DNA from: Candidatus Saccharimonadota bacterium
GTDB lineage: Bacteria > Patescibacteriota > Saccharimonadia > Saccharimonadales > Saccharimonadaceae
Assembly (NCBI GenBank): GCA_030528355.1
Contig: JAUMZA010000008.1
Span: forward strand, 1 to 48,033
Length of the DNA: 48,033 nucleotides
Reading direction: 5' to 3'
Part shown: piece after piece, positions 1 through 48,033 of the stretch
Layout of the letters: each line of letters starts with the position of its first letter
Numbering within the stretch: the first letter of the stretch is position 1
Made by a program: the position numbers and the translations under genes
The notes under the pieces: generated by a model
Seen by the model: only the letters and a program-made list of their open reading frames with translations
The model's database searches: none
What the model was told of the DNA's origin: nothing

Positions 1-883
1 TAACCCGCATACCATGAAGTAACTTGCCTTTAAGGTCACACTTATCGATCAGCCAGCCAGTTGGGATTTTGTAATTGCCCTCACCCATATCAAAATGAGG
101 CATATCAGGGTATTCGCTTAGTAGATCGCTGAGCACCCAGTGGGGTACGACTGCATTTTTGAAGAATGATCCCGAATTTGGCTTGCGAGTAGGGTCTGGC
201 AGTTTGCTGTGGCGAATCGCCATGACTGCTTCACGGATAATCTGTACGGTGTAATCGGTAATATGGTGCTCGTCGAAATAGCGTTGCAGGCCAGCGTAAA
301 ATGGTGGAGCTGGTGCGGTTTTGTAGAGTGTAAGAGTAATGGCGGTTATAATGTAACGTCCAGGCTCGCCATCTCTAAATAGGCTAGTGCGGTAGCCAAA
401 TCGGCACTGTTCGTTTGAAAGTGCTACTAGCTGATTGGTCGTGGTGTCGAGCGCTTCAACTTCTACTAGGGTATCGGCCACTTCTTCGCCGTATGCACCA
501 ATATTCTGGACAGGCGCTGCCCCGCAGGTGCCGGGTATGATTGACATAGCAGCAATGCCGTTTAGGTTTTTTTCAACCGCTAGTGCGACAAGGTCATCCC
601 ATAGCTCGCCCGCATTGGCCTTAATAGTGGCGGAGTCTTTATCTTCTGCGATAACTTCCATGCCCATAATGCGGTTTTTAATAATTACCCCGTTAAAGCC
701 TTCGTCGTGGGCAATAATGTTGGTGCCTCCCCCAATTACATAAAAGGGGAGCTGCTTTTCTTTGATGTTAGCAATAAGCTGTTGCAGCTGTTCAACCGAG
801 GCGACTTCTGCCATAAAGCGAGCTGGCCCGCCAAGTTTCATACTAAGATGTGTTGCCAGTGGCGTGTTGATTTGAGTATCCAT
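1..883 (-). CDS. murB: UDP-N-acetylmuramate dehydrogenase, 3' end cut by window edge
   Basis: MurB reduces UDP-GlcNAc-enolpyruvate to UDP-MurNAc with NADPH and FAD in cytoplasmic peptidoglycan precursor synthesis. The minus-strand frame opens at ATG 883 and runs off the window. It shows the FAD-binding segment YVIGGGTNI near residue 50, the PGTCGAAPVQNIGAYG block near 117-132, YRTSLF with the conserved Arg near 165, and NSGSFFKNAVV with the proton-donor Ser. The spacing fits the longer E. coli-like type I family. The C-terminal catalytic Glu lies beyond the window. A TATAAT box only 8 nt upstream of the ATG fixes the start and suggests a leaderless mRNA. It diverges from tRNA-Arg. Confidence 0.93.
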   Translation of the reverse strand, partial: MDTQINTPLATHLSMKLGGPARFMAEVASVEQLQQLIANIKEKQLPFYVIGGGTNIIAHDEGFNGVIIKNRIMGMEVIAEDKDSATIKANAGELWDDLVALAVEKNLNGIAAMSIIPGTCGAAPVQNIGAYGEEVADTLVEVEALDTTTNQLVALSNEQCRFGYRTSLFRDGEPGRYIITAITLTLYKTAPAPPFYAGLQRYFDEHHITDYTVQIIREAVMAIRHSKLPDPTRKPNSGSFFKNAVVPHWVLSDLLSEYPDMPHFDMGEGNYKIPTGWLIDKCDLKGKLLHGMRV

Positions 884-891
884 ACCATCTT

Positions 892-897
892 ATTATA
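892..897 (-). promoter_or_regulatory. -10 box of murB (leaderless arrangement)
   Basis: A perfect TATAAT on the minus strand is separated from the murB ATG by 8 nt, so the expected transcription start falls at or next to the start codon. There is no room for a Shine-Dalgarno. No good -35 was seen. Confidence 0.6.
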
Positions 898-918
898 GCG
901 TATGTGAGATGGTTGTGG

Positions 919-924
919 TAGAAT
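919..924 (+). promoter_or_regulatory. -10 box of tRNA-Arg
   Basis: TAGAAT ends 10 nt before the first base of the tRNA. It is divergent from murB. The -35 is weak. Confidence 0.4.
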
Positions 925-934
925 GAGTATATAT

Positions 935-1010
935 GCACCCGTAGCTCAGTGGATAGAGCACTGGTCTTCGGAACCAGGTGTCGTACGTTCGAATCGTACC
1001 GGGTGTACCA
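935..1010 (+). tRNA. tRNA-Arg(TCG)
   Basis: A 76-nt cloverleaf: acceptor GCACCCG pairs with CGGGTGT (one G-U), D arm GTAGCTCAGTGGATAGAGC, anticodon stem CTGGT/ACCAG with loop CTTCGGA (anticodon TCG, reads CGA), T arm with GTTCGAATC, and an encoded CCA end. Confidence 0.97.
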
Positions 1011-1024
1011 GATTTGTAAAGTGC

Positions 1025-1051
1025 TACACCTCGCTGCTCGGGCGAGGTGTA
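1025..1051. terminator. 10-bp perfect hairpin between tRNA-Arg and the convergent pilin operon
   Basis: TACACCTCGC and GCGAGGTGTA form a perfect 10-bp stem with a 7-nt loop. It lies between the tRNA end and the convergent 3' end of the RCC1-pilin gene, so it may stop both. There is no clear T-run on either side, so terminator activity is inferred from position and stem. Confidence 0.55.
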
Positions 1052-1084
1052 ATTGATGTGTTAAATTTCTTATAAATAGAAGTG

Positions 1085-4000
1085 TTATTGACCGGGGTGA
1101 ATAAAAATTCTTTCTGTTGAAATTGTCTGCATTTTTTTTAGCGTACTGCTGCTTGGGCTGTATATCCTACCCCTTTCCTTGGTGATACCTGCGACATCGC
1201 CCCAGCAGGGTAGCTCCCCTCCAACCAGCAGGCAAGCACCGTAAGGGTGTGCACTAATAGAGAACCCTCGGTATCCACTACTATTTGAGTCTGTTCCGGG
1301 CTGGATGGTTGAGGCATTTGCAATTCCACCTTGCAGGAGCTGTAGGCGATTGTTTACCCCCCAGCAGTTTGTGTATATGTTTGGCTGGGTGTGAGGATCT
1401 ATTTTTGCGACCTCATCAGTTAAAATGGCACAGGTGTAATCTCCTGCTGCGGCGATCGAGTGGAATGTTTTATTTTTAATCGGTGCCCAGTCCGAAGGTC
1501 CGACTCCGGAAGCTACTGGCTTATTTTGATTTGCTGTAGCTTGATTGCCAAGCTGGCCATGATTGTTTGCACCCCAGCAACGAACAAGCTTATCTGAGGT
1601 AAATGCACATGTATGATTGTACCCCGCAGTAATAGTGGTTATTTTTTTGCCATTTAGTACGCCGGCGGTGTCTACTTGTCTCGGGCTAGCACTGTCGGTA
1701 TTTGTACCATTGCCTAGTTGTCCATGATTATTTCTGCCCCAGCAGTGAATTGTGTTGTCATTAGCAAGTGCACAGGAGTGTTCACTGCCAAGTGCAAGCT
1801 GTACGGCAGTTTTATTGCGAAGGCTGCTGTGACTACTTGACATATCAATTGCCATTGGTCTGTGTGCTGCAACACCACCAGCACTGCTTCCGCTGGATTG
1901 ACGGTAATTATTGTTGCCCCAGCAGTATATTTTACCTTCTGATATCACACAGGTATTATCTTTGCCTGCAGCTATATAGGTGACTAGATTATTACGCAGG
2001 CTGCTGCTTGCCGATGTGTCAATTAATGCTGGATAGGGGGAGTGGGGGGTGCCTGTTTTGCCATTACCAAGCTGGCCATGATTGTTTGCACCCCAGCAGT
2101 ACACTTTTCCGCCGCCAAGTGCACAGGCATGGTTAAGGCCTGTTGCAACCTGAGAGAAAGCCTCTGATCTAAGTGGGCTGCTTGAATGCTTGCCTTGTAT
2201 GGACATTGCCGTCCGACGATTTATAGTTGTGCCATCTCCAATCTGCCCTAGGCTATTATTATTTGTACTGCCGTAACCCCAACAGTATACCGATCGTGTA
2301 GTGCTTGTTGTACAGTACCCATTTGCTGGTTTGGTGTAGTCTCTTAGGTCTTCTGGCTTCACCCCGAGATGGGCTAGATTGATCTCGGTTGGATGTGCTG
2401 TAATATAGCTACCATGTACTTCGTAGCTGTTTCTGCTAGTACTGTCCGGTTCGTAGCCCTTTTTTGTTTGCCCCCAGCAATATACCTTACCTCCCGCTAT
2501 CGCACAAGTATCCGTTAGGCTGGTAGAGATTTGCTCTGCCTGTAGTCCGTGCAAGTCCACTTTGTAAGGTGAAATAATCTGCTCTGTGGCACTGTGATTA
2601 CCATTGCCGATTTGCCCTGCTATATTGCTCCCCCAACAGTATACATTGTCTTTGTTAGTTAGGGCACAGGTGTGAAAGCCGTACCAGCCCGCACCGCTTG
2701 AGGCGACTTGCTGTACGCCATATTCATGTCGAGGTATTGAGACGTAGGAGTCGGGTCTACTTATGTCGGGAGCTGGAGTGTAAGAGTTTTGCCAGTAATA
2801 TGCGTCGTTATCTCCTGCTTGTGTGCCAATGCCAAGTTGCCCTAGGCCATTCCCTCCCCAGCATATCAATCCAGCCTTGCTGTCTATAGCACATAGATGA
2901 TGAGAACCTGCTACTATAGAGGCTATGCCATTTTCGTTAAGTTTACTATTGAGGTGTGTGTACATTAATCGTGTCTCGCCCGTGCTACCCCACAAAGGAA
3001 AGGTAGGGAGGATTCTATACTTGTGTTCATTTGGTGTCGGGTTGCTAAAATTATCTTGTCGAATTACGTCACCCCAGCAGTAAAGCTTCTTTAGAGATAA
3101 AGCACAGATACCGCTGTGAGTTAGGGCTATTTGGTCAACTGGCTGAGAGTTGAGCTCCCCCCACGAGGCGTGTCCAACTTGGACGGGTATTGGGCTATTT
3201 GACGACATGGCGACACTAGAGCCGTCTTCGCCGCCTTTGTGAAGATGAGTTACCTCACCCCAGCAGTATATCTTGCTACCTGCAACCACACAGGCGATAT
3301 TGCCCGCAGTAGTCAGCTGTGATACGGACTTTCCCTGGATTGGGTTGTGTGAGGCTAAGGTGTTCATCTTTACTGGGTGCGGCGAGTTTGTCTTTGTGCC
3401 ATTTCCTAGCTGTCCGTAGTTATTTCTACCCCAGCAGTGAATTTCACTACCGGATAATGCACAGGTGAAGTTGTGGCCGGTAGCGACATCGGTAACCACC
3501 TTGCCTTTTAGGCTGCTAGAGTTGCTGCTCATATCGACTGCAACTGGGTTATGGAAGTCGGTATTACCTGCCTGTGTGCCATTTCCTAGCTGTCCGTAGT
3601 TATTTCTACCCCAGCAGTATATTCGGCCTGCTGCAACAACACAGCTATGAGTGTCGCTTGTGGAAATTCGAGTTGGCTTGCGGGCTGGCTGTAATAGATT
3701 TGCTTGACGTGTTCCAATAGTTTGTAGTGATTTTTGTAAAAAGTTATGGGTGATTGTTGCGATACTTCCATAAGAAACTGATGAAATGAGCCTTGAGGTA
3801 TACTGACGATCAATTGGTGCGTTTAAGCCAATTTTGTCACTGCTCTTGCCATCCATTGCACATGGATTTGCTGATGTAATATCGCTCCATGAGATAGTGT
3901 TAATATCTTGCTGTTCGCACACTGAGGCGCCAATTAGGCCACTGATGGTGGTGTTTTGTGCTGCAATGAGCTGTGTGATATTGCGTGAGCTGCTTGCTAA

Positions 4001-4120
4001 TGTTGCAATATACTGCAGCACAATTGAAAGTATTGCAAGAAGAACTATAGAGACTACCACTACCGTTACGAGTGTGTAGCCTTCTTGTTTTTGTGATGTG
4101 CGTCTGCAAAAGTCTACCAT
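1085..4120 (-). CDS. Pilin-like protein fused to a 14-repeat RCC1 beta-propeller (candidate pilus-tip adhesin)
   Basis: A 1011-aa protein. Residues about 10-45 look like a class III (prepilin) signal: basic segment, Gly, then YTLVTVVVV and a long hydrophobic helix. Unlike its two upstream neighbours it lacks Glu at position +5 after the Gly, as known for GspK-type tip pseudopilins. From about residue 150 on there are 14 RCC1-type repeats of the form YCWGxNNxGQLGNGT. Every one of the 14 CWG motifs has a partner Cys upstream, usually 10-12 residues (for example TCAL...YC; longer in repeat 13), suggesting 14 intra-blade disulfides. Fourteen blades equal two seven-bladed propellers. The start overlaps the upstream pilin gene by 7 nt. 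Secreted adhesin function is inferred; no homologue was searched. Confidence 0.85.
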   Translation of the reverse strand: MVDFCRRTSQKQEGYTLVTVVVVSIVLLAILSIVLQYIATLASSSRNITQLIAAQNTTISGLIGASVCEQQDINTISWSDITSANPCAMDGKSSDKIGLNAPIDRQYTSRLISSVSYGSIATITHNFLQKSLQTIGTRQANLLQPARKPTRISTSDTHSCVVAAGRIYCWGRNNYGQLGNGTQAGNTDFHNPVAVDMSSNSSSLKGKVVTDVATGHNFTCALSGSEIHCWGRNNYGQLGNGTKTNSPHPVKMNTLASHNPIQGKSVSQLTTAGNIACVVAGSKIYCWGEVTHLHKGGEDGSSVAMSSNSPIPVQVGHASWGELNSQPVDQIALTHSGICALSLKKLYCWGDVIRQDNFSNPTPNEHKYRILPTFPLWGSTGETRLMYTHLNSKLNENGIASIVAGSHHLCAIDSKAGLICWGGNGLGQLGIGTQAGDNDAYYWQNSYTPAPDISRPDSYVSIPRHEYGVQQVASSGAGWYGFHTCALTNKDNVYCWGSNIAGQIGNGNHSATEQIISPYKVDLHGLQAEQISTSLTDTCAIAGGKVYCWGQTKKGYEPDSTSRNSYEVHGSYITAHPTEINLAHLGVKPEDLRDYTKPANGYCTTSTTRSVYCWGYGSTNNNSLGQIGDGTTINRRTAMSIQGKHSSSPLRSEAFSQVATGLNHACALGGGKVYCWGANNHGQLGNGKTGTPHSPYPALIDTSASSSLRNNLVTYIAAGKDNTCVISEGKIYCWGNNNYRQSSGSSAGGVAAHRPMAIDMSSSHSSLRNKTAVQLALGSEHSCALANDNTIHCWGRNNHGQLGNGTNTDSASPRQVDTAGVLNGKKITTITAGYNHTCAFTSDKLVRCWGANNHGQLGNQATANQNKPVASGVGPSDWAPIKNKTFHSIAAAGDYTCAILTDEVAKIDPHTQPNIYTNCWGVNNRLQLLQGGIANASTIQPGTDSNSSGYRGFSISAHPYGACLLVGGELPCWGDVAGITKERGRIYSPSSSTLKKMQTISTERIFIHPGQ

Positions 4121-5001
4121 GCGATTGCTCCTCTTGTTGATACGGTGAAGATGTTTTCTTTATTGTTTATGGTCTTTTTTGTGCGAATAGTAATTCGTAT
4201 ATCCTTAGGGTTGTTGGGTAGGTATATCAATCTTCTAGTGGCGGTTTGAACTGACTCGCTGCCACCTTCATTATTAACTAAGGATCGGTAATCGGCAGGA
4301 TTTTTTGCATAGGGTGTATCGAAGTAGTCTATGGAGAATTTGTCAACGTTTTTTAATATTACAACATCTTTTGCACCAGACCCCCCCGTTCGTGTAGTTG
4401 TTTTCTCGTTTGCCTCACTTATATAGTTACACCACGGTGCTCTGATGTCATTGATAAACATATTCTCTGTATCTCCTGGCGTGTCTGCAATTTGGCTGTC
4501 TGGTGCAGGTGCGATAGTGCGTCTATATAAGGTTTCGCCATCTAGGTAGTAGATTATATTATAATACACTGGGCTTGCGTAGTCTCCTATGCAGCTTGCA
4601 GAGAGCCCCTTCCCCCTGCCTATGATCGTAAGGTCGTGTGACACATAGCTACGTTTTGTGAGTATTTTTTGTAGGATAAGATTATTTCCGTTAGGGTTTC
4701 GGCCTTTAAAATCCCAAATTTGCTTCCGCCACCCCCATCGTAGATTTTGAGTGCTGGATTCCTCATCGTCAAGCGAGGAAAAGCGTAAGAAAGCAGTGCT
4801 GTACAAAATATCTTTTTGGATTGACTGTATGGCACTGTACATGTCATTTGATTGCTTTGTGCGACCAATTAGATCTTGCAGGGAATTGAAAAAATTTGTC
4901 AAAATAGGAATAAGTCCAAGGATGACAATAGCAGATATTGTAATTGATACAATTATCTCTACAGTAGTAAGGCCGGGTGTGGCATTAGTCTTCTTTCGCA
5001 T
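4114..5001 (-). CDS. Type IV pilin-like / minor pseudopilin protein
   Basis: A 295-aa protein with a class III signal: a basic start, then PG followed by LTTVEIIVSITISAIVILG, so Glu is at position +5 of the predicted mature protein. A hydrophobic helix is followed by a polar soluble domain of about 250 residues containing several Cys. This architecture fits PilW/GspJ-like minor pilins, but no family-specific motif was recognised in the soluble part. It is the middle gene of a three-gene operon, overlapping the upstream pilin gene by 17 nt and the RCC1-pilin gene by 7 nt, which implies translational coupling. It is probably part of the same tip complex. Confidence 0.8.
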   Translation of the reverse strand: MRKKTNATPGLTTVEIIVSITISAIVILGLIPILTNFFNSLQDLIGRTKQSNDMYSAIQSIQKDILYSTAFLRFSSLDDEESSTQNLRWGWRKQIWDFKGRNPNGNNLILQKILTKRSYVSHDLTIIGRGKGLSASCIGDYASPVYYNIIYYLDGETLYRRTIAPAPDSQIADTPGDTENMFINDIRAPWCNYISEANEKTTTRTGGSGAKDVVILKNVDKFSIDYFDTPYAKNPADYRSLVNNEGGSESVQTATRRLIYLPNNPKDIRITIRTKKTINNKENIFTVSTRGAIAW

Positions 5002-5452
5002 ATCGCACCTCTACAACGTTTACTCTATTTTGCACTGGGCCGTATTTTACAGTAGACTCTACTGTTACAATCCCTCTGCAATCTTTTGAGTTATTGGTGT
5101 TGCTCGCTGGGTTGTCTCTGTGTCTGGTGTACGCAACCACTTTCTGTGAAAAATATCCACCATAATTACCAGTAGGAATGGGCTCCTTGTTGGCTGAGCT
5201 GTTATTTAATACAACTAGTCCTGAGTTTGCATCTAGGTGTATTCTACAGTCAAATCCTATTAGGTGATCTTTGAAGCGATACTTTAATAGATTGGAGTTT
5301 GCAACAAGTGTCGCTGCTGCCTTCCTATTATTACTTTCAATTGTAGCCGATGCAAACGCAAAGCCTTGTAGAAAAATACCAATAAACAAGACGGCGATGA
5401 TGATAGCTACAATAACTTCAACAATAGTAAACCCCTCATTCGCCCGTTTCAT
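4985..5452 (-). CDS. Type IV pilin-like protein, first gene of pilin operon
   Basis: A 155-aa protein beginning MKRANEG followed by FTIVEVIVAI, a canonical prepilin peptidase site with Phe+1 and Glu+5, then a hydrophobic helix and a soluble domain of about 120 residues with one Cys pair. Length fits PilV/GspI-like minor pilins. The ATG at 5452 is chosen over an upstream GTG at 5479 because a TATAAT box (5463-5468) lies between them. The resulting leader is only a few nt. Its 3' end overlaps the next pilin gene by 17 nt. Assembly genes (PilB, PilC, PilD) are not in this window. Confidence 0.82.
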   Translation of the reverse strand: MKRANEGFTIVEVIVAIIIAVLFIGIFLQGFAFASATIESNNRKAAATLVANSNLLKYRFKDHLIGFDCRIHLDANSGLVVLNNSSANKEPIPTGNYGGYFSQKVVAYTRHRDNPASNTNNSKDCRGIVTVESTVKYGPVQNRVNVVEVRYAKED

Positions 5453-5462
5453 AATGCTTATG

Positions 5463-5468
5463 ATTATA
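5463..5468 (-). promoter_or_regulatory. -10 box of the pilin operon
   Basis: An extended TGCTATAAT reads leftward 10 nt from the ATG at 5452. It excludes the longer GTG-initiated frame because that start would be upstream of the transcription start. Confidence 0.5.
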
Positions 5469-5527
5469 GCACCCGTCACCCCGGGTTGTCTAGTGATGAA
5501 ATAAGTTCATTTCCCATCACATACCCC

Positions 5528-5556
5528 TTGCAAAATCTGAACTTTTTTGCTACAAT
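5528..5556 (+). promoter_or_regulatory. Promoter of tRNA-Lys
   Basis: TTGCAA and TACAAT with a 17-nt spacer; the -10 ends 14 nt before the tRNA. Confidence 0.6.
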
Positions 5557-5570
5557 GTAACAAGTGTTAT

Positions 5571-5647
5571 GGGTCAGTAGCTCAGCTGGTTAGAGCACCT
5601 GCCTCTTAAGCAGGGTGTCCTGGGTTCGAGCCCCAGCTGACCCACCA
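5571..5647 (+). tRNA. tRNA-Lys(CTT)
   Basis: A 77-nt cloverleaf: acceptor GGGTCAG/CTGACCC, anticodon stem CCTGC/GCAGG with loop CTCTTAA (anticodon CTT, reads AAG), T loop GGTTCGAGCC, and an encoded CCA end. Confidence 0.97.
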
Positions 5648-5657
5648 TTACCTACAT

Positions 5658-5678
5658 CACCACAGTGTGGTGTTTTTT
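5658..5678 (+). terminator. Rho-independent terminator of tRNA-Lys
   Basis: CACCAC/GTGGTG stem with a 3-nt loop, directly followed by TTTTTT. Confidence 0.8.
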
Positions 5679-5691
5679 ATTTACCCCGTGC

Positions 5692-5697
5692 TACAAT
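5692..5697 (+). promoter_or_regulatory. -10 box of folD (leaderless arrangement)
   Basis: TACAAT is 8 nt upstream of the folD ATG. It lies just after the tRNA-Lys terminator, so folD has its own promoter and probably a leaderless mRNA. Confidence 0.55.
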
Positions 5698-5705
5698 AGG
5701 GCTAT

Positions 5706-6563
5706 ATGGCAACATCACTTAACGGTCAAGAACTAGTCGAATTTATTAAAGTCCGCCAGCTTAAGCAGGTGCGCGGTTTGCGGCAGGCCGAAAAAATTAT
5801 TCCACGTCTGGCGATTGTGTGCTGTGGTACGCCAAATCCGGTTATCCAAACGTATGTGCGATTAAAAAAAGCGTATGGCGAAGACATTTTAGTAGAGGTA
5901 GATGAATACCTTGAAACAATCACCACTGTGCAGGCACGTATTCGGCAGCTTGCAAGTGATGATACGGTGCACGGCATTATTGTACAGCTGCCAATTGACC
6001 CTGTAGCTGAAACAGATGTAGTATTGGCACATATTCCTGCTCAAAAAGACGTTGACGGGCTAGTAGAAGGGTCGCAGTTTACGGCTGCCACTCCAACGGC
6101 GATTAGTTGGCTATTGGCAGGATATGGTGTTTCGCTTGATGCTGCTAACATTGCTATTGTTGGAAATGGTAAGCTGGTGGGGGCACCGCTGGCAGCATTG
6201 TGGCGAGCATCTGGCTATACGGTTGATGTATTCGAAAAAGATGACGGACATGATTTAATGGCGGAATTGCCACAATACGAGGTAGTAGTAACGGCAACTG
6301 GCGTGCCGGGCGTAATTACAAGCGAGATGCTTCGCCATGGTGCGGTGGTGGTGGATGCTGGCACTGCCAGTGAGGATGGGGTGATTAAGGGAGATTTAGC
6401 TGCAGCAGCACGCCAACGCAGCGATATTCGCTGTACGCCAGAAAAGGGCGGGGTTGGTCCGCTAACCGTTGCCGCCTTGTTTGATAATGTGATTCTGGCT
6501 GCTCGCCGCTGTGCAGAAGCTCGTAAAAAGACAACTCACGTAAAAGATACCGCTAGCGAGTAA
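5706..6563 (+). CDS. folD: Bifunctional methylene-tetrahydrofolate dehydrogenase/cyclohydrolase, divergent
   Basis: FolD converts 5,10-methylene-THF to 10-formyl-THF in the cytoplasm with NADP. The 285-aa product matches the usual family length. Retained: YVRLKKAYG with the catalytic Lys, GIIVQLPID with the conserved Gln, KDVDGL with the Asp, and a C-terminal KGGVGPLTVA corresponding to PGGVGPMT. Diverged: the PCTP-like segment is ATPTA, and the NADP loop is VGNGKLVGAP in place of GRSxxVGxP. The protein is recognisable but not typical. Its 3' end overlaps the convergent small membrane-protein gene by 11 nt. The start is supported by the -10 box 8 nt upstream. Confidence 0.88.
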   Translation: MATSLNGQELVEFIKVRQLKQVRGLRQAEKIIPRLAIVCCGTPNPVIQTYVRLKKAYGEDILVEVDEYLETITTVQARIRQLASDDTVHGIIVQLPIDPVAETDVVLAHIPAQKDVDGLVEGSQFTAATPTAISWLLAGYGVSLDAANIAIVGNGKLVGAPLAALWRASGYTVDVFEKDDGHDLMAELPQYEVVVTATGVPGVITSEMLRHGAVVVDAGTASEDGVIKGDLAAAARQRSDIRCTPEKGGVGPLTVAALFDNVILAARRCAEARKKTTHVKDTASE

Positions 6564-6771
6564 ATGCCCGCACCAGCTCAACCAACAGCCATATCAACAC
6601 CAGTGCAACTACAACAACTGTAGTTACAGTCCGGACACGTTTGCGGTTATCGTGCCACCATTGCTGCGGGCGGTTGCGTCGCACGGCGGCCACCCGGATA
6701 GCGGTTGGTCGCACTTGTTTTGCGTTGGCACCACGATATTGTTTGGTGCGTTTTTTCTTCGCTTTTGCCAT
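6553..6771 (-). CDS. Small basic single-pass membrane protein, unknown function
   Basis: A 72-aa protein. The first 47 residues are extremely rich in Lys and Arg (MAKAKKKRTK at the start), followed by one hydrophobic helix (VTTVVVVALVLIWLLVEL) and a short C-terminus. By the positive-inside rule the N-terminus is cytoplasmic and could touch nucleic acid or ribosomes; this is inference only. A TATACT box 8 nt upstream of the ATG indicates a leaderless transcript. It converges with folD, overlapping it by 11 nt. No family was recognised. Confidence 0.65.
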   Translation of the reverse strand: MAKAKKKRTKQYRGANAKQVRPTAIRVAAVRRNRPQQWWHDNRKRVRTVTTVVVVALVLIWLLVELVRAFTR

Positions 6772-6779
6772 ATAATACT

Positions 6780-6785
6780 AGTATA
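6780..6785 (-). promoter_or_regulatory. -10 box of the small basic membrane protein gene
   Basis: TATACT lies 8 nt upstream of the ATG at 6771 and directly beyond the terminator of the upstream surface-protein gene. Confidence 0.5.
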
Positions 6786-6787
6786 GC

Positions 6788-6815
6788 AAAACCACCCCTG
6801 GGATTCCAGAGGTGG
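6788..6815 (-). terminator. Terminator of the LPKTG surface-protein gene
   Basis: Read on the minus strand: a 10-bp stem with one mismatch (CCACCTCTGG / CCAGGGGTGG), a GATT-type 4-nt loop, then TTTT. Confidence 0.65.
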
Positions 6816-6872
6816 CTTGTATAGGTACTGAAACTGCTGCTTCAGTGGTAAGAATGAGCGGTCAGTCTCAGT

Positions 6873-8723
6873 TTAGCCGATATTTCGGCGACTTGCTAGG
6901 TAGTAGCCTAGGCTAATAGTCATGGCACTTAGTCCAAGTAGTGCGGCTGCGTCAAGGCCACCAGTTTTTGGTAGTTCGCTTGGAAGCTCGATACAGTCAG
7001 GACTGTTCTTTGGCAGGTGTTCTTTGCCAGGAACGGTGCACATTTCTTTCTTTGGCTCAAGTGGAGCAGCGGCACAATCGGCTGCGTTCTTTGAATGCTT
7101 GCTTGCATCAAAGGCACTCTCCTTGATCTTTACTGGGAAGGTCTTGGTTGTAAGGTCGCATACTTCGATTTCCTTTTCAACCACAGTTTCTTTACAGTCA
7201 TCTAGGTTGGTTGAGTAACTCGCAGGGTTAGCAGAAAGTTCTTTCTTCTCGACTTCAACAATCTTCTTATCGCTGAGTCGGCATACTTTTACTTTTTCTG
7301 GAGCGGGTGGAGTAGGAGCTTTTGGTACGACGATATCGGTGGTACATTTTGGACCGCTGGCAGTTACTTCTTTACCATCTACCATAAATACGGCAGTAGC
7401 TTCAACAGTGTATTTGCCAGGATTGGTTTGCTCGTACTCTGCCATGGTTGGCTTGCCAGTTAGCTTGGCAACTTCCTTGCCCTGTGCATCACGTACTGCG
7501 TAGACGATGTGCTTAAAGGTGCCGCCCTTTACTTCGTAGCTGGTATTGAACTTAAAGCGAGTATCGCTTAAGACTTGTGCAGTCAGTACACCACAGTGGT
7601 AACTTGCAGGAGTGCTACACTCTTTCTTGACAGTGACGGTTGCAGTATCTTGCTTGCTGCCGTTTTCGGTTTGAGCATAGGCAGTGTTAACAAGGCTGTT
7701 GTCGCCACAGTCAAGAGCGGCAAGGTCGGTAACTTTGGCACTAAACTTTAGGAATAGGCCGCCGTTTGGTGCATAGCTCCCAAGGTTGATGCCTCGTTCA
7801 CTTACGACGCCATCATCAGCAATTTTCTTCCATTGGTGATTGGTGGTGCTATTTGATACGTGGGTTGAGCCCGGAATGTAGCTTACACCCTTTGGTAATA
7901 CGTCACGAATTACGACATTGTTTTGCTGAACGGTACCGGTGTTATGGTAGCTAATCTTGTAATCAACTGTTTCGCCGGCATGTACCGCTACTTGCTTGGT
8001 GTACTTATTTTGCTGTGCTTTGCTGACTTGCTTGGTCACCTTAAAGCCAGGCTGTACTACCTTAAAGCGGAAGGTGATATAGCCAGAAAATTCGTTACAG
8101 CCAGGCACCTTACCATCGAGCTTATCGTAGCCGAGCAGGGCACCAGTAGTAAAGAGTTCATTTGGCAATGGCTGGCCGTTGGTCTTACCGAGGTTGGTGA
8201 TTTTTGCCGAGTTTGGCACAATGCGCAAGGCTGCGTCGCCAGCGGTATTGTTTACGCCGTAGGCTTCATCCCATACTTCTTTTGGCTGGGCATTGCTGGC
8301 ACTAATAATGCTGGTAATGCGAGCTTTTTCGCCCTTCTTTACGGTGCCAGGTAGTTGAATGCGCATTTTTGCATCAACTGCCATGCCTTTATAATTGTGT
8401 GCTGCATCGTTAAGATGACTTTTTGCATTGTTATGGTAAAATGCATATACTTCATATTCTTTACCTGGGGTGAGCTGCACTTCTTCGCCGTACTTGCCGC
8501 CAGCTTCACGAATTTGCACGAAGTTGCGTTCGTCGCCGTGTTTTTTATTGTTAGTAATTGAGTTAAATACCACGTGATCGGCTGGCTTTTCTAGGGTATA
8601 TGTTGGACGACTGGCTGGCCCCCATGCAAATAGGCTTGCTGGAACCGCCACTGCCGCAACTAATACCAGTAGGCCGGCCGCACGCTTTGGGGCGCGTCGT
8701 AGCGCTGCTAGTATGGTTTTCAT
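6873..8723 (-). CDS. LPKTG-anchored surface protein with DUF11-like domain and Cys-pair repeats
   Basis: A 616-aa exported protein. It has an N-terminal signal (basic start, then LLVLVAAVAVPASLFAWG). An N-terminal domain of about 200 residues is followed by a DUF11-like beta domain near residues 235-365 (GETVDYKISYHNTG, DVLPKGVSYIPGST). A second beta domain lies near 370-465, then a C-terminal stalk with three related Cys-pair repeats (VCRLSDKK...DDC, VCDLTTKT...ADC, MCTVPGKE...PDC). It ends with ELPKTGG, a hydrophobic helix and RRN, the classic sortase signal. A strong Shine-Dalgarno (AAGGAG) is placed about 8 nt before the ATG. No sortase gene is in the window. Likely a cell-wall-anchored adhesin or stalk. 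Confidence 0.85.
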   Translation of the reverse strand: MKTILAALRRAPKRAAGLLVLVAAVAVPASLFAWGPASRPTYTLEKPADHVVFNSITNNKKHGDERNFVQIREAGGKYGEEVQLTPGKEYEVYAFYHNNAKSHLNDAAHNYKGMAVDAKMRIQLPGTVKKGEKARITSIISASNAQPKEVWDEAYGVNNTAGDAALRIVPNSAKITNLGKTNGQPLPNELFTTGALLGYDKLDGKVPGCNEFSGYITFRFKVVQPGFKVTKQVSKAQQNKYTKQVAVHAGETVDYKISYHNTGTVQQNNVVIRDVLPKGVSYIPGSTHVSNSTTNHQWKKIADDGVVSERGINLGSYAPNGGLFLKFSAKVTDLAALDCGDNSLVNTAYAQTENGSKQDTATVTVKKECSTPASYHCGVLTAQVLSDTRFKFNTSYEVKGGTFKHIVYAVRDAQGKEVAKLTGKPTMAEYEQTNPGKYTVEATAVFMVDGKEVTASGPKCTTDIVVPKAPTPPAPEKVKVCRLSDKKIVEVEKKELSANPASYSTNLDDCKETVVEKEIEVCDLTTKTFPVKIKESAFDASKHSKNAADCAAAPLEPKKEMCTVPGKEHLPKNSPDCIELPSELPKTGGLDAAALLGLSAMTISLGYYLASRRNIG

Positions 8724-8775
8724 TCACACTCTCCTTCTTGGCACTCCACTGCCAATTAATAGATTGTTCTTTTAC

Positions 8776-8781
8776 ATTATA
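8776..8781 (-). promoter_or_regulatory. -10 box of the LPKTG surface-protein gene
   Basis: TATAAT about 50 nt upstream of the start, with an AAGGAG ribosome site in between. This is a conventional leadered arrangement, in contrast to the leaderless genes nearby. Confidence 0.5.
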
Positions 8782-8911
8782 AAATAAAATTTACAAAAAG
8801 TAAATACATTAGCACATTTTTCTTTAACATAAGCAAGATGTTGATGTATATAACTACTACTGTTAAGGTGCATCAAGCCAGATTATTACAACACACAACA
8901 AGGGTAAGTCC

Positions 8912-8961
8912 GGGGGCGTGCTACAGAGAAACAATATGTTTCATCAAACATAACAGCCCCC
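8912..8961. other. Nested hairpin downstream of the Pro-rich protein gene
   Basis: Outer GGGGGC/GCCCCC (8912-8917, 8956-8961) encloses an inner 7-bp stem TATGTTT/AAACATA with loop CATC (8935-8952). The rest of the 296-nt gap 8724-9019 shows no gene. It may be a 3'-UTR structure of the leftward operon; there is no T-run, so it is not a standard terminator. Confidence 0.4.
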
Positions 8962-9019
8962 AGAGGGTTGGATACGGATTACAAAACGCTCGCTACTGCA
9001 AGAAGGAAGTAGTTATGCG

Positions 9020-11092
9020 TTACGCACGATGTCGCAAAGACTGCACCACACAACCAAGGGTTGCAAGTACAAGTAGTACGATTGCGGCATCGAGCCAATT
9101 GTTACGTTCATAGGTGAAGGCAACTGGGGCAATATCTCCGCCATCAACAAAGGACTCTTCTGCCGTATCGGCACTAGGAGCTTGGTTGAAGCCAGTATCG
9201 GCGACAGGTTCTTGACCAAAATCAGTAACTGGTTCTTGGCCAAAGTCAACGATTGGCTCTTGGGCGGGGATTTCAACTTGCTGCTGCACAATGTCATTAC
9301 CAGGTGCGACAGGGGCGGGTTCTATCGGAGCGGGCTGCTGAATAGGAGCTTGCTCGATAGGTGCCGGTGCCGGGGCTGGTTCGGGCAATGGTGCAGGGGC
9401 AGGTGCCGGTGCGGGAACTGGTTCTGGCACGGGGGCTGGAACTGGTTCGGGCGCAGGGGCAGGTGCCGGGGCTACATCTGGATCAACAAAGCCTTGGCCT
9501 GGGTTAGATGGGGCAGGTGCGACATCCACAACTGGAGGTGGTGGTGCCGGCAGAGCTGGTGCAGCGTCGCCAGGATTTGGCAGTGGTACAGGCGGTACCG
9601 CTTCTGGTGCTACGATATCCGGTGCCGGTGCAGCAGGTGGGATGACTGGGTCAACCGGGTCTGCAGGCGGCGGTGGTGCGACTTCTTCGCCTTGTTCCGG
9701 AGCTGGCTCAGGTGCAGGTTCTTCATGTCCTGGAGCCGGGTCTGGTCCAGCATCTGGCTTCTTGCCATCACCCGTTGGTGGGGTACTTGGCGGAGTGCTT
9801 GGTGCTGGCGGCGTCGTTTCCGTCGTGCTTGGTGGAGTGGTCTCCGTAGTGCTCGGCGGAGTTGTCTTCGTAGTTGCAGGTGGCTGCGTTGGCGGAGTAG
9901 TGGTTGCCGGAGGCTGACTTGGTGTCGTCGTAGCCGGTGGCGTAGTGCTGCTCGGAGGGGTGCTCGGAGCGGGCGGGGTACTCGTGCCAGGTGCAGGTGG
10001 CTGCGTGGTTGGCGGGTTGGTAGTGGATGGTGGCGGGTTGCCTCCTCCACTTGGTGGGGTACTGGTCTTTGGCGTTGGCTTCGGGTTACCGTTGCCAATT
10101 GGCTTTGGAGCAGTGTACACCTGTGGGGCTTGCGTCGGAGCCTTTTCTTTATGAGCATACCGTGGAATTTCGGTAAACTTCTTAAAGAAGCTCGGCTGCA
10201 AGTCGCAATCAACACGCAACATCAAAAACTTCCCATCCTTGTATTGCACAACAAGTACGAGTTGCATTTTTTGTTGAGTGCTAAAGGCGGTAATCTTTGG
10301 CAGTTTATCATCTTTCGATGGAATCATGCCAAGTGATTCGTATCCCACATCGCCATAATCTGCGAGGGCAAACGATTCAATCTTATCCAATTCGGCAAAG
10401 GCAGCAGCGTGCTGAGCCTCTCGATTGGTAAGTGCCTGTGCGCGATCTTCGATTGCTTTTTGACTCGCATTCCGTTGGTTGTGATGAGTTTCCTCAATCG
10501 CCGCAAGGAATGTCGGGTCTTTTACCAGTTTTTCACCAAAACGGAACTGGGCATCGCGCACGGTTTCAAAGGTTTGCCGGGGGCCAAAGTTATTGGTACC
10601 AGGCTCGGCTTGATTGGCAAAGTGAACCATTGGTTCAGGCTTTGGCCATGTCGCCTTAATTTCCTCTGTCACCGATGCGGTAGCCTCTTGCGGTGCGTGA
10701 TCGGTAATCTTATATTTCTTGACTTGATCCCCTTCTTGGACGGCAACCATGTTAATGGTTTCGACCTGTTGAGGGTTCGCATAGAGCGATGCTCCGCCAG
10801 CACAAAGTCCAGCACAAGCAACAAGGGCAGAAACATAAGCAACGGTTTTCTGTCGTGAAACAGAATTACGTTGGATAAGCCATACCATACAAGCGATGAG
10901 GATAAGTCCGGCAATCAAAGCGATTGTGGTAACAAAACCTCGTGCAAAGTAAAATACGGCGAGTGAAGTTGCAATCCCAGCAGCTACAATGGTAGTGCCG
11001 AGTGCTTTTTTACCGAACGCAAGGGCGTTCAGCAGTGAGATGAGTGCGGCTACTACGATAAGTACCCACACGATGATTGTCATGACGCTCAT
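9020..11092 (-). CDS. Membrane protein with very long Pro/Thr- and Pro/Ala-rich region, unknown function
   Basis: A 690-aa protein. The first 105 residues hold about four hydrophobic helices. A soluble polar domain of about 200 residues follows, with AFAELDKIESFALADYGD and a VLVVQYKDGKFLMLRVDCDL strand pair. Residues about 325-640 are low complexity: first Pro/Thr/Ser repeats (TTPPATTTPS-like), then Pro/Ala/Glu repeats (PAPAPEPVPAP-like), then QEPVxDFGQEP repeats. One C-terminal helix (WLDAAIVLLVLATLGCVV) ends with RHRA. The layout suggests a wall-spanning stalk tethered at both ends. It is translationally coupled (ATGA) to the upstream gene. No family was recognised. Confidence 0.75.
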   Translation of the reverse strand: MSVMTIIVWVLIVVAALISLLNALAFGKKALGTTIVAAGIATSLAVFYFARGFVTTIALIAGLILIACMVWLIQRNSVSRQKTVAYVSALVACAGLCAGGASLYANPQQVETINMVAVQEGDQVKKYKITDHAPQEATASVTEEIKATWPKPEPMVHFANQAEPGTNNFGPRQTFETVRDAQFRFGEKLVKDPTFLAAIEETHHNQRNASQKAIEDRAQALTNREAQHAAAFAELDKIESFALADYGDVGYESLGMIPSKDDKLPKITAFSTQQKMQLVLVVQYKDGKFLMLRVDCDLQPSFFKKFTEIPRYAHKEKAPTQAPQVYTAPKPIGNGNPKPTPKTSTPPSGGGNPPPSTTNPPTTQPPAPGTSTPPAPSTPPSSTTPPATTTPSQPPATTTPPTQPPATTKTTPPSTTETTPPSTTETTPPAPSTPPSTPPTGDGKKPDAGPDPAPGHEEPAPEPAPEQGEEVAPPPPADPVDPVIPPAAPAPDIVAPEAVPPVPLPNPGDAAPALPAPPPPVVDVAPAPSNPGQGFVDPDVAPAPAPAPEPVPAPVPEPVPAPAPAPAPLPEPAPAPAPIEQAPIQQPAPIEPAPVAPGNDIVQQQVEIPAQEPIVDFGQEPVTDFGQEPVADTGFNQAPSADTAEESFVDGGDIAPVAFTYERNNWLDAAIVLLVLATLGCVVQSLRHRA

Positions 11093-11571
11093 TTGAGGTC
11101 ACTCCCTTCGGATTTGGTAGTGGTGTCGTCGATCGGCTCAAAGCGAGTCCGTAGCTTGGTGAGTAATCCACCAAGCGATAGTCGCATACGAGACGATGGT
11201 TTCGACAACTGACTGAAATGCTCATCGTAGATCTTCAGGCCACATTCAATGCAGCGTTGTCGATCGAAGGATGAGACAAGGTTGAGGGGAAAATACTGCA
11301 CCAGTGCGGTAGCAAGTTTTTCCCGTACAGGCAATGCTGAGGGGTCAAACGCAATGCGCACAAGGCAGCGGGTGACAAGCTCGTCTGGCTTAAAGGTAGA
11401 CCACAGCTTTTCTGGGGCGTATAATCCTAGTGAAAGGACTGCCTTTGTGACTGCTTTTTTCACCACGGGGAAATGTTCAATCTCCTCGATTTTATCGGCT
11501 ATATCGGCAGCCGATAGGTGGTCGAACGATACTTGCGTAGCATGCATCGTTGTGGTCAAATTGGTTTGCAT
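11089..11571 (-). CDS. Hypothetical soluble protein, first gene of operon with the Pro-rich membrane protein
   Basis: A 160-aa protein of unrecognised family. It is mostly helical in appearance, with DIADKIEEIEHFPVVKKAVTK near the N-terminus and a CIECG motif near residue 110. The C-terminus is basic then acidic. The ATG at 11571 is preferred over a GTG at 11580 because AGGAAGG lies 9 nt upstream of the ATG but abuts the GTG. Its stop overlaps the start of the Pro-rich membrane protein (ATGA), so the two are probably made together. It lacks a signal peptide. It is preceded by a long structured leader. Confidence 0.65.
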   Translation of the reverse strand: MQTNLTTTMHATQVSFDHLSAADIADKIEEIEHFPVVKKAVTKAVLSLGLYAPEKLWSTFKPDELVTRCLVRIAFDPSALPVREKLATALVQYFPLNLVSSFDRQRCIECGLKIYDEHFSQLSKPSSRMRLSLGGLLTKLRTRFEPIDDTTTKSEGSDLK

Positions 11572-11860
11572 AGATACCACCCTTCCTGGGGGTGTCTCAC
11601 ATCAGGCTGCACGGTGCAGTTGATGGTTACCCCCAACTTGGGCGTAACACACTAGCAATGCGTAGTTGCCAGAGTGCTACGTCCAAGTGAGTGGTGCGAA
11701 CGAGTAATCAACATATCCTACTGCATTATGCGTAATGCAGGCTGCTGCAACAGCAGCACGGCTGGGGCATCAAAAATACCGTGAGATACCCAAGCGGTGC
11801 CACTGTCGCAGTCAGAGATATGTACTGTAATAATCTGACTTGTTAACGAACCGGAACCTA
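11572..11860 (-). promoter_or_regulatory. Long structured 5' leader, candidate cis-regulatory RNA
   Basis: About 290 nt without a gene lie between the promoter and the start codon. Read on the minus strand it holds several hairpins: CTGCTG-TT-GCAGCAG-type; CTGCATTA-CGCA-TAATGCAG (8 perfect bp); CTGCAC-C-GTGCAG; GTTAC...GTAAC with an inner CCC/GGG; and finally CACCC...GGGTG, which places the AGGAAGG ribosome site in the loop and descending stem. No known riboswitch class was recognised. Control of ribosome access is inferred. Confidence 0.5.
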
Positions 11861-11866
11861 CCCGAG

Positions 11867-11897
11867 ATTATACCCACGGTATACTCCATATTCTCAA
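11867..11897 (-). promoter_or_regulatory. Promoter of the leader/Pro-rich protein operon
   Basis: TATAAT (11867-11872) with TTGAGA 19 nt upstream; a second TATAAT-like stretch lies in the AT-rich flank. The 19-nt spacer is longer than ideal. Confidence 0.4.
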
Positions 11898-11933
11898 TTT
11901 ACCACAAAAATTATAAATTGTCAATAGTTTCTC

Positions 11934-11963
11934 ATAACCCCGCCGTTGTCTGAGCGGGGTTAT
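11934..11963 (-). terminator. Strong hairpin after the PspC-domain gene
   Basis: ATAACCCCGC/GCGGGGTTAT, 10 perfect bp with a 10-nt loop, starting about 20 nt past the stop of the PspC gene. It lacks a strong T-run. Confidence 0.65.
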
Positions 11964-11982
11964 AAGGGTGTGGCAAGGTAAT

Positions 11983-13419
11983 TTATTGGCGAGTAGTGCG
12001 GAGGGTGGTGATGGTGGCATCTTCTGTATCGAGCATTGCCCCGGTGTGTAGATGGGCGGCCAGTGTGCCATATGTGCCAGTGAGCTCGACGGTACCGTTG
12101 GTGGCGGTGAGAGTAAGGCTGTCTTGTGGTGTGTGGGTGTGATATTCTAGGCTGTCTGCACCGCTGGTGATGGTATTGAGGGCTGGCCCGTAAATAGTAA
12201 TGTCTGGCGTATCATGGAGTGAGTTAATAGTATCTGGGAGCTGTAGTGTGGCGGTAACGCCATCATCACTTATGGTTAGATGTGGTTGTGAAGTACTGGT
12301 TGGTAGTTCGTGCCAGATGCCATATTTACTGGTATCACTGGTGGCAATGTAATGAACGTCGGCGTTGGTATGCGGGGCAATGGTGAGCGTATTGAAGCGA
12401 TAATGACCGGCTGGTTGTGTGGCGGTAGATTGTGTATGAGGCGTGAGTGTGAGTGGTGCCCGGCTGCCGCCACGATGATCAACACCATGAAGGCGAGGTT
12501 CGGTGAACGCAATACCAGCCAGGGCTGAAAGAATAGTGGCAATAATAAGCCCAGTTGCCATGCTGCCGCCAAGAATCACACCAATGCGAGCGGTCATTCG
12601 CCTGCTAAAGGCAGCATAAGCGGCAGTACTGAAGAAGATGGTTGCTAATACACCGCCTGCGACAAGGAGTGGATACATGAGCCAAAATAGGCCGCTATGA
12701 GGAGAGAGCACATTACCCTTTAATAGCGTGGCTGGTGCAAACCCAAGCACAATGCTACCCCAGACAGTTGCAATGAGCGAGCCAATTGCTGCCAGTCCAC
12801 AAAAAATACCAATCGCATAAATGATTATAGCCTTGAAGGTGTGGGCAGCATGCGGAGAAGTGGCGGTATGTGCAGCAGTTTGGGCGAATTCCTTCATGGC
12901 AGCGAGGGTAACCGGCTTGCCGGCCATTTGCAGTTTTTGAGTGCTGGTGGTTGCAGCTGGAATGAGTACCCATAGCACAACATAAACAATCGCTGCTGTC
13001 CCGAACGAGACAAATAGCAGTGCAACAAAGATGAGCCGTAGTAGTAATGTTGATATGCCAATATAGGTTGCTACACCGCTCAGTACGCCGCCAAGTAGCG
13101 CATTATCAACATCACGGTAGAGTTGCTTGGTTGGTGAGTGTTCGGTTTCGGTGGTTTGTGCCTCGGCACTAGCAGCAAATTCTTTGGGGTCGCCTAGCTG
13201 GGTGCGTAGGGCGGCAACGTCATCGGCGGTGACAACTCCATCTGCCTGAATGCCCCGTTCCTGAAGTAGTTCGGTGATGCGGATTTCGATATCTTCTAGC
13301 ACTTCATTATCGCCGGCGGCGGTGTGTAGCTCTTGTAGGTAACGTTCAAGTTGCTTTTTGGCGGTTAGTTCAATATCGTAAGCGACTTTTGCGATATGGA
13401 CACGAGTAATTTCTTTCAT
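11983..13419 (-). CDS. PspC-domain membrane protein with N-terminal helical and C-terminal beta domain
   Basis: A 478-aa protein. Residues 1-90 form a soluble helical domain like those found before PspC domains (LERYLQELHTAAGDNEVLED). Residues about 100-155 are a PspC domain: LYRDVDNALLGGVLSGVATY followed by two helices ending YVVLWVLIPA. Three or four more membrane helices follow to about residue 310. The C-terminal 160 residues are Thr-rich beta repeats resembling the putative auto-transporter adhesin head domain (DUF2807-like). An envelope stress or surface role is inferred. AAGGAG precedes the ATG. It lies 11 nt downstream of the PadR gene, so PadR probably controls it. Confidence 0.8.
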   Translation of the reverse strand: MKEITRVHIAKVAYDIELTAKKQLERYLQELHTAAGDNEVLEDIEIRITELLQERGIQADGVVTADDVAALRTQLGDPKEFAASAEAQTTETEHSPTKQLYRDVDNALLGGVLSGVATYIGISTLLLRLIFVALLFVSFGTAAIVYVVLWVLIPAATTSTQKLQMAGKPVTLAAMKEFAQTAAHTATSPHAAHTFKAIIIYAIGIFCGLAAIGSLIATVWGSIVLGFAPATLLKGNVLSPHSGLFWLMYPLLVAGGVLATIFFSTAAYAAFSRRMTARIGVILGGSMATGLIIATILSALAGIAFTEPRLHGVDHRGGSRAPLTLTPHTQSTATQPAGHYRFNTLTIAPHTNADVHYIATSDTSKYGIWHELPTSTSQPHLTISDDGVTATLQLPDTINSLHDTPDITIYGPALNTITSGADSLEYHTHTPQDSLTLTATNGTVELTGTYGTLAAHLHTGAMLDTEDATITTLRTTRQ

Positions 13420-13430
13420 ATAGCTTCTCC

Positions 13431-13775
13431 TTATAATTTTTTAAGCGTTTTATGTAGCTGAGTGATATTATCTGCAACTAGGCCAAGCACTTCATTGCCG
13501 TAGGGGGTAGATTGGTAGTACTTACGAGGTGGGCCAAGTTCGGATTCTCGCCATTCATGGGTGAGTAGACCGTCCTTTTGTAGGCGACTCAGTAGTGGGT
13601 AGACGGTGCCTTCAACCACCACTAGCTCGGCCTTGTGTAGGGTGGTGATAATATCGCTGGTGTACATGGCAGACTTGCTACACAGTTGTAAAATGCAGTA
13701 GGTTAAAAATCCCTTTCGCAGTTGAGTGGCCAGGTTGGCGGCGTATTCTTCTGCTGGTATAGTTTGTGATGTCAT
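13431..13775 (-). CDS. PadR-family transcriptional regulator
   Basis: A 114-aa winged-helix protein with the PadR pattern: LRKGFLTYCILQL, then helix-turn-helix, then VEGTVYPLLSRLQKDGLL and GPPRKYYQSTPYG in the wing, and a C-terminal dimerisation helix (TQLHKTLKKL). It is the first gene of the PadR-PspC pair and probably autorepresses this operon, as is usual for the family. The -10 box (TATAAC) ends 8 nt before the ATG, so the transcript is likely leaderless. Confidence 0.9.
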   Translation of the reverse strand: MTSQTIPAEEYAANLATQLRKGFLTYCILQLCSKSAMYTSDIITTLHKAELVVVEGTVYPLLSRLQKDGLLTHEWRESELGPPRKYYQSTPYGNEVLGLVADNITQLHKTLKKL

Positions 13776-13783
13776 AGTTCTAT

Positions 13784-13810
13784 GTTATACAAAGTACCTT
13801 GAAATGTCAA
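13784..13810 (-). promoter_or_regulatory. Promoter of the padR-pspC operon
   Basis: TTGACA (13805-13810) and TATAAC (13784-13789) with a 15-nt spacer; the -10 is 8 nt from the ATG. The short spacer could make it weak or regulator-dependent. Confidence 0.5.
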
Positions 13811-13873
13811 ATATTAAATAAAAATTGCTTGATAACTATAGGTGGCGGGTGTTGATGCAAGGGTAGCTAGTGC

Positions 13874-13879
13874 TATACT
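13874..13879 (+). promoter_or_regulatory. -10 box of the CPBP protease gene
   Basis: Extended TGCTATACT, about 25 nt before the ATG at 13905. It falls inside the upstream extension of the open frame and so supports the shorter start. Confidence 0.5.
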
Positions 13880-13904
13880 GTTAATACAGAGCAAAGGAGG
13901 CTGT

Positions 13905-14513
13905 ATGAATATAGTAAATGTAGCTATAGGCGGTGTACTGCAAGTGGTAGTATTTGGTATTGTGCCGTGGGTGTGGTGGTTGGTAACGGCTCGCCACAAA
14001 CAATCTTTTTTGCAGTGGATTGGGGTGCGGAGGCCAGAGGCTGCTAGTCGTAAGCAGCTATATATGGGGCTGTTGGTGGTAGGCGTAGCGTTTGTTGCGC
14101 TGTCGCTACTGGCGTTATGGATTATAAAAAGCATCCCAGAGACAAAGATACCATTTTATGGTGGGGGACTTGCGGTGTTGCCGGCTGTAATTGTGTATGC
14201 ATGTATTAACACTGCCCTTTCTGAAGAGCTGTTGTTTAGGGGATTTTTATTAAAGCGTATCGCTGCACAATGGGGCTATGTGGCTGGTAATAGTGTGCAG
14301 GCAATAGTATTTGGATTGCTACATGGGGCATTATTCTTTACGATTGTGGCATGGCCGGTTGCATTGATGATTGTTGGCGTGACTGGTGTGATTGGTTGGC
14401 TATCTGGCTATGTTAATGAGCGGCTTGCGGGCGGTTCTATCGTGCCAAGCTGGGCTATACATGCCTTGGCAAACACAATTATAAGTATGTGTGCAGCACT
14501 GACCTTGGTGTAA
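13905..14513 (+). CDS. CPBP-family intramembrane metalloprotease (CAAX/Abi)
   Basis: A 202-aa polytopic membrane protein. The conserved family motifs are present: SEELLFRGFLL (Glu-Glu-x3-Arg) at about 106-115, FGLLHGA with its His at about 140, and a later His and Asn in SWAIHALANTI. These residues form the metal/catalytic site in the Rce1/CPBP family. The ATG at 13905 is chosen because AAAGGAGG lies 5 nt upstream. It is a single gene, convergent with the ABC permease gene 2 nt away. The substrate is unknown; relatives serve in bacteriocin immunity or protein processing. Confidence 0.88.
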   Translation: MNIVNVAIGGVLQVVVFGIVPWVWWLVTARHKQSFLQWIGVRRPEAASRKQLYMGLLVVGVAFVALSLLALWIIKSIPETKIPFYGGGLAVLPAVIVYACINTALSEELLFRGFLLKRIAAQWGYVAGNSVQAIVFGLLHGALFFTIVAWPVALMIVGVTGVIGWLSGYVNERLAGGSIVPSWAIHALANTIISMCAALTLV

Positions 14514-14515
14514 AT

Positions 14516-16465
14516 TTACTCTGCTCGCATATCCCGTATTGGGTTGCGTCGTACATTGCGTATAAGCGGCAATGCAGCACTGAGCAAGCTCGTGGCAACG
14601 CATATCCCTAAAATAATCCCTAGTTGTTGTGGGTTGATGCCAATGAGATGCACGCTATTGGTTGAATGAATCGCTCCGAATCCATATTGTGCTTGTGTGG
14701 TGAGTTGCGGTGCGAATTGTCGCTGTAAAAGGTAGCTTCCTGCAAATCCAATCACGCTAGCTAGCAGGGCAATAAGGATAGATAAGGCAACTGTATATAA
14801 TAGGTAGACTGCAGTAATATCTATCCGCTTAAAGCCAATCGCTCGAAATACGGCAGTTTCGTGTCGCCCATCAACAATAGTGCGACCAACGGCAATCCAG
14901 GTAATTAGTGACGCAATAGCTGCAACACCAAGCATGGCATATACAAACCACGTGTGAATGGTTGCCTGTGCATCATCCAGGGCACTACTATTACTAAAGG
15001 CAAGGTTGAGCTGGTAGGGGTGTCCAAGCGGCTTGCACGAATTATCATATTGCAGAGTGCAACCTTGTTCGTCAATAAATTTTTGGGCACTACTGGCACT
15101 GGCAAACTCCAAAAAGCGACGTTTATTATCTTCGTTGCCACCGATGTAGAGCGGTTTGTAATGAAGTAGGTCGGCGTACGCTGCTTTATTTGGTATCTGG
15201 TCGTACAGGTGTTTTGGGATTGCTTGGCCTATGCCTTCGGTGCGTAAGATATCGGCCAGTATATCGCTAGCGGTACGTGATTTTTCGCGTTGCTGGAGCT
15301 GTTCTGGATTGAGCACTTCAGCGCTGGGCGACATACCAACCACCTTAAAGGTAACAAGCCTACTGATTGCGGCTGTTTCTTTGCCAAATTTGGCATCAAA
15401 TATAGCTTGGCTGGCTGCTTGTTGCTTTTCTGCTGGGGTGCGTAGGTCGCTTACAACTCGGGCATTTTCGCAGGTGGTTGGGTTGGGTAGTTCGTAGAGG
15501 AGGGCTGGTTTTTTATATTCTTTCTTGTCTTGATTATGCGCAATCTCCTTTTTCTGTTGCAAGGCTTGCTGTAGTAGCGATTGTGAAACACTGTTTCGAT
15601 AACACATCTTAAATTGCAAGTTGATAATTCGGTTGCGAATTATTTTTAGGCGTTCGAATTTATCCTGCGGACTGGCGTTGCTTGGGAGTTTTTCGAGCTG
15701 TAGTAGCTGTTCGATGACGTTTTGCGGCAAGATAATCGGTAGGCTTGATCCATCTGGCTGCCACCCGGCATTCCGAGGGAGGATAAGGCCTTTGGTTATT
15801 TCTTTTGGTGCAATCACAATGCCTGTAGGATTAACTGGTGACATGTCTTGCAGGGTTGGCGATGACTCGTCCGATGCGTCATAAAAATGTTCTTTACCAT
15901 CAATAAGCGGCACTAGAGAGGCATCTCTTTTAATATGATAGATTTCTTCAGTAAAACGATTAATCACACCGTACTGGGCGGCAAGTTTGGATAGCTTTGC
16001 CTCATCAAAGGCTGGCGTAGGACTGTATTTTTCTTTGAGTAGTTGCCAGGTGATGCCGTTGGGGTCGTGTATTGATAGCCGGGTGGTGCCATCGGCAGAT
16101 TGTAGGTGTGGTGGAGTGTCGGAAATGTGTGAATAGGTGATGCCAAGCTGTTTAGCAGCGGCTTCTTTTTCTTTGACCAATGCTTCGTAGCGTTGCTTTG
16201 CCTCGGCAATTAGTAGCGGGTCTCGGATGGTGTTGTAGAATTCATCTACCTTGCCAGGAGCATTAAAGATACTCACAATATAGCGACTTGTGAGGCCTTC
16301 TTTGCGGAATGAGTTAATGCTTGCAATCAACCCGTTGGTAGCAAGCGAGGCGGTAATTACCACGCCAAATAGCAGGCTAGCGAGCAATACGGTGATGCCC
16401 GTTCGTAGCTTGCGGGCACGTAGCTTTGTAAACGCAAGCAGGCAAGCATCGGTCAGTTTAATCAT
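14516..16465 (-). CDS. FtsX/MacB-type ABC transporter permease
   Basis: A 649-aa protein. An N-terminal membrane helix (TGITVLLASLLFGVVITASL) is followed by an extracytoplasmic domain of about 430 residues. Three C-terminal helices (about 505-640) carry the FtsX signature region (FRAIGFKRIDITAVYLLYT and the final NPIRDMRAE). This topology is that of MacB-like mechanotransmission permeases. The start overlaps the stop of the ATPase gene (ATGA at 16462-16465), forming a two-gene exporter. The large periplasmic-side domain contains few Cys. Substrate unknown; lipoprotein, peptide or antibiotic export are options. Confidence 0.85.
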   Translation of the reverse strand: MIKLTDACLLAFTKLRARKLRTGITVLLASLLFGVVITASLATNGLIASINSFRKEGLTSRYIVSIFNAPGKVDEFYNTIRDPLLIAEAKQRYEALVKEKEAAAKQLGITYSHISDTPPHLQSADGTTRLSIHDPNGITWQLLKEKYSPTPAFDEAKLSKLAAQYGVINRFTEEIYHIKRDASLVPLIDGKEHFYDASDESSPTLQDMSPVNPTGIVIAPKEITKGLILPRNAGWQPDGSSLPIILPQNVIEQLLQLEKLPSNASPQDKFERLKIIRNRIINLQFKMCYRNSVSQSLLQQALQQKKEIAHNQDKKEYKKPALLYELPNPTTCENARVVSDLRTPAEKQQAASQAIFDAKFGKETAAISRLVTFKVVGMSPSAEVLNPEQLQQREKSRTASDILADILRTEGIGQAIPKHLYDQIPNKAAYADLLHYKPLYIGGNEDNKRRFLEFASASSAQKFIDEQGCTLQYDNSCKPLGHPYQLNLAFSNSSALDDAQATIHTWFVYAMLGVAAIASLITWIAVGRTIVDGRHETAVFRAIGFKRIDITAVYLLYTVALSILIALLASVIGFAGSYLLQRQFAPQLTTQAQYGFGAIHSTNSVHLIGINPQQLGIILGICVATSLLSAALPLIRNVRRNPIRDMRAE

Positions 16466-17187
16466 ATAATCCCTCCATCTTGCAGAGTGATGATGCGGTC
16501 GGCTTGGGTGGCTAGTGCGTGGTCGTGGGTGGCAATAATAATAGTGGTTTGGTAGGTATCGCGAATGTGTTTGAAGAGTGTCATAATCTCTTGAGAATTA
16601 TGTGAATCAAGATTGCCGGTAGGCTCATCTGCCAAGATGATAGCAGGGCGATTTAGTAAAGCTCGTGCGATGGCAGCACGTTGAATTTGCCCACCCGAAA
16701 GCTCACGCGGACGGTGATCTAGTCGGTCGTATAAACCAACTTGTCGGGCTAACTCTTCGATACGCTGTTTACGTTCCGCACGCTTCATGCGCTGCGGCAT
16801 CGAGGCAACCTCAATATTGCGGCGCAGTGTTAAAAATGGCTGCAAATAAAATGATTGAAACACAAAGCCGATTGTTTGGTTGCGAAACATCGATAATTTG
16901 CGGTCGCGCAGCTTGTTGATATCAGTGCCGTCTATACATACGCTGCCTGTACTAGGTTTGTCTAGTCCGCCAAGCAGGTGTAGAAGTGTACTTTTGCCGC
17001 TGCCACTTGTGCCAGTGAGGGCAACAATTTCACCACGATAAATTTTTAGCGATACATCACGCACGGCGGTAATGTGCTGCCGGCCAAGTCTGTAAGATTT
17101 GGTAAGGTCAGTAGCAGTAATAAGCACCGGCCGCTCTGGCTGGGGTGGTGTGGTAGTGGGTACTGTGTTTGTATCGGGTGGCTGCAT
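16462..17187 (-). CDS. MacB/LolD-type ABC transporter ATP-binding protein
   Basis: A 241-aa ATPase: Walker A GTSGSGKST, Q-loop FVFQSFYLQPFLTL, signature LSGGQIQRAAIARAL, Walker B AIILADEPTGNLDS, and H-loop IIATHD. It pairs with the downstream FtsX-like permease to drive export. The frame is open to 17238, but a TATACT box lies at 17210-17215, so the ATG at 17187 (MQPPDTN) is the likely start. A Pro/Thr-rich tail of about 20 residues precedes the ATPase fold. Confidence 0.9.
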   Translation of the reverse strand: MQPPDTNTVPTTTPPQPERPVLITATDLTKSYRLGRQHITAVRDVSLKIYRGEIVALTGTSGSGKSTLLHLLGGLDKPSTGSVCIDGTDINKLRDRKLSMFRNQTIGFVFQSFYLQPFLTLRRNIEVASMPQRMKRAERKQRIEELARQVGLYDRLDHRPRELSGGQIQRAAIARALLNRPAIILADEPTGNLDSHNSQEIMTLFKHIRDTYQTTIIIATHDHALATQADRIITLQDGGII

Positions 17188-17209
17188 AATGATTGTGCTT
17201 TTTGAAGTA

Positions 17210-17215
17210 AGTATA
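17210..17215 (-). promoter_or_regulatory. -10 box of the ABC exporter operon
   Basis: Extended GCTATACT about 22 nt upstream of the ATG at 17187. Confidence 0.45.
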
Positions 17216-17271
17216 GCGTAGACGAGAGGGGCGGTCAATGGGGTGTGTTGATAGCTTGGAGAGTAGAAGGA

Positions 17272-17668
17272 CTAATGTGTAAGTGGTGGCTGTGGCAGCT
17301 TGACATTGAATCGTATATCGTAATATTCTACAAGTCGAAATGCAGCCATTACACCAATCATAGATACTGTGCAGGCTACTATGCTATTAGGGAAAAGTGC
17401 AGTCGCAATGCTGCGGTAATACTGAGGAGAGATACATAGTATCAAGAAAATGAATGTCGCCCAGGTTTTTGCAGCTATTACCCTAATGGGCAAGAACACA
17501 GCCGCAAAACAGCAAGATATACACCAGTCTCTGCTGTTGATATAGGGTGGCTAGTGATAAATCTAAAGCGTGCTGCTGACTACTAGGGAGGGTGCTGCTG
17601 AAGAGTAGGGCGACGCCGTAGCATATAGATTTGATGTGAGAATGGTGCGGCAATAGAAAAAAGTCCAA
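17272..17668 (-). pseudogene. Possible frameshifted small membrane-protein gene
   Basis: Two overlapping leftward frames (17668-17483 from a TTG, and 17499-17272) each encode hydrophobic helices. Joined by one frameshift near the CATTAGGG at about 17481-17489 they would give a 4-helix protein of about 130 aa. There is no ribosome site, and the TTG start sits inside the tRNA terminator. This is the only content seen in the 17239-17690 gap. It could equally be non-coding. Confidence 0.22.
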
Positions 17669-17682
17669 GCCAACGCTTGAAC
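17657..17682 (-). terminator. Original terminator of tRNA-Glu, displaced by the integrated element
   Basis: On the minus strand: GTTCAAGC, loop GTTG, GCTTGGAC (8 bp, one G-T), then TTTTTT. It lies 8 nt beyond the left copy of the ATGGTGA core. Without the element it would directly follow the CCA end of tRNA-Glu. This supports the left element boundary. Confidence 0.75.
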
Positions 17683-17690
17683 TGTTTTCT

Positions 17691-17697
17691 ATGGTGA
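17691..17697. repeat. attL core
   Basis: ATGGTGA, identical to 39547-39553. To the left is the displaced tRNA-Glu terminator; to the right is the displaced C-terminal coding part of the recombinase. Confidence 0.7.
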
Positions 17698-17827
17698 GCC
17701 AACCAATATAAATGTGGAACTCCTTTTTCGCGATTTGTTTGCGCTGCGGGATCGCTTCAAGGAGCTTGGTATGGTTATCAAAAATGGCGAGGTGTATTTG
17801 CCGGATTTGGAGGAGCGCGATGTTTAA
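17693..17827 (+). other. Displaced C-terminal coding segment of the serine recombinase
   Basis: From the core the frame GGT-GAG-CCA runs 43 codons after Gly to a TAA at 17825, encoding EPTNINVELLFRDLFALRDR and on to ...LPDLEERDV. It has no start codon of its own near the boundary, and a TGA lies a few codons left of the core. The phase equals that of the recombinase at the right-hand core (GAT-GGT-GAC). In the excised circle the recombinase would be 559 plus 43, or 602 aa. The stop overlaps the ATG of the PLD gene. Confidence 0.75.
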
Positions 17828-18281
17828 TCTACGGAAATCGAATTCAAAACTCTACGACCAAAACACTTTTGACGACCAACTTATGCGCGACCTACAAAAA
17901 GCTCAAAGAAGCGTCATCATCGAAAGTCCGTTTCTCAGAACCGCCCGAGTTGAAAAATTTATTCCGCTATTTCATCACCTCAAAAATCGCGGCGTGAAAA
18001 TATTGCTTAATACTAAGCCGCCTGAAGAGCATGACGAGATATATAAGTTACAAGCCCAAGAGTCTTTAGGCTTACTACAGTCAGCAGGTGTCGAAGTACT
18101 TTTCACAGTCAAACATCACCGCAAACTAGCCATCATCGACAGGCAGATTATTTACGAAGGCGGCCTAAATATTCTCTCATATCGCGACAGTTGTGAGATA
18201 ATGAGAAGGACAGCATCCGCGCTTGAGGCAGAAATGTTGATAGATTTTATCGGCTTAAATAAATTTATGGAGGTGAAATAG
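17820..18281 (+). CDS. Phospholipase D-like (single HKD) nuclease-family protein
   Basis: A 153-aa protein with one HKD motif: His100, Lys102, Asp107 in HHRKLAIID, followed by GGLNIL with the conserved Gly and Asn. Single-HKD proteins such as Nuc and BfiI dimerise to form the active site, so nuclease activity is plausible. No signal peptide is seen. The ATG at 17820 is chosen: GGAGG lies a few nt upstream, and it overlaps the stop of the displaced recombinase tail. In the circular element it would be co-transcribed with the recombinase. In the integrated state it has no recognisable promoter. Roles in transfer, excision or restriction are all possible. Confidence 0.75.
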   Translation: MFNLRKSNSKLYDQNTFDDQLMRDLQKAQRSVIIESPFLRTARVEKFIPLFHHLKNRGVKILLNTKPPEEHDEIYKLQAQESLGLLQSAGVEVLFTVKHHRKLAIIDRQIIYEGGLNILSYRDSCEIMRRTASALEAEMLIDFIGLNKFMEVK

Positions 18282-18283
18282 TT

Positions 18284-18508
18284 ATGAACGATGAGGACAC
18301 GATCAAGAATCTTCATCTGTACGAAGATGAAGAAACGATTCAGAAAACGATCCACTATCTGGAGCTTCATGACCCAGACAATGCCAATCACGAATATGCG
18401 GTCGGATTCTTGAAATTCATGCAGCGATTTGCGCATGTTGCCAGCAAGAGTGAGGGGTTTGATTTTGAGGGGTTTTTGGAGAGGTATAAGAAATCTTCGG
18501 ATTCTTAA
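18284..18508 (+). CDS. Small acidic protein, unknown, coupled to PLD gene
   Basis: A 74-aa protein rich in Asp and Glu, with aromatic-rich helices (YAVGFLKFMQRFAHVA, DFEGFLERY). It starts 2 nt after the PLD stop, with GGAGG within the PLD 3' end, so the two genes form a tight pair. No family was recognised. The small acidic nature next to a nuclease-like gene allows an inhibitor or DNA-mimic role, but this is speculation. It converges with the GHKL ATPase gene. Confidence 0.6.
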   Translation: MNDEDTIKNLHLYEDEETIQKTIHYLELHDPDNANHEYAVGFLKFMQRFAHVASKSEGFDFEGFLERYKKSSDS

Positions 18509-18521
18509 TATCTAGTAATAC

Positions 18522-20198
18522 TTAGTTGTTAGAGAGTAGATTCCTAATTTTTGCCTTGATGTTATCGTACACTGTCGTTAATCTGCTCTTGGCATCCTGC
18601 GTAAGTCTTGATGTATGCATTAACGCGTTGCGAATCGGCGTAAAGGTTTTTTCATCATTTAGAATACTTCCTTGATAACCATTTCTTGGCGGATCTGCAA
18701 TTGAAGCTAGCCCCTCCAGGTCAAGATAAAACAAATCGTCATTATTCTCACGTATATCTATGGCTAGATTGCCCTTAATTTTTCCAGCCGCTTCGGACTC
18801 TCTGCATGCTCGAATTTGATCCCTAGCATCCCTTTTTCGCCTTGCGTCGCCTTCAAGCGCTATAGACTTATGCTTTATCAACTTCCGAACGAGATTCTCT
18901 GATATAAAACATTCAGTGTACGACTGAAGGTTAAATGTAGCATCTTCCTCAAGCTCGTTTATCCATTTTTTTATTCTTTTAGCAGGCTCTGAGCTATCAG
19001 GTAAATCTGGCTTATATTCGCTTACTGTCTCATTATATAGTTTCTTTGACGCGCGTTCCTTTTGTGAAAAACGCGGGTTATCATTATCTCCATCTTGTTT
19101 GATTTCGATACGCCACTTATCCCATTGGTCAATTATAGATTTAACAACTGGTTTTATATCTTCAAGCAGCTCAAGGAATAGTGTATCATCAGACACAATT
19201 CCCTCGCGGCTACTAGTAAATCTGTCAACCTCATCTCCGTCAAGATCATTATAGTGGATCTGTCCATACATATAACTTTCTGGTATTCTTGCGCTTTGAA
19301 TATGCTTTAGTATGTCTCGTTCGCGAAGCCGGCCATTAACGAACAAGTCTACTCCAACTTTTTCTTGAGCTCCTAGTACGTTTAGATCTCTTGGTTTTTC
19401 AACTGAGGCTATGAAGCCGCTAACGTCCTTATCAATATTGACATCCCTGGTGCGGACGGCTAGCGTTGAAAGGGTACAAATAAGCGAATCCTGACTTTTA
19501 TTATTTATTGGCCATAAAAATTGAGTTCTATCAGTTAAATCCTTTATGTCGCCTAGGTTTATTTCATTACCATCAACGTAAATCTTGAAGCTTTCATCAA
19601 CAAGAGAGAAGCGAAAATATAGCGCAATAGCTTTTCGTATATTTTCTAACGTATTAACTATGCCGCCCTTAAGGTCAATAAACTTAATAATAGTCCCATG
19701 CTCCATTCCGTCTAGTAACTTCATATCTTCATCAGAAAGCGCTCCTAGTCTGTATGATTCATGGTTTCTGTCGTCCTGTATGGCCTCATCTAGCTCGCTA
19801 TTGTCTATTACTCCACCAGTGACTGGCTCGCCAGACTTTTTCGTCACGATAACGACACGATTAGCACACGAAAGGAGGGCTAGTTTTCCAATCCCTTTTC
19901 TACCTATATACGGACGACCTTTTCGTGAGTTTGATCCACTTACTCGTTTTGAGTAGCCAATTCTTAAAAACTTACCACTAAAATCAGACGCGGACATGCC
20001 GTCGCCGTCATCAATAACGAGCATTTCTGATTTTTCTCTATTTATAATTATTCTGACATTATTAGCATCTGCATCCCAAGAATTAGATATAGCCTCGCCT
20101 AGTATGGTTATAAAATTTCGATAAAGATTTCTGCCCAGACTGTTTAGCACTGCTAAAGATATGTTGAAAGTAAATTGACTATCCTTTCCGTTGTTCAT
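18522..20198 (-). CDS. GHKL ATPase, MutL/MORC/Hsp90-like, paired with Dcm
   Basis: A 558-aa protein. The N-terminal Bergerat ATP-binding fold is clear: N-box LGEAISNSWDADANNV, G1 IDDGDGMS, G2 YIGRKGIGKLALLSCA, and a G3-like GTIIKF. A transducer-like domain and a C-terminal helical region (about 380-558) rich in Lys and Arg follow. It overlaps the methylase gene by 4 nt (ATGA). GHKL proteins of the prokaryotic MORC type have been described next to DNA methylases in restriction-modification-like loci. No nuclease motif is visible in this protein. Confidence 0.82.
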   Translation of the reverse strand: MNNGKDSQFTFNISLAVLNSLGRNLYRNFITILGEAISNSWDADANNVRIIINREKSEMLVIDDGDGMSASDFSGKFLRIGYSKRVSGSNSRKGRPYIGRKGIGKLALLSCANRVVIVTKKSGEPVTGGVIDNSELDEAIQDDRNHESYRLGALSDEDMKLLDGMEHGTIIKFIDLKGGIVNTLENIRKAIALYFRFSLVDESFKIYVDGNEINLGDIKDLTDRTQFLWPINNKSQDSLICTLSTLAVRTRDVNIDKDVSGFIASVEKPRDLNVLGAQEKVGVDLFVNGRLRERDILKHIQSARIPESYMYGQIHYNDLDGDEVDRFTSSREGIVSDDTLFLELLEDIKPVVKSIIDQWDKWRIEIKQDGDNDNPRFSQKERASKKLYNETVSEYKPDLPDSSEPAKRIKKWINELEEDATFNLQSYTECFISENLVRKLIKHKSIALEGDARRKRDARDQIRACRESEAAGKIKGNLAIDIRENNDDLFYLDLEGLASIADPPRNGYQGSILNDEKTFTPIRNALMHTSRLTQDAKSRLTTVYDNIKAKIRNLLSNN

Positions 20199-21250
20199 AA
20201 TTTTATATTCTCCAAATGCTCATTAATAGACATGCCAATAATTTTCCCTAAATCAACCGGCACAGCATTGCCTATATGTCTACTGATCGTGCCAATTGAA
20301 ACATTATTAACATCTTCAAAAAATTTATAATCTCTTGGAAAGGTTTGGAGCAGTGCGCCCTCTCTGAGAGATATCGCTCTATCCTGTTCAGGATGACCAT
20401 AACGACCGGTGCCGAATGAATAAAATTGCGTTGTAACGGTCGGCGAAGGTTTATCCCACTCCATACGGCCATATACGCTGCCGAATGACTTGCCAGACGG
20501 CTTTTTGTAGCATTCTGGCAATAGTGATTCGTCCCAATCTCGCCATGTACCACCTGGTTTTGACTGCTTGATTCTTTTTAGGTTTATCTCAGTTAGTCCG
20601 GCGCTTCTATGAAGAGGATCGCTTTCATCTACCTGTCCTTGAGATATCACAGGCAGCCCTGATAATACGTCCCTGACTGTAAGTTTTTTCTCTATGGAAG
20701 TTTCTGGGATTAACTGAATATCGCTGTGTTTTGACGCTAATAGAACAAGCCGACGACGTTTTTGCGGTAGTCCGTATTTGCTACAGTCAACTATTTTGTA
20801 GCTTGTGTGATAGCCTAGCTCATCTAGTTTATCTAGAAAATCTTCAAATATGTCGTACTTATGAAGCTCCGGCACATTTTCCATAGATACAATGTCTGGC
20901 TTTATATCTTCAATATATTGAGCAAATGACCTCAGTAGATTCCAGCGGACATCCGTCTTGGTATCTATACTTTTACGATATTTGTTGGCGTGACGCGAAA
21001 ACCTCTGACAAGGCGCACAGCCTACTAAGACCTTAATATCAGCCTCTCCGAACATACTATCTACATCTGAACTTGGCAATTTTGACACATCTGCTTCAAT
21101 AAATTTTGTATGATTGTTTTCTTCGTAAGCGTATCGGCACGTTGCATCATTATCTATACCAGCAACGACATCCAAGCCAGCTTTTTTTAGTCCGCAAGTT
21201 AACCCACCTACGCCGCAAAATAAGTCTACGACGGCAACGTTATTATTCAT
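20195..21250 (-). CDS. DNA (cytosine-5-)-methyltransferase
   Basis: A 351-aa C5 methylase: motif I DLFCGVGGL, motif IV GCAPCQRFSRH with catalytic Cys81, motif VI MENVPEL, motif VIII QKRRRLVLLAS, and motif X GNAVPVDLGK. The target-recognition region lies between about 215 and 290, and the recognition sequence cannot be read from sequence alone. It is translationally coupled to the GHKL ATPase downstream. The TATACT box 6 nt upstream of the ATG suggests a leaderless mRNA. It could protect the element, or be part of a defence unit. Confidence 0.95.
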   Translation of the reverse strand: MNNNVAVVDLFCGVGGLTCGLKKAGLDVVAGIDNDATCRYAYEENNHTKFIEADVSKLPSSDVDSMFGEADIKVLVGCAPCQRFSRHANKYRKSIDTKTDVRWNLLRSFAQYIEDIKPDIVSMENVPELHKYDIFEDFLDKLDELGYHTSYKIVDCSKYGLPQKRRRLVLLASKHSDIQLIPETSIEKKLTVRDVLSGLPVISQGQVDESDPLHRSAGLTEINLKRIKQSKPGGTWRDWDESLLPECYKKPSGKSFGSVYGRMEWDKPSPTVTTQFYSFGTGRYGHPEQDRAISLREGALLQTFPRDYKFFEDVNNVSIGTISRHIGNAVPVDLGKIIGMSINEHLENIKL

Positions 21251-21256
21251 ATTTAC

Positions 21257-21262
21257 AGTATA
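21257..21262 (-). promoter_or_regulatory. -10 box of the methylase-ATPase pair
   Basis: Extended TGCTATACT, 6 nt before the ATG at 21250. Confidence 0.55.
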
Positions 21263-21308
21263 GCAATATATACCGCTTGTGCCTAGCCAAAGCCTCAGAT
21301 TTCATCTA

Positions 21309-23900
21309 TCATCGGCTCTGTGCTTCAGCCTGTGTTTTTTTCTTTGTTGATTTGTTGGTTCTCGTAGCTTTTTTCGATACAGTCCTGCCAGAACTTTTTC
21401 GCTCATAAATCTCTTCTCGCTTCTTAGCAAACTCCTTTCGCGAATGCTTAACAATTTCATCTTGCACTGTTTCATCACCTTCGTTTTTTAGCAGTAAAGT
21501 CTGCCCAGATAGCGGCTCTTGCGCGTGCACCGCCGCCAGCCGAGCGTAATAATTATACGCCGGCAAGTTACTGATTTCGCCTGGCTCAATATACGGGCTA
21601 AGCATCGGTAGCAAACGCTGCTCGTCCTGCGGATTGCCGGTTCGGAAGCAAATAATTGTGCCAACATTCGCCAAAATTATATTCACTGTTTGCTGGTCGC
21701 TTTGCTGCGAAGTCGATTGCTCTGCCATAATCATAAAGACGCGATATTTGCGGCTTTCAGACAACATTTGCACAAATGACGTCGTGGCGAAATTCTGAAA
21801 CTCATCGACATACAAATAGAATGTCCGCCGCTCTGCCTGTTTAAGACGGGCGCGGCGGAGACTTGCGAGTTGAAGCTTCGCAAGTATGGTAATTCCAAAC
21901 AGCTCAGACGTGTCCTCACCAAGCAAACCTTTAGACAAGTTACAAATTAGTATTTTCCCCGAGTTGATGATGTCGTCAAAATCAATCGTAGATTTTGGCT
22001 GCTCGAGAATTTGCCGGGCTGACGCCGAAAATAAAAACCGCCCAATTTTCGCTGTAATTCCCGCTGACATTTTTACTTTCTGCATGTCGCCAGCTTTACC
22101 AAACTCGTTCTTCCAGAAGTTTGTCAAGTTTGTATCATCAAGATTTTTAACAACACTGCGGCGATATTTCGGGTCATTTAGCAAGTCAAACACGGTGAAA
22201 ATAGTGGGGCTTTCCTGTGTGAGTGCAGTTTGAATGGTGTTGCGCAAAATGTATTCGATACGATGCCCGCCCGAATCCTCGTCGCTAAATATCTTTCGAA
22301 AAATCGACACGACTGATTCGGTGATAAGGTCTTTTTCACGCATCAACTCACTGCCGCTTAGTCCAGGCGTTAGCTCCAGCAGATTCAAGCCAACCGGATA
22401 ATCCAAATCGTCAGGATTGAAATAAATCACATCGCCAAGGCGCTTCGGCGGAACGTGCCTCAAGATCGTCTCCGCCATATCGCCATGCGGGTCAATTACG
22501 GCCACGCCTTTGCCGCTACAAATATCCTGCACGATTTGATATTGCAGCATCGTAGTTTTGCCGCTGCCTGTACCGCCGATAATGTATTGGTGGCGCTCGC
22601 GCTCAGCCTCCGTCAGGCCAATCGGTGTCACCGTATTGTGGTGATGATTTTCGCCAATAATCACATCGAAATTTTCTGATTGTTTGAGTGAAATCGGCGC
22701 GGGCAGCGTGCGGCTTAACGAAGTTATCAGATTGTCGGTTTTGCTATTATAACTTGAGGGAAAATGAAACAGGCTAGCGAGTTCGCTTGAAGCGAGAATT
22801 ATGGAGCCGTTTTTCTGTAGCGACGGCAGGCGTTTTGTGGCTGCGCGAGTTAGCAGGTTATCCAAAATCGGCAGACGATATTTCGCCTTGAGTGATTGAT
22901 ATGGCGGCGCACTAAAACCGTCTAGCGCAGATTTAAGAGCGGCAATATGCCTCTTTGGCTCTGGGCTATTTACCATGACTCGGAGGTTGACGCGAAATAG
23001 CGGACGAGTCACTTTTTGGTGCATGGTCTCCATCAATTCCAACTCGAAAGCGCTAAGCACGCGTGCCGGGCGGTCGTCTCGCGGCACCTTGATTTGCTGC
23101 CGCGGGAGTCTGGTTTTTGAATTGTAATAGTTGCGGTGACTAGTTGTCATACTAGCATGAACTTCGCTAATAAGGTCGGTTGCGCCAGAAGAAATTCTAC
23201 CAAAGATGCTAACTAGTTTACCAAAAAATGATAGGTTTTTGCCGCTAACATATTGCAAAATATTTTCATTGCCGAGAATTTTATGCGACAAAATTTCTGC
23301 TTCGCGCAAGCGAGTAGGTGTTGCTACGAGCTGCAAAATAATTTCCTCGTCATCGTTTAGTCTAGCCATCGCGCCTATTACATAGCTCAGCGGATCACGT
23401 TGCTCTAGCGTCGAATTTGTAGCTAGCGGCAAAACATAATGCTCGGTTTCTCGAAATTCAATAACTTGGTAATTATCACCATTCTTACGCTTGACTACGT
23501 GGACTTTTGAGTCGGCGATGTACGACGTAATCGCTTTTTGCATGTTCGCAGCGTGACGCTGCTCAATCTGTACCAAATACCGCACGCCGTGCTTTTTAGT
23601 TGATATGATTTCAAAACTCATAACCGGTGACCGGTCGAGCAGCTTTTCTTCGAACGAGCGTGCTGCTCTATATCCATGAATCACCGAAAATAATTGTTCG
23701 GTTGCTTCGGGTGTTTTGGCGACTGTGGCTGGCGGTGTAATTTCTAGCCAAATCATGTCTCGAATTCGTAAATATCGACGATTCAAAACAAAACGAATCA
23801 CCAACCACAAAATGACCGCACTGATCGCAAACACGATTAGACCTAAAACTATCGACCCAAACCGTAAGGCGGTGGCGAGGTAATCGGCTGCGGATTCCAC
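21309..23900 (-). CDS. Type IV secretion coupling protein-like ATPase (VirD4/TraG-type)
   Basis: An 863-aa protein with one or two N-terminal membrane helices (IVLGLIVFAISAVILWLVI). A domain of about 400 residues precedes the motor domain. Walker A is YIIGGTGSGKTTML, followed by VAVIDPHGDMAETIL. Walker B is FYLYVDEFQNFATTSF, with EQSTSQQSDQQ as sensor region. The C-terminal tail of about 40 residues is very basic. It would feed DNA-protein substrates to the T4SS. Start GTG at 23900 has AGGAG upstream and overlaps the CHAP gene by 52 nt. It is the last gene of the transfer operon. Confidence 0.88.
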   Translation of the reverse strand: MESAADYLATALRFGSIVLGLIVFAISAVILWLVIRFVLNRRYLRIRDMIWLEITPPATVAKTPEATEQLFSVIHGYRAARSFEEKLLDRSPVMSFEIISTKKHGVRYLVQIEQRHAANMQKAITSYIADSKVHVVKRKNGDNYQVIEFRETEHYVLPLATNSTLEQRDPLSYVIGAMARLNDDEEIILQLVATPTRLREAEILSHKILGNENILQYVSGKNLSFFGKLVSIFGRISSGATDLISEVHASMTTSHRNYYNSKTRLPRQQIKVPRDDRPARVLSAFELELMETMHQKVTRPLFRVNLRVMVNSPEPKRHIAALKSALDGFSAPPYQSLKAKYRLPILDNLLTRAATKRLPSLQKNGSIILASSELASLFHFPSSYNSKTDNLITSLSRTLPAPISLKQSENFDVIIGENHHHNTVTPIGLTEAERERHQYIIGGTGSGKTTMLQYQIVQDICSGKGVAVIDPHGDMAETILRHVPPKRLGDVIYFNPDDLDYPVGLNLLELTPGLSGSELMREKDLITESVVSIFRKIFSDEDSGGHRIEYILRNTIQTALTQESPTIFTVFDLLNDPKYRRSVVKNLDDTNLTNFWKNEFGKAGDMQKVKMSAGITAKIGRFLFSASARQILEQPKSTIDFDDIINSGKILICNLSKGLLGEDTSELFGITILAKLQLASLRRARLKQAERRTFYLYVDEFQNFATTSFVQMLSESRKYRVFMIMAEQSTSQQSDQQTVNIILANVGTIICFRTGNPQDEQRLLPMLSPYIEPGEISNLPAYNYYARLAAVHAQEPLSGQTLLLKNEGDETVQDEIVKHSRKEFAKKREEIYERKSSGRTVSKKATRTNKSTKKKTQAEAQSR

Positions 23901-24451
23901 GGTTGTGCTCCTGGTTTATTGTGAATAAATTTATACATTTTGGCGGCTTCTTTAGAAAAAGTTCGCTGCGAAACTATATTCAAACCGCGCGCATTCATTT
24001 CAGAAATTTTCCAATCGCCACTTATCTGATTAACTTCTATCACATACGCAACATGACCATAAGGACCTTCGTCGGTCTGAAAAACTGCACCAGCCGCTGG
24101 CGTATCGTTGACGATGTAGCCCTCGCGCTTGGCGTTGTCATCCCAGGTGTTAGCGTTGCCCCAAGTGTTCGGGATCGGACTATTTGCCCACCGGCGCATC
24201 GCATACGCCCACCAAGTGCAGTTGCCCCAGGCGTAAGTATTTCCGGGCATCACGCCTCCGCTGTAAAATCCGCGCTCTTCCGCCGCTTTGGCACTTGGTG
24301 CATTTGCTAAAAAGCTCATTGCCGGCAAGCCAAGTGATGAAATGGCTAAAATCGGAAACATCAAAATAAGCAACAAAGTAGCGATGATTATAGCTAGAAT
24401 CTTCTTAATACTGAAGCCAAAATTTGTAAACAAAATTACTGCGCCATTCAT
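23849..24451 (-). CDS. CHAP-domain cell-wall hydrolase of the transfer operon
   Basis: A 200-aa protein with an N-terminal membrane anchor/signal (KKILAIIIATLLLILMFPIL). The CHAP domain contains NTYAWGNCTWWAY with catalytic Cys78 and PYGHVAYVIEV with His133, then a Trp-containing C-terminal strand. CHAP enzymes cleave peptidoglycan peptide bonds and play the VirB1 role in Gram-positive conjugation systems by opening the wall for the channel. The start overlaps the VirB4 stop (ATGA). No extra lytic or binding domain is visible. Confidence 0.88.
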   Translation of the reverse strand: MNGAVILFTNFGFSIKKILAIIIATLLLILMFPILAISSLGLPAMSFLANAPSAKAAEERGFYSGGVMPGNTYAWGNCTWWAYAMRRWANSPIPNTWGNANTWDDNAKREGYIVNDTPAAGAVFQTDEGPYGHVAYVIEVNQISGDWKISEMNARGLNIVSQRTFSKEAAKMYKFIHNKPGAQPWNPQPITSPPPYGLGR

Positions 24452-26226
24452 GATGAATATAACTCCGCAGGGTTAGTGGTGATGAGTGGATGTTCTTTTT
24501 CAGCCGCCACAACCTTAACGGCGACATGATTTTGGTCGGCGATAAGCAAAGCATCTCCTCGCTCGCAAGTGAGTAGAAAACTTTGCTCATATTCACTGAG
24601 GTTAAATTCGTTAACCACGCCTTTGATAGTCGTCGTATCCTGACGCATTAAAATTCGCAGCGCACTTTGCGAAGCGATGGCGCGGCCGTATTCGCTTTTT
24701 AGGAAATCGTTTGCTTGCTGCGATATGATTGACACGCCGAGATAATATTTGCGAGCCCGACGCACCAGTCCTGCTACAAACCGCGCCGACTCCTCGTGTT
24801 GCAATAAAATCCAGCCCTCGTCGATAATCAGCAATCGTTTTTCTGGTTTAGCCATGACTTGATTTTTCACAAAATTAGAGATGATCAACATCATGATTTG
24901 GCGCAAATTTTCTGGCAAATCTTTGATGTCGAAAATAACCAAGCGATTGTCCAGCTTAACATTTGTTTGCGCATTGAATACATCTGCTAACGAGCCAGAA
25001 ATATATTTTTCTAATTTTTCGCACAATTTTAACTGACCCAATTTTCGAAGTTCCGCATATAAATCTTCTAAAAGCGGCTGCTTGGTTTTTGACTTTTTGT
25101 AGATTTTCAAAACTGCTTTATCGATGGCGGCTTTTTCGCGCGCCGTTAAACTTTCAGCCATCAAACCGATTACGTCCATTAAATCTTGCGTGTGTTCAGA
25201 CAGGTCGCTAATTTCGTGAACGGTCGTTGCTAGGTCGAAGGGGTTAATTTTCTGTTTGCTTTTGGCGGATAATTTTATGTACGTGCCTTTTACCGATTCG
25301 GTGAGGCGTTTGTATTCACGCTCTGGGTCGATGACGATGACGCGCGTGCCTTGCATCAGTTGGCGTAAAATTTCGACTTTGGTGGTGTAACTTTTGCCAG
25401 CGCCCGACTGCGCAAATGTGATTGAGTTGGCGTTATGCAAACTAAACCTGTCCAAGATAATCAACGAATTATTTGATTTATTGACGCCGTAAAGAATGCC
25501 CGATTCTTGCACTAACTCTGACGACATAAACGGAAAAGTTAGGGCTGCGCTGGAACTATCGAGATTGCGTTTTTGCGCCAGCTGGTCTTCGCCGCGTGGC
25601 AAAATTGACTGCAATGCTTCCAACTGCTGATAACGCGCTACTTTTGAATAAAACAACCGCACCGACAGATTCGCTTCGAGCAACTTGGTGGTTTTATCAA
25701 GTTCTTCTTTAGTCTCAGAGCGAATACAAATGTATATCGCCATTTGGAATAATTTTTCTTGACCGCGCTGAATTTTATCACGCAAATCAATCGCCGATTC
25801 AAGCGGGTCGGTAATTTCCGAGCCAATAATCCGTCCTTCGCGCGTCATCGCCCGGCGCGTGGATTCAAGTTCGGTAATTTTACGATTTAGTTTTGGCAGT
25901 GCCGCTCGGGCATCTACTTCGTGTAGATGATAACTAATGTCGATGTCGTGATTAAAATGAATCAAGCTGTCCATCCAATCCGAACTCGCTACGAACGGAT
26001 ATCCAGAAATGAATAGCGTGCGCATGTACACGCCATCAATGCAAAGATAATCAACATTTTCTTCCAGCCCAGCGTAGGATAAAATATCCAGAGCGTCTTG
26101 TTCGCCAAACGTGATATTGAGTTCTTTTTGCCGCTCTTCGTGCTGGCGGTCACGACGGCGTTTCGGGGCGCTAATTGCGTTGCTGATTCTTTTGATAAAT
26201 ATTGGTGTATGTGATTTTTTAATCAT
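24448..26226 (-). CDS. VirB4/TraE-type conjugation ATPase
   Basis: A 592-aa protein. Walker A is FAQSGAGKSYTTKVEIL near residue 275, followed by VIVIDPEREYKRL. Walker B is KRLLIIDEGWILLQ, followed by ISQQANDFL as in VirB4 ATPases. It powers T4SS assembly and substrate passage at the inner membrane. The N-terminal domain is shorter than in classical VirB4. The separate upstream gene, overlapping by 4 nt, may supply the remainder. It has ATGA coupling on both sides. Confidence 0.9.
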   Translation of the reverse strand: MIKKSHTPIFIKRISNAISAPKRRRDRQHEERQKELNITFGEQDALDILSYAGLEENVDYLCIDGVYMRTLFISGYPFVASSDWMDSLIHFNHDIDISYHLHEVDARAALPKLNRKITELESTRRAMTREGRIIGSEITDPLESAIDLRDKIQRGQEKLFQMAIYICIRSETKEELDKTTKLLEANLSVRLFYSKVARYQQLEALQSILPRGEDQLAQKRNLDSSSAALTFPFMSSELVQESGILYGVNKSNNSLIILDRFSLHNANSITFAQSGAGKSYTTKVEILRQLMQGTRVIVIDPEREYKRLTESVKGTYIKLSAKSKQKINPFDLATTVHEISDLSEHTQDLMDVIGLMAESLTAREKAAIDKAVLKIYKKSKTKQPLLEDLYAELRKLGQLKLCEKLEKYISGSLADVFNAQTNVKLDNRLVIFDIKDLPENLRQIMMLIISNFVKNQVMAKPEKRLLIIDEGWILLQHEESARFVAGLVRRARKYYLGVSIISQQANDFLKSEYGRAIASQSALRILMRQDTTTIKGVVNEFNLSEYEQSFLLTCERGDALLIADQNHVAVKVVAAEKEHPLITTNPAELYSS

Positions 26227-26861
26227 TTAATTTCGCTCCCGTCTCGCATGAGCGCGGTGTGAATTGTTTGCAAAGCGCGTTCAGTTAGCGGTTGAATTTT
26301 TGCCTGCGCCGGGCTGTAAAAACTGTAGAACAAATCAAGCAATTCGAGGCTATCAAGCTGGTCGGCGCACATGCCGAGCCGCGCCATACCTTTGGCGATA
26401 ATATCGATACGCAGCTTGAGCTGTTCGCGAATTAAATCAAAATCAGCCTTGTTGTCGGATGGTCGAAAAGGAATGATGATATAAAAATGCCGCGTCAAAA
26501 TCTTGTTGTCGGTGATGAGCGAACGAATGAATTCATCGTAATTTTTCAGCTGAGTTTTGTAGACAGGAATCGTCTCGTTCTGTAGCCGATAGTTCAAATC
26601 TTCTAAATATCCGTCCATATCAATCTCGCGCGTGCGTACTAAAATTTGAATCGACCAACCAATCGAATTGAGAAAACTTTCGTAGGTATCAATAATTGCA
26701 TCTTGCTCATCCTCGCTACGCAGTTCAAAATTTAGCGCCGAAACGGACAAAATCACCCGATAATTATTCTGCGGCAACAACAAAATTCCGTCGCGCACGC
26801 CCTTTAACGCAATCTGCTGCCTGGCGCTAGATTTAGCGGTTGACTTTCGTAAACCGAACAT
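26223..26861 (-). CDS. VirB4/TraC N-terminal-domain-like conjugation protein
   Basis: A 212-aa cytoplasmic protein without membrane helices. It resembles the N-terminal portion of TraC/VirB4 proteins (FYIIIPFRPSDNK; IDTYESFLNSIGWSIQILV), suggesting a split VirB4; this is recognition by pattern, not by search. ATG at 26861 (MFGLRKS) is preferred to an upstream start at 26912, because AAAGGAGG lies 6 nt before it. It overlaps PrgI by 29 nt and VirB4 by 4 nt. Confidence 0.7.
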   Translation of the reverse strand: MFGLRKSTAKSSARQQIALKGVRDGILLLPQNNYRVILSVSALNFELRSEDEQDAIIDTYESFLNSIGWSIQILVRTREIDMDGYLEDLNYRLQNETIPVYKTQLKNYDEFIRSLITDNKILTRHFYIIIPFRPSDNKADFDLIREQLKLRIDIIAKGMARLGMCADQLDSLELLDLFYSFYSPAQAKIQPLTERALQTIHTALMRDGSEIK

Positions 26862-27339
26862 GCAAACCTCCTTTCTTGTCAGTTTCAAAACGAACATCAG
26901 CGGTTGGATCATCTATGATTTGGCGAGTTTTGATGGTTGATATGTCATCTAATTTTTCTGGCTTTTGCTGCTTTTTGGCTGGTTGATTTACGGCTTCTTC
27001 ACCTCCAGGCGAAGCACTTTTATATTCATCGCGAAATGCGATGGTGTTTTTATCGAACAAATAATATTTTGGTCGTAAATTGTAGCGCAGTACCGTCACC
27101 AGCCAAAGCGCGATGATTTTACCTTTAACGCGAATCGACAAAACTCCACAAACGATCAAACTTAACGCCATCAAAATATATTTATAAAGCGCACCGTTCA
27201 TCACTGGCGGCAGTAACGTAAAAATCCCTGCACTCAAGAAAACAGGAATCATCAAAAGTACTATTTGCGAAAAACCAAGCTTGCCGATAATTCGGTCTTC
27301 TACGGTAGTAACTTGCGCGGGGACGACAGTTGTTTTCAT
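26833..27339 (-). CDS. PrgI-family membrane protein (VirB3-like)
   Basis: A 168-aa protein. N-terminal VPAQVTTVEDRIIGKLGFSQ is typical of PrgI-family proteins of CPR and Gram-positive conjugation loci. Two close membrane helices follow (residues about 25-70). A conserved WLVTVLRYNLRPKYYLF segment precedes a polar tail of about 65 residues. It corresponds to the VirB3 position between the VirB6-like and VirB4-like genes. It is ATGA-coupled to the VirB6-like gene upstream. Confidence 0.82.
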   Translation of the reverse strand: MKTTVVPAQVTTVEDRIIGKLGFSQIVLLMIPVFLSAGIFTLLPPVMNGALYKYILMALSLIVCGVLSIRVKGKIIALWLVTVLRYNLRPKYYLFDKNTIAFRDEYKSASPGGEEAVNQPAKKQQKPEKLDDISTIKTRQIIDDPTADVRFETDKKGGLHVRFTKVNR

Positions 27340-28850
27340 GATTTTTTACCTCGCTGTTTGGTTACTTTTATTTTCGAATCGGCGCGGTAAGTTGTGCCAG
27401 TTTTTAGCGGTTTTGACTCGGGCATATTAACAACGGTTGGATTATTTTTACTGCGTGGATTAACTGAATAGGTGATTTCCGCATCGCCTTTTTTATTCAG
27501 ATAACTTACTTTCATCGGCGATTTTGTTTGGCGCGCGACTGTTTCGAGAGTTGAGTGCACGCGCGCTTTTTTGGCAGCGTGAGTGGTGTTCTTGACGCGC
27601 TGGGTTGTTTTGTGCGTCACTTTTGAACCAGTGCCTGTCATGTAGCTAACGCCATTCATAAATTGACCACCCAGCTTCTTTAGATTGCGCGCACCCATGC
27701 TAACGAAACTAAATTGCATCATCACACCTTGAACTTTTAACAAAGTCAGGACAGTTGCTATACCTGCTACCATCGCCATCAAGGTGTCGGGAAGAGCGTT
27801 GTTGCCGGTGGTCGCCATGCCAGAAAACAGCGACGACGCTAATTGCAGGATAACCACATGAACAAACAGAACAAAAATTGTCGACAGGAACGTCTTCATC
27901 GAAGTTTCGGCAAAATCGCGAAACCCCGGCACTAGCCACAGCATACTCACTAGCGGCGACAAAACGGTACCGATGAATAAAGTAATCAAGCGCATAACAT
28001 AATACACCAACAATATGATCGAGCAAATCAAAAATGCCACCATAATTAGCAGTGCCGCCACGCCCTGACCAGACGTTTTTTCGACAACTTTGATGAGCGT
28101 GTTCCAAACGGTTGATGCGCCCGAAACTTGATTTACAGCTGAGATGAGAACGTTAGATAGGCTAATTATGCCATCGATCAAAAATATAGACGTGTTCATT
28201 AGTAAAAATATCATCGCTATGCGTGGCAGCAGGTGCTTGACTTCAACTTCGTCAAAGCCAAAACTTGAAGCGCTCATTACTTGAAATCCGACTAGCGCCA
28301 CGATCAAAATTAACAACACGTCAGCTATGCCAACAATCGCTAGCCATAGATTAAACACGGCTTTATTGCTCGCAATTAGCGGCGTCGATTTAGTGAAAAA
28401 TTCAAGTGCATTCAAGAATGGCGAGGCTATGGCGTTAATGATTGACGACAATAATCCCGTCACAGCTTTGATGATCATTTCGATCAAACCGTTGTTTTCT
28501 GACTTGGGTGTAACGGCCTGCAGGTTCGGTAGATTTGCGTCGTTTGGATTTTGTACCGCTTGATATGAGTCATTCAAAATAGAAACTATCGTCACAGCTG
28601 CTAGCACGATGACCAGCCCAGTCACGGCTTTTTTAGCAATGCTTTTAGCGTGCTCCATGCGGTCTGGCTTGCCGCTACTGGTCATGTAAATATAGCCAGC
28701 GTGAGCCAAAAAGAAAGCGCAAGCCAGCGACGCGATACCCGACAAAATTTTGGTGCTCGGTAAAACATAATCGCGCACAGTTTTTATGGCTCCAGCTGTA
28801 TCGGCAAAGAATACTAAATTGCTAGTAAAAATATCGACAAAGTCGAACAT
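27336..28850 (-). CDS. VirB6/TrbL-like polytopic channel protein with N-terminal VirB2-like segment
   Basis: A 504-aa protein. About eight hydrophobic helices and a basic C-terminal tail of about 110 residues match VirB6/TrbL topology. Residues about 30-105 (GYIYMTSSGKPDRMEHAKS then GLVIVLAA) look like the pilin-like protein encoded next (GFTYITSSGNPEQLDKAKR then GLAIVIAA), suggesting a duplicated and fused VirB2-like unit. GGAGG lies upstream of the ATG. The protein probably forms the inner-membrane part of the DNA channel. Confidence 0.82.
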   Translation of the reverse strand: MFDFVDIFTSNLVFFADTAGAIKTVRDYVLPSTKILSGIASLACAFFLAHAGYIYMTSSGKPDRMEHAKSIAKKAVTGLVIVLAAVTIVSILNDSYQAVQNPNDANLPNLQAVTPKSENNGLIEMIIKAVTGLLSSIINAIASPFLNALEFFTKSTPLIASNKAVFNLWLAIVGIADVLLILIVALVGFQVMSASSFGFDEVEVKHLLPRIAMIFLLMNTSIFLIDGIISLSNVLISAVNQVSGASTVWNTLIKVVEKTSGQGVAALLIMVAFLICSIILLVYYVMRLITLFIGTVLSPLVSMLWLVPGFRDFAETSMKTFLSTIFVLFVHVVILQLASSLFSGMATTGNNALPDTLMAMVAGIATVLTLLKVQGVMMQFSFVSMGARNLKKLGGQFMNGVSYMTGTGSKVTHKTTQRVKNTTHAAKKARVHSTLETVARQTKSPMKVSYLNKKGDAEITYSVNPRSKNNPTVVNMPESKPLKTGTTYRADSKIKVTKQRGKKS

Positions 28851-28857
28851 GGGCGGG

Positions 28858-29196
28858 TTATCCTCCGAAGGCTTGTCGTGCCAAAGTCGTCACGATATTC
28901 GCCAAAACAAACGCCGCGATGACGATCGCCAAACCAATTGCTGACCACGTGATAGTACGCTTTGCTTTGTCGAGCTGCTCGGGATTTCCCGAACTAGTGA
29001 TATAGGTAAAGCCGCCAGCAACAAAAAAGCCGGTCGCTACCAGACCGGCTAGTCCCGCCACCACTTGGATGACGCTTCGTATAAAATTCTCAACATTGCT
29101 GACACCCGCTGGCGCAGCTAGGGCTACGTTCGCCAACACAAATGGCGCTCCAGCCACGATAAATATTGCTACCAAACAATATGTTTTTCTTGACAC
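28858..29196 (-). CDS. VirB2/TrbC-like pilin of the transfer system
   Basis: A 112-aa protein. Signal peptide to ANVALAAPA (cleavage after Ala near 27-29), then two hydrophobic helices separated by a short basic loop with YITSSGNPEQLDKAKR, the VirB2/TrbC pattern. It starts with GTG at 29196, with AAGGGAG 7-8 nt upstream. It is the first gene of the seven-gene transfer operon. The mature product is about 83 residues, normal for a T4SS pilin. Confidence 0.85.
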   Translation of the reverse strand: MSRKTYCLVAIFIVAGAPFVLANVALAAPAGVSNVENFIRSVIQVVAGLAGLVATGFFVAGGFTYITSSGNPEQLDKAKRTITWSAIGLAIVIAAFVLANIVTTLARQAFGG

Positions 29197-29249
29197 TATA
29201 AACTCCCTTTCACCAGAGTGTGAACTTTGTGTTTACCTCTGTTATTTTT

Positions 29250-29278
29250 ACGTTAGCAGGCATCAATTTACTTGACAA
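29250..29278 (-). promoter_or_regulatory. Candidate promoter of the transfer operon
   Basis: TTGTCA (29273-29278) and TAACGT (29250-29255), 17-nt spacer, leaving a leader of about 45 nt with a Shine-Dalgarno. The -10 is a poor match. Confidence 0.35.
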
Positions 29279-29419
29279 GACGACACTTAAGAGTCTGCTA
29301 CGGTAGCATCAGTGCGTTAGTTTCTGAAAGGTTTGTTAAATTTATAGAGGTGAAGCTATGTTTTAGTTTTAGCCAAAATTAAATTAACGAACTTAACAAA
29401 ATGATATTTAGCTGCTAAC

Positions 29420-29448
29420 TTTACACCAATAAAAATTACAAGTAAACT
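29420..29448 (+). promoter_or_regulatory. Promoter of the small membrane protein at 29455
   Basis: TTTACA and TAAACT with a 17-nt spacer; the -10 ends 6 nt before the ATG, another leaderless layout. Confidence 0.45.
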
Positions 29449-29454
29449 AAAAAT

Positions 29455-29763
29455 ATGAGCAAACTAAAATCTGAAAAAGTCGTCATATCTTCGCCGTTAT
29501 CGTTTATTGGTTCGGCGAAGCGCATTTGGAAAATCACGGACGTGGAGAATCCAGTGGCAAAGGTGCTGCTTGGTTTGGTTGCTGCCGCGCTAATTTTATT
29601 TGCTTGGGTTTTTGTGGCGTTTTGGTATGTGCTGATTTATGTTGTTTTTGGAATTTTGTTCATTCCATATCGGCTGCTGCGACGGAGTAGTCGTAAGCAA
29701 AAACAAGCAAAATTGCGGCACCGTGAAGTACTGGACGCAATAGAGAAAAATCGTAACTTATAA
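29455..29763 (+). CDS. Small two-helix membrane protein, unknown
   Basis: A 102-aa protein. The N-terminal 40 residues are polar, followed by a long hydrophobic stretch (VLLGLVAAALILFAWVFVAF and the next 20 residues, two helices). The C-terminal tail of about 30 residues is very basic (LLRRSSRKQKQAKLRHRE). It lies between the divergent transfer operon and the HxlR gene, whose 3' end it overlaps by 6 nt. The function is unrecognised; it may be an accessory envelope protein of the element. Confidence 0.55.
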   Translation: MSKLKSEKVVISSPLSFIGSAKRIWKITDVENPVAKVLLGLVAAALILFAWVFVAFWYVLIYVVFGILFIPYRLLRRSSRKQKQAKLRHREVLDAIEKNRNL

Positions 29764-30144
29764 TCGCCGCAACACTGTCACGCGTTTCTTATCGTAAGTT
29801 TTCTGGGATTTGTGCAGAACTTCAGAATGAGAATCAAACCACATGGTTATGTCGCCCGTCAACTTCAATAATTCGAGACCGGTTTTCGTTAATTCATATT
29901 CAACCCGCGGCGGAATCGTTGGATAGAAAAAGCGCCGGACGATGCCGGCGCGTTCTAGCTGCTTGAGGTGCTCGGTGAGCACTTTTTGAGTCACCCCCGG
30001 AAGAGAGTGGTGTAGCGCAGAATAGCACTTAGTCTCAGTGCCAAGCGAAAGAATGATCGCGATAGTCCATTTGCGAAACAGCAGGCTTGTCATGAAATCG
30101 TGCGAATCGGCATACTGTTTTTTGGATACAGTAGTTTTTGTCAT
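29758..30144 (-). CDS. HxlR-family transcriptional regulator
   Basis: A 128-aa winged-helix protein with the HxlR layout: LLFRKWTIAIILSL, then SLPGVTQKVLTEHLKQLERAG (recognition helix), then FYPTIPPRVEYELTKTGLEL in the wing. The usual Cys near the N-terminus of redox-type HxlR proteins is not present there; one Cys lies near residue 40. GGGAGG precedes the ATG. It likely controls the cargo region to its right (amidohydrolase, S66), or the element. The 215-nt gap upstream (30145-30359) contains no gene. Confidence 0.88.
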   Translation of the reverse strand: MTKTTVSKKQYADSHDFMTSLLFRKWTIAIILSLGTETKCYSALHHSLPGVTQKVLTEHLKQLERAGIVRRFFYPTIPPRVEYELTKTGLELLKLTGDITMWFDSHSEVLHKSQKTYDKKRVTVLRRL

Positions 30145-30359
30145 GGTTACCTCCCGTTGATATTGAATTGATATGTAATTTAATAAAAATTCCTCAAACT
30201 AAATACTCCCAGAGGCACCCTCCGGAAGTACTTGTCATACATGATAACACATTTCTGTAAAAATGTCTATTTGTGCGTTTCTATGCGTGAATAACAGTAA
30301 GTCTATATTGTTCAAGCTATTAAAGTATGCAGTTATGCAGTGATTGTGTAATTTGATGA

Positions 30360-31400
30360 CTAGTCGCTGAAATTAAAGAATCTTTTGGCGTTATCGTGAA
30401 AAATTTTCTGTTTAGCAACAGACTGTTCTTCTATAGGTAGTCTCTTTATGGCAGACTTCAAAGCATCTAAGCATAGCCAATGAGCATGAATTGCATTATC
30501 TGCAAGATGTTTATATTCCGCGTGCTCTATCGGATCTTGCCAGTGATATAAGTGACTGGTGGTTATACGTTGACCTTTGCTAGGGTGAATGTATGGAACT
30601 GACCGTAATAAATTCAAAGGTTCGTCCGTTCCGTACATTATTCTGTCTGCCCCGAGTGTATTGATGGCACGATAAACAACATCTTCTGACGGATTGAGGG
30701 CTGTATCCATTACGAAATCTGTATCTTCGGCAATAGCCTCGTATGCATCTTGGAGTCCAGGAATGTCAAACTTCGACAATCCTAGGTGAGCTAAAGCAAC
30801 TTTTAGCTTAGGAAAGTCTTTTTTTAAGTTTATTATATCGTCAAGACTCTCGGTGATAACTTTGGGTGGATGCAGTACGAGGGGAACTGATTGATTTTCT
30901 GCGGCTTCTAAAATCTCTGGCTTAAACACTTCATAAACATGTGTAGCGTTAGGGTCTAAGTATGAATAGTACATCTTTAGTCCGGCAATGCGTGGATCAT
31001 GCAGCATGTCTACTGTATATGGAATATTATCAGGAAGACCATAAAGAGCTACTCTGTCGCTCTCAGGGCAATTGTCAAGAAGATAAGAATTTGCGGCTAT
31101 ATGTGCTATACCTTTAAATGTTTTCGCAAAGCGTAACGATCTTATCTCCGTGTTAGGATGTAGTACTTCATGCACCGCCTGTGATTCTTCAATTGTGTAG
31201 GCGGGGAAAGTTGACAGCATGTGGTTATAAGCCTTACTCGGCACATCAACAACATGTTCGGGAAGGTTTGAATGGGCGTGTGAATCTATTATAGTATGAG
31301 GCAGTCAGTCGGCATACTCTTTAATCTTTTCACTTTCTTCATGTGTAATACTTAGTGCATGTTCAAAATATGCTTGTCTCTGTGATTCTGATACTTTCAT
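30360..31400 (-). CDS. Amidohydrolase-2 family metal hydrolase interrupted by an in-frame TGA
   Basis: A 346-position frame from ATG 31400 with one TGA at 31305-31307 (codon 32). After the TGA comes IIDSHAHSN, the metal-binding HxH of TIM-barrel amidohydrolases. LHPPK, ALAHLG and YGTDEP then supply the later His and Asp ligands. The longest ATG-started frame after the stop (31244) omits HxH and would be inactive. A strong promoter (TGCTATACT, 6 nt before ATG 31400) is intact. Either a fresh nonsense mutation, readthrough of TGA-C, or a sequencing error. The substrate is unknown. Confidence 0.7.
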
Positions 31401-31406
31401 TTTATA

Positions 31407-31412
31407 AGTATA
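31407..31412 (-). promoter_or_regulatory. -10 box of the amidohydrolase gene
   Basis: Extended TGCTATACT, 6 nt from the ATG at 31400. It indicates that codons 1-31 before the TGA are truly the gene start. Confidence 0.55.
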
Positions 31413-31473
31413 GCATTAATAAGAGAAAAAGAAAGCAACATTGGCTGTTCGACTGTTATCGCATCTCTTGTGC

Positions 31474-32517
31474 CTAAGAATAGTTGAATGTTATAGTATC
31501 GTTAATAGGCGACAACGTTGCACTACCTCCGATTGGCAGCACAATCTGTGGGTCTGTGTGTCCAAAGTCTACATTTTGAACGATTGGTATTGTTTTGTTA
31601 TACTCACGAATAGTTGTAACAACTACTTCTCTTTGATCGGCACGATATTTTGCTTTTTGATCGGCTGTATTCTGCTGTCCAAAATCCCATGCTTTTGGAC
31701 GACCAACCATGACTCCGTTTAAGTGATTAAACCATCCTCGCTCACCAAGTCCGACTAACAGGTATTTTACAATCCAGTGTGGAGGGATGTTTTCGGCTGA
31801 CTCTAAGAAAAGAATTTTACCACCTAATTCTTTTGCCTCCGGAAGGTATTTTTCAGCACTACACTGAGCCACCATGCTCTCTATACAGCCACCCCAAAGT
31901 AGTCCGCTTGCATTATGTTCGCCATCCCAAATTAGTCTGTCATTTTTTTCTAAAGGGCGAACTCCGTTGAGAGACTCTTTGTCGGCCCAGTCAAGTCCTA
32001 TATCGTTATACACGGGACTACCGCTTGTTTTCAGCGTTCCGCCATCAAATAAAGCTTTGTTTAACGATTCTACTGTTATATCCATCATCTCTTTTTGCAT
32101 AGCGAACTGCGTCATGACACAGCCTCCATAGTATGAAGGTATGCCAAGATTTGACAGATAGATATGTAGATGGGTGTTGTCGCTAAAACCAAAGAATGGT
32201 TTTGGATTTTCTTTGATTACATCAACTTTTAGAAGCTTTAATAATTTTATTTGATCTGTCCCACCAATAGATGCGATAATTGCCTTTATGCTTGGATCGC
32301 CAAATGCTGCCATAATGTCAGCAGCTCGATCTTGCAGCGATGACCCCATGCGCCTGGTTGTCGGATATTCTATAGGTTCAAGGTTGAAAACTGTCCGTAT
32401 ACGATCTAGACCAAGATCTTGCACCCACGGAAATAATCCAGGTAGACCGTTAGAAGGAGATAAAATGGCAACCTTATCTCCTTTTTTTAGCTTTGGCAAT
32501 GTTATATAACTATTCAT
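31474..32517 (-). CDS. S66-family serine peptidase, MccF-like (microcin C immunity type)
   Basis: A 347-aa cytoplasmic protein. The S66 catalytic triad is visible: Ser112 in FFGFSDNTHLH, Glu239 in ILFLESAEN, and His320 in VDFGHTDPQIVLPIGG. Length and the insert LLWGGCIESM fit the MccF branch (about 345 aa) rather than the shorter LdcA murein LD-carboxypeptidases. MccF cleaves microcin C and related aminoacyl-nucleotide antibiotics. ATG 32517 follows TATAAT by 7 nt. Its neighbours are an AspRS and an AsnRS. LD-carboxypeptidase activity remains the alternative. Confidence 0.85.
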   Translation of the reverse strand: MNSYITLPKLKKGDKVAILSPSNGLPGLFPWVQDLGLDRIRTVFNLEPIEYPTTRRMGSSLQDRAADIMAAFGDPSIKAIIASIGGTDQIKLLKLLKVDVIKENPKPFFGFSDNTHLHIYLSNLGIPSYYGGCVMTQFAMQKEMMDITVESLNKALFDGGTLKTSGSPVYNDIGLDWADKESLNGVRPLEKNDRLIWDGEHNASGLLWGGCIESMVAQCSAEKYLPEAKELGGKILFLESAENIPPHWIVKYLLVGLGERGWFNHLNGVMVGRPKAWDFGQQNTADQKAKYRADQREVVVTTIREYNKTIPIVQNVDFGHTDPQIVLPIGGSATLSPINDTITFNYS

Positions 32518-32524
32518 ACACACT

Positions 32525-32530
32525 ATTATA
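32525..32530 (-). promoter_or_regulatory. -10 box of the S66 peptidase gene
   Basis: TATAAT 7 nt upstream of ATG 32517. Confidence 0.55.
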
Positions 32531-32570
32531 ACCGATTCTTTAAAAATTGCTTATAATACTGGGTATGAGT

Positions 32571-32605
32571 GGGTGGGCACTGGTTTTAGATGCCAGTGCC
32601 CACCC
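32571..32605. terminator. 13-bp perfect hairpin after the AspRS gene
   Basis: GGGTGGGCACTGG pairs perfectly with CCAGTGCCCACCC around a 9-nt loop. It lies 33 nt past the AspRS stop, so it probably ends the aaRS transcript. A rightward TATAAT at 32552-32557 would start a short transcript just before the hairpin, giving a 27-codon frame at 32565 or a small RNA; weak evidence. Confidence 0.65.
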
Positions 32606-32637
32606 ATGGAACGTGCAAACACGCTCCATTCTCACGA

Positions 32638-33936
32638 TCATGGTGTGAGACGGTTGATCCCGCGGTAGAGGAAAGTAACCTCCCGCACGTTGCCGAGTCC
32701 CGTGATGCACATGAGCAGCCGGGTCAAGCCAACGCCGAACCCACCGTGTGGCGGGCAGCCGTACCGGAAGAAACCGAAGTAGTCCTCCAGGGGAGCGAGA
32801 GCATAACCCTTCTCCTTAGCCTGCTTGACCAATTGCTCGTGGCGATGCTCACGCTGAGCACCTGTCGTGATCTCAAGCCCTTTCCACAGAAGGTCAAAGC
32901 TCTTGGTCACGTTGGTGTCGGGGTAGCGCATGTGGTAGAATGCGCGCACCTCGGCAGGATAGTCAGTCACAAAAACGAACTCGTGACCATACTCCTCGGC
33001 GATCAGACGGTAGAGCAGACGCTCTCCCTCGGGGTCGAGGTCCGCCTTCTCCGTGATCTCGTGACCCAGCTTTGCAAGCCACTTACGTGCCTCGCTCAGC
33101 GTGATCCGCGGGAACGGATCTGTCGGCACTTCGAGAGTTGTCCCGAAGACCGCCTCAAGCTCGGAGCCGTGCTTTTCAGCAACGACACCCAGGATGAAGG
33201 TGAGGAATTGCTCCTCGAACTCCATCACCGTCTCGTGCGACTCCACCCACGCGAGCTCCATGTCCACCGAGGTAAATTCGGTGTCGTGACGGGAGGTGTG
33301 CGACGGGTTAGCTCGGAAGACCGGACCGATCTCAAAGACACCCTCGAAGCCACCAGCAATCGCCAGTTGCTTGTAGAACTGCGGCGACTGGGCTAGATAT
33401 GCCGTCCGGCCGAAGTACGGGAGGGAGAACAACTCCGCCCCAGACTCGCTAGCCGTACTGAGAAGCTTCGGCGAGTGAATCTCGACGAGCCCGCGCTCCG
33501 CCCAGAACTGGCGCATGGCCTGCTCGAGCGTCGTTTGGACCCGCAAGACCAACTGGCTCTCGGGAGAGCGCAGGCTGACCTGACGGTGGTCCATGCGTGC
33601 CTCAAGCGATGCACCCGCCTGGATTGGCAGGGGCTCGGCGAGGTTCGCGACTTCGATTGCCGTCGGAATGACCTCGATGCCGCCTAGTTTGACCTGAGGC
33701 GCCTTGACCACCTTACCGGTAACGATGACTGCGGACTCGGGAGTGAGCTGCTCGATCAGCTGAGCGAGCGTCTCACTCTTGGACTTCAGGTGCGTGACCT
33801 GAGCCTTGCCGGTGGAGTCGCGGATGATGACGAACTGCACACTCTTGTGCACCCTCACCGCTTCCACGAATCCTTTGACGGTCACTACGTGACCAACCGA
33901 CCGGGGGATCTCCCCAGCCATGACCCTTGCGGACAT
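32638..33936 (-). CDS. Aspartate-tRNA ligase, archaeal/non-discriminating-type
   Basis: A 432-aa class IIb synthetase: N-terminal OB-fold anticodon domain (VTVKGFVEAVRVHKSVQFVI), and SPKLLSTASESGAELF. YLAQSPQFYKQ is the AspRS signature. Motif 2 is FEIGPVFRANPSHTSRHDTEF, and motif 3 is GGFGVGLTRLLM. The length matches archaeal-type AspRS (about 430), not the long bacterial type (about 590). ATG 33936 is chosen with AAGGA upstream; the longer frame overlaps asnS. Base composition is visibly richer in G+C than the rest of the element. It is paired with AsnRS 13 nt upstream. Confidence 0.88.
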   Translation of the reverse strand: MSARVMAGEIPRSVGHVVTVKGFVEAVRVHKSVQFVIIRDSTGKAQVTHLKSKSETLAQLIEQLTPESAVIVTGKVVKAPQVKLGGIEVIPTAIEVANLAEPLPIQAGASLEARMDHRQVSLRSPESQLVLRVQTTLEQAMRQFWAERGLVEIHSPKLLSTASESGAELFSLPYFGRTAYLAQSPQFYKQLAIAGGFEGVFEIGPVFRANPSHTSRHDTEFTSVDMELAWVESHETVMEFEEQFLTFILGVVAEKHGSELEAVFGTTLEVPTDPFPRITLSEARKWLAKLGHEITEKADLDPEGERLLYRLIAEEYGHEFVFVTDYPAEVRAFYHMRYPDTNVTKSFDLLWKGLEITTGAQREHRHEQLVKQAKEKGYALAPLEDYFGFFRYGCPPHGGFGVGLTRLLMCITGLGNVREVTFLYRGINRLTP

Positions 33937-33949
33937 GACATTCCTTTCT

Positions 33950-35275
33950 CTAGTGGTTGATGTTCCGACCCGCGGAGCGCGGGAACGGAATTGTGTCCCG
34001 CACGTGCGGGATGTCGAGCAGCCACCGAAGCAGCCGCTCGAGACCCATGCCGAACGCGATGTGTGGCACGCAAGCGGCCTTGTGCACATCGACAACGAAG
34101 TCGTAGCGCGAGTCACCGAGTTTGTCCTTCTCGTCCATCCGCTCGTCGAGCATTTGGGGTTCGAAGATTTTCTCGGCAACTCCGCACAATTCGCCGTAGC
34201 CACGTGGAGCGATGAGATCAGCCACCTTGGTAACGGTGGGGTTTTCCTCGTCAATCACATACGGAAACGGCTCGACGTTGCGCGGGATACCCATGACCCA
34301 GAACGGGCCATTGAAGAGCTTTGCGAGCTCCTCTTCGTCCTTGGACGAGATGCCGACGCCGAGAACGGTATCGGACCCCTTCGTCTGGACATGGGCGACT
34401 GCATCTTCGTAGGTGATACGCGGGAACGGAGTCTGGAAGTCGTTGGGACGCAGGGTCGCGCCCAGGTAGTCCATCTCCTCCGCACATTCCTCGGGAAGAC
34501 GATTGTACAGGTGACTCAATAGGCTCTCGACGATCTCGATGATATCATCACGATCGCCAAAAGCGAGCTCAGCCTTGATGTGCCAGTACTCCTTGAGATG
34601 CCGCTTGCTTCGTGACTCTTCGCCGCGGAAGCTCGGCCCCATATTGTAGACACGCTCGAAGGCCATGGTAGCCGCCTCAAGGAAGAATCCCGCACACTGC
34701 GTCAGGAACGCATTCTGACCATGAACGTCAATCTTCATGGCAGTGCTGTCGTCGTAGAGCGGTGCAAGCACAAGGATCGGAGCGTCAAACTCCAAGAACC
34801 TATTCAACTCGAACCATTCGCGAACTACCCGCATGACCTTTGCTCTGAACTTCAGGATGGCCATGTAGTGCGGTTCACGCAGGTACACCGCTTTGTTGGC
34901 GGTGATGTGTCCTGCCATCTTCGGGTCGAAGATATCAAACCCAGCGCGAGGTTGCGGCTGAAGGTTGAGGGTGTCGCGTGCGATAACCTCAAACGTTTCT
35001 GCCATGATCTCGCGCTGATCGCCTCGTGTGGCGATGATACCCATGACGCGAACTGCCGACTCAACAGGAGTCGAGACAAATGCGTCGTAGTCATCGCTTG
35101 ACATTGACTGGATGCGAGCTACAACTTGAATTGTGCCCGTAGAGTCAACAACGTCAAGGAACGCAACACGCCCGTGACGACGCCGACTCTTGATCCATCC
35201 GATTGCTTCAATGACTGTTCCGTCAGGTGTGACGGTTGAATCAAGCAGATCGCGCACGTACTGCTTCTTGAGCAT
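33950..35275 (-). CDS. Asparagine-tRNA ligase-like protein
   Basis: A 441-aa class IIb synthetase. N-terminal OB fold (IEAIGWIKSRRRHGRVAF) and catalytic core with AFLTQCAGFFLEAA, YNMGPSFRGEESRSKRHL, and EYWHIKAELAF (the AsnRS pattern). GYGELCG and motif 3 AFGMGLERLLRWLL follow. It retains the OB domain, so it is not the truncated asparagine synthetase A relative. ATG 35275 follows GGAAGGA at proper distance. It forms a two-gene unit with AspRS, with the same high-G+C codon use, pointing to joint transfer. Specificity for Asn is inferred from motifs. Confidence 0.82.
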   Translation of the reverse strand: MLKKQYVRDLLDSTVTPDGTVIEAIGWIKSRRRHGRVAFLDVVDSTGTIQVVARIQSMSSDDYDAFVSTPVESAVRVMGIIATRGDQREIMAETFEVIARDTLNLQPQPRAGFDIFDPKMAGHITANKAVYLREPHYMAILKFRAKVMRVVREWFELNRFLEFDAPILVLAPLYDDSTAMKIDVHGQNAFLTQCAGFFLEAATMAFERVYNMGPSFRGEESRSKRHLKEYWHIKAELAFGDRDDIIEIVESLLSHLYNRLPEECAEEMDYLGATLRPNDFQTPFPRITYEDAVAHVQTKGSDTVLGVGISSKDEEELAKLFNGPFWVMGIPRNVEPFPYVIDEENPTVTKVADLIAPRGYGELCGVAEKIFEPQMLDERMDEKDKLGDSRYDFVVDVHKAACVPHIAFGMGLERLLRWLLDIPHVRDTIPFPRSAGRNINH

Positions 35276-35367
35276 GGAAATTCCTTCCAATAGACGCTGG
35301 ATGTAACCGTATTCAGTTGTTAAACTGCACATAGCTGAGATCGTGAAAATCAAGCTATGCGAATCCT

Positions 35368-35396
35368 AGTATTACACATTAATCATGGAGTATCAA
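35368..35396 (-). promoter_or_regulatory. Candidate promoter of the AsnRS-AspRS pair
   Basis: TTGATA (35391-35396) and AATACT (35368-35373), 17-nt spacer. The leader of about 85 nt contains a 7-bp hairpin (CATAGCT/AGCTATG). No T-box motif was found. The rest of 35397-35630 is AT-rich with no gene seen. Confidence 0.4.
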
Positions 35397-35630
35397 TATT
35401 TTATTCTATATAAATTGCAGATACTTAAATTCTTTTAGATCGACTAAACGATAAAGCGTAAGAACAGAGAAATGTATTGCCCTAAAGTACATCAAATAAT
35501 TATTGTCCCAATAGGAGACACTATTACTTCACGTACTGCCCAATTATACAGCTCGTACAAACCTATCAAGGTCGTATTCGCCCATGAAAATCATTTTGTC
35601 TTTTGAAGTGGCATTTTCAGGGGAACCTCC

Positions 35631-35643
35631 ACCTGTGACAGGT
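35631..35643. promoter_or_regulatory. 13-bp perfect palindrome, candidate operator
   Basis: ACCTGTGACAGGT, about 50 nt upstream of the small protein gene at 35696. A shifted partner TACGTA...TACGTA follows. Likely regulator-binding; the protein is unknown. Confidence 0.4.
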
Positions 35644-35695
35644 TTGCCGTGCGAGCCTGTACGTAGACTCCGTTACGTAAAGTAAAGGAGGAAGT

Positions 35696-35980
35696 ATGCC
35701 AATCGTAGCAAAGCAAGTAGCAACCGCCACCGCTTATAGTGGGTGGAGTAATCGTGAGACGTGGGTAATGAATATGTGGCTTGCGAACGACGAAACTTAC
35801 TGCGATGAGGTGCGCCGAATCATCAAAACATGCGATGAACATGAACAAGCTGAGCGACTTGAGTCGTTGATACGAGATGAGCTTGAAGGTGGCTTAGAAG
35901 AATCAGGATTGTTGGGTGACTTGCTCACAGCCTCTCTCGGTCGCGTCAGTTGGCAAGAGATTGTAGAGAATAATCGCTAA
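35696..35980 (+). CDS. Small plasmid-type protein with WSNRETW motif
   Basis: A 94-aa soluble acidic protein. GWSNRETWVMNMWLANDETY near residues 16-35 resembles a family of small proteins common on plasmids and phages (DUF7249-like; recognised by eye only). The remainder is helical (DEHEQAERLESLIRDELEG). AAAGGAGGAAG directly precedes the ATG, so it is probably well translated. It lies between the aaRS cargo and the hairpin cluster of the element. Function unknown. Confidence 0.7.
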   Translation: MPIVAKQVATATAYSGWSNRETWVMNMWLANDETYCDEVRRIIKTCDEHEQAERLESLIRDELEGGLEESGLLGDLLTASLGRVSWQEIVENNR

Positions 35981-36006
35981 CTTCACCGTCCTGGGTATGA
36001 CAAGAA

Positions 36007-36347
36007 ACTGCCCGAAGCATAAGGTGCTTAGTTATCAACTTTACACTTGATTTACATCACCGGGCAGTGTCCATACTTACCCCGCTCACTTGACATACGC
36101 CTTGCTGGCGCAGTCAAGATGAGCGGATGTAAGAATGAACGAGCTTAGGGCGGAATCTGGCAAAATTAGTTGATAAATCGTTATCTTATTTCACAAAAAG
36201 ACAAGCCAGCTAGCGTGTACTGCGCTGACGCACAAAATACGCCATCTGTCTGTCATTTGCGAAATAAGCCTCACCCTGAAAGCTATGCGGCGGCTTTCGT
36301 GCGACCATTGCAAGCCCGCCGGAGGGTGCGCCTTGCAATCATCGCAC
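36007..36347. other. Hairpin cluster, candidate oriT / single-strand origin
   Basis: The 400-nt gap 35981-36380 has no gene but has at least four hairpins. ACTGCCCG/CGGGCAGT (36007-36068) has an inner AAGCA/TGCTT. CCGCTCA-CTTGAC pairs with GTCAAG-a-TGAGCGG (36082-36126, 13 bp with one bulge, plus inner GCC/GGC). GAAAGC/GCTTTC lies at about 36279-36298. GTGCGA-cc-ATTGCAAG pairs with CTTGCAAT-ca-TCGCAC (36299-36347). It adjoins the replication-relaxation gene, as expected for a transfer origin. Confidence 0.5.
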
Positions 36348-36380
36348 GGCCGATTGACACATATGCATCCTCAAATTAAT

Positions 36381-37187
36381 TCACAACTCATCTAATGAAA
36401 GAAGCTCGCCGAGCTCATCAATATTCGACCAAATCGCAGAATTATCACCCAGTAAGCTCTCAATCGTCGCTGTATATATCTCAATTTCATCATCCAGGTC
36501 AAACCGGCTCCGCACAGCATGAGCAGTGCGTCGCAAGCGATTTTCTGTGGCTGGATTTTCTAGCAAAAATAGAAGCTTTGGTAGATCGCTGCCAGTCGCA
36601 TCCCAGCCACCGTCATCGAAAAATTCCATATAATTTACCAAGCGGCGATTGATGGCGCTAGGCGGCATGTCTTTAGACACGACATCAAAGAAAAATCGTC
36701 GCAATCCATCGTTCGTTTTGAGCGACAAAAAGGCGTCGGGCGGATTAGCCGGAAAGTAGCTGTAAAGTGCCATTTCACGCCGCAAAAATACTTTTAAGGG
36801 TGGATGTTTGTGTTGTAGTCTATTGGCATGCACATAGACTTCAACTACATGATCAACAAACGATTGACCGACAACTTTATCGCGGTAGCTCGCTTTGATA
36901 ATAGCGTCTGTGACGCGCTCGCTGCCATGAATCAATTGCAACCGCCTAAGTCCTTTTGGCGTCAAATAATACGCCGCTGGCACGCCTCGCAATTTAAAGC
37001 TCTTATCATACCGTCTAGCCACAAAACCATGTTTCATTAACACATTCAGCTTTTCAAACAAATTTGAACTCGACTTAATACCCAGACTATCCGCCAACAA
37101 CTGACGACTACCAAATCGGTATTTATACAGCGTTTCCAGTATGTCTATCTGCCCCTGCTTGAGCGCTGAACGTTTGTCTACTTTCAT
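36381..37187 (-). CDS. Replication-relaxation family protein (candidate relaxase/initiator)
   Basis: A 268-aa protein. It has an N-terminal winged-helix domain (ILETLYKYRFGSRQLLADSL, then LFEKLNVLMKHGFVARR and AYYLTPKGLRRL). A C-terminal alpha/beta domain (DHVVEVYVHANRL, FFFDVVSKDMPPSAINRRL, FFDDGGW) matches the pattern of the replication-relaxation (Replic_Relax) family of Gram-positive mobile elements. No HUH motif or other classical relaxase gene is in the element, so this is the best candidate for processing DNA at the adjacent hairpin cluster. A TATACT box (37213-37218) and AAAGG lie upstream. Confidence 0.75.
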   Translation of the reverse strand: MKVDKRSALKQGQIDILETLYKYRFGSRQLLADSLGIKSSSNLFEKLNVLMKHGFVARRYDKSFKLRGVPAAYYLTPKGLRRLQLIHGSERVTDAIIKASYRDKVVGQSFVDHVVEVYVHANRLQHKHPPLKVFLRREMALYSYFPANPPDAFLSLKTNDGLRRFFFDVVSKDMPPSAINRRLVNYMEFFDDGGWDATGSDLPKLLFLLENPATENRLRRTAHAVRSRFDLDDEIEIYTATIESLLGDNSAIWSNIDELGELLSLDEL

Positions 37188-37212
37188 TCTAAACCTTTCA
37201 CGATTCCTTTCT

Positions 37213-37218
37213 AGTATA
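37213..37218 (-). promoter_or_regulatory. -10 box of the replication-relaxation gene
   Basis: TATACT about 26 nt before the ATG, within an AT-rich 276-nt divergent region (37188-37463) that otherwise shows only a TTGTAGTACAA-type partial palindrome near 37340. Confidence 0.4.
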
Positions 37219-37450
37219 TTTATATAAAAAAAGAGAAAAATAGCAATAGATAACAGTAGTTTTATAGATAAATTATAGTGTATATCGATATTCGGTATAT
37301 TTTACATTATAAAATAGCTAAAAACTATTGAATATTTGTAGTACAAATAGTACAATTTAAGTAGAGGTTTTAATCATAAAGCTGGCTCGTTAATAACACA
37401 ACAAAACTAGGCTTCAAACAGTAGCGCTTTTTGGTTATCGCCCCGTGTAG

Positions 37451-37456
37451 TATACT
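37451..37456 (+). promoter_or_regulatory. -10 box of the RHH-recombinase operon
   Basis: TATACT 7 nt before ATG 37464; leaderless layout. Confidence 0.5.
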
Positions 37457-37463
37457 GGGATTA

Positions 37464-37676
37464 ATGAGCCAAGGAAGAATTCAGTTACAAATCGACACGT
37501 CAAAAGAAGTGCGCAACCGAGCCAAAGCCGTTGCGTACAGCCAAGGCATGAGCCTGACGGAATTGGTGCTAAAAGCACTGGCGACGGTTGGCGATAAAGA
37601 GCTGAAGCAGCTGATTGAAAAGGACTTGCAGGAGCGTTCCGGGCGCGGGCGTCCACAGCAATCCAAGCCTAGTTGA
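37464..37676 (+). CDS. Ribbon-helix-helix-like small DNA-binding protein
   Basis: A 70-aa protein. RIQLQIDTSKEVRNRAKAVA followed by GMSLTELVLKALATVGD matches the beta strand-helix-helix pattern of Arc/CopG-type repressors. The tail is basic (RSGRGRPQQSKPS). ATG 37464 is chosen over an upstream in-frame ATG because the -10 box lies between them. It is the first gene ahead of the recombinase, so it may autoregulate the excision operon. Confidence 0.7.
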   Translation: MSQGRIQLQIDTSKEVRNRAKAVAYSQGMSLTELVLKALATVGDKELKQLIEKDLQERSGRGRPQQSKPS

Positions 37677-37705
37677 TGTTATGACGAGTCGCGACAGGAG
37701 GGATT

Positions 37706-37888
37706 ATGGCGCGACCAAAAGGAAGTAAAAATAAACCAAAAGCACCGCTCGTGGAGCAATTTTCGTTCACGACCGAGCAGCGGATTAGATTGGTGGCAAA
37801 TTTAATCGTCGAGAAAATTATAGAAGACGGCGCGTTTGCTAAAAAGCTAATCACGATATTGGAGGATGATAAAAATGTCTCCAAATAA
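37706..37888 (+). CDS. Small basic AT-hook-like protein, coupled to recombinase
   Basis: A 60-aa protein beginning MARPKGSKNKPKAP, with an RPKGSKNK core like an AT-hook, then an amphipathic helical part (RIRLVANLIVEKIIEDGAFA). GGAGGG lies a few nt before the ATG. Its 3' end overlaps the recombinase start by 14 nt and carries the recombinase ribosome site GGAGG. A recombination directionality factor or accessory DNA-binding role is possible but unproven. Confidence 0.6.
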   Translation: MARPKGSKNKPKAPLVEQFSFTTEQRIRLVANLIVEKIIEDGAFAKKLITILEDDKNVSK

Positions 37889-39611
37889 TCAGCCACGAAT
37901 TGGTTTGCTGGCAATACGCGTTTCTTCTGACAAGCAGGGTCTTGACGGCGACTCACCCGAAGCGCAGCGCGAGCAAGGCGAAGCTTACGCCAAGGCGCAT
38001 AATATCATAATCACCGAGACGATTATTTTACTCGAATCAGCGTCGCACGAAACACAGCCGATGCAAAAAGTAATTGATGTTTGCAAAGACAAAAGCAAAG
38101 GTTTTCAGGTCGTGCTAATAAAATCAATCGACCGCTTCACGCGCGGTGGCGGCGACTATTATTCACCGTTGAAGCGGCAGTTGACTCGGCTGGGTATCGC
38201 CCTTGAGGATATGTACGGCGTGATTGGCAGGCAGCAAATTAACACACTGGAGCACACCGGGTTTAAGTATTATTGGAGTGAGTTTAATCCGACGCAAAAG
38301 TCTGAATATTTGGAAGCGGAACGTGCCAAAGATGAGATGCGCGACATTATGAGCCGAATGATCGGCGCAGAAATTCGCTACACCCAGCTCGGTTATTGGA
38401 TGCGCCGTCCCCATTATGGTTTTCGTAGTGTCAAGGTGGATACGAAAAATGGTCGGCGCACGATTTTGAAGCCCGATGAGAGTGAGGCGAAGTTTATCAT
38501 AAAACTTTTTGAAATGCGCGCCGCTCATATTTATACCAATCAGCAAATCGCCGACGAGCTAAATTCAATGGGCTTTCGCTCGCGCGTTACGATTGTGCGT
38601 GACAAGTACGACCGAACCAAAGTCAAACGGCAAATCGGCGGCAAGAAAATGACCGCTAAGATGATCGATCAGTACGCTAGCAAGCTGGTTTATTGTGGCA
38701 TCATCAAAGAAAAGTGGACGCACAACCAGCCGGTCAAAGCGCAGTTTGATGGATTGGTTAGCGTTGAACTTTTTAATGAAGCTAATCGCGGACGGATTTT
38801 TGTGGAGATTGACAGCCGCGACATGATAACTATCAAGCGTAGAGCCGTGCCAGAGCACCTGAAAAATAAACAAATCTACAATCCGGAATATCCGTACAAA
38901 CAGGTTGTTGCTTGCCCGAAGTGTAGTAAGACTCTTTCTGGCAGCGCTTCGCGTGGCAAGATGGGTGCGTATTATCCGGCATATCATTGTAGTCGCAATG
39001 GGCATTATTTCCGCGTGCCCAAGCCCGAATTTGACAAGACGCTTGAGGATTTTGTGCGAACTATTACCGTAAAGCCGGAGTACGTTGATGATATTATCGC
39101 TGTTATTGCCGAGCTGTGGCGCGAACGTCAAGCAAAACAGCTTGAAGCTAACCAGCAGCGCTTAGAATACCGCCAGAATCTGCAAAACCAAATTCGGGCG
39201 ACCGTAGACAGGATGCGCGTTGTCACGAGCGAAACGGCTCTTACGTACCTAGAAGAAGATATCGTTAATGCCGAAACTGAGCTAGCAAAACTAGACAAAG
39301 AAATCGCCAATCAGCCCAACCTGCAAGCCGAATTCGACCAGGTCTTGCAATACGCCAAATATATTTTGGAACACCTGCCAGAACTACTACTTGACCTCTG
39401 TAATCCCTTGCGGAAAGCCGCCTTTTTTGCCGCTATCTTCAACAAAATCCCAACCTATGACGAAATAAACTTTGGAACTCACAAAAACAGCCCGCTACCA
39501 GAGGTAAACGAGCTATTTCATATCCGAATGGATGATAAATCCTTTGATGGTGACCTCACGGGGAATCGAACCCCGATTGCCAGGATGAAAACCTGGTGTC
39601 CTAACCGTTAG
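37875..39611 (+). CDS. Large serine recombinase whose 3' end is swapped by integration
   Basis: A 578-aa frame in the integrated state. Resolvase catalytic domain: AIRVSSDKQ with Ser17. Recombinase domain: GYWMRRPHYGFRS, and IYTNQQIADELNSMGF. Zinc ribbon: CPKCSKTLSG...YHCSRNGH. A coiled-coil region lies at about 420-480. ATG 37875 has GGAGG 9 nt upstream, whereas ATG 37866 touches it. The last 19 residues (DLTGNRTPIARMKTWCPNR) are antisense tRNA-Glu. The native 43-residue tail lies at 17696-17824, so the circular form would encode 602 aa. The enzyme catalyses integration and excision of the element. Confidence 0.93.
   Translation: MSPNNQPRIGLLAIRVSSDKQGLDGDSPEAQREQGEAYAKAHNIIITETIILLESASHETQPMQKVIDVCKDKSKGFQVVLIKSIDRFTRGGGDYYSPLKRQLTRLGIALEDMYGVIGRQQINTLEHTGFKYYWSEFNPTQKSEYLEAERAKDEMRDIMSRMIGAEIRYTQLGYWMRRPHYGFRSVKVDTKNGRRTILKPDESEAKFIIKLFEMRAAHIYTNQQIADELNSMGFRSRVTIVRDKYDRTKVKRQIGGKKMTAKMIDQYASKLVYCGIIKEKWTHNQPVKAQFDGLVSVELFNEANRGRIFVEIDSRDMITIKRRAVPEHLKNKQIYNPEYPYKQVVACPKCSKTLSGSASRGKMGAYYPAYHCSRNGHYFRVPKPEFDKTLEDFVRTITVKPEYVDDIIAVIAELWRERQAKQLEANQQRLEYRQNLQNQIRATVDRMRVVTSETALTYLEEDIVNAETELAKLDKEIANQPNLQAEFDQVLQYAKYILEHLPELLLDLCNPLRKAAFFAAIFNKIPTYDEINFGTHKNSPLPEVNELFHIRMDDKSFDGDLTGNRTPIARMKTWCPNR
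39547..39553. repeat. attR core
   Basis: ATGGTGA, identical to 17691-17697; six of its bases are the TCACCA 3' end of tRNA-Glu on the minus strand. Confidence 0.7.
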
Positions 39612-39622
39612 ACGATGAGGCC
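39548..39622 (-). tRNA. tRNA-Glu(TTC), integration target
   Basis: 75 nt including CCA: acceptor GGCCTCA/TGAGGTC, anticodon stem CCAGG/CCTGG with loop TTTTCAT (anticodon TTC), and T loop GGTTCGATTCC. It is kept intact by the insertion but has lost its own terminator, and the recombinase gene now runs into it from the opposite strand. Confidence 0.97.
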
Positions 39623-39655
39623 GCAATGGGTAGTTTTATTGTAAAACTCCTAGCA

Positions 39656-39684
39656 ATTATAGCAGTTTCGCACTGCTTTGTCTA
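39656..39684 (-). promoter_or_regulatory. Promoter of tRNA-Glu
   Basis: TAGACA (39679-39684), 17-nt spacer, TATAAT (39656-39661). Divergent from the GH5 gene. Confidence 0.6.
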
Positions 39685-39704
39685 TAGTTTTACGCAGATT
39701 CGTT

Positions 39705-39710
39705 TATAAT
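39705..39710 (+). promoter_or_regulatory. -10 box of the GH5 gene (leaderless arrangement)
   Basis: TATAAT 7 nt before ATG 39718. Confidence 0.55.
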
Positions 39711-39717
39711 TAATACT

Positions 39718-40722
39718 ATGAAGCAGCACTATACCACTCAGCACGCTAACTCTGCACTAAAGGGGGTGAATCTTGGTGGCTGGCTTGTGTTAGAAAAGTG
39801 GATGACGCCAAGCGTATTTGCAGGCAGTACGGCCGTAAACGAATACGAGCTTTCACATACTAAAGTGGGGCGAGCGGCTATTAAACGGCACCGCAGTACT
39901 TTTATAAAGGAGTCGGACTTTGCCTGGCTTGCAAGCGTGGGGATTGAGATTATTCGTGTGCCAATTGGGTACTGGGCGGTGCAGGTGGCATCACCGTACT
40001 GTAATGCTGCCAAGGAGCTTGCGTGGTGTATGCAAATGGCGAAAAAATATCGTCTAAAAGTATTGTTATGTATGCATGCTGCACCGGGTGCGCAAAACGC
40101 CAATGATCATAGTGGGAGTGGCAAACCGGGCAAGGTAGGTTGGTATACCCGTGCCAATAAAAAAGCTACCCAATTAGCACTGGTAACGCTTGCTGATAAA
40201 TATGGCTCCCATCCAGCACTATGGGGGATTGAATTGCTCAACGAGCCACTGGTAGCAAACTGGTGGCAGCGTGTGCAGTTGTGGTGGTGGACTTACCGGG
40301 CGGCACGGGTGTTGCGGCGTATATTGCCGCCTCGTGTGCGTATTGTGGCAAGTGACTGCTACGACCCGGCCTGGTGGTCTGGCAAGATAGGCAAGGCAAC
40401 GCTCGATATACATCACTACCAATGTTTTTCAGATGAAGATACCGCAGCAGATTCATATCAGCATCATCATACACAAATCCATGCACGGGCCGATGCATAC
40501 AGTACGTATGTGGCCGACCAGCCGATTATTATTGGTGAGTGGAGTGCGACCTTGCCGCCTCGCACGATGAATGATGAGGATGCAAAGAAGTTTTGCCGTA
40601 CGCAGCTTGCTGTGCCGGTTGGGGCGGATGCGTGGTTTTTTTGGAGTTATAAAACTGAGCACGCTGGCACCTGGAATTTTCGCAACCTATACGAAAAGGG
40701 CTATTTTAACGGCTTTTTATAG
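39718..40722 (+). CDS. Glycoside hydrolase family 5, exo-1,3-beta-glucanase-like
   Basis: A 334-aa TIM-barrel enzyme. LKGVNLGGWLVLEKWMTPSVF, IIRVPIGYWAV, HAAPGAQN, IELLNEP (acid/base Glu176), IHHYQCF and IIGEWSA (nucleophile Glu274) closely follow the pattern of exo-1,3-beta-glucanases best known from fungi. No signal peptide or carbohydrate-binding domain is seen, so it appears cytoplasmic. It may digest imported beta-glucan oligosaccharides and feed the glycolysis genes downstream. Substrate specificity is inferred. Its promoter lies back to back with that of tRNA-Glu. Confidence 0.87.
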   Translation: MKQHYTTQHANSALKGVNLGGWLVLEKWMTPSVFAGSTAVNEYELSHTKVGRAAIKRHRSTFIKESDFAWLASVGIEIIRVPIGYWAVQVASPYCNAAKELAWCMQMAKKYRLKVLLCMHAAPGAQNANDHSGSGKPGKVGWYTRANKKATQLALVTLADKYGSHPALWGIELLNEPLVANWWQRVQLWWWTYRAARVLRRILPPRVRIVASDCYDPAWWSGKIGKATLDIHHYQCFSDEDTAADSYQHHHTQIHARADAYSTYVADQPIIIGEWSATLPPRTMNDEDAKKFCRTQLAVPVGADAWFFWSYKTEHAGTWNFRNLYEKGYFNGFL

Positions 40723-40724
40723 CG

Positions 40725-40730
40725 TATAAT
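40725..40730 (+). promoter_or_regulatory. -10 box of the pyk-pgk-tpiA cluster (leaderless arrangement)
   Basis: TATAAT 7 nt before the pyk ATG at 40738. Confidence 0.55.
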
Positions 40731-40737
40731 AGACACA

Positions 40738-42168
40738 ATGAAGAAAATACTATTTAAACGAACAAAGATTTTGGCAACAGTTGGCCCGGCTGTTGCAAGC
40801 TACGAAAAACTTGAGCAGCTAATGAAGGCTGGAGCGAATGGGTTTCGCTTTAATTTTAGCCATGGCACATACGAAGAGCGTGTAGAACAATTTGCATGGT
40901 TGCGAGAAGCCAGTAAAAAACTTGAAAAACCGGTGGCAATTTTGCAGGATTTGCAAGGGCCAAAAATTCGCCTTGGTATGCTAAAGGATGACATGCGTCT
41001 TACGGTTAACGCAGGCGATGAACTGGTGCTAGCTTACGGCATTGAACACGACGGCAGCCTATCTGTGCCAGTGCAATATAACTTAGCAGAAAAGGTAAAA
41101 GTTGGTGAGCCAATTTATATTTTTGATGGCAAGATTCGTACAGAGGTTATTGCAGTTGAAAGTGACACTGCTATTCGGGTACGAGTTGAAAATAGCGGTA
41201 CGTTGATGAGTAAAAAAGGCATCAACCTGCCAGATACCGATTTTGGCGGTGATATTTTAACCGAAAAAGACCTAGCCGATATTGAATTTGGTGCAACTCA
41301 AGATATCGATTTTGTAGCACTGAGTTTTGTGCAGAGTGCAGATGATATCCATAATCTACGCCAGATTTTAGTATCACACAATTCTGAAGCACAAATTATT
41401 GCCAAAATTGAAACTAAGGCAGCAATTGAGCCAGATACACTGAAAGAGATTGTTAAGGCTGCCGACGGTGTAATGGTGGCTCGTGGCGATTTGGCCGTAG
41501 AAGCCGGTGCCGAGGTGGTGCCGATTGTGCAGCGTCAAATTATTGCACTGTGTCGCCGCTATGGCAAGCTCAGTATCATTGCCACTCAAATGATGAGTAG
41601 TATGGTGGATCACCCAGAGCCAACTCGTGCCGAAGTGAGTGACGTAGCAACTGGTGTAATTATGGGTGCCGACACAGTTATGTTGAGCGACGAAACTGCC
41701 AATGGTAGTTATCCAATCGAAACCGTCCAGGCAATGAAACGAGTAATTTTGTATACCCAGGAGCACACGGTGGTTGAACCAGCGATAGAGCAAATCAAGC
41801 CGGGTAGCTGGCGTAACGCAATTAGCCATGCGGCCGTACGTTTGGCTGAAGAGCTAAAGGTTGATGCGATTGTAGTTGAAACTAAAACTGGGGCAACTGC
41901 AGCCAATGCAGCGGCGTTTCGTCCGGATATGCCAATCATTAGCGTGACAAGTGAGCAGCGTGCCGCTCAGCAATTGGCACTCAGCTATGCTAACAAGAGC
42001 TTTGTGCGTCCGGATGGCGAACGGGCTGGTGTGGAACTTGCCAAAGAACTATTCGACGAAGGTTATTTTGGCGATGCCGACTCGATTACAGTGGCGGTTA
42101 TTAGTGGCCGTCAGCCTGGGGTAACTGGAGAAACTGATACGATTCGGGTACGTAGCTTTAATAAATAG
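40738..42168 (+). CDS. pyk: Pyruvate kinase
   Basis: Converts phosphoenolpyruvate and ADP to pyruvate and ATP, the last step of glycolysis. The 476-aa product has KILATVGPA at the N-terminus, FRFNFSHG, and QDLQGPKIRLG. IIAKIETKAAIE carries the catalytic Lys and metal-binding Glu. MVARGDLAVE, IIATQMMSSM and MLSDETANGSYP complete the active site. A C-terminal effector domain of about 130 residues is present. It leads a glycolytic cluster with pgk and tpiA; its transcript appears leaderless. Confidence 0.97.
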   Translation: MKKILFKRTKILATVGPAVASYEKLEQLMKAGANGFRFNFSHGTYEERVEQFAWLREASKKLEKPVAILQDLQGPKIRLGMLKDDMRLTVNAGDELVLAYGIEHDGSLSVPVQYNLAEKVKVGEPIYIFDGKIRTEVIAVESDTAIRVRVENSGTLMSKKGINLPDTDFGGDILTEKDLADIEFGATQDIDFVALSFVQSADDIHNLRQILVSHNSEAQIIAKIETKAAIEPDTLKEIVKAADGVMVARGDLAVEAGAEVVPIVQRQIIALCRRYGKLSIIATQMMSSMVDHPEPTRAEVSDVATGVIMGADTVMLSDETANGSYPIETVQAMKRVILYTQEHTVVEPAIEQIKPGSWRNAISHAAVRLAEELKVDAIVVETKTGATAANAAAFRPDMPIISVTSEQRAAQQLALSYANKSFVRPDGERAGVELAKELFDEGYFGDADSITVAVISGRQPGVTGETDTIRVRSFNK

Positions 42169-42193
42169 CAATAGTAAGTAAAAGGGTGGGCAT

Positions 42194-43420
42194 ATGATAT
42201 TTTCGAAGCAGACAATCAAAGATGTGCCATTGGCACATAAAACAGTGTTGGTGCGAGCAGATTATAATGTGCCGCTTGCGGATGACGGCACGATTCATGA
42301 TGATTTACGCATTCGTGCGTCGCTACCAACGCTTCGGTATTTATGCCAGCAGGGCTGTAAAGTAGTAGTTGTCAGCCACCTTGGCCGCCCAAAAGGTACT
42401 CGTAACAGTAAATATTCACTCAAGCCGGTTGCCTGCCGGCTTGGTGAGCTGCTTGGTGAGCCGGTAGAATTTGTGAATGACTGTGTTGGCGATGTGGTAG
42501 CTCGGGCAGTGCAATCATTGCCGCCGGGTCGTATTGTATTGCTCGAAAACGTACGGTTTTATAAGGGCGAGGAAGCGAACGATATGGCATTTGCTCATGC
42601 GCTTGCCCAGGCTACCGGGGCTCGATATTTTGTGCAAGATGGATTTGGAGTGGTGCACCGTGCCCACGCCACAACTGCTGCAATCACACACCTTATTCCG
42701 GCTGTAGCGGGATTGTTGCTCGAAAAAGAAGTGCTCACAATCTCGCAGGCTATGGTCGCACCAAAACGCCCGCTGGTGGCAGTGATGGGCGGTGCTAAAG
42801 TGAGTGATAAAATTACAGTGATTGAGCGATTTGTCGAATCTGCCGATAAAATTATTATTGGTGGAGCAATGGCTAATACATTTTTGGCATACCGTGCTGT
42901 GCCGATGGGTAAAAGTAAGGTTGAGTCAGGTCAAAAGCAGGTGCTCGATGCGATTTATGCGGCGGCAGTTAAAAAAGTCGGCCTGGCAAAGGTTGATGAA
43001 TTTATTATCTTGCCAAAGGATGTGGTGGTTGCCCCATCGCCAGATGCGGCCGTAGGTATCACTGTGCCATTGCAGGATATTGAGCCGGATGATATTGCGT
43101 TGGACGCTGGTGATGTGACTATAACAACAATCTGCAAAGAAATTGCCAAGGCTCATACGATTATTTGGAATGGTACGCTTGGCTTGGCAGAAAAGACTGC
43201 GTTTCGACAAGGGTCAGCCCGGCTAGCACAGGCGATGGCTGCCAATACAGCTGCTACTACTATTATAGGTGGTGGTGATACCGCAGACTTTGTGCTGAAG
43301 TGGGATAAAAAGCACGGCAAATCATTTTCTCATGTGTCAACTGGAGGCGGAGCAAGCCTTGAATTAATGGCTGGACATACACTTCCTGGCGTTGAGGCAT
43401 TGCTAACACGCAAAAAATAA
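42194..43420 (+). CDS. pgk: Phosphoglycerate kinase
   Basis: Transfers phosphate from 1,3-bisphosphoglycerate to ADP. The 408-aa length is typical. Motifs: VLVRADYNVPL with the substrate Arg and Asp/Asn, VVVSHLGRPKG, FVQDGFGVVHRAHATT, AVMGGAKVSDK, and C-terminal IIGGGDTADF and STGGGASLELMAG. It lies 25 nt after pyk and has an internal ribosome site (AGGGTGGG) 5-6 nt before the ATG, as expected for a downstream operon gene. It is followed 36 nt later by tpiA. Confidence 0.97.
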   Translation: MIFSKQTIKDVPLAHKTVLVRADYNVPLADDGTIHDDLRIRASLPTLRYLCQQGCKVVVVSHLGRPKGTRNSKYSLKPVACRLGELLGEPVEFVNDCVGDVVARAVQSLPPGRIVLLENVRFYKGEEANDMAFAHALAQATGARYFVQDGFGVVHRAHATTAAITHLIPAVAGLLLEKEVLTISQAMVAPKRPLVAVMGGAKVSDKITVIERFVESADKIIIGGAMANTFLAYRAVPMGKSKVESGQKQVLDAIYAAAVKKVGLAKVDEFIILPKDVVVAPSPDAAVGITVPLQDIEPDDIALDAGDVTITTICKEIAKAHTIIWNGTLGLAEKTAFRQGSARLAQAMAANTAATTIIGGGDTADFVLKWDKKHGKSFSHVSTGGGASLELMAGHTLPGVEALLTRKK

Positions 43421-43456
43421 GCTACACTAGTAAAAAATAACCATAAGCGATACACT

Positions 43457-44227
43457 ATGTCTCAATCTAAAAAGCTCATTATTGGCAACTGGAAGATGCA
43501 CCTCAATACGCATGAGGCTAGCTTGTATTTGCATCAGCTTGAAGAGGCTATTGCCACGCATCGTGATGTGCAGGTTGTAGTAGCACCCACAACACTAACA
43601 TTACAAAGTTTGAGCTTGCAGGTAAATCGCCGTAAAGTGAAGTTAGCGGCACAAAATTTTTACTGGCGTGATTTTGGGGCGTATACCGGCGAAACCTCGG
43701 CTACACAGTTGCGTGGCATTGTAGATTATGGGTTGGTTGGGCATTCGGAGCGGCGCTATATCTTTGGTGAGCGTGAAAAAGATATTCGCTACAAGGTACA
43801 AGCGGCATTGCGTAATAAATTCCGCCCGATTCTCTGCATTGGTGAGACTGCCTCGGAGCGAGCTCTAGGTGAGACCCATGCGGTGTTGCACGATCAAATC
43901 GTAGCAAGTCTTGCCAATGTTACTAGTAGCGAGGTGGCTGATGTTGTTGTTGCGTACGAGCCTGTTTGGGCAATTGGTACGGGCGACAACGCTAATCCGC
44001 ACGATGTTGCCAAGGCAATAGCCAGTATCCGTCGTACGCTAAAGCATTTATACGGCGATAAGGCTGCCAAGGCGGTACAGGTATTATACGGCGGCAGCGT
44101 GACGCCAGATAGTGCCAGCGACTACCTGGTAACGCCAGGGGTAGACGGGTTGCTGCTGGGTGGTGCAAGCTTACGGTTACATGATTTTAGTACCATTATT
44201 AATAAGGCACATAATATAAAGATATAG
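43457..44227 (+). CDS. tpiA: Triosephosphate isomerase
   Basis: Interconverts dihydroxyacetone phosphate and glyceraldehyde 3-phosphate. The 256-aa product has Lys13 in IIGNWKMHLN, His95 in LVGHSERRYIF, Glu167 in VVAYEPVWAIGTG (loop 6 included), and the phosphate-binding LYGGSVTPDSAS and GLLLGGASL. There is no strong Shine-Dalgarno. A TACACT box at 43423-43428 may be an internal promoter with a short leader. It is the third gene of the glycolytic cluster. Confidence 0.97.
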   Translation: MSQSKKLIIGNWKMHLNTHEASLYLHQLEEAIATHRDVQVVVAPTTLTLQSLSLQVNRRKVKLAAQNFYWRDFGAYTGETSATQLRGIVDYGLVGHSERRYIFGEREKDIRYKVQAALRNKFRPILCIGETASERALGETHAVLHDQIVASLANVTSSEVADVVVAYEPVWAIGTGDNANPHDVAKAIASIRRTLKHLYGDKAAKAVQVLYGGSVTPDSASDYLVTPGVDGLLLGGASLRLHDFSTIINKAHNIKI

Positions 44228-44250
44228 TAAATGCGAAATAGGGTGGCATA

Positions 44251-45804
44251 ATGAACGACATAGATTTTGACGAACTAGACAGAGCGATTGCATCAGCAAT
44301 GCAAAAAGATGCGGCAGCCGCAGCACCTGCAGCCGCTACTGATGATAAGGACGAGGCTGCGTCTGTTGCAGCTGAGTCACAGCCGGCCATGCCGCCACAG
44401 TCGCAGTCAGTTGTACCACTGGAGCCTCAGCCTTTTACGTCCTCGCCAGAGGATGTGTCGCAGCCTGCTGTAGTGCCGCCTACTGCGATGGAAGTGCCAG
44501 ATGTGCCGATACAGGCATCGGTAGAGCCAGTAGAGGCACCTGTACAAGATGTGGATATGACTCCGCAAGAAGCGGCCATTGTGCATGAAGTATTGCAAGG
44601 GATTCGTGAAACACGCCAGGCTCAGTTGCAAGAGGCTGCGGCTCCAGCCACTCCACCTATAGCAATGAGTACGCCAGCTGAGGCGACGGTAGTTGATGCA
44701 CATTCACCAGTGCCACCACTTGTCTTGCCAAAGCGGAGTGAGATAGCACGCCGTACGCCGTCTGCGGCAGTACATGCCCGCACTATGCCCGGTAGGAGTG
44801 TGTCTCGCATGGCTGAAGTAACGCCGCCGGTCGCGCAGGCTGCGGCCGTTGTTGCTGCTCCTGCCATTGAGCCCGTAGTGCCATCGGCAGCTCCTGTACC
44901 GGTGCTGTCTACACCTGTGGTAGAACTTTCTTCACACGATCGCCATATGGCAGAGGTTATGACTACTGAACTAAAGAAGGCTGCTGAATCTCCTGTTGTA
45001 GCTGCAACCCCTGAAGACACGCAAGAGTCTGAGCAAGCTGCTGTAAAGGTGGCTGCTCCAGCTAAAAAACCAGCCACTCCAGCTCGAGCAACTCACCTAA
45101 ATCCAACTGCTCGTGATACAATTCGTCGGGCTGGTCGTTTTATGGATATGGTGCACCCATCATCAGATATGCGCCACGTGATGGCTGGTGCTGCAAGCGT
45201 AGCACCAGTAGTGGCGGCAGTAGATGTGGAGCCAGATTTAGAGGGAGACGCTGCAATGCCAGATCGTACCGAACAAACATCGGACGATAAAGCTGTGGAA
45301 GATAAAGTGACTGATTTGTTGGTTGGCACCACGCCTGAGTATGATGAAGTGGTAGCGGATGCTGTACCGCAGCTTGGCGAAGAAGTTGTTGATACTGCGT
45401 CAGATATCAAAATCACACCAGAAGCGGCTATTGATGAAGCTGATGAGCAAGCGGAGGTTGATGCTCCAACTGAATCTGCGATTGAATCTGGAGTAGAGAC
45501 AATGTCGCAGGATGTACCAATTGCCGACTCTGCCGTATCTCATGAGGACTATCATGCACCGGCAACTGTAGAGCCAGAGGCTCCGGCATCTTTGCGGCCT
45601 GCAGTAGAAGCCCAATCAGCTACCGCAGCAGCTTCAAAACTTGATACAGAAGCTCATCCTATTTTTGACACCGACTCCTACATGCAGCCGGTTGCGGCAG
45701 AAGCATCACCTCACTCTAATATGGTATGGAAAGTGCTTGGTGTAGTGCTAGTGTTGCTACTAGCGGTGGCTGCAATACTGCTATGGCAACTATCTAGCAT
45801 CTAG
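44251..45804 (+). CDS. Ala/Pro/Glu-rich low-complexity protein with C-terminal membrane anchor
   Basis: A 517-aa protein of unrecognised family. It opens with an acidic helix (MNDIDFDELDRAIASAMQKD). It continues with about 450 residues of Ala/Pro/Val/Glu-rich, low-complexity sequence containing a basic patch near 160-195 and near 275-310. It ends in one helix (MVWKVLGVVLVLLLAVAAIL) plus six residues, like a tail-anchored protein. AGGGTGG lies upstream of the ATG. It may be the last gene of the glycolytic transcript (24 nt after tpiA). It is probably a cytoplasmic-facing or envelope scaffold; function unknown. Confidence 0.7.
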   Translation: MNDIDFDELDRAIASAMQKDAAAAAPAAATDDKDEAASVAAESQPAMPPQSQSVVPLEPQPFTSSPEDVSQPAVVPPTAMEVPDVPIQASVEPVEAPVQDVDMTPQEAAIVHEVLQGIRETRQAQLQEAAAPATPPIAMSTPAEATVVDAHSPVPPLVLPKRSEIARRTPSAAVHARTMPGRSVSRMAEVTPPVAQAAAVVAAPAIEPVVPSAAPVPVLSTPVVELSSHDRHMAEVMTTELKKAAESPVVAATPEDTQESEQAAVKVAAPAKKPATPARATHLNPTARDTIRRAGRFMDMVHPSSDMRHVMAGAASVAPVVAAVDVEPDLEGDAAMPDRTEQTSDDKAVEDKVTDLLVGTTPEYDEVVADAVPQLGEEVVDTASDIKITPEAAIDEADEQAEVDAPTESAIESGVETMSQDVPIADSAVSHEDYHAPATVEPEAPASLRPAVEAQSATAAASKLDTEAHPIFDTDSYMQPVAAEASPHSNMVWKVLGVVLVLLLAVAAILLWQLSSI

Positions 45805-45815
45805 GCGAGCAGAAG

Positions 45816-45843
45816 CCCCTCGTACCTATGTGGCCACGAGGGG
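45816..45843 (+). terminator. Hairpin terminator between the tail-anchored protein gene and the helicase gene
   Basis: CCCCTCGT/ACGAGGGG, 8 perfect bp, 12-nt loop. It is followed by TATAT rather than a T-run. Confidence 0.55.
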
Positions 45844-45850
45844 TATATGT

Positions 45851-45856
45851 TACAAT
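45851..45856 (+). promoter_or_regulatory. -10 box of the UvrD/PcrA helicase gene
   Basis: TACAAT 10 nt before ATG 45867. It makes the longer frame starting at 45828 unlikely, since that start would precede the transcript. Confidence 0.45.
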
Positions 45857-45866
45857 GGCTACAGTG

Positions 45867-47984
45867 ATGAAAGATATGCGAGAGGGGCTTAATGAGGCAC
45901 AGCGACAAGCGGTCGATGCGACAGATGGGCCGTTGCTGATTTTAGCCGGAGCAGGTAGCGGGAAAACAAAAACACTCACGCATCGTATTGCACACATTAT
46001 TAGTACGCAACAGGTGTGGCCGTCACAAATTTTGGCAGTTACTTTTACTAGTAAGGCTGCCCGAGAGATGAGGGAGCGGTTAGCATTGCTATTGGGCGAG
46101 GATGCGACTTCTCGTAATTTTATGCCCTGGATGGGAACTTTTCATAGTATTTGCGTACGTATGTTGCGTATGGACGGTGAGGTGATTGGGATTCCAAAAA
46201 ACTTTATTATTTATGATGAAGACGACCGCCGCGGCATGATTAAGCAGGCAATGAAACAGCTCAATATCACCGACAAGCAAATGAAGCCGGCCGGGGCGAG
46301 TGGAGTGATTTCTGCCGAAAAAAATAAAATGAACGATCCGGATACAGTGATTGCGAACGCTCGCTTTCCGTATCAGCAAACCATCGGCGAAATTTACAAA
46401 GCTTACGAACAATTAAAGCGTCAAGCTGGGGCGCTTGATTTTGATGATTTGCTGCTCGAGACTGTACGCCTATTGCGTGAGCATCCGGCAATCCGTCAAA
46501 AATGGCAACAGCGGTTTACGCACATTTTAATTGATGAATATCAGGATACCAATGCGGCTCAGTATACGATTGTATCGCTCTTGGTGAACGAGCGGAAAAA
46601 TATTTGTGTAGTGGGTGATGATTGGCAGTCGATTTACAGCTGGCGTGGGGCTGATTTTAAGAATATTCTTAACTTTGAGCGAGATTTCCCCGGGGCGATT
46701 GTGGTAAAGTTAGAGCAAAATTACCGCAACACGGGGGCGATTTTAGAAGCGGCACAGCGAGTGATTACAAAAAATACGCAACGCACAGATAAGGAGTTGT
46801 GGACGGCGGCAGGCGATGGTAAGCCTGTAGTGTTACATACCGCAGGCAGCGAAACAGAAGAGGCGGCCTATGTAGCAGATAGAATTGTGGCACAGGTGGA
46901 GATTGGGGCTCGTCGTTATGATGAATTTGCAGTGCTGTATCGCACCAACGCACAAAGTTACGCAATCGAACGTGCTTTGAATCAGCGGTTTATTCCACTA
47001 CAGGTAGTGGGTGGTATGCGATTCTTTGACCGTGCGGTCATTAAAGATGTCATGGCGTATGTGCGGCTGTGCTATCAGCCAAATGATATGGCGAGTTTTA
47101 TGCGGATTGCCAACGTGCCAACTCGTGGTGTTGGAGCAACTAGTCTTGCAAAATTTGTTGCCTGGCAGGCTGAAACTGGCATGGATATTATTACCGCCAT
47201 GACTCGTGTGGATGAGGCTACAACTATTACTGCTCGAGCACGCAATGCGCTGCAGGCGTTGGGTGATACACTGCGGCTTGTGCAGGTAAAAATTGCTGAA
47301 GGAGTCAGCCCAAGTGTGCTGATTGAATATATTATTGAGGTGACTGGGTATCGTGAGTTTATCGCTGATGGTACGCCACAAGCAGAGGATAAAATCGAAA
47401 ATCTCACTACATTAATAAAAGAAGCTCAGCCGTATGCCGATATTGAAACCTACCTAGAGGAGGTTGCTCTTATGTCGAGCGTTGATGCCCGGCATGAGCA
47501 AGGTAGTGTAACCTTGATGACGCTGCATGCCGCTAAAGGCCTAGAATTTCCGGTAGTGTTTATGGTAGGGATGGAAGAAGGAGTGTTTCCGCATTCACGA
47601 GCCACTGAGAGCGGCAAGCCAGATGACCTCGAGGAGGAACGGCGCCTGTGCTACGTGGGTATGACTCGTGCACAAGAAGAGCTACACATGACGCATGCTG
47701 AGGTTCGGTATCAATTTAACCAGTGTAGCTACAATAAGCCCTCTCGCTTCTTACAAGATACTGGCGTGCAGATAGATAATACGGGCACTGCCAGCGAACC
47801 CGTGTACGAGCCAGAGTATGAGTACTATGACGAGCTGCAGCTAGCGGTTGGCGATAGGGTAAAATCTGCGATGTTTGGCATTGGTGAGATTGAGGAGGTT
47901 GATGGCTTGGCGGTGTTGGTTTGCTTTGATTCAGGACAGCGTAAAAAGTTGAACATGGAATATGCTCGGCTTGAAAAGCTGTAA
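45867..47984 (+). CDS. UvrD/PcrA/Rep-type superfamily 1 DNA helicase
   Basis: A 705-aa 3'-5' DNA helicase. Q-motif LNEAQRQAV, Walker A AGAGSGKTKTL, motif Ia AVTFTSKAAREM, motif II ILIDEYQDTN, motif III VVGDDWQSIYSWRGA, motif IV LEQNYRN, motif V VTLMTLHAAKGLEFP, and motif VI EERRLCYVGMTRA are all present. The C-terminus has a Tudor-like domain (VGDRVKSAMFGIGEIEEVDG), as in PcrA. It acts in repair and replication. PcrA, UvrD and Rep cannot be separated with certainty from sequence reading alone. ATG 45867 is chosen from the promoter position. Confidence 0.95.
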   Translation: MKDMREGLNEAQRQAVDATDGPLLILAGAGSGKTKTLTHRIAHIISTQQVWPSQILAVTFTSKAAREMRERLALLLGEDATSRNFMPWMGTFHSICVRMLRMDGEVIGIPKNFIIYDEDDRRGMIKQAMKQLNITDKQMKPAGASGVISAEKNKMNDPDTVIANARFPYQQTIGEIYKAYEQLKRQAGALDFDDLLLETVRLLREHPAIRQKWQQRFTHILIDEYQDTNAAQYTIVSLLVNERKNICVVGDDWQSIYSWRGADFKNILNFERDFPGAIVVKLEQNYRNTGAILEAAQRVITKNTQRTDKELWTAAGDGKPVVLHTAGSETEEAAYVADRIVAQVEIGARRYDEFAVLYRTNAQSYAIERALNQRFIPLQVVGGMRFFDRAVIKDVMAYVRLCYQPNDMASFMRIANVPTRGVGATSLAKFVAWQAETGMDIITAMTRVDEATTITARARNALQALGDTLRLVQVKIAEGVSPSVLIEYIIEVTGYREFIADGTPQAEDKIENLTTLIKEAQPYADIETYLEEVALMSSVDARHEQGSVTLMTLHAAKGLEFPVVFMVGMEEGVFPHSRATESGKPDDLEEERRLCYVGMTRAQEELHMTHAEVRYQFNQCSYNKPSRFLQDTGVQIDNTGTASEPVYEPEYEYYDELQLAVGDRVKSAMFGIGEIEEVDGLAVLVCFDSGQRKKLNMEYARLEKL

Positions 47985-47987
47985 CAG

Positions 47988-48016
47988 TTGCACCGGCTCT
48001 GGGAACTTGCTATACT
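47988..48016 (+). promoter_or_regulatory. Promoter at window end for a following gene
   Basis: TTGCAC, 17-nt spacer, TATACT in an extended TGCTATACT. An ATG at 48022, 5 nt beyond, may be the start of a leaderless gene that continues outside the window. Confidence 0.5.
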
Positions 48017-48033
48017 AATCGATGTGTATAGTT

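Follow-up and report, generated by a model that had tools for sequence, protein, structure and literature searches.

A PilX2-type minor pilin with fourteen RCC1 repeats, modelled as two seven-blade propellers, in a saccharibacterial pilus locus

The closest described system is that of TM7x (Nanosynbacter lyticus), for which the available text of Grossman et al. (2025, PMC12206443) describes PilX2, a minor pilin with a hepta-bladed RCC1 propeller that forms part of T4P-2, a thin pilus. Deletion of pilX2 lowered the fraction of host-bound cells from 10.6% to 4.6% and also altered the number and length of the filaments; among the T4P-2 minor pilins tested, loss of PilX2 alone significantly cut host binding, and PilX2 is put forward there as the adhesin of T4P-2. 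In other pilus systems, a review describes a tip complex capped by a subunit without Glu5 (PMC10191384), absence of Glu5 is linked to the capping subunit (PMC10191384, PMC9934059), and pneumococcal ComGG is one such Glu5-less protein (PMC8727766), in each case as far as the available text goes. Adhesive modules grafted onto pilins, as proposed here, are described for PilB and PilC of Streptococcus sanguinis (PMC8179133), although in the available text for that species the modules, of the vWA and lectin types, are not carried by the subunit that lacks Glu5 (PMC8179133, PMC9934059). Among the matches listed in the open-licence literature, we found no paper on RCC1 pilins beyond PMC12206443, and none on doubled propellers.

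We analysed a window of 48,033 nucleotides, meaning the whole stretch of DNA presented here, from a member of the Saccharimonadaceae. The window encodes a PilX2-type relative in a matching locus, likened to TM7x PilX2 through the published description and not through the TM7x sequence. Both are minor pilins with a noncanonical signal and a C-terminal RCC1 propeller part, encoded in a pilin locus apart from the machinery; the published PilX2 has one hepta-bladed propeller, whereas the window protein has 14 repeats and, as modelled, two propellers. A single propeller is a trait of the sole described PilX2 and is not known as a defining one, and 7, 14 and 21 repeats all occur in one pilin family. 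We consider it probable that the window protein is the Glu5-less capping pilin of a T4P-2, with two disulfide-stapled propellers that would bind the host surface. The fusion of RCC1 repeats to a pilin, which the initial annotation took to be new, is already published for TM7x in the text available (PMC12206443), as is the proposal that such a pilin serves in host binding; what is new here is the doubling of the propeller, together with repeat counts that run in sevens and heads that are swapped.

The ORF at 1085..4120 (-) starts with ATG and encodes a PilX2-type modular minor pilin of 1011 residues; it is the only RCC1 gene found in the 835-kb assembly of 21 contigs. Pfam matches to RCC1 (PF00415, E 1.3e-64), RCC1_2 and WD40_RLD are all above cut-off, and the Cys/CWG count gives 14 repeats. 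Preceding these are a hydrophilic leader of 14 residues with Gly at -1 (4079..4120 (-), read from the translation), a hydrophobic N-terminal pilin helix with Thr at +5 (residues 15-43, 3992..4078 (-), modelled as helix over 16-43), and the remainder of the pilin module with Cys68 and Cys87 (residues 44-144, 3689..3991 (-), from alignments A1/A2 and with low pLDDT in the model). It had been claimed from the initial reading that a pilin-like N-terminus without Glu at +5 is joined to RCC1 repeats in one ORF, while the two upstream pilins keep the glutamate, and translation and Pfam bear this out: the N-terminal sequence is ...QKQEG↓YTLVTVVVV, which places Thr at +5, whereas the two upstream genes encode class III pilins (G↓LTTVE and G↓FTIVE) with Glu. 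Pfam N_methyl gives no match to the protein, as is expected because Glu5 is absent, and the label of pilin therefore rests on the helix, the -1 Gly, the operon and the homologues. An NCBIfam scan for GspK-type models gave a sole match, to XpsI, far under its cut-off (E 0.091). The PilY1 propeller domain (IPR008707) found no Pfam match in the protein; PilY1 also bears a propeller and is a tip adhesin in type IV pili, but it is a non-pilin whose propeller belongs to another family, whereas the N-terminus here is that of a pilin.

The upstream neighbours are a PilW2/GspJ-position minor pilin of 295 residues with Glu5 (4114..5001 (-), an ORF with one of the two motifs above) and a PilV2/GspI-position minor pilin, also with Glu5 (4985..5452 (-)), whose N_methyl match (E 2.8e-4) is slightly below the curated cut-off. 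The three ORFs overlap, V ending at 4985, W running from 5001 to 4114 and X starting at 4120, which is consistent with a single operon. Just upstream of the trio is an extended sigma-70-like promoter, TAGACA-18-TATAAT (5463..5492 (-)), recognised by a consensus match of 11/12. ATG 5452 is the likelier start of V because the listed GTG at 5479 overlaps the promoter-like site (5492-5463). The -10 box ends only about 11 bases before this likely ATG (5452-5492 (-)), a gap so short that the transcript of the operon could have almost no leader. Capping pilins of the GspK/ComGG type likewise lack Glu5 and are encoded last, after Glu5-bearing pilins in the I and J positions, but in GspK an alpha-domain is inserted in the pilin sheet, whereas in the window protein the propellers come after the pilin module.

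A MurB gene, identified by Pfam and synteny and cut by the window end (2..883 (-)), is a conserved neighbour of the locus. In a same-genus genome (G001) the order is X2-W2-V2, MurB, a major pilin and genes for proteins of 399 and 508 aa, and in another genome (G018) it is MurB, three pilins, the RCC1 pilin and a major pilin, where the genes of both genomes are named by position and motif and MurB by Pfam in the window only. Contig C7 of our assembly opens with a major-type pilin followed by the same genes, of 398 and 508 aa, and the MurB of the window runs off its left end, from which we infer that the pilin locus was probably split by the assembly. Between the window genome and G001 the locus pilins are 33-39% identical, MurB 58% and two other neighbours 77-85%; thus every pilin of the locus, and not the head alone, changes fast. 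Elsewhere in the window, the surface protein encoded at 6873-8723 (-) (616 aa) contains a DUF11-type repeat and, at its C-terminus, an LPKTG-like sorting motif that the LPXTG model scores at 14.9 bits, slightly short of its cut-off.

Pilus assembly genes, whose absence from the genome would have spoken against a pilus protein, were found in two sets. C7 carries homologues of PilB, PilC, PilM and PilN and two further genes adjoining recX/recA, with the PilN2 match lying just below the Pfam cut-off and PilO2 being named from position only; no PilT is found in this set. C9 carries a T4P-1 set with PilB, a shorter PilT-like ATPase, PilC, PilD, PilM and pilins. As in TM7x T4P-2, the C7 machinery locus thus has no retraction ATPase and does have recAX, and the two-system layout is that reported for TM7x in the available text (PMC12206443).

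When a profile built from just the pilin module (A2, 8 rows) was searched against Saccharimonadaceae, 124 of 394 genomes, in 34 of 61 genera, gave a match (E <= 1e-5). The pilin-module search across the phylum gave matches in 27 of 379 genomes, 14 of them in the same family; the matches in the other 13, of which 2 share the order and 11 come from the rest of the phylum, are all weak, with E of 1e-8 to 1e-5. From 111 regions (11 + 100), two further loci and the window we collected 118 PilX-type ORFs, or 116 without duplicates. RCC1-pilin fusions, which the initial annotation had suggested looking for in related genomes, are indeed present, with at least 3 RCC1 repeats in 66 of the 116. Glu5 pilins lie directly upstream of 20 of 65 RCC1-bearing PilX-type genes, and none was found upstream of the other 45. 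Two orphan RCC1 pilins without the trio, L091 (G005) and L094 (G016), adjoin glutaredoxin-like and ATP-synthase-like genes that were named by eye.

The residue at -1 is Gly in 103 and Ala in 15 of the 118 aligned sequences, and that at +5 is Thr in 82, Ser in 9, Val in 8, Leu in 8, Ile in 4, Ala in 4, Gly in 2 and Asp in 1. Glu occurs in none (0/118), an absence that is partly due to the choice of query, the profile having been made from Glu5-less sequences. Pro occupies +4 in 108/118, while 10 further aligned fragments are gapped there; Pro4-Thr5 is typical, and the start consensus contains a conserved GFALPT. This recalls PilA of S. sanguinis, which has Pro4 and no Glu5 in the text available (PMC9934059).

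One could suppose that the protein is not built into a pilus at all and is an RCC1 surface protein retained in the membrane or wall by a pilin-like anchor. The absence of an N_methyl match would fit such a protein, TM7x PilX2 is without a predicted PilD signal in the available text (PMC12206443), and secreted RCC1 proteins lacking a pilin part are common in Saccharimonadaceae. We nevertheless regard this as improbable: the gene overlaps two genes for Glu5 pilins, Gly or Ala is kept at -1 in 118/118 relatives along with the GFALPT start, and TM7x PilX2 is functionally grouped with PilA2 (PMC12206443, available text). A capping pilin of T4P-2 is the reading we retain.

Structural models and the repeat numbers of relatives both support reading the 14 repeats as two closed seven-blade propellers. 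Propeller 1 (residues 147-584, blades 1-7, 2369..3682 (-)) was modelled with AlphaFold2 from residues 135-592 (pLDDT 76.3, pTM 0.82), using an alignment of 41 natural seven-repeat RCC1 groups from other organisms and other loci, a grouping that presupposes the unit, although the query segment was delimited from its own repeats 1-7. The model matches the closed seven-blade propeller of UVR8 over 342 residues (Z 44.3, rmsd 2.1, own residues 147-584). Propeller 2 (residues 585-966, blades 8-14, 1223..2368 (-)) is taken from the full-length model, which is weak (mean pLDDT 54.2, pTM 0.42) and models neither the pilin module nor the position of one propeller relative to the other well; its residues 583-966 match UVR8 (4dnu) over 324 residues (Z 29.2, rmsd 2.7). 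Structure prediction, proposed at the outset as the check on two seven-blade propellers, thus gives both halves as closed, the second from the weaker model.

Among 40 PilX-type proteins with at least 4 CWG motifs, 21 have 7 repeats, nine have 14 and two have 21; the exceptions have 13 (3), 11 (2) and 4, 5 or 6 (1 each), as counted by our own repeat model, which was trained on CWG blades and so undercounts CWG-less propellers. Of the three 13-repeat proteins, two contain one interval (101 or 162 residues) long enough for a missed blade. Closed propellers call for repeats in sevens, and the archaeal arrays described below, spaced in sevens, agree with this. A single 14-blade ring or an open array is not favoured, as each half matches a complete seven-blade propeller and the relatives count in sevens.

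RCC1 propellers have many binding partners, and BLIP-II binds beta-lactamase. BLIP-II also matches the propeller 1 model (Z 24), and structural comparison with viral proteins brought up RCC1 proteins of phages and giant viruses, including two tail-fibre-type records, which serve as an analogy only. Binding of a non-host target such as DNA, a phage or a secreted protein would suit such varied partners and the presence of RCC1-like folds in phage tail-fibre proteins. We find it very improbable, given that the TM7x pilX2 mutant binds its host less and, as regards a DNA receptor, that TM7x T4P-2 mutants retain wild-type competence (PMC12206443, available text); a host surface molecule is the target that we favour.

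The protein has 31 Cys, three of them N-terminal (5, 68 and 87), and the remaining 28 make exactly 14 pairs, so that past residue 145 every Cys is used in a pair of partner Cys and Cys of CWG, with none spare. The first reading had given all 14 CWG repeats an upstream partner Cys, and the count agrees. In 13 of 14 blades the partner Cys and the CWG are spaced by 9 or 10; in blade 13, whose hairpin holds an insertion, the figure is 22. Likewise in accord with what had been predicted, the strand register of the models would put the paired Cys on neighbouring strands, namely the two strands of a single hairpin, in 13/14 blades; by arithmetic on the modelled strand lists, which omits the poorly modelled blade 14, they are directly opposed at the strand ends in 8/13 and one residue off in 5/13.

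The pairs had also been singled out as a special feature, and this does not hold: they are the norm in extracellular RCC1 proteins. Across PilX-type RCC1 repeats the two Cys co-occur, with both present in 364, neither in 39 and one in 20; 32 other RCC1 ORFs give 348, 31 and 7, and a pair at 348 of 386 xWG sites rules out a peculiarity of the window protein. The plant receptor kinase CRINKLY4/ACR4, which has a single propeller and no pilin part, has an extracellular seven-blade RCC1-like ectodomain (PDB 7a0j, 7a0k) with the same C(X~10)CWG core in each repeat, held to form stabilising disulfides in the available text (PMC4617170); ACR4 7a0j is among the solved structures that match the RCC1 profile. 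Thiol-oxidation genes are present in the genome, one for VKOR (C18) and two for DsbA-like Thioredoxin_4 proteins (C6, C20), and disulfides may well form in the 14 blades.

Comparison of the blades points to a likely recent exchange between blades 1 and 2 and between blades 9 and 12. Blades 1 and 2 share an identical stretch of 44 bp (3575..3618 (-) in blade 1, 3395..3438 (-) in blade 2), and blades 9 and 12 have 32 identical bases in common. A recent duplication of a whole propeller is ruled out, as blade i is no closer to blade i+7 than to others (mean z -0.05, 11 proteins) and the offset-7 score within the window protein is unremarkable. Nor did the blades of 21-repeat relatives, compared singly with those of 14-repeat relatives, fall into a one-to-one register. 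With neither likeness at offset 7 nor a register, the reading as two sevens rests on counts and models.

Some pilin modules are 63-66% identical yet have unrelated C-terminal parts (24-28%), as with L163, which has 21 RCC1 repeats, and L181, which has none. In relatives (8 proteins scanned) Gly_rich_2, Ricin_B_lectin, Laminin_G_3 or Fibrinogen_C replace or accompany RCC1. On the pilin-module tree double propellers need 6 changes, 3 of them forced by well supported branches, though its bootstrap has not settled and the window protein, 33% identical overall to its same-genus homologue, sits on a long branch (3.28) in an unsure position. A wider scheme, which we put forward tentatively and which could well prove wrong, is that in host-binding pili of Saccharibacteria the Glu5-less tip pilin may be a standard socket for interchangeable heads (RCC1 arrays of up to three whole sevens, lectins of the ricin or laminin-G type, or Gly-rich parts), in which recombination would homogenise blades, only closed multiples of seven would persist, and the number and face of the propellers would change fast and set host range. 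The one tested RCC1 tip pilin, that of TM7x, is thus one member of a large family in which both the type of head and the number of propellers differ, and these heads are concrete, swappable candidates for tests of host recognition in tractable laboratory strains such as TM7x.

As to how the protein would work, PilV2, PilW2 and PilX2 would share an operon, be processed by PilD and enter the filament before other subunits, which would bring them to the tip as it grows, where PilX2 would cap the thin, PilT-less T4P-2 of this saccharibacterial epibiont. The pilin part would be the socket and the two propellers would hang off the tip, with VKOR and DsbA forming their blade disulfides once the chain is exported; the faces of the propellers would bind a molecule on the host's surface, keeping the epibiont tethered from a distance, and the second propeller may add a binding face or reach. 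The role in host attachment that the initial annotation had proposed is backed indirectly, by analogy with the published deletion of the single-propeller relative (PMC12206443, available text). As that deletion alters filament count and length, the lower binding could be secondary: PilX2 might be mainly an assembly primer that nucleates T4P-2 with PilV2/PilW2, its propellers merely stabilising or capping, and mutants would bind less through fewer or shorter pili. Loss of Glu5 and the operon order, as in GspK/ComGG, would fit a primer just as the filament phenotype does, but we think it unlikely to be the main role, as swapping of the C-terminal module among relatives with similar pilin parts suits ligand choice better, and as no other T4P-2 minor pilin tested in TM7x gave a significant loss of host binding (PMC12206443, available text). 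A capping pilin that itself binds the host remains our preferred account.

Longer arrays also occur. Two PilX-type ORFs of 1347 aa (L163, L164) carry 21 RCC1 repeats, probably three propellers, and stand at two separate places in the tree. Marine archaeal proteins (Poseidoniaceae/Euryarchaeota; L053, L054, L068, L069) have up to 42 Cys-paired RCC1 repeats, mostly by sevens, and the 42 repeats of L069 form six groups of seven with about 150 residues between groups.

Follow-up and report, generated by a model that had tools for sequence, protein, structure and literature searches.

An attachment site very likely situated within the serine recombinase gene of ICE-like elements in Saccharibacteria and other Patescibacteria

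Integrases altered by their own integration

The closest precedent, by analogy, for the principle described here is the phage Mx8 (IntP/intX), in which the attP core lies within the integrase coding sequence and integration exchanges the 3' end of the gene for host sequence, producing an altered C-terminus in what has been called a molecular switch (PMC6070905). Mx8 targets the 3' ends of tRNA-Asp genes, and its integrase is a tyrosine recombinase. In Islander, this integrase is listed as an exception of the tyrosine type, in that it reaches across attP (PMC4383910). The window analyzed here (one whole contig of 48033 bases, C14, from a 0.84-Mb genome assembled into 21 contigs) very likely shares with Mx8 the position of the attP core, and in both cases the two gene halves lie in one frame and after integration the gene still has its whole catalytic region but ends in a new C-terminus. 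Unlike the Mx8 type, the window enzyme carries Resolvase and Recombinase domains instead of being a tyrosine recombinase, so that the two would work alike without being relatives. Moreover, where Mx8 is a phage, the present elements are conjugative by gene content; their enzyme is a large serine recombinase with a conserved tail, a PLD gene is coupled to it, and tRNA genes of several kinds serve as targets.

In fuselloviruses and Thermococcales plasmids (SSV1, pTN3, and pT26-2) attP also lies in the integrase gene, usually at tRNA genes, and a review termed integrase self-disruption exclusively archaeal (PMC8371274). The suicidal integrases of the SSV type belong to the tyrosine recombinases and break up into Int(N) and Int(C), a more drastic outcome than the present one, where only about 43 C-terminal residues leave and the catalytic and DNA-binding parts stay together. 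The analogy to fuselloviruses drawn by a first-pass annotation of the window held in part, as these domains are unsplit here; that annotation had described a single case without naming Mx8, and the design was found family-wide. An inactivating split of the fusellovirus type was rejected because only a 43-codon tail is detached.

Other systems resemble the window in single respects. Integration of mycobacteriophage BPs and its relatives alters the C-terminus of the gene containing attP (PMC4557955), as here, although in the integration-dependent immunity of BPs this gene is the repressor and here it is the serine recombinase. When ICEKp1 integrates, the terminator of the host tRNA ends up at the distal end of the element and int expression becomes state-dependent (PMC13023037), which is akin to the window; however, it is the promoter that changes in ICEKp1, with the protein left as it was, whereas here the protein changes. 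The domain order and fold of the window enzyme are like those of the large serine integrases (SP-beta integrase, Bxb1, TP901-1, and TnpX). In the usual descriptions of those integrases, attP lies next to the gene and not within it. The literature searched, the coverage of which was partial, yielded no serine recombinase reported to have attP within its own gene, and within that limit, conjugative elements that combine this design with a serine recombinase are likely to form an undescribed family. The present family differs from Mx8, SSV, and BPs in the class of recombinase, in the host group, in having a conserved tail that can be detached and a PLD gene coupled to it, and in the variety of its tRNA targets.

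The recombinase gene and the two ends of the window element

The window gene encodes a large serine recombinase, as judged by domains, motifs, and overall fold; its activity in attP x attB recombination is inferred. The N-terminal resolvase-type catalytic domain (PF00239) scored 30.8 bits against a cut-off of 23.3, and the IR.S...Q motif with the conserved catalytic serine was invariant in 22 homologues. The Recombinase domain (PF07508) reached 20.5 bits in the window, slightly below the cut-off of 21.1, and 25.5 bits in the unsplit homologue L081. Additionally, the homologues exhibit invariant Cys pairs fitting a zinc ribbon, and long predicted helices (401-480) fit an inserted coiled coil. 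A predicted model of moderate confidence (pTM 0.38) matched serine integrases in Foldseek with an E value of 7e-17, and the best Foldseek matches of the unsplit homologue were the serine integrase complexes 9y66, 9dxh, 9dxf, and 9dxd and Bxb1 9iu2. A profile search of the PDB revealed no solved structure with detectable sequence kinship to the recombinase.

Table 1. Coordinates of the features in the window (positions in the 48033-base contig).
Feature	Position	Strand	Basis or remark
Intrinsic terminator beside the left core, inferred to be the displaced tRNA-Glu terminator	17662..17683	-	9-bp stem, T run; like the layout after empty tRNA-Glu genes in relatives
Integrated element, left core to right core, about 21.86 kb	17691..39553		Core repeat, phase, chromosomal flanks, layout in 25/25 same-contig pairs
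Left core ATGGTGA (attL)	17691..17697	+	Core repeat, phase
Detached C-terminal recombinase tail, 43 codons plus stop	17696..17827	+	Homologues in many elements; purifying selection; contiguous with recombinase in other genomes
PLD-like gene (PLDc_2, 153 aa)	17820..18281	+	Pfam; its ATG overlaps the last tail codons (ATGTTTAA)
Conjugation block	21312..29196	-	Pfam
Coupling protein	21312-23900	-	Pfam
CHAP	23852-24451	-	Pfam
VirB4/TraG	24451-26226	-	Pfam
PrgI	26836-27339	-	Pfam
VirB6/TrbL	27339-28850	-	Pfam
T4SS pilin	28861-29196	-	Pfam
Replic_Relax protein	36384..37187	-	Pfam PF13814
Large serine recombinase, integrated state	37875..39611	+	578 aa; Pfam Resolvase PF00239; 45 homologous loci
Hairpin and T run opposite the recombinase 3' end	39486..39517	-	Candidate replacement tRNA-Glu terminator; secondary, tentative
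Right core ATGGTGA (attR)	39547..39553	+	Common to recombinase and tRNA-Glu 3' end
tRNA-Glu (TTC), target gene, intact	39548..39622	-	ARAGORN

As verified on the sequence, the recombinase frame opens with the ATG at 37875 and closes with a TAG at 39609-39611; an alternative in-frame ATG at 37866 would give 581 aa. The frame passes through the right core and ends with 19 codons (39552-39608) that read antisense to tRNA-Glu. The left core shows an identical codon phase, an in-frame TGA lies to the left of it (17678-17680), and after the shared GGT the frame remains open for 43 further codons up to a TAA at 17825-17827. Joining recombinase and tail yields a frame of 602 aa from 37875, or 605 from 37866. 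The claims of the first-pass annotation on this geometry therefore held, namely that the recombinase crosses the right core and ends in 19 antisense-tRNA residues and that the same 7-mer at 17691, with matching phase and a TGA left of the core, allows a 602-aa join. Its further claim that the 43-codon frame has no start codon held only for the beginning of the tail, since potential starts exist farther inside (GTG 17714 and ATG 17771); the GTG is absent from other tails. The tail as a separate small gene was rejected, as a conserved start codon is missing at its beginning. Because ATGGTGA also occurs at 12380 (plus strand) and 23476 (minus strand), giving four copies in the 48-kb contig, the 7-bp match is weak evidence when taken alone. 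The predicted tail structure consists of one helix and two strands at low confidence (pLDDT mostly below 55).

The signatures of type IV secretion and coupling found in the element comprise the TraG P-loop, TrwB-type, T4SS pilin, TrbL, and PrgI, and the only relaxase candidates are the Replic_Relax protein and the PLD-like protein. An S66 peptidase is also encoded between the cores. The chromosomal flanks contain ABC transporter and FtsX genes on the left and tRNA-Glu and a GH5 gene on the right. By gene content, the element is ICE-like, tRNA-integrated, and conjugative, its excision and transfer being inferred. We also observed a second lysyl-tRNA synthetase, a class II-like gene carried as cargo (32641-34254, minus strand), and, near the left end, a GHKL-type ATPase gene beside a C5 cytosine methylase (18525-21250, minus strand), which possibly form a modification or defence pair.

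A conserved 60-aa ORF (37706..37888, plus strand; MARPKGSKNKPK...RIRLVANLIVEKIIED) overlaps the recombinase start, and homologous ORFs of 50-64 aa abut or overlap that start in all 15 elements checked. A Pfam search assigned no family to the 60-aa ORF; it possibly encodes a directionality factor or regulator, a function which is only inferred. In the inferred circle of the window element, this small ORF, the recombinase with its tail, and the PLD gene would lie in one run, and integration would cut inside the recombinase.

The flank at 17690, which we examined as a check on the reconstructed site, holds an intrinsic terminator (17683-17662) that points away from the site. Empty tRNA-Glu genes of relatives have a comparable terminator at the same place, a few bases past CCA, and in G435 the genes of both flanks are neighbours without an element. 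From this terminator layout we infer that the tRNA-Glu terminator now stands 22 kb from its gene. A search via the flank proteins for a close relative whose empty site could be compared base by base reached other genera only; support for the empty site thus rests on terminator and gene order, not on base-level identity. At the opposite end, the antisense hairpin was clear against synonymous-codon shuffles in tRNA-Glu elements (p of 0.05 or less in many), and was not family-wide (mean z of -1.1 over 35 non-independent sequences). We tentatively consider it possible that this hairpin stands in for the displaced tRNA terminator. The hairpin at 39486-39517 also appears to be maintained by paired changes in the tRNA-Glu elements.

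Homologous elements, conserved tails, and unsplit genes

Profile searches for tail and recombinase took in 393 genomes from the class plus 380 from the phylum, and the same-contig pairs given below were counted among the matches that these searches returned. In the genome collection, 45 homologous recombinase loci were found, almost all in Patescibacteria (Saccharibacteria, WWE3, Microgenomates, Shapiro-, Levy-, and Davies- lineages, and others). No relative of the recombinase turned up among viral contigs, and collections of phages and plasmids held only distant serine recombinases. Directly after the recombinase, a tRNA gene lies on the opposite strand in 33 of about 40 loci with a readable 3' end, the targets being Glu, Gln, Lys, Arg, and Ser; Leu and Gly tRNA sites were additionally seen in further elements. 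The recombinase ORF ends within the tRNA in all of these 33 loci except the frameshifted L010. Targets differ among independent elements, and therefore unrelated antisense-tRNA peptides occupy the same protein position. An Rfam search of the loci without a tRNA after the recombinase was empty. The integrated recombinases of the homologous elements are intact up to the core, so the short integrated form may possibly be fully active, without activity data for either form.

Homologues of the 43-residue tail were detected at the opposite element end in other genomes with 95, 79, 75, and 74% identity, followed by remoter ones, and a profile search widened the set to 22 curated tails sharing the core motif LGFTYYNGKV, which is conserved across distant Patescibacteria. 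None of the 22 has an in-frame stop. The pN/pS of the tail was 0.27 in the window's clade and 0.44 and 0.54 in two other groups; the tail is under purifying selection, with the reservation that synonymous sites are near saturation in these groups. The tail lies upstream of the recombinase on the same strand in 25/25 same-contig pairs, at distances of 4-33 kb, and its stop overlaps or adjoins the start of the PLD-like gene in 21 of 23 cases, unsplit G042 included, following the pattern ATGnnTRA (mostly ATGnnTAR). Across the shared core, the phase agreed in all 11 elements joinable at both ends, where 1/3 is expected per element; no clear core was found in the distant elements G011, G025, and G017. 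In one locus (L067, G021), two complete tails of the same orientation lie 4.7 kb apart upstream of one recombinase, which suggests stacked elements.

Homologues that carry the tail contiguously were found in G042/G457 C6, G733 C5, G537, G634, G008, and G776. On G042 C6, a contig shared with G457, a 626-codon frame comprises the recombinase contiguous with the tail and is followed by the overlapping PLD-like gene; no tRNA was found on this 28.6-kb contig. G733 C5 provides a second, unrelated unsplit frame of 613 codons, with a tail almost the same as in the split element G010. In the single-contig genome G537, an internal junction of recombinase C-terminus and tail (179 aa) is flanked upstream by a free tail and downstream by a recombinase ending at tRNA-Leu, a layout as expected for tandem integration, and its sister G534 has the same tail in the split state. 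G634 exhibits an attP-like internal junction with recombinase and tail contiguous, and short recombinase remnants fused to the tail occur in G008, G003, and G776. The junctions of G776 (TDDKSFDGEPTNINMELLF) and G008 (RMDDKSFDGELTNINVELLF) agree almost letter for letter with that predicted for the window (RMDDKSFDGEPTNINVELLF, DDKSFD|GE...). These unsplit homologues suggest a circular or tandem state, excision being inferred. The loci L263 (G537), L072 (G008), L073 (G003), and L266 (G776) look like tandem or remnant arrays, with an older recombinase end joined to the tail of the next copy.

The element of G029 (L031, L096) splits a DUF1846 gene, rather than a tRNA, exactly at profile position 204. 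Its left half matches the DUF1846 profile from 2 to 204 and runs on into the tail, the right half (204-331) is fused to the recombinase, and both recombinase halves are in frame. With both gene pairs in frame across the ends, removal of the element restores two genes at once.

Competing explanations and what the design would mean

Taken as a whole, the explanation of the window as a tRNA-integrated conjugative element with attP within the 3' part of its recombinase gene is likely, and the attP position with the C-terminal swap on integration, the core interpretation of the first-pass annotation that held, is very likely. It withstood both refuting conditions named in that annotation, since homologues do contain the tail and the left flank is of the kind found at empty tRNA-Glu sites. 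Four independent results carry the case: the unsplit junctions, the strand and order of the two ends together with their phase, the antisense tRNAs (and DUF1846), and the displaced terminator. The circle junction of the window itself is inferred, without read or PCR evidence. In the circle, the gene would encode the catalytic, recombinase, and zinc/coiled-coil regions plus the conserved tail of about 43 residues and run into the PLD-like gene; that the circular element expresses this tailed form is likely, expression being inferred. When attP recombines with a tRNA gene at its 3' end, the frame is cut at the core, so that the chromosomal copy has a short, tRNA-dependent antisense peptide in place of the tail, and the tail codons with the PLD gene are left at the far end, about 22 kb off, without promoter or start. 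The gene structure of the two states, the conservation, and the targets follow from the sequences themselves; activity is inferred. Since the tail would have a start and promoter only in the circle, selection on it is inferred to act there. As the tail is conserved and overlaps the start of the PLD-like gene, integration takes away a conserved part of the protein and breaks up a coupled operon. In the simplest reading, the tail would favour the integration reaction (attP x attB), its removal by integration itself would make the integrated state stable, and the shortened enzyme would remain for excision with the aid of a helper, for instance the conserved 60-aa protein encoded upstream. A protein fused to the C-terminus of a serine integrase can alter its direction (PMC5737554). 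This integration-competence module, whose loss stabilizes the integrated state, is the reading we favour, but the function of the tail is not shown and the reading could equally prove wrong. Whether the loss of the tail shifts activity or direction toward the integrated state is likewise evenly balanced; the claim of the first-pass annotation that the tail tunes stability or direction remains a suggestion without activity data.

One rival is a direction switch instead of a latch, in which the tailed enzyme would only integrate and the tail-less one would be a dedicated excisionase form, the state being read from the gene itself with little or no need for a separate directionality factor. The recombinase is intact in nearly all integrated copies, the altered Mx8 integrase is still active with a changed site preference (PMC6070905), and C-terminal fusions can change the direction of serine integrases (PMC5737554), all of which speak for it. 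Against it, the C-termini gained on integration are dictated by the tRNA concerned, differ in length and are unrelated to one another, and therefore have no specific function, so that only tail loss could act, and the conserved small upstream ORF resembles an ordinary directionality factor; we consider this switch unlikely. Similarly improbable is a layout without any switch, where both protein forms work alike and the overlap of tail and attP arises only from a site needing the vicinity of its gene and an operon running into the PLD gene. In its favour, integration severs the overlap of recombinase and PLD gene too, and selection could therefore be acting on PLD expression, with the tail serving to couple the two genes; in addition, the Mx8 integrase is reported to work without its last 30 residues (Magrini et al. 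1999). However, the tail is conserved as a protein with its LGFTYYNGKV core across distant Patescibacteria under purifying selection, which exceeds the needs of coupling or of a DNA site. Finally, the stop codon may have been lost by insertion beside a tRNA, the 7-bp match and 43-codon frame being coincidental. The four copies of the 7-mer in the contig and the frequent openness of antisense tRNA strands favour such chance read-through, but the contiguous forms, conserved tails, phase (11/11), order (25/25), DUF1846 split, and displaced terminator all but exclude it, and the contiguous homologues refute it.

The locus bears on how direction is controlled, a question central to the serine integrases and to their wide use as tools, and offers two natural protein forms that can be compared directly on attP x attB and attL x attR. 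Within the family, serine recombinases use many kinds of tRNA genes, a habit reported as rare. Its design also allows exact mapping of conjugative elements in Patescibacteria, whose mobile elements are poorly known and in which automatic annotation errs at both ends, calling the antisense-tRNA tail protein and missing the real tail. A bolder reading, which we hold to be less likely than not, is that of a phylum-wide conjugative family whose recombinase gene is itself the memory of its state. If it were true, the reaction product would remove the integration module of its own catalyst, fully expressible only in the circle, and uncouple the PLD-like gene, and directionality would be built into the structure of the gene rather than into a separate factor.
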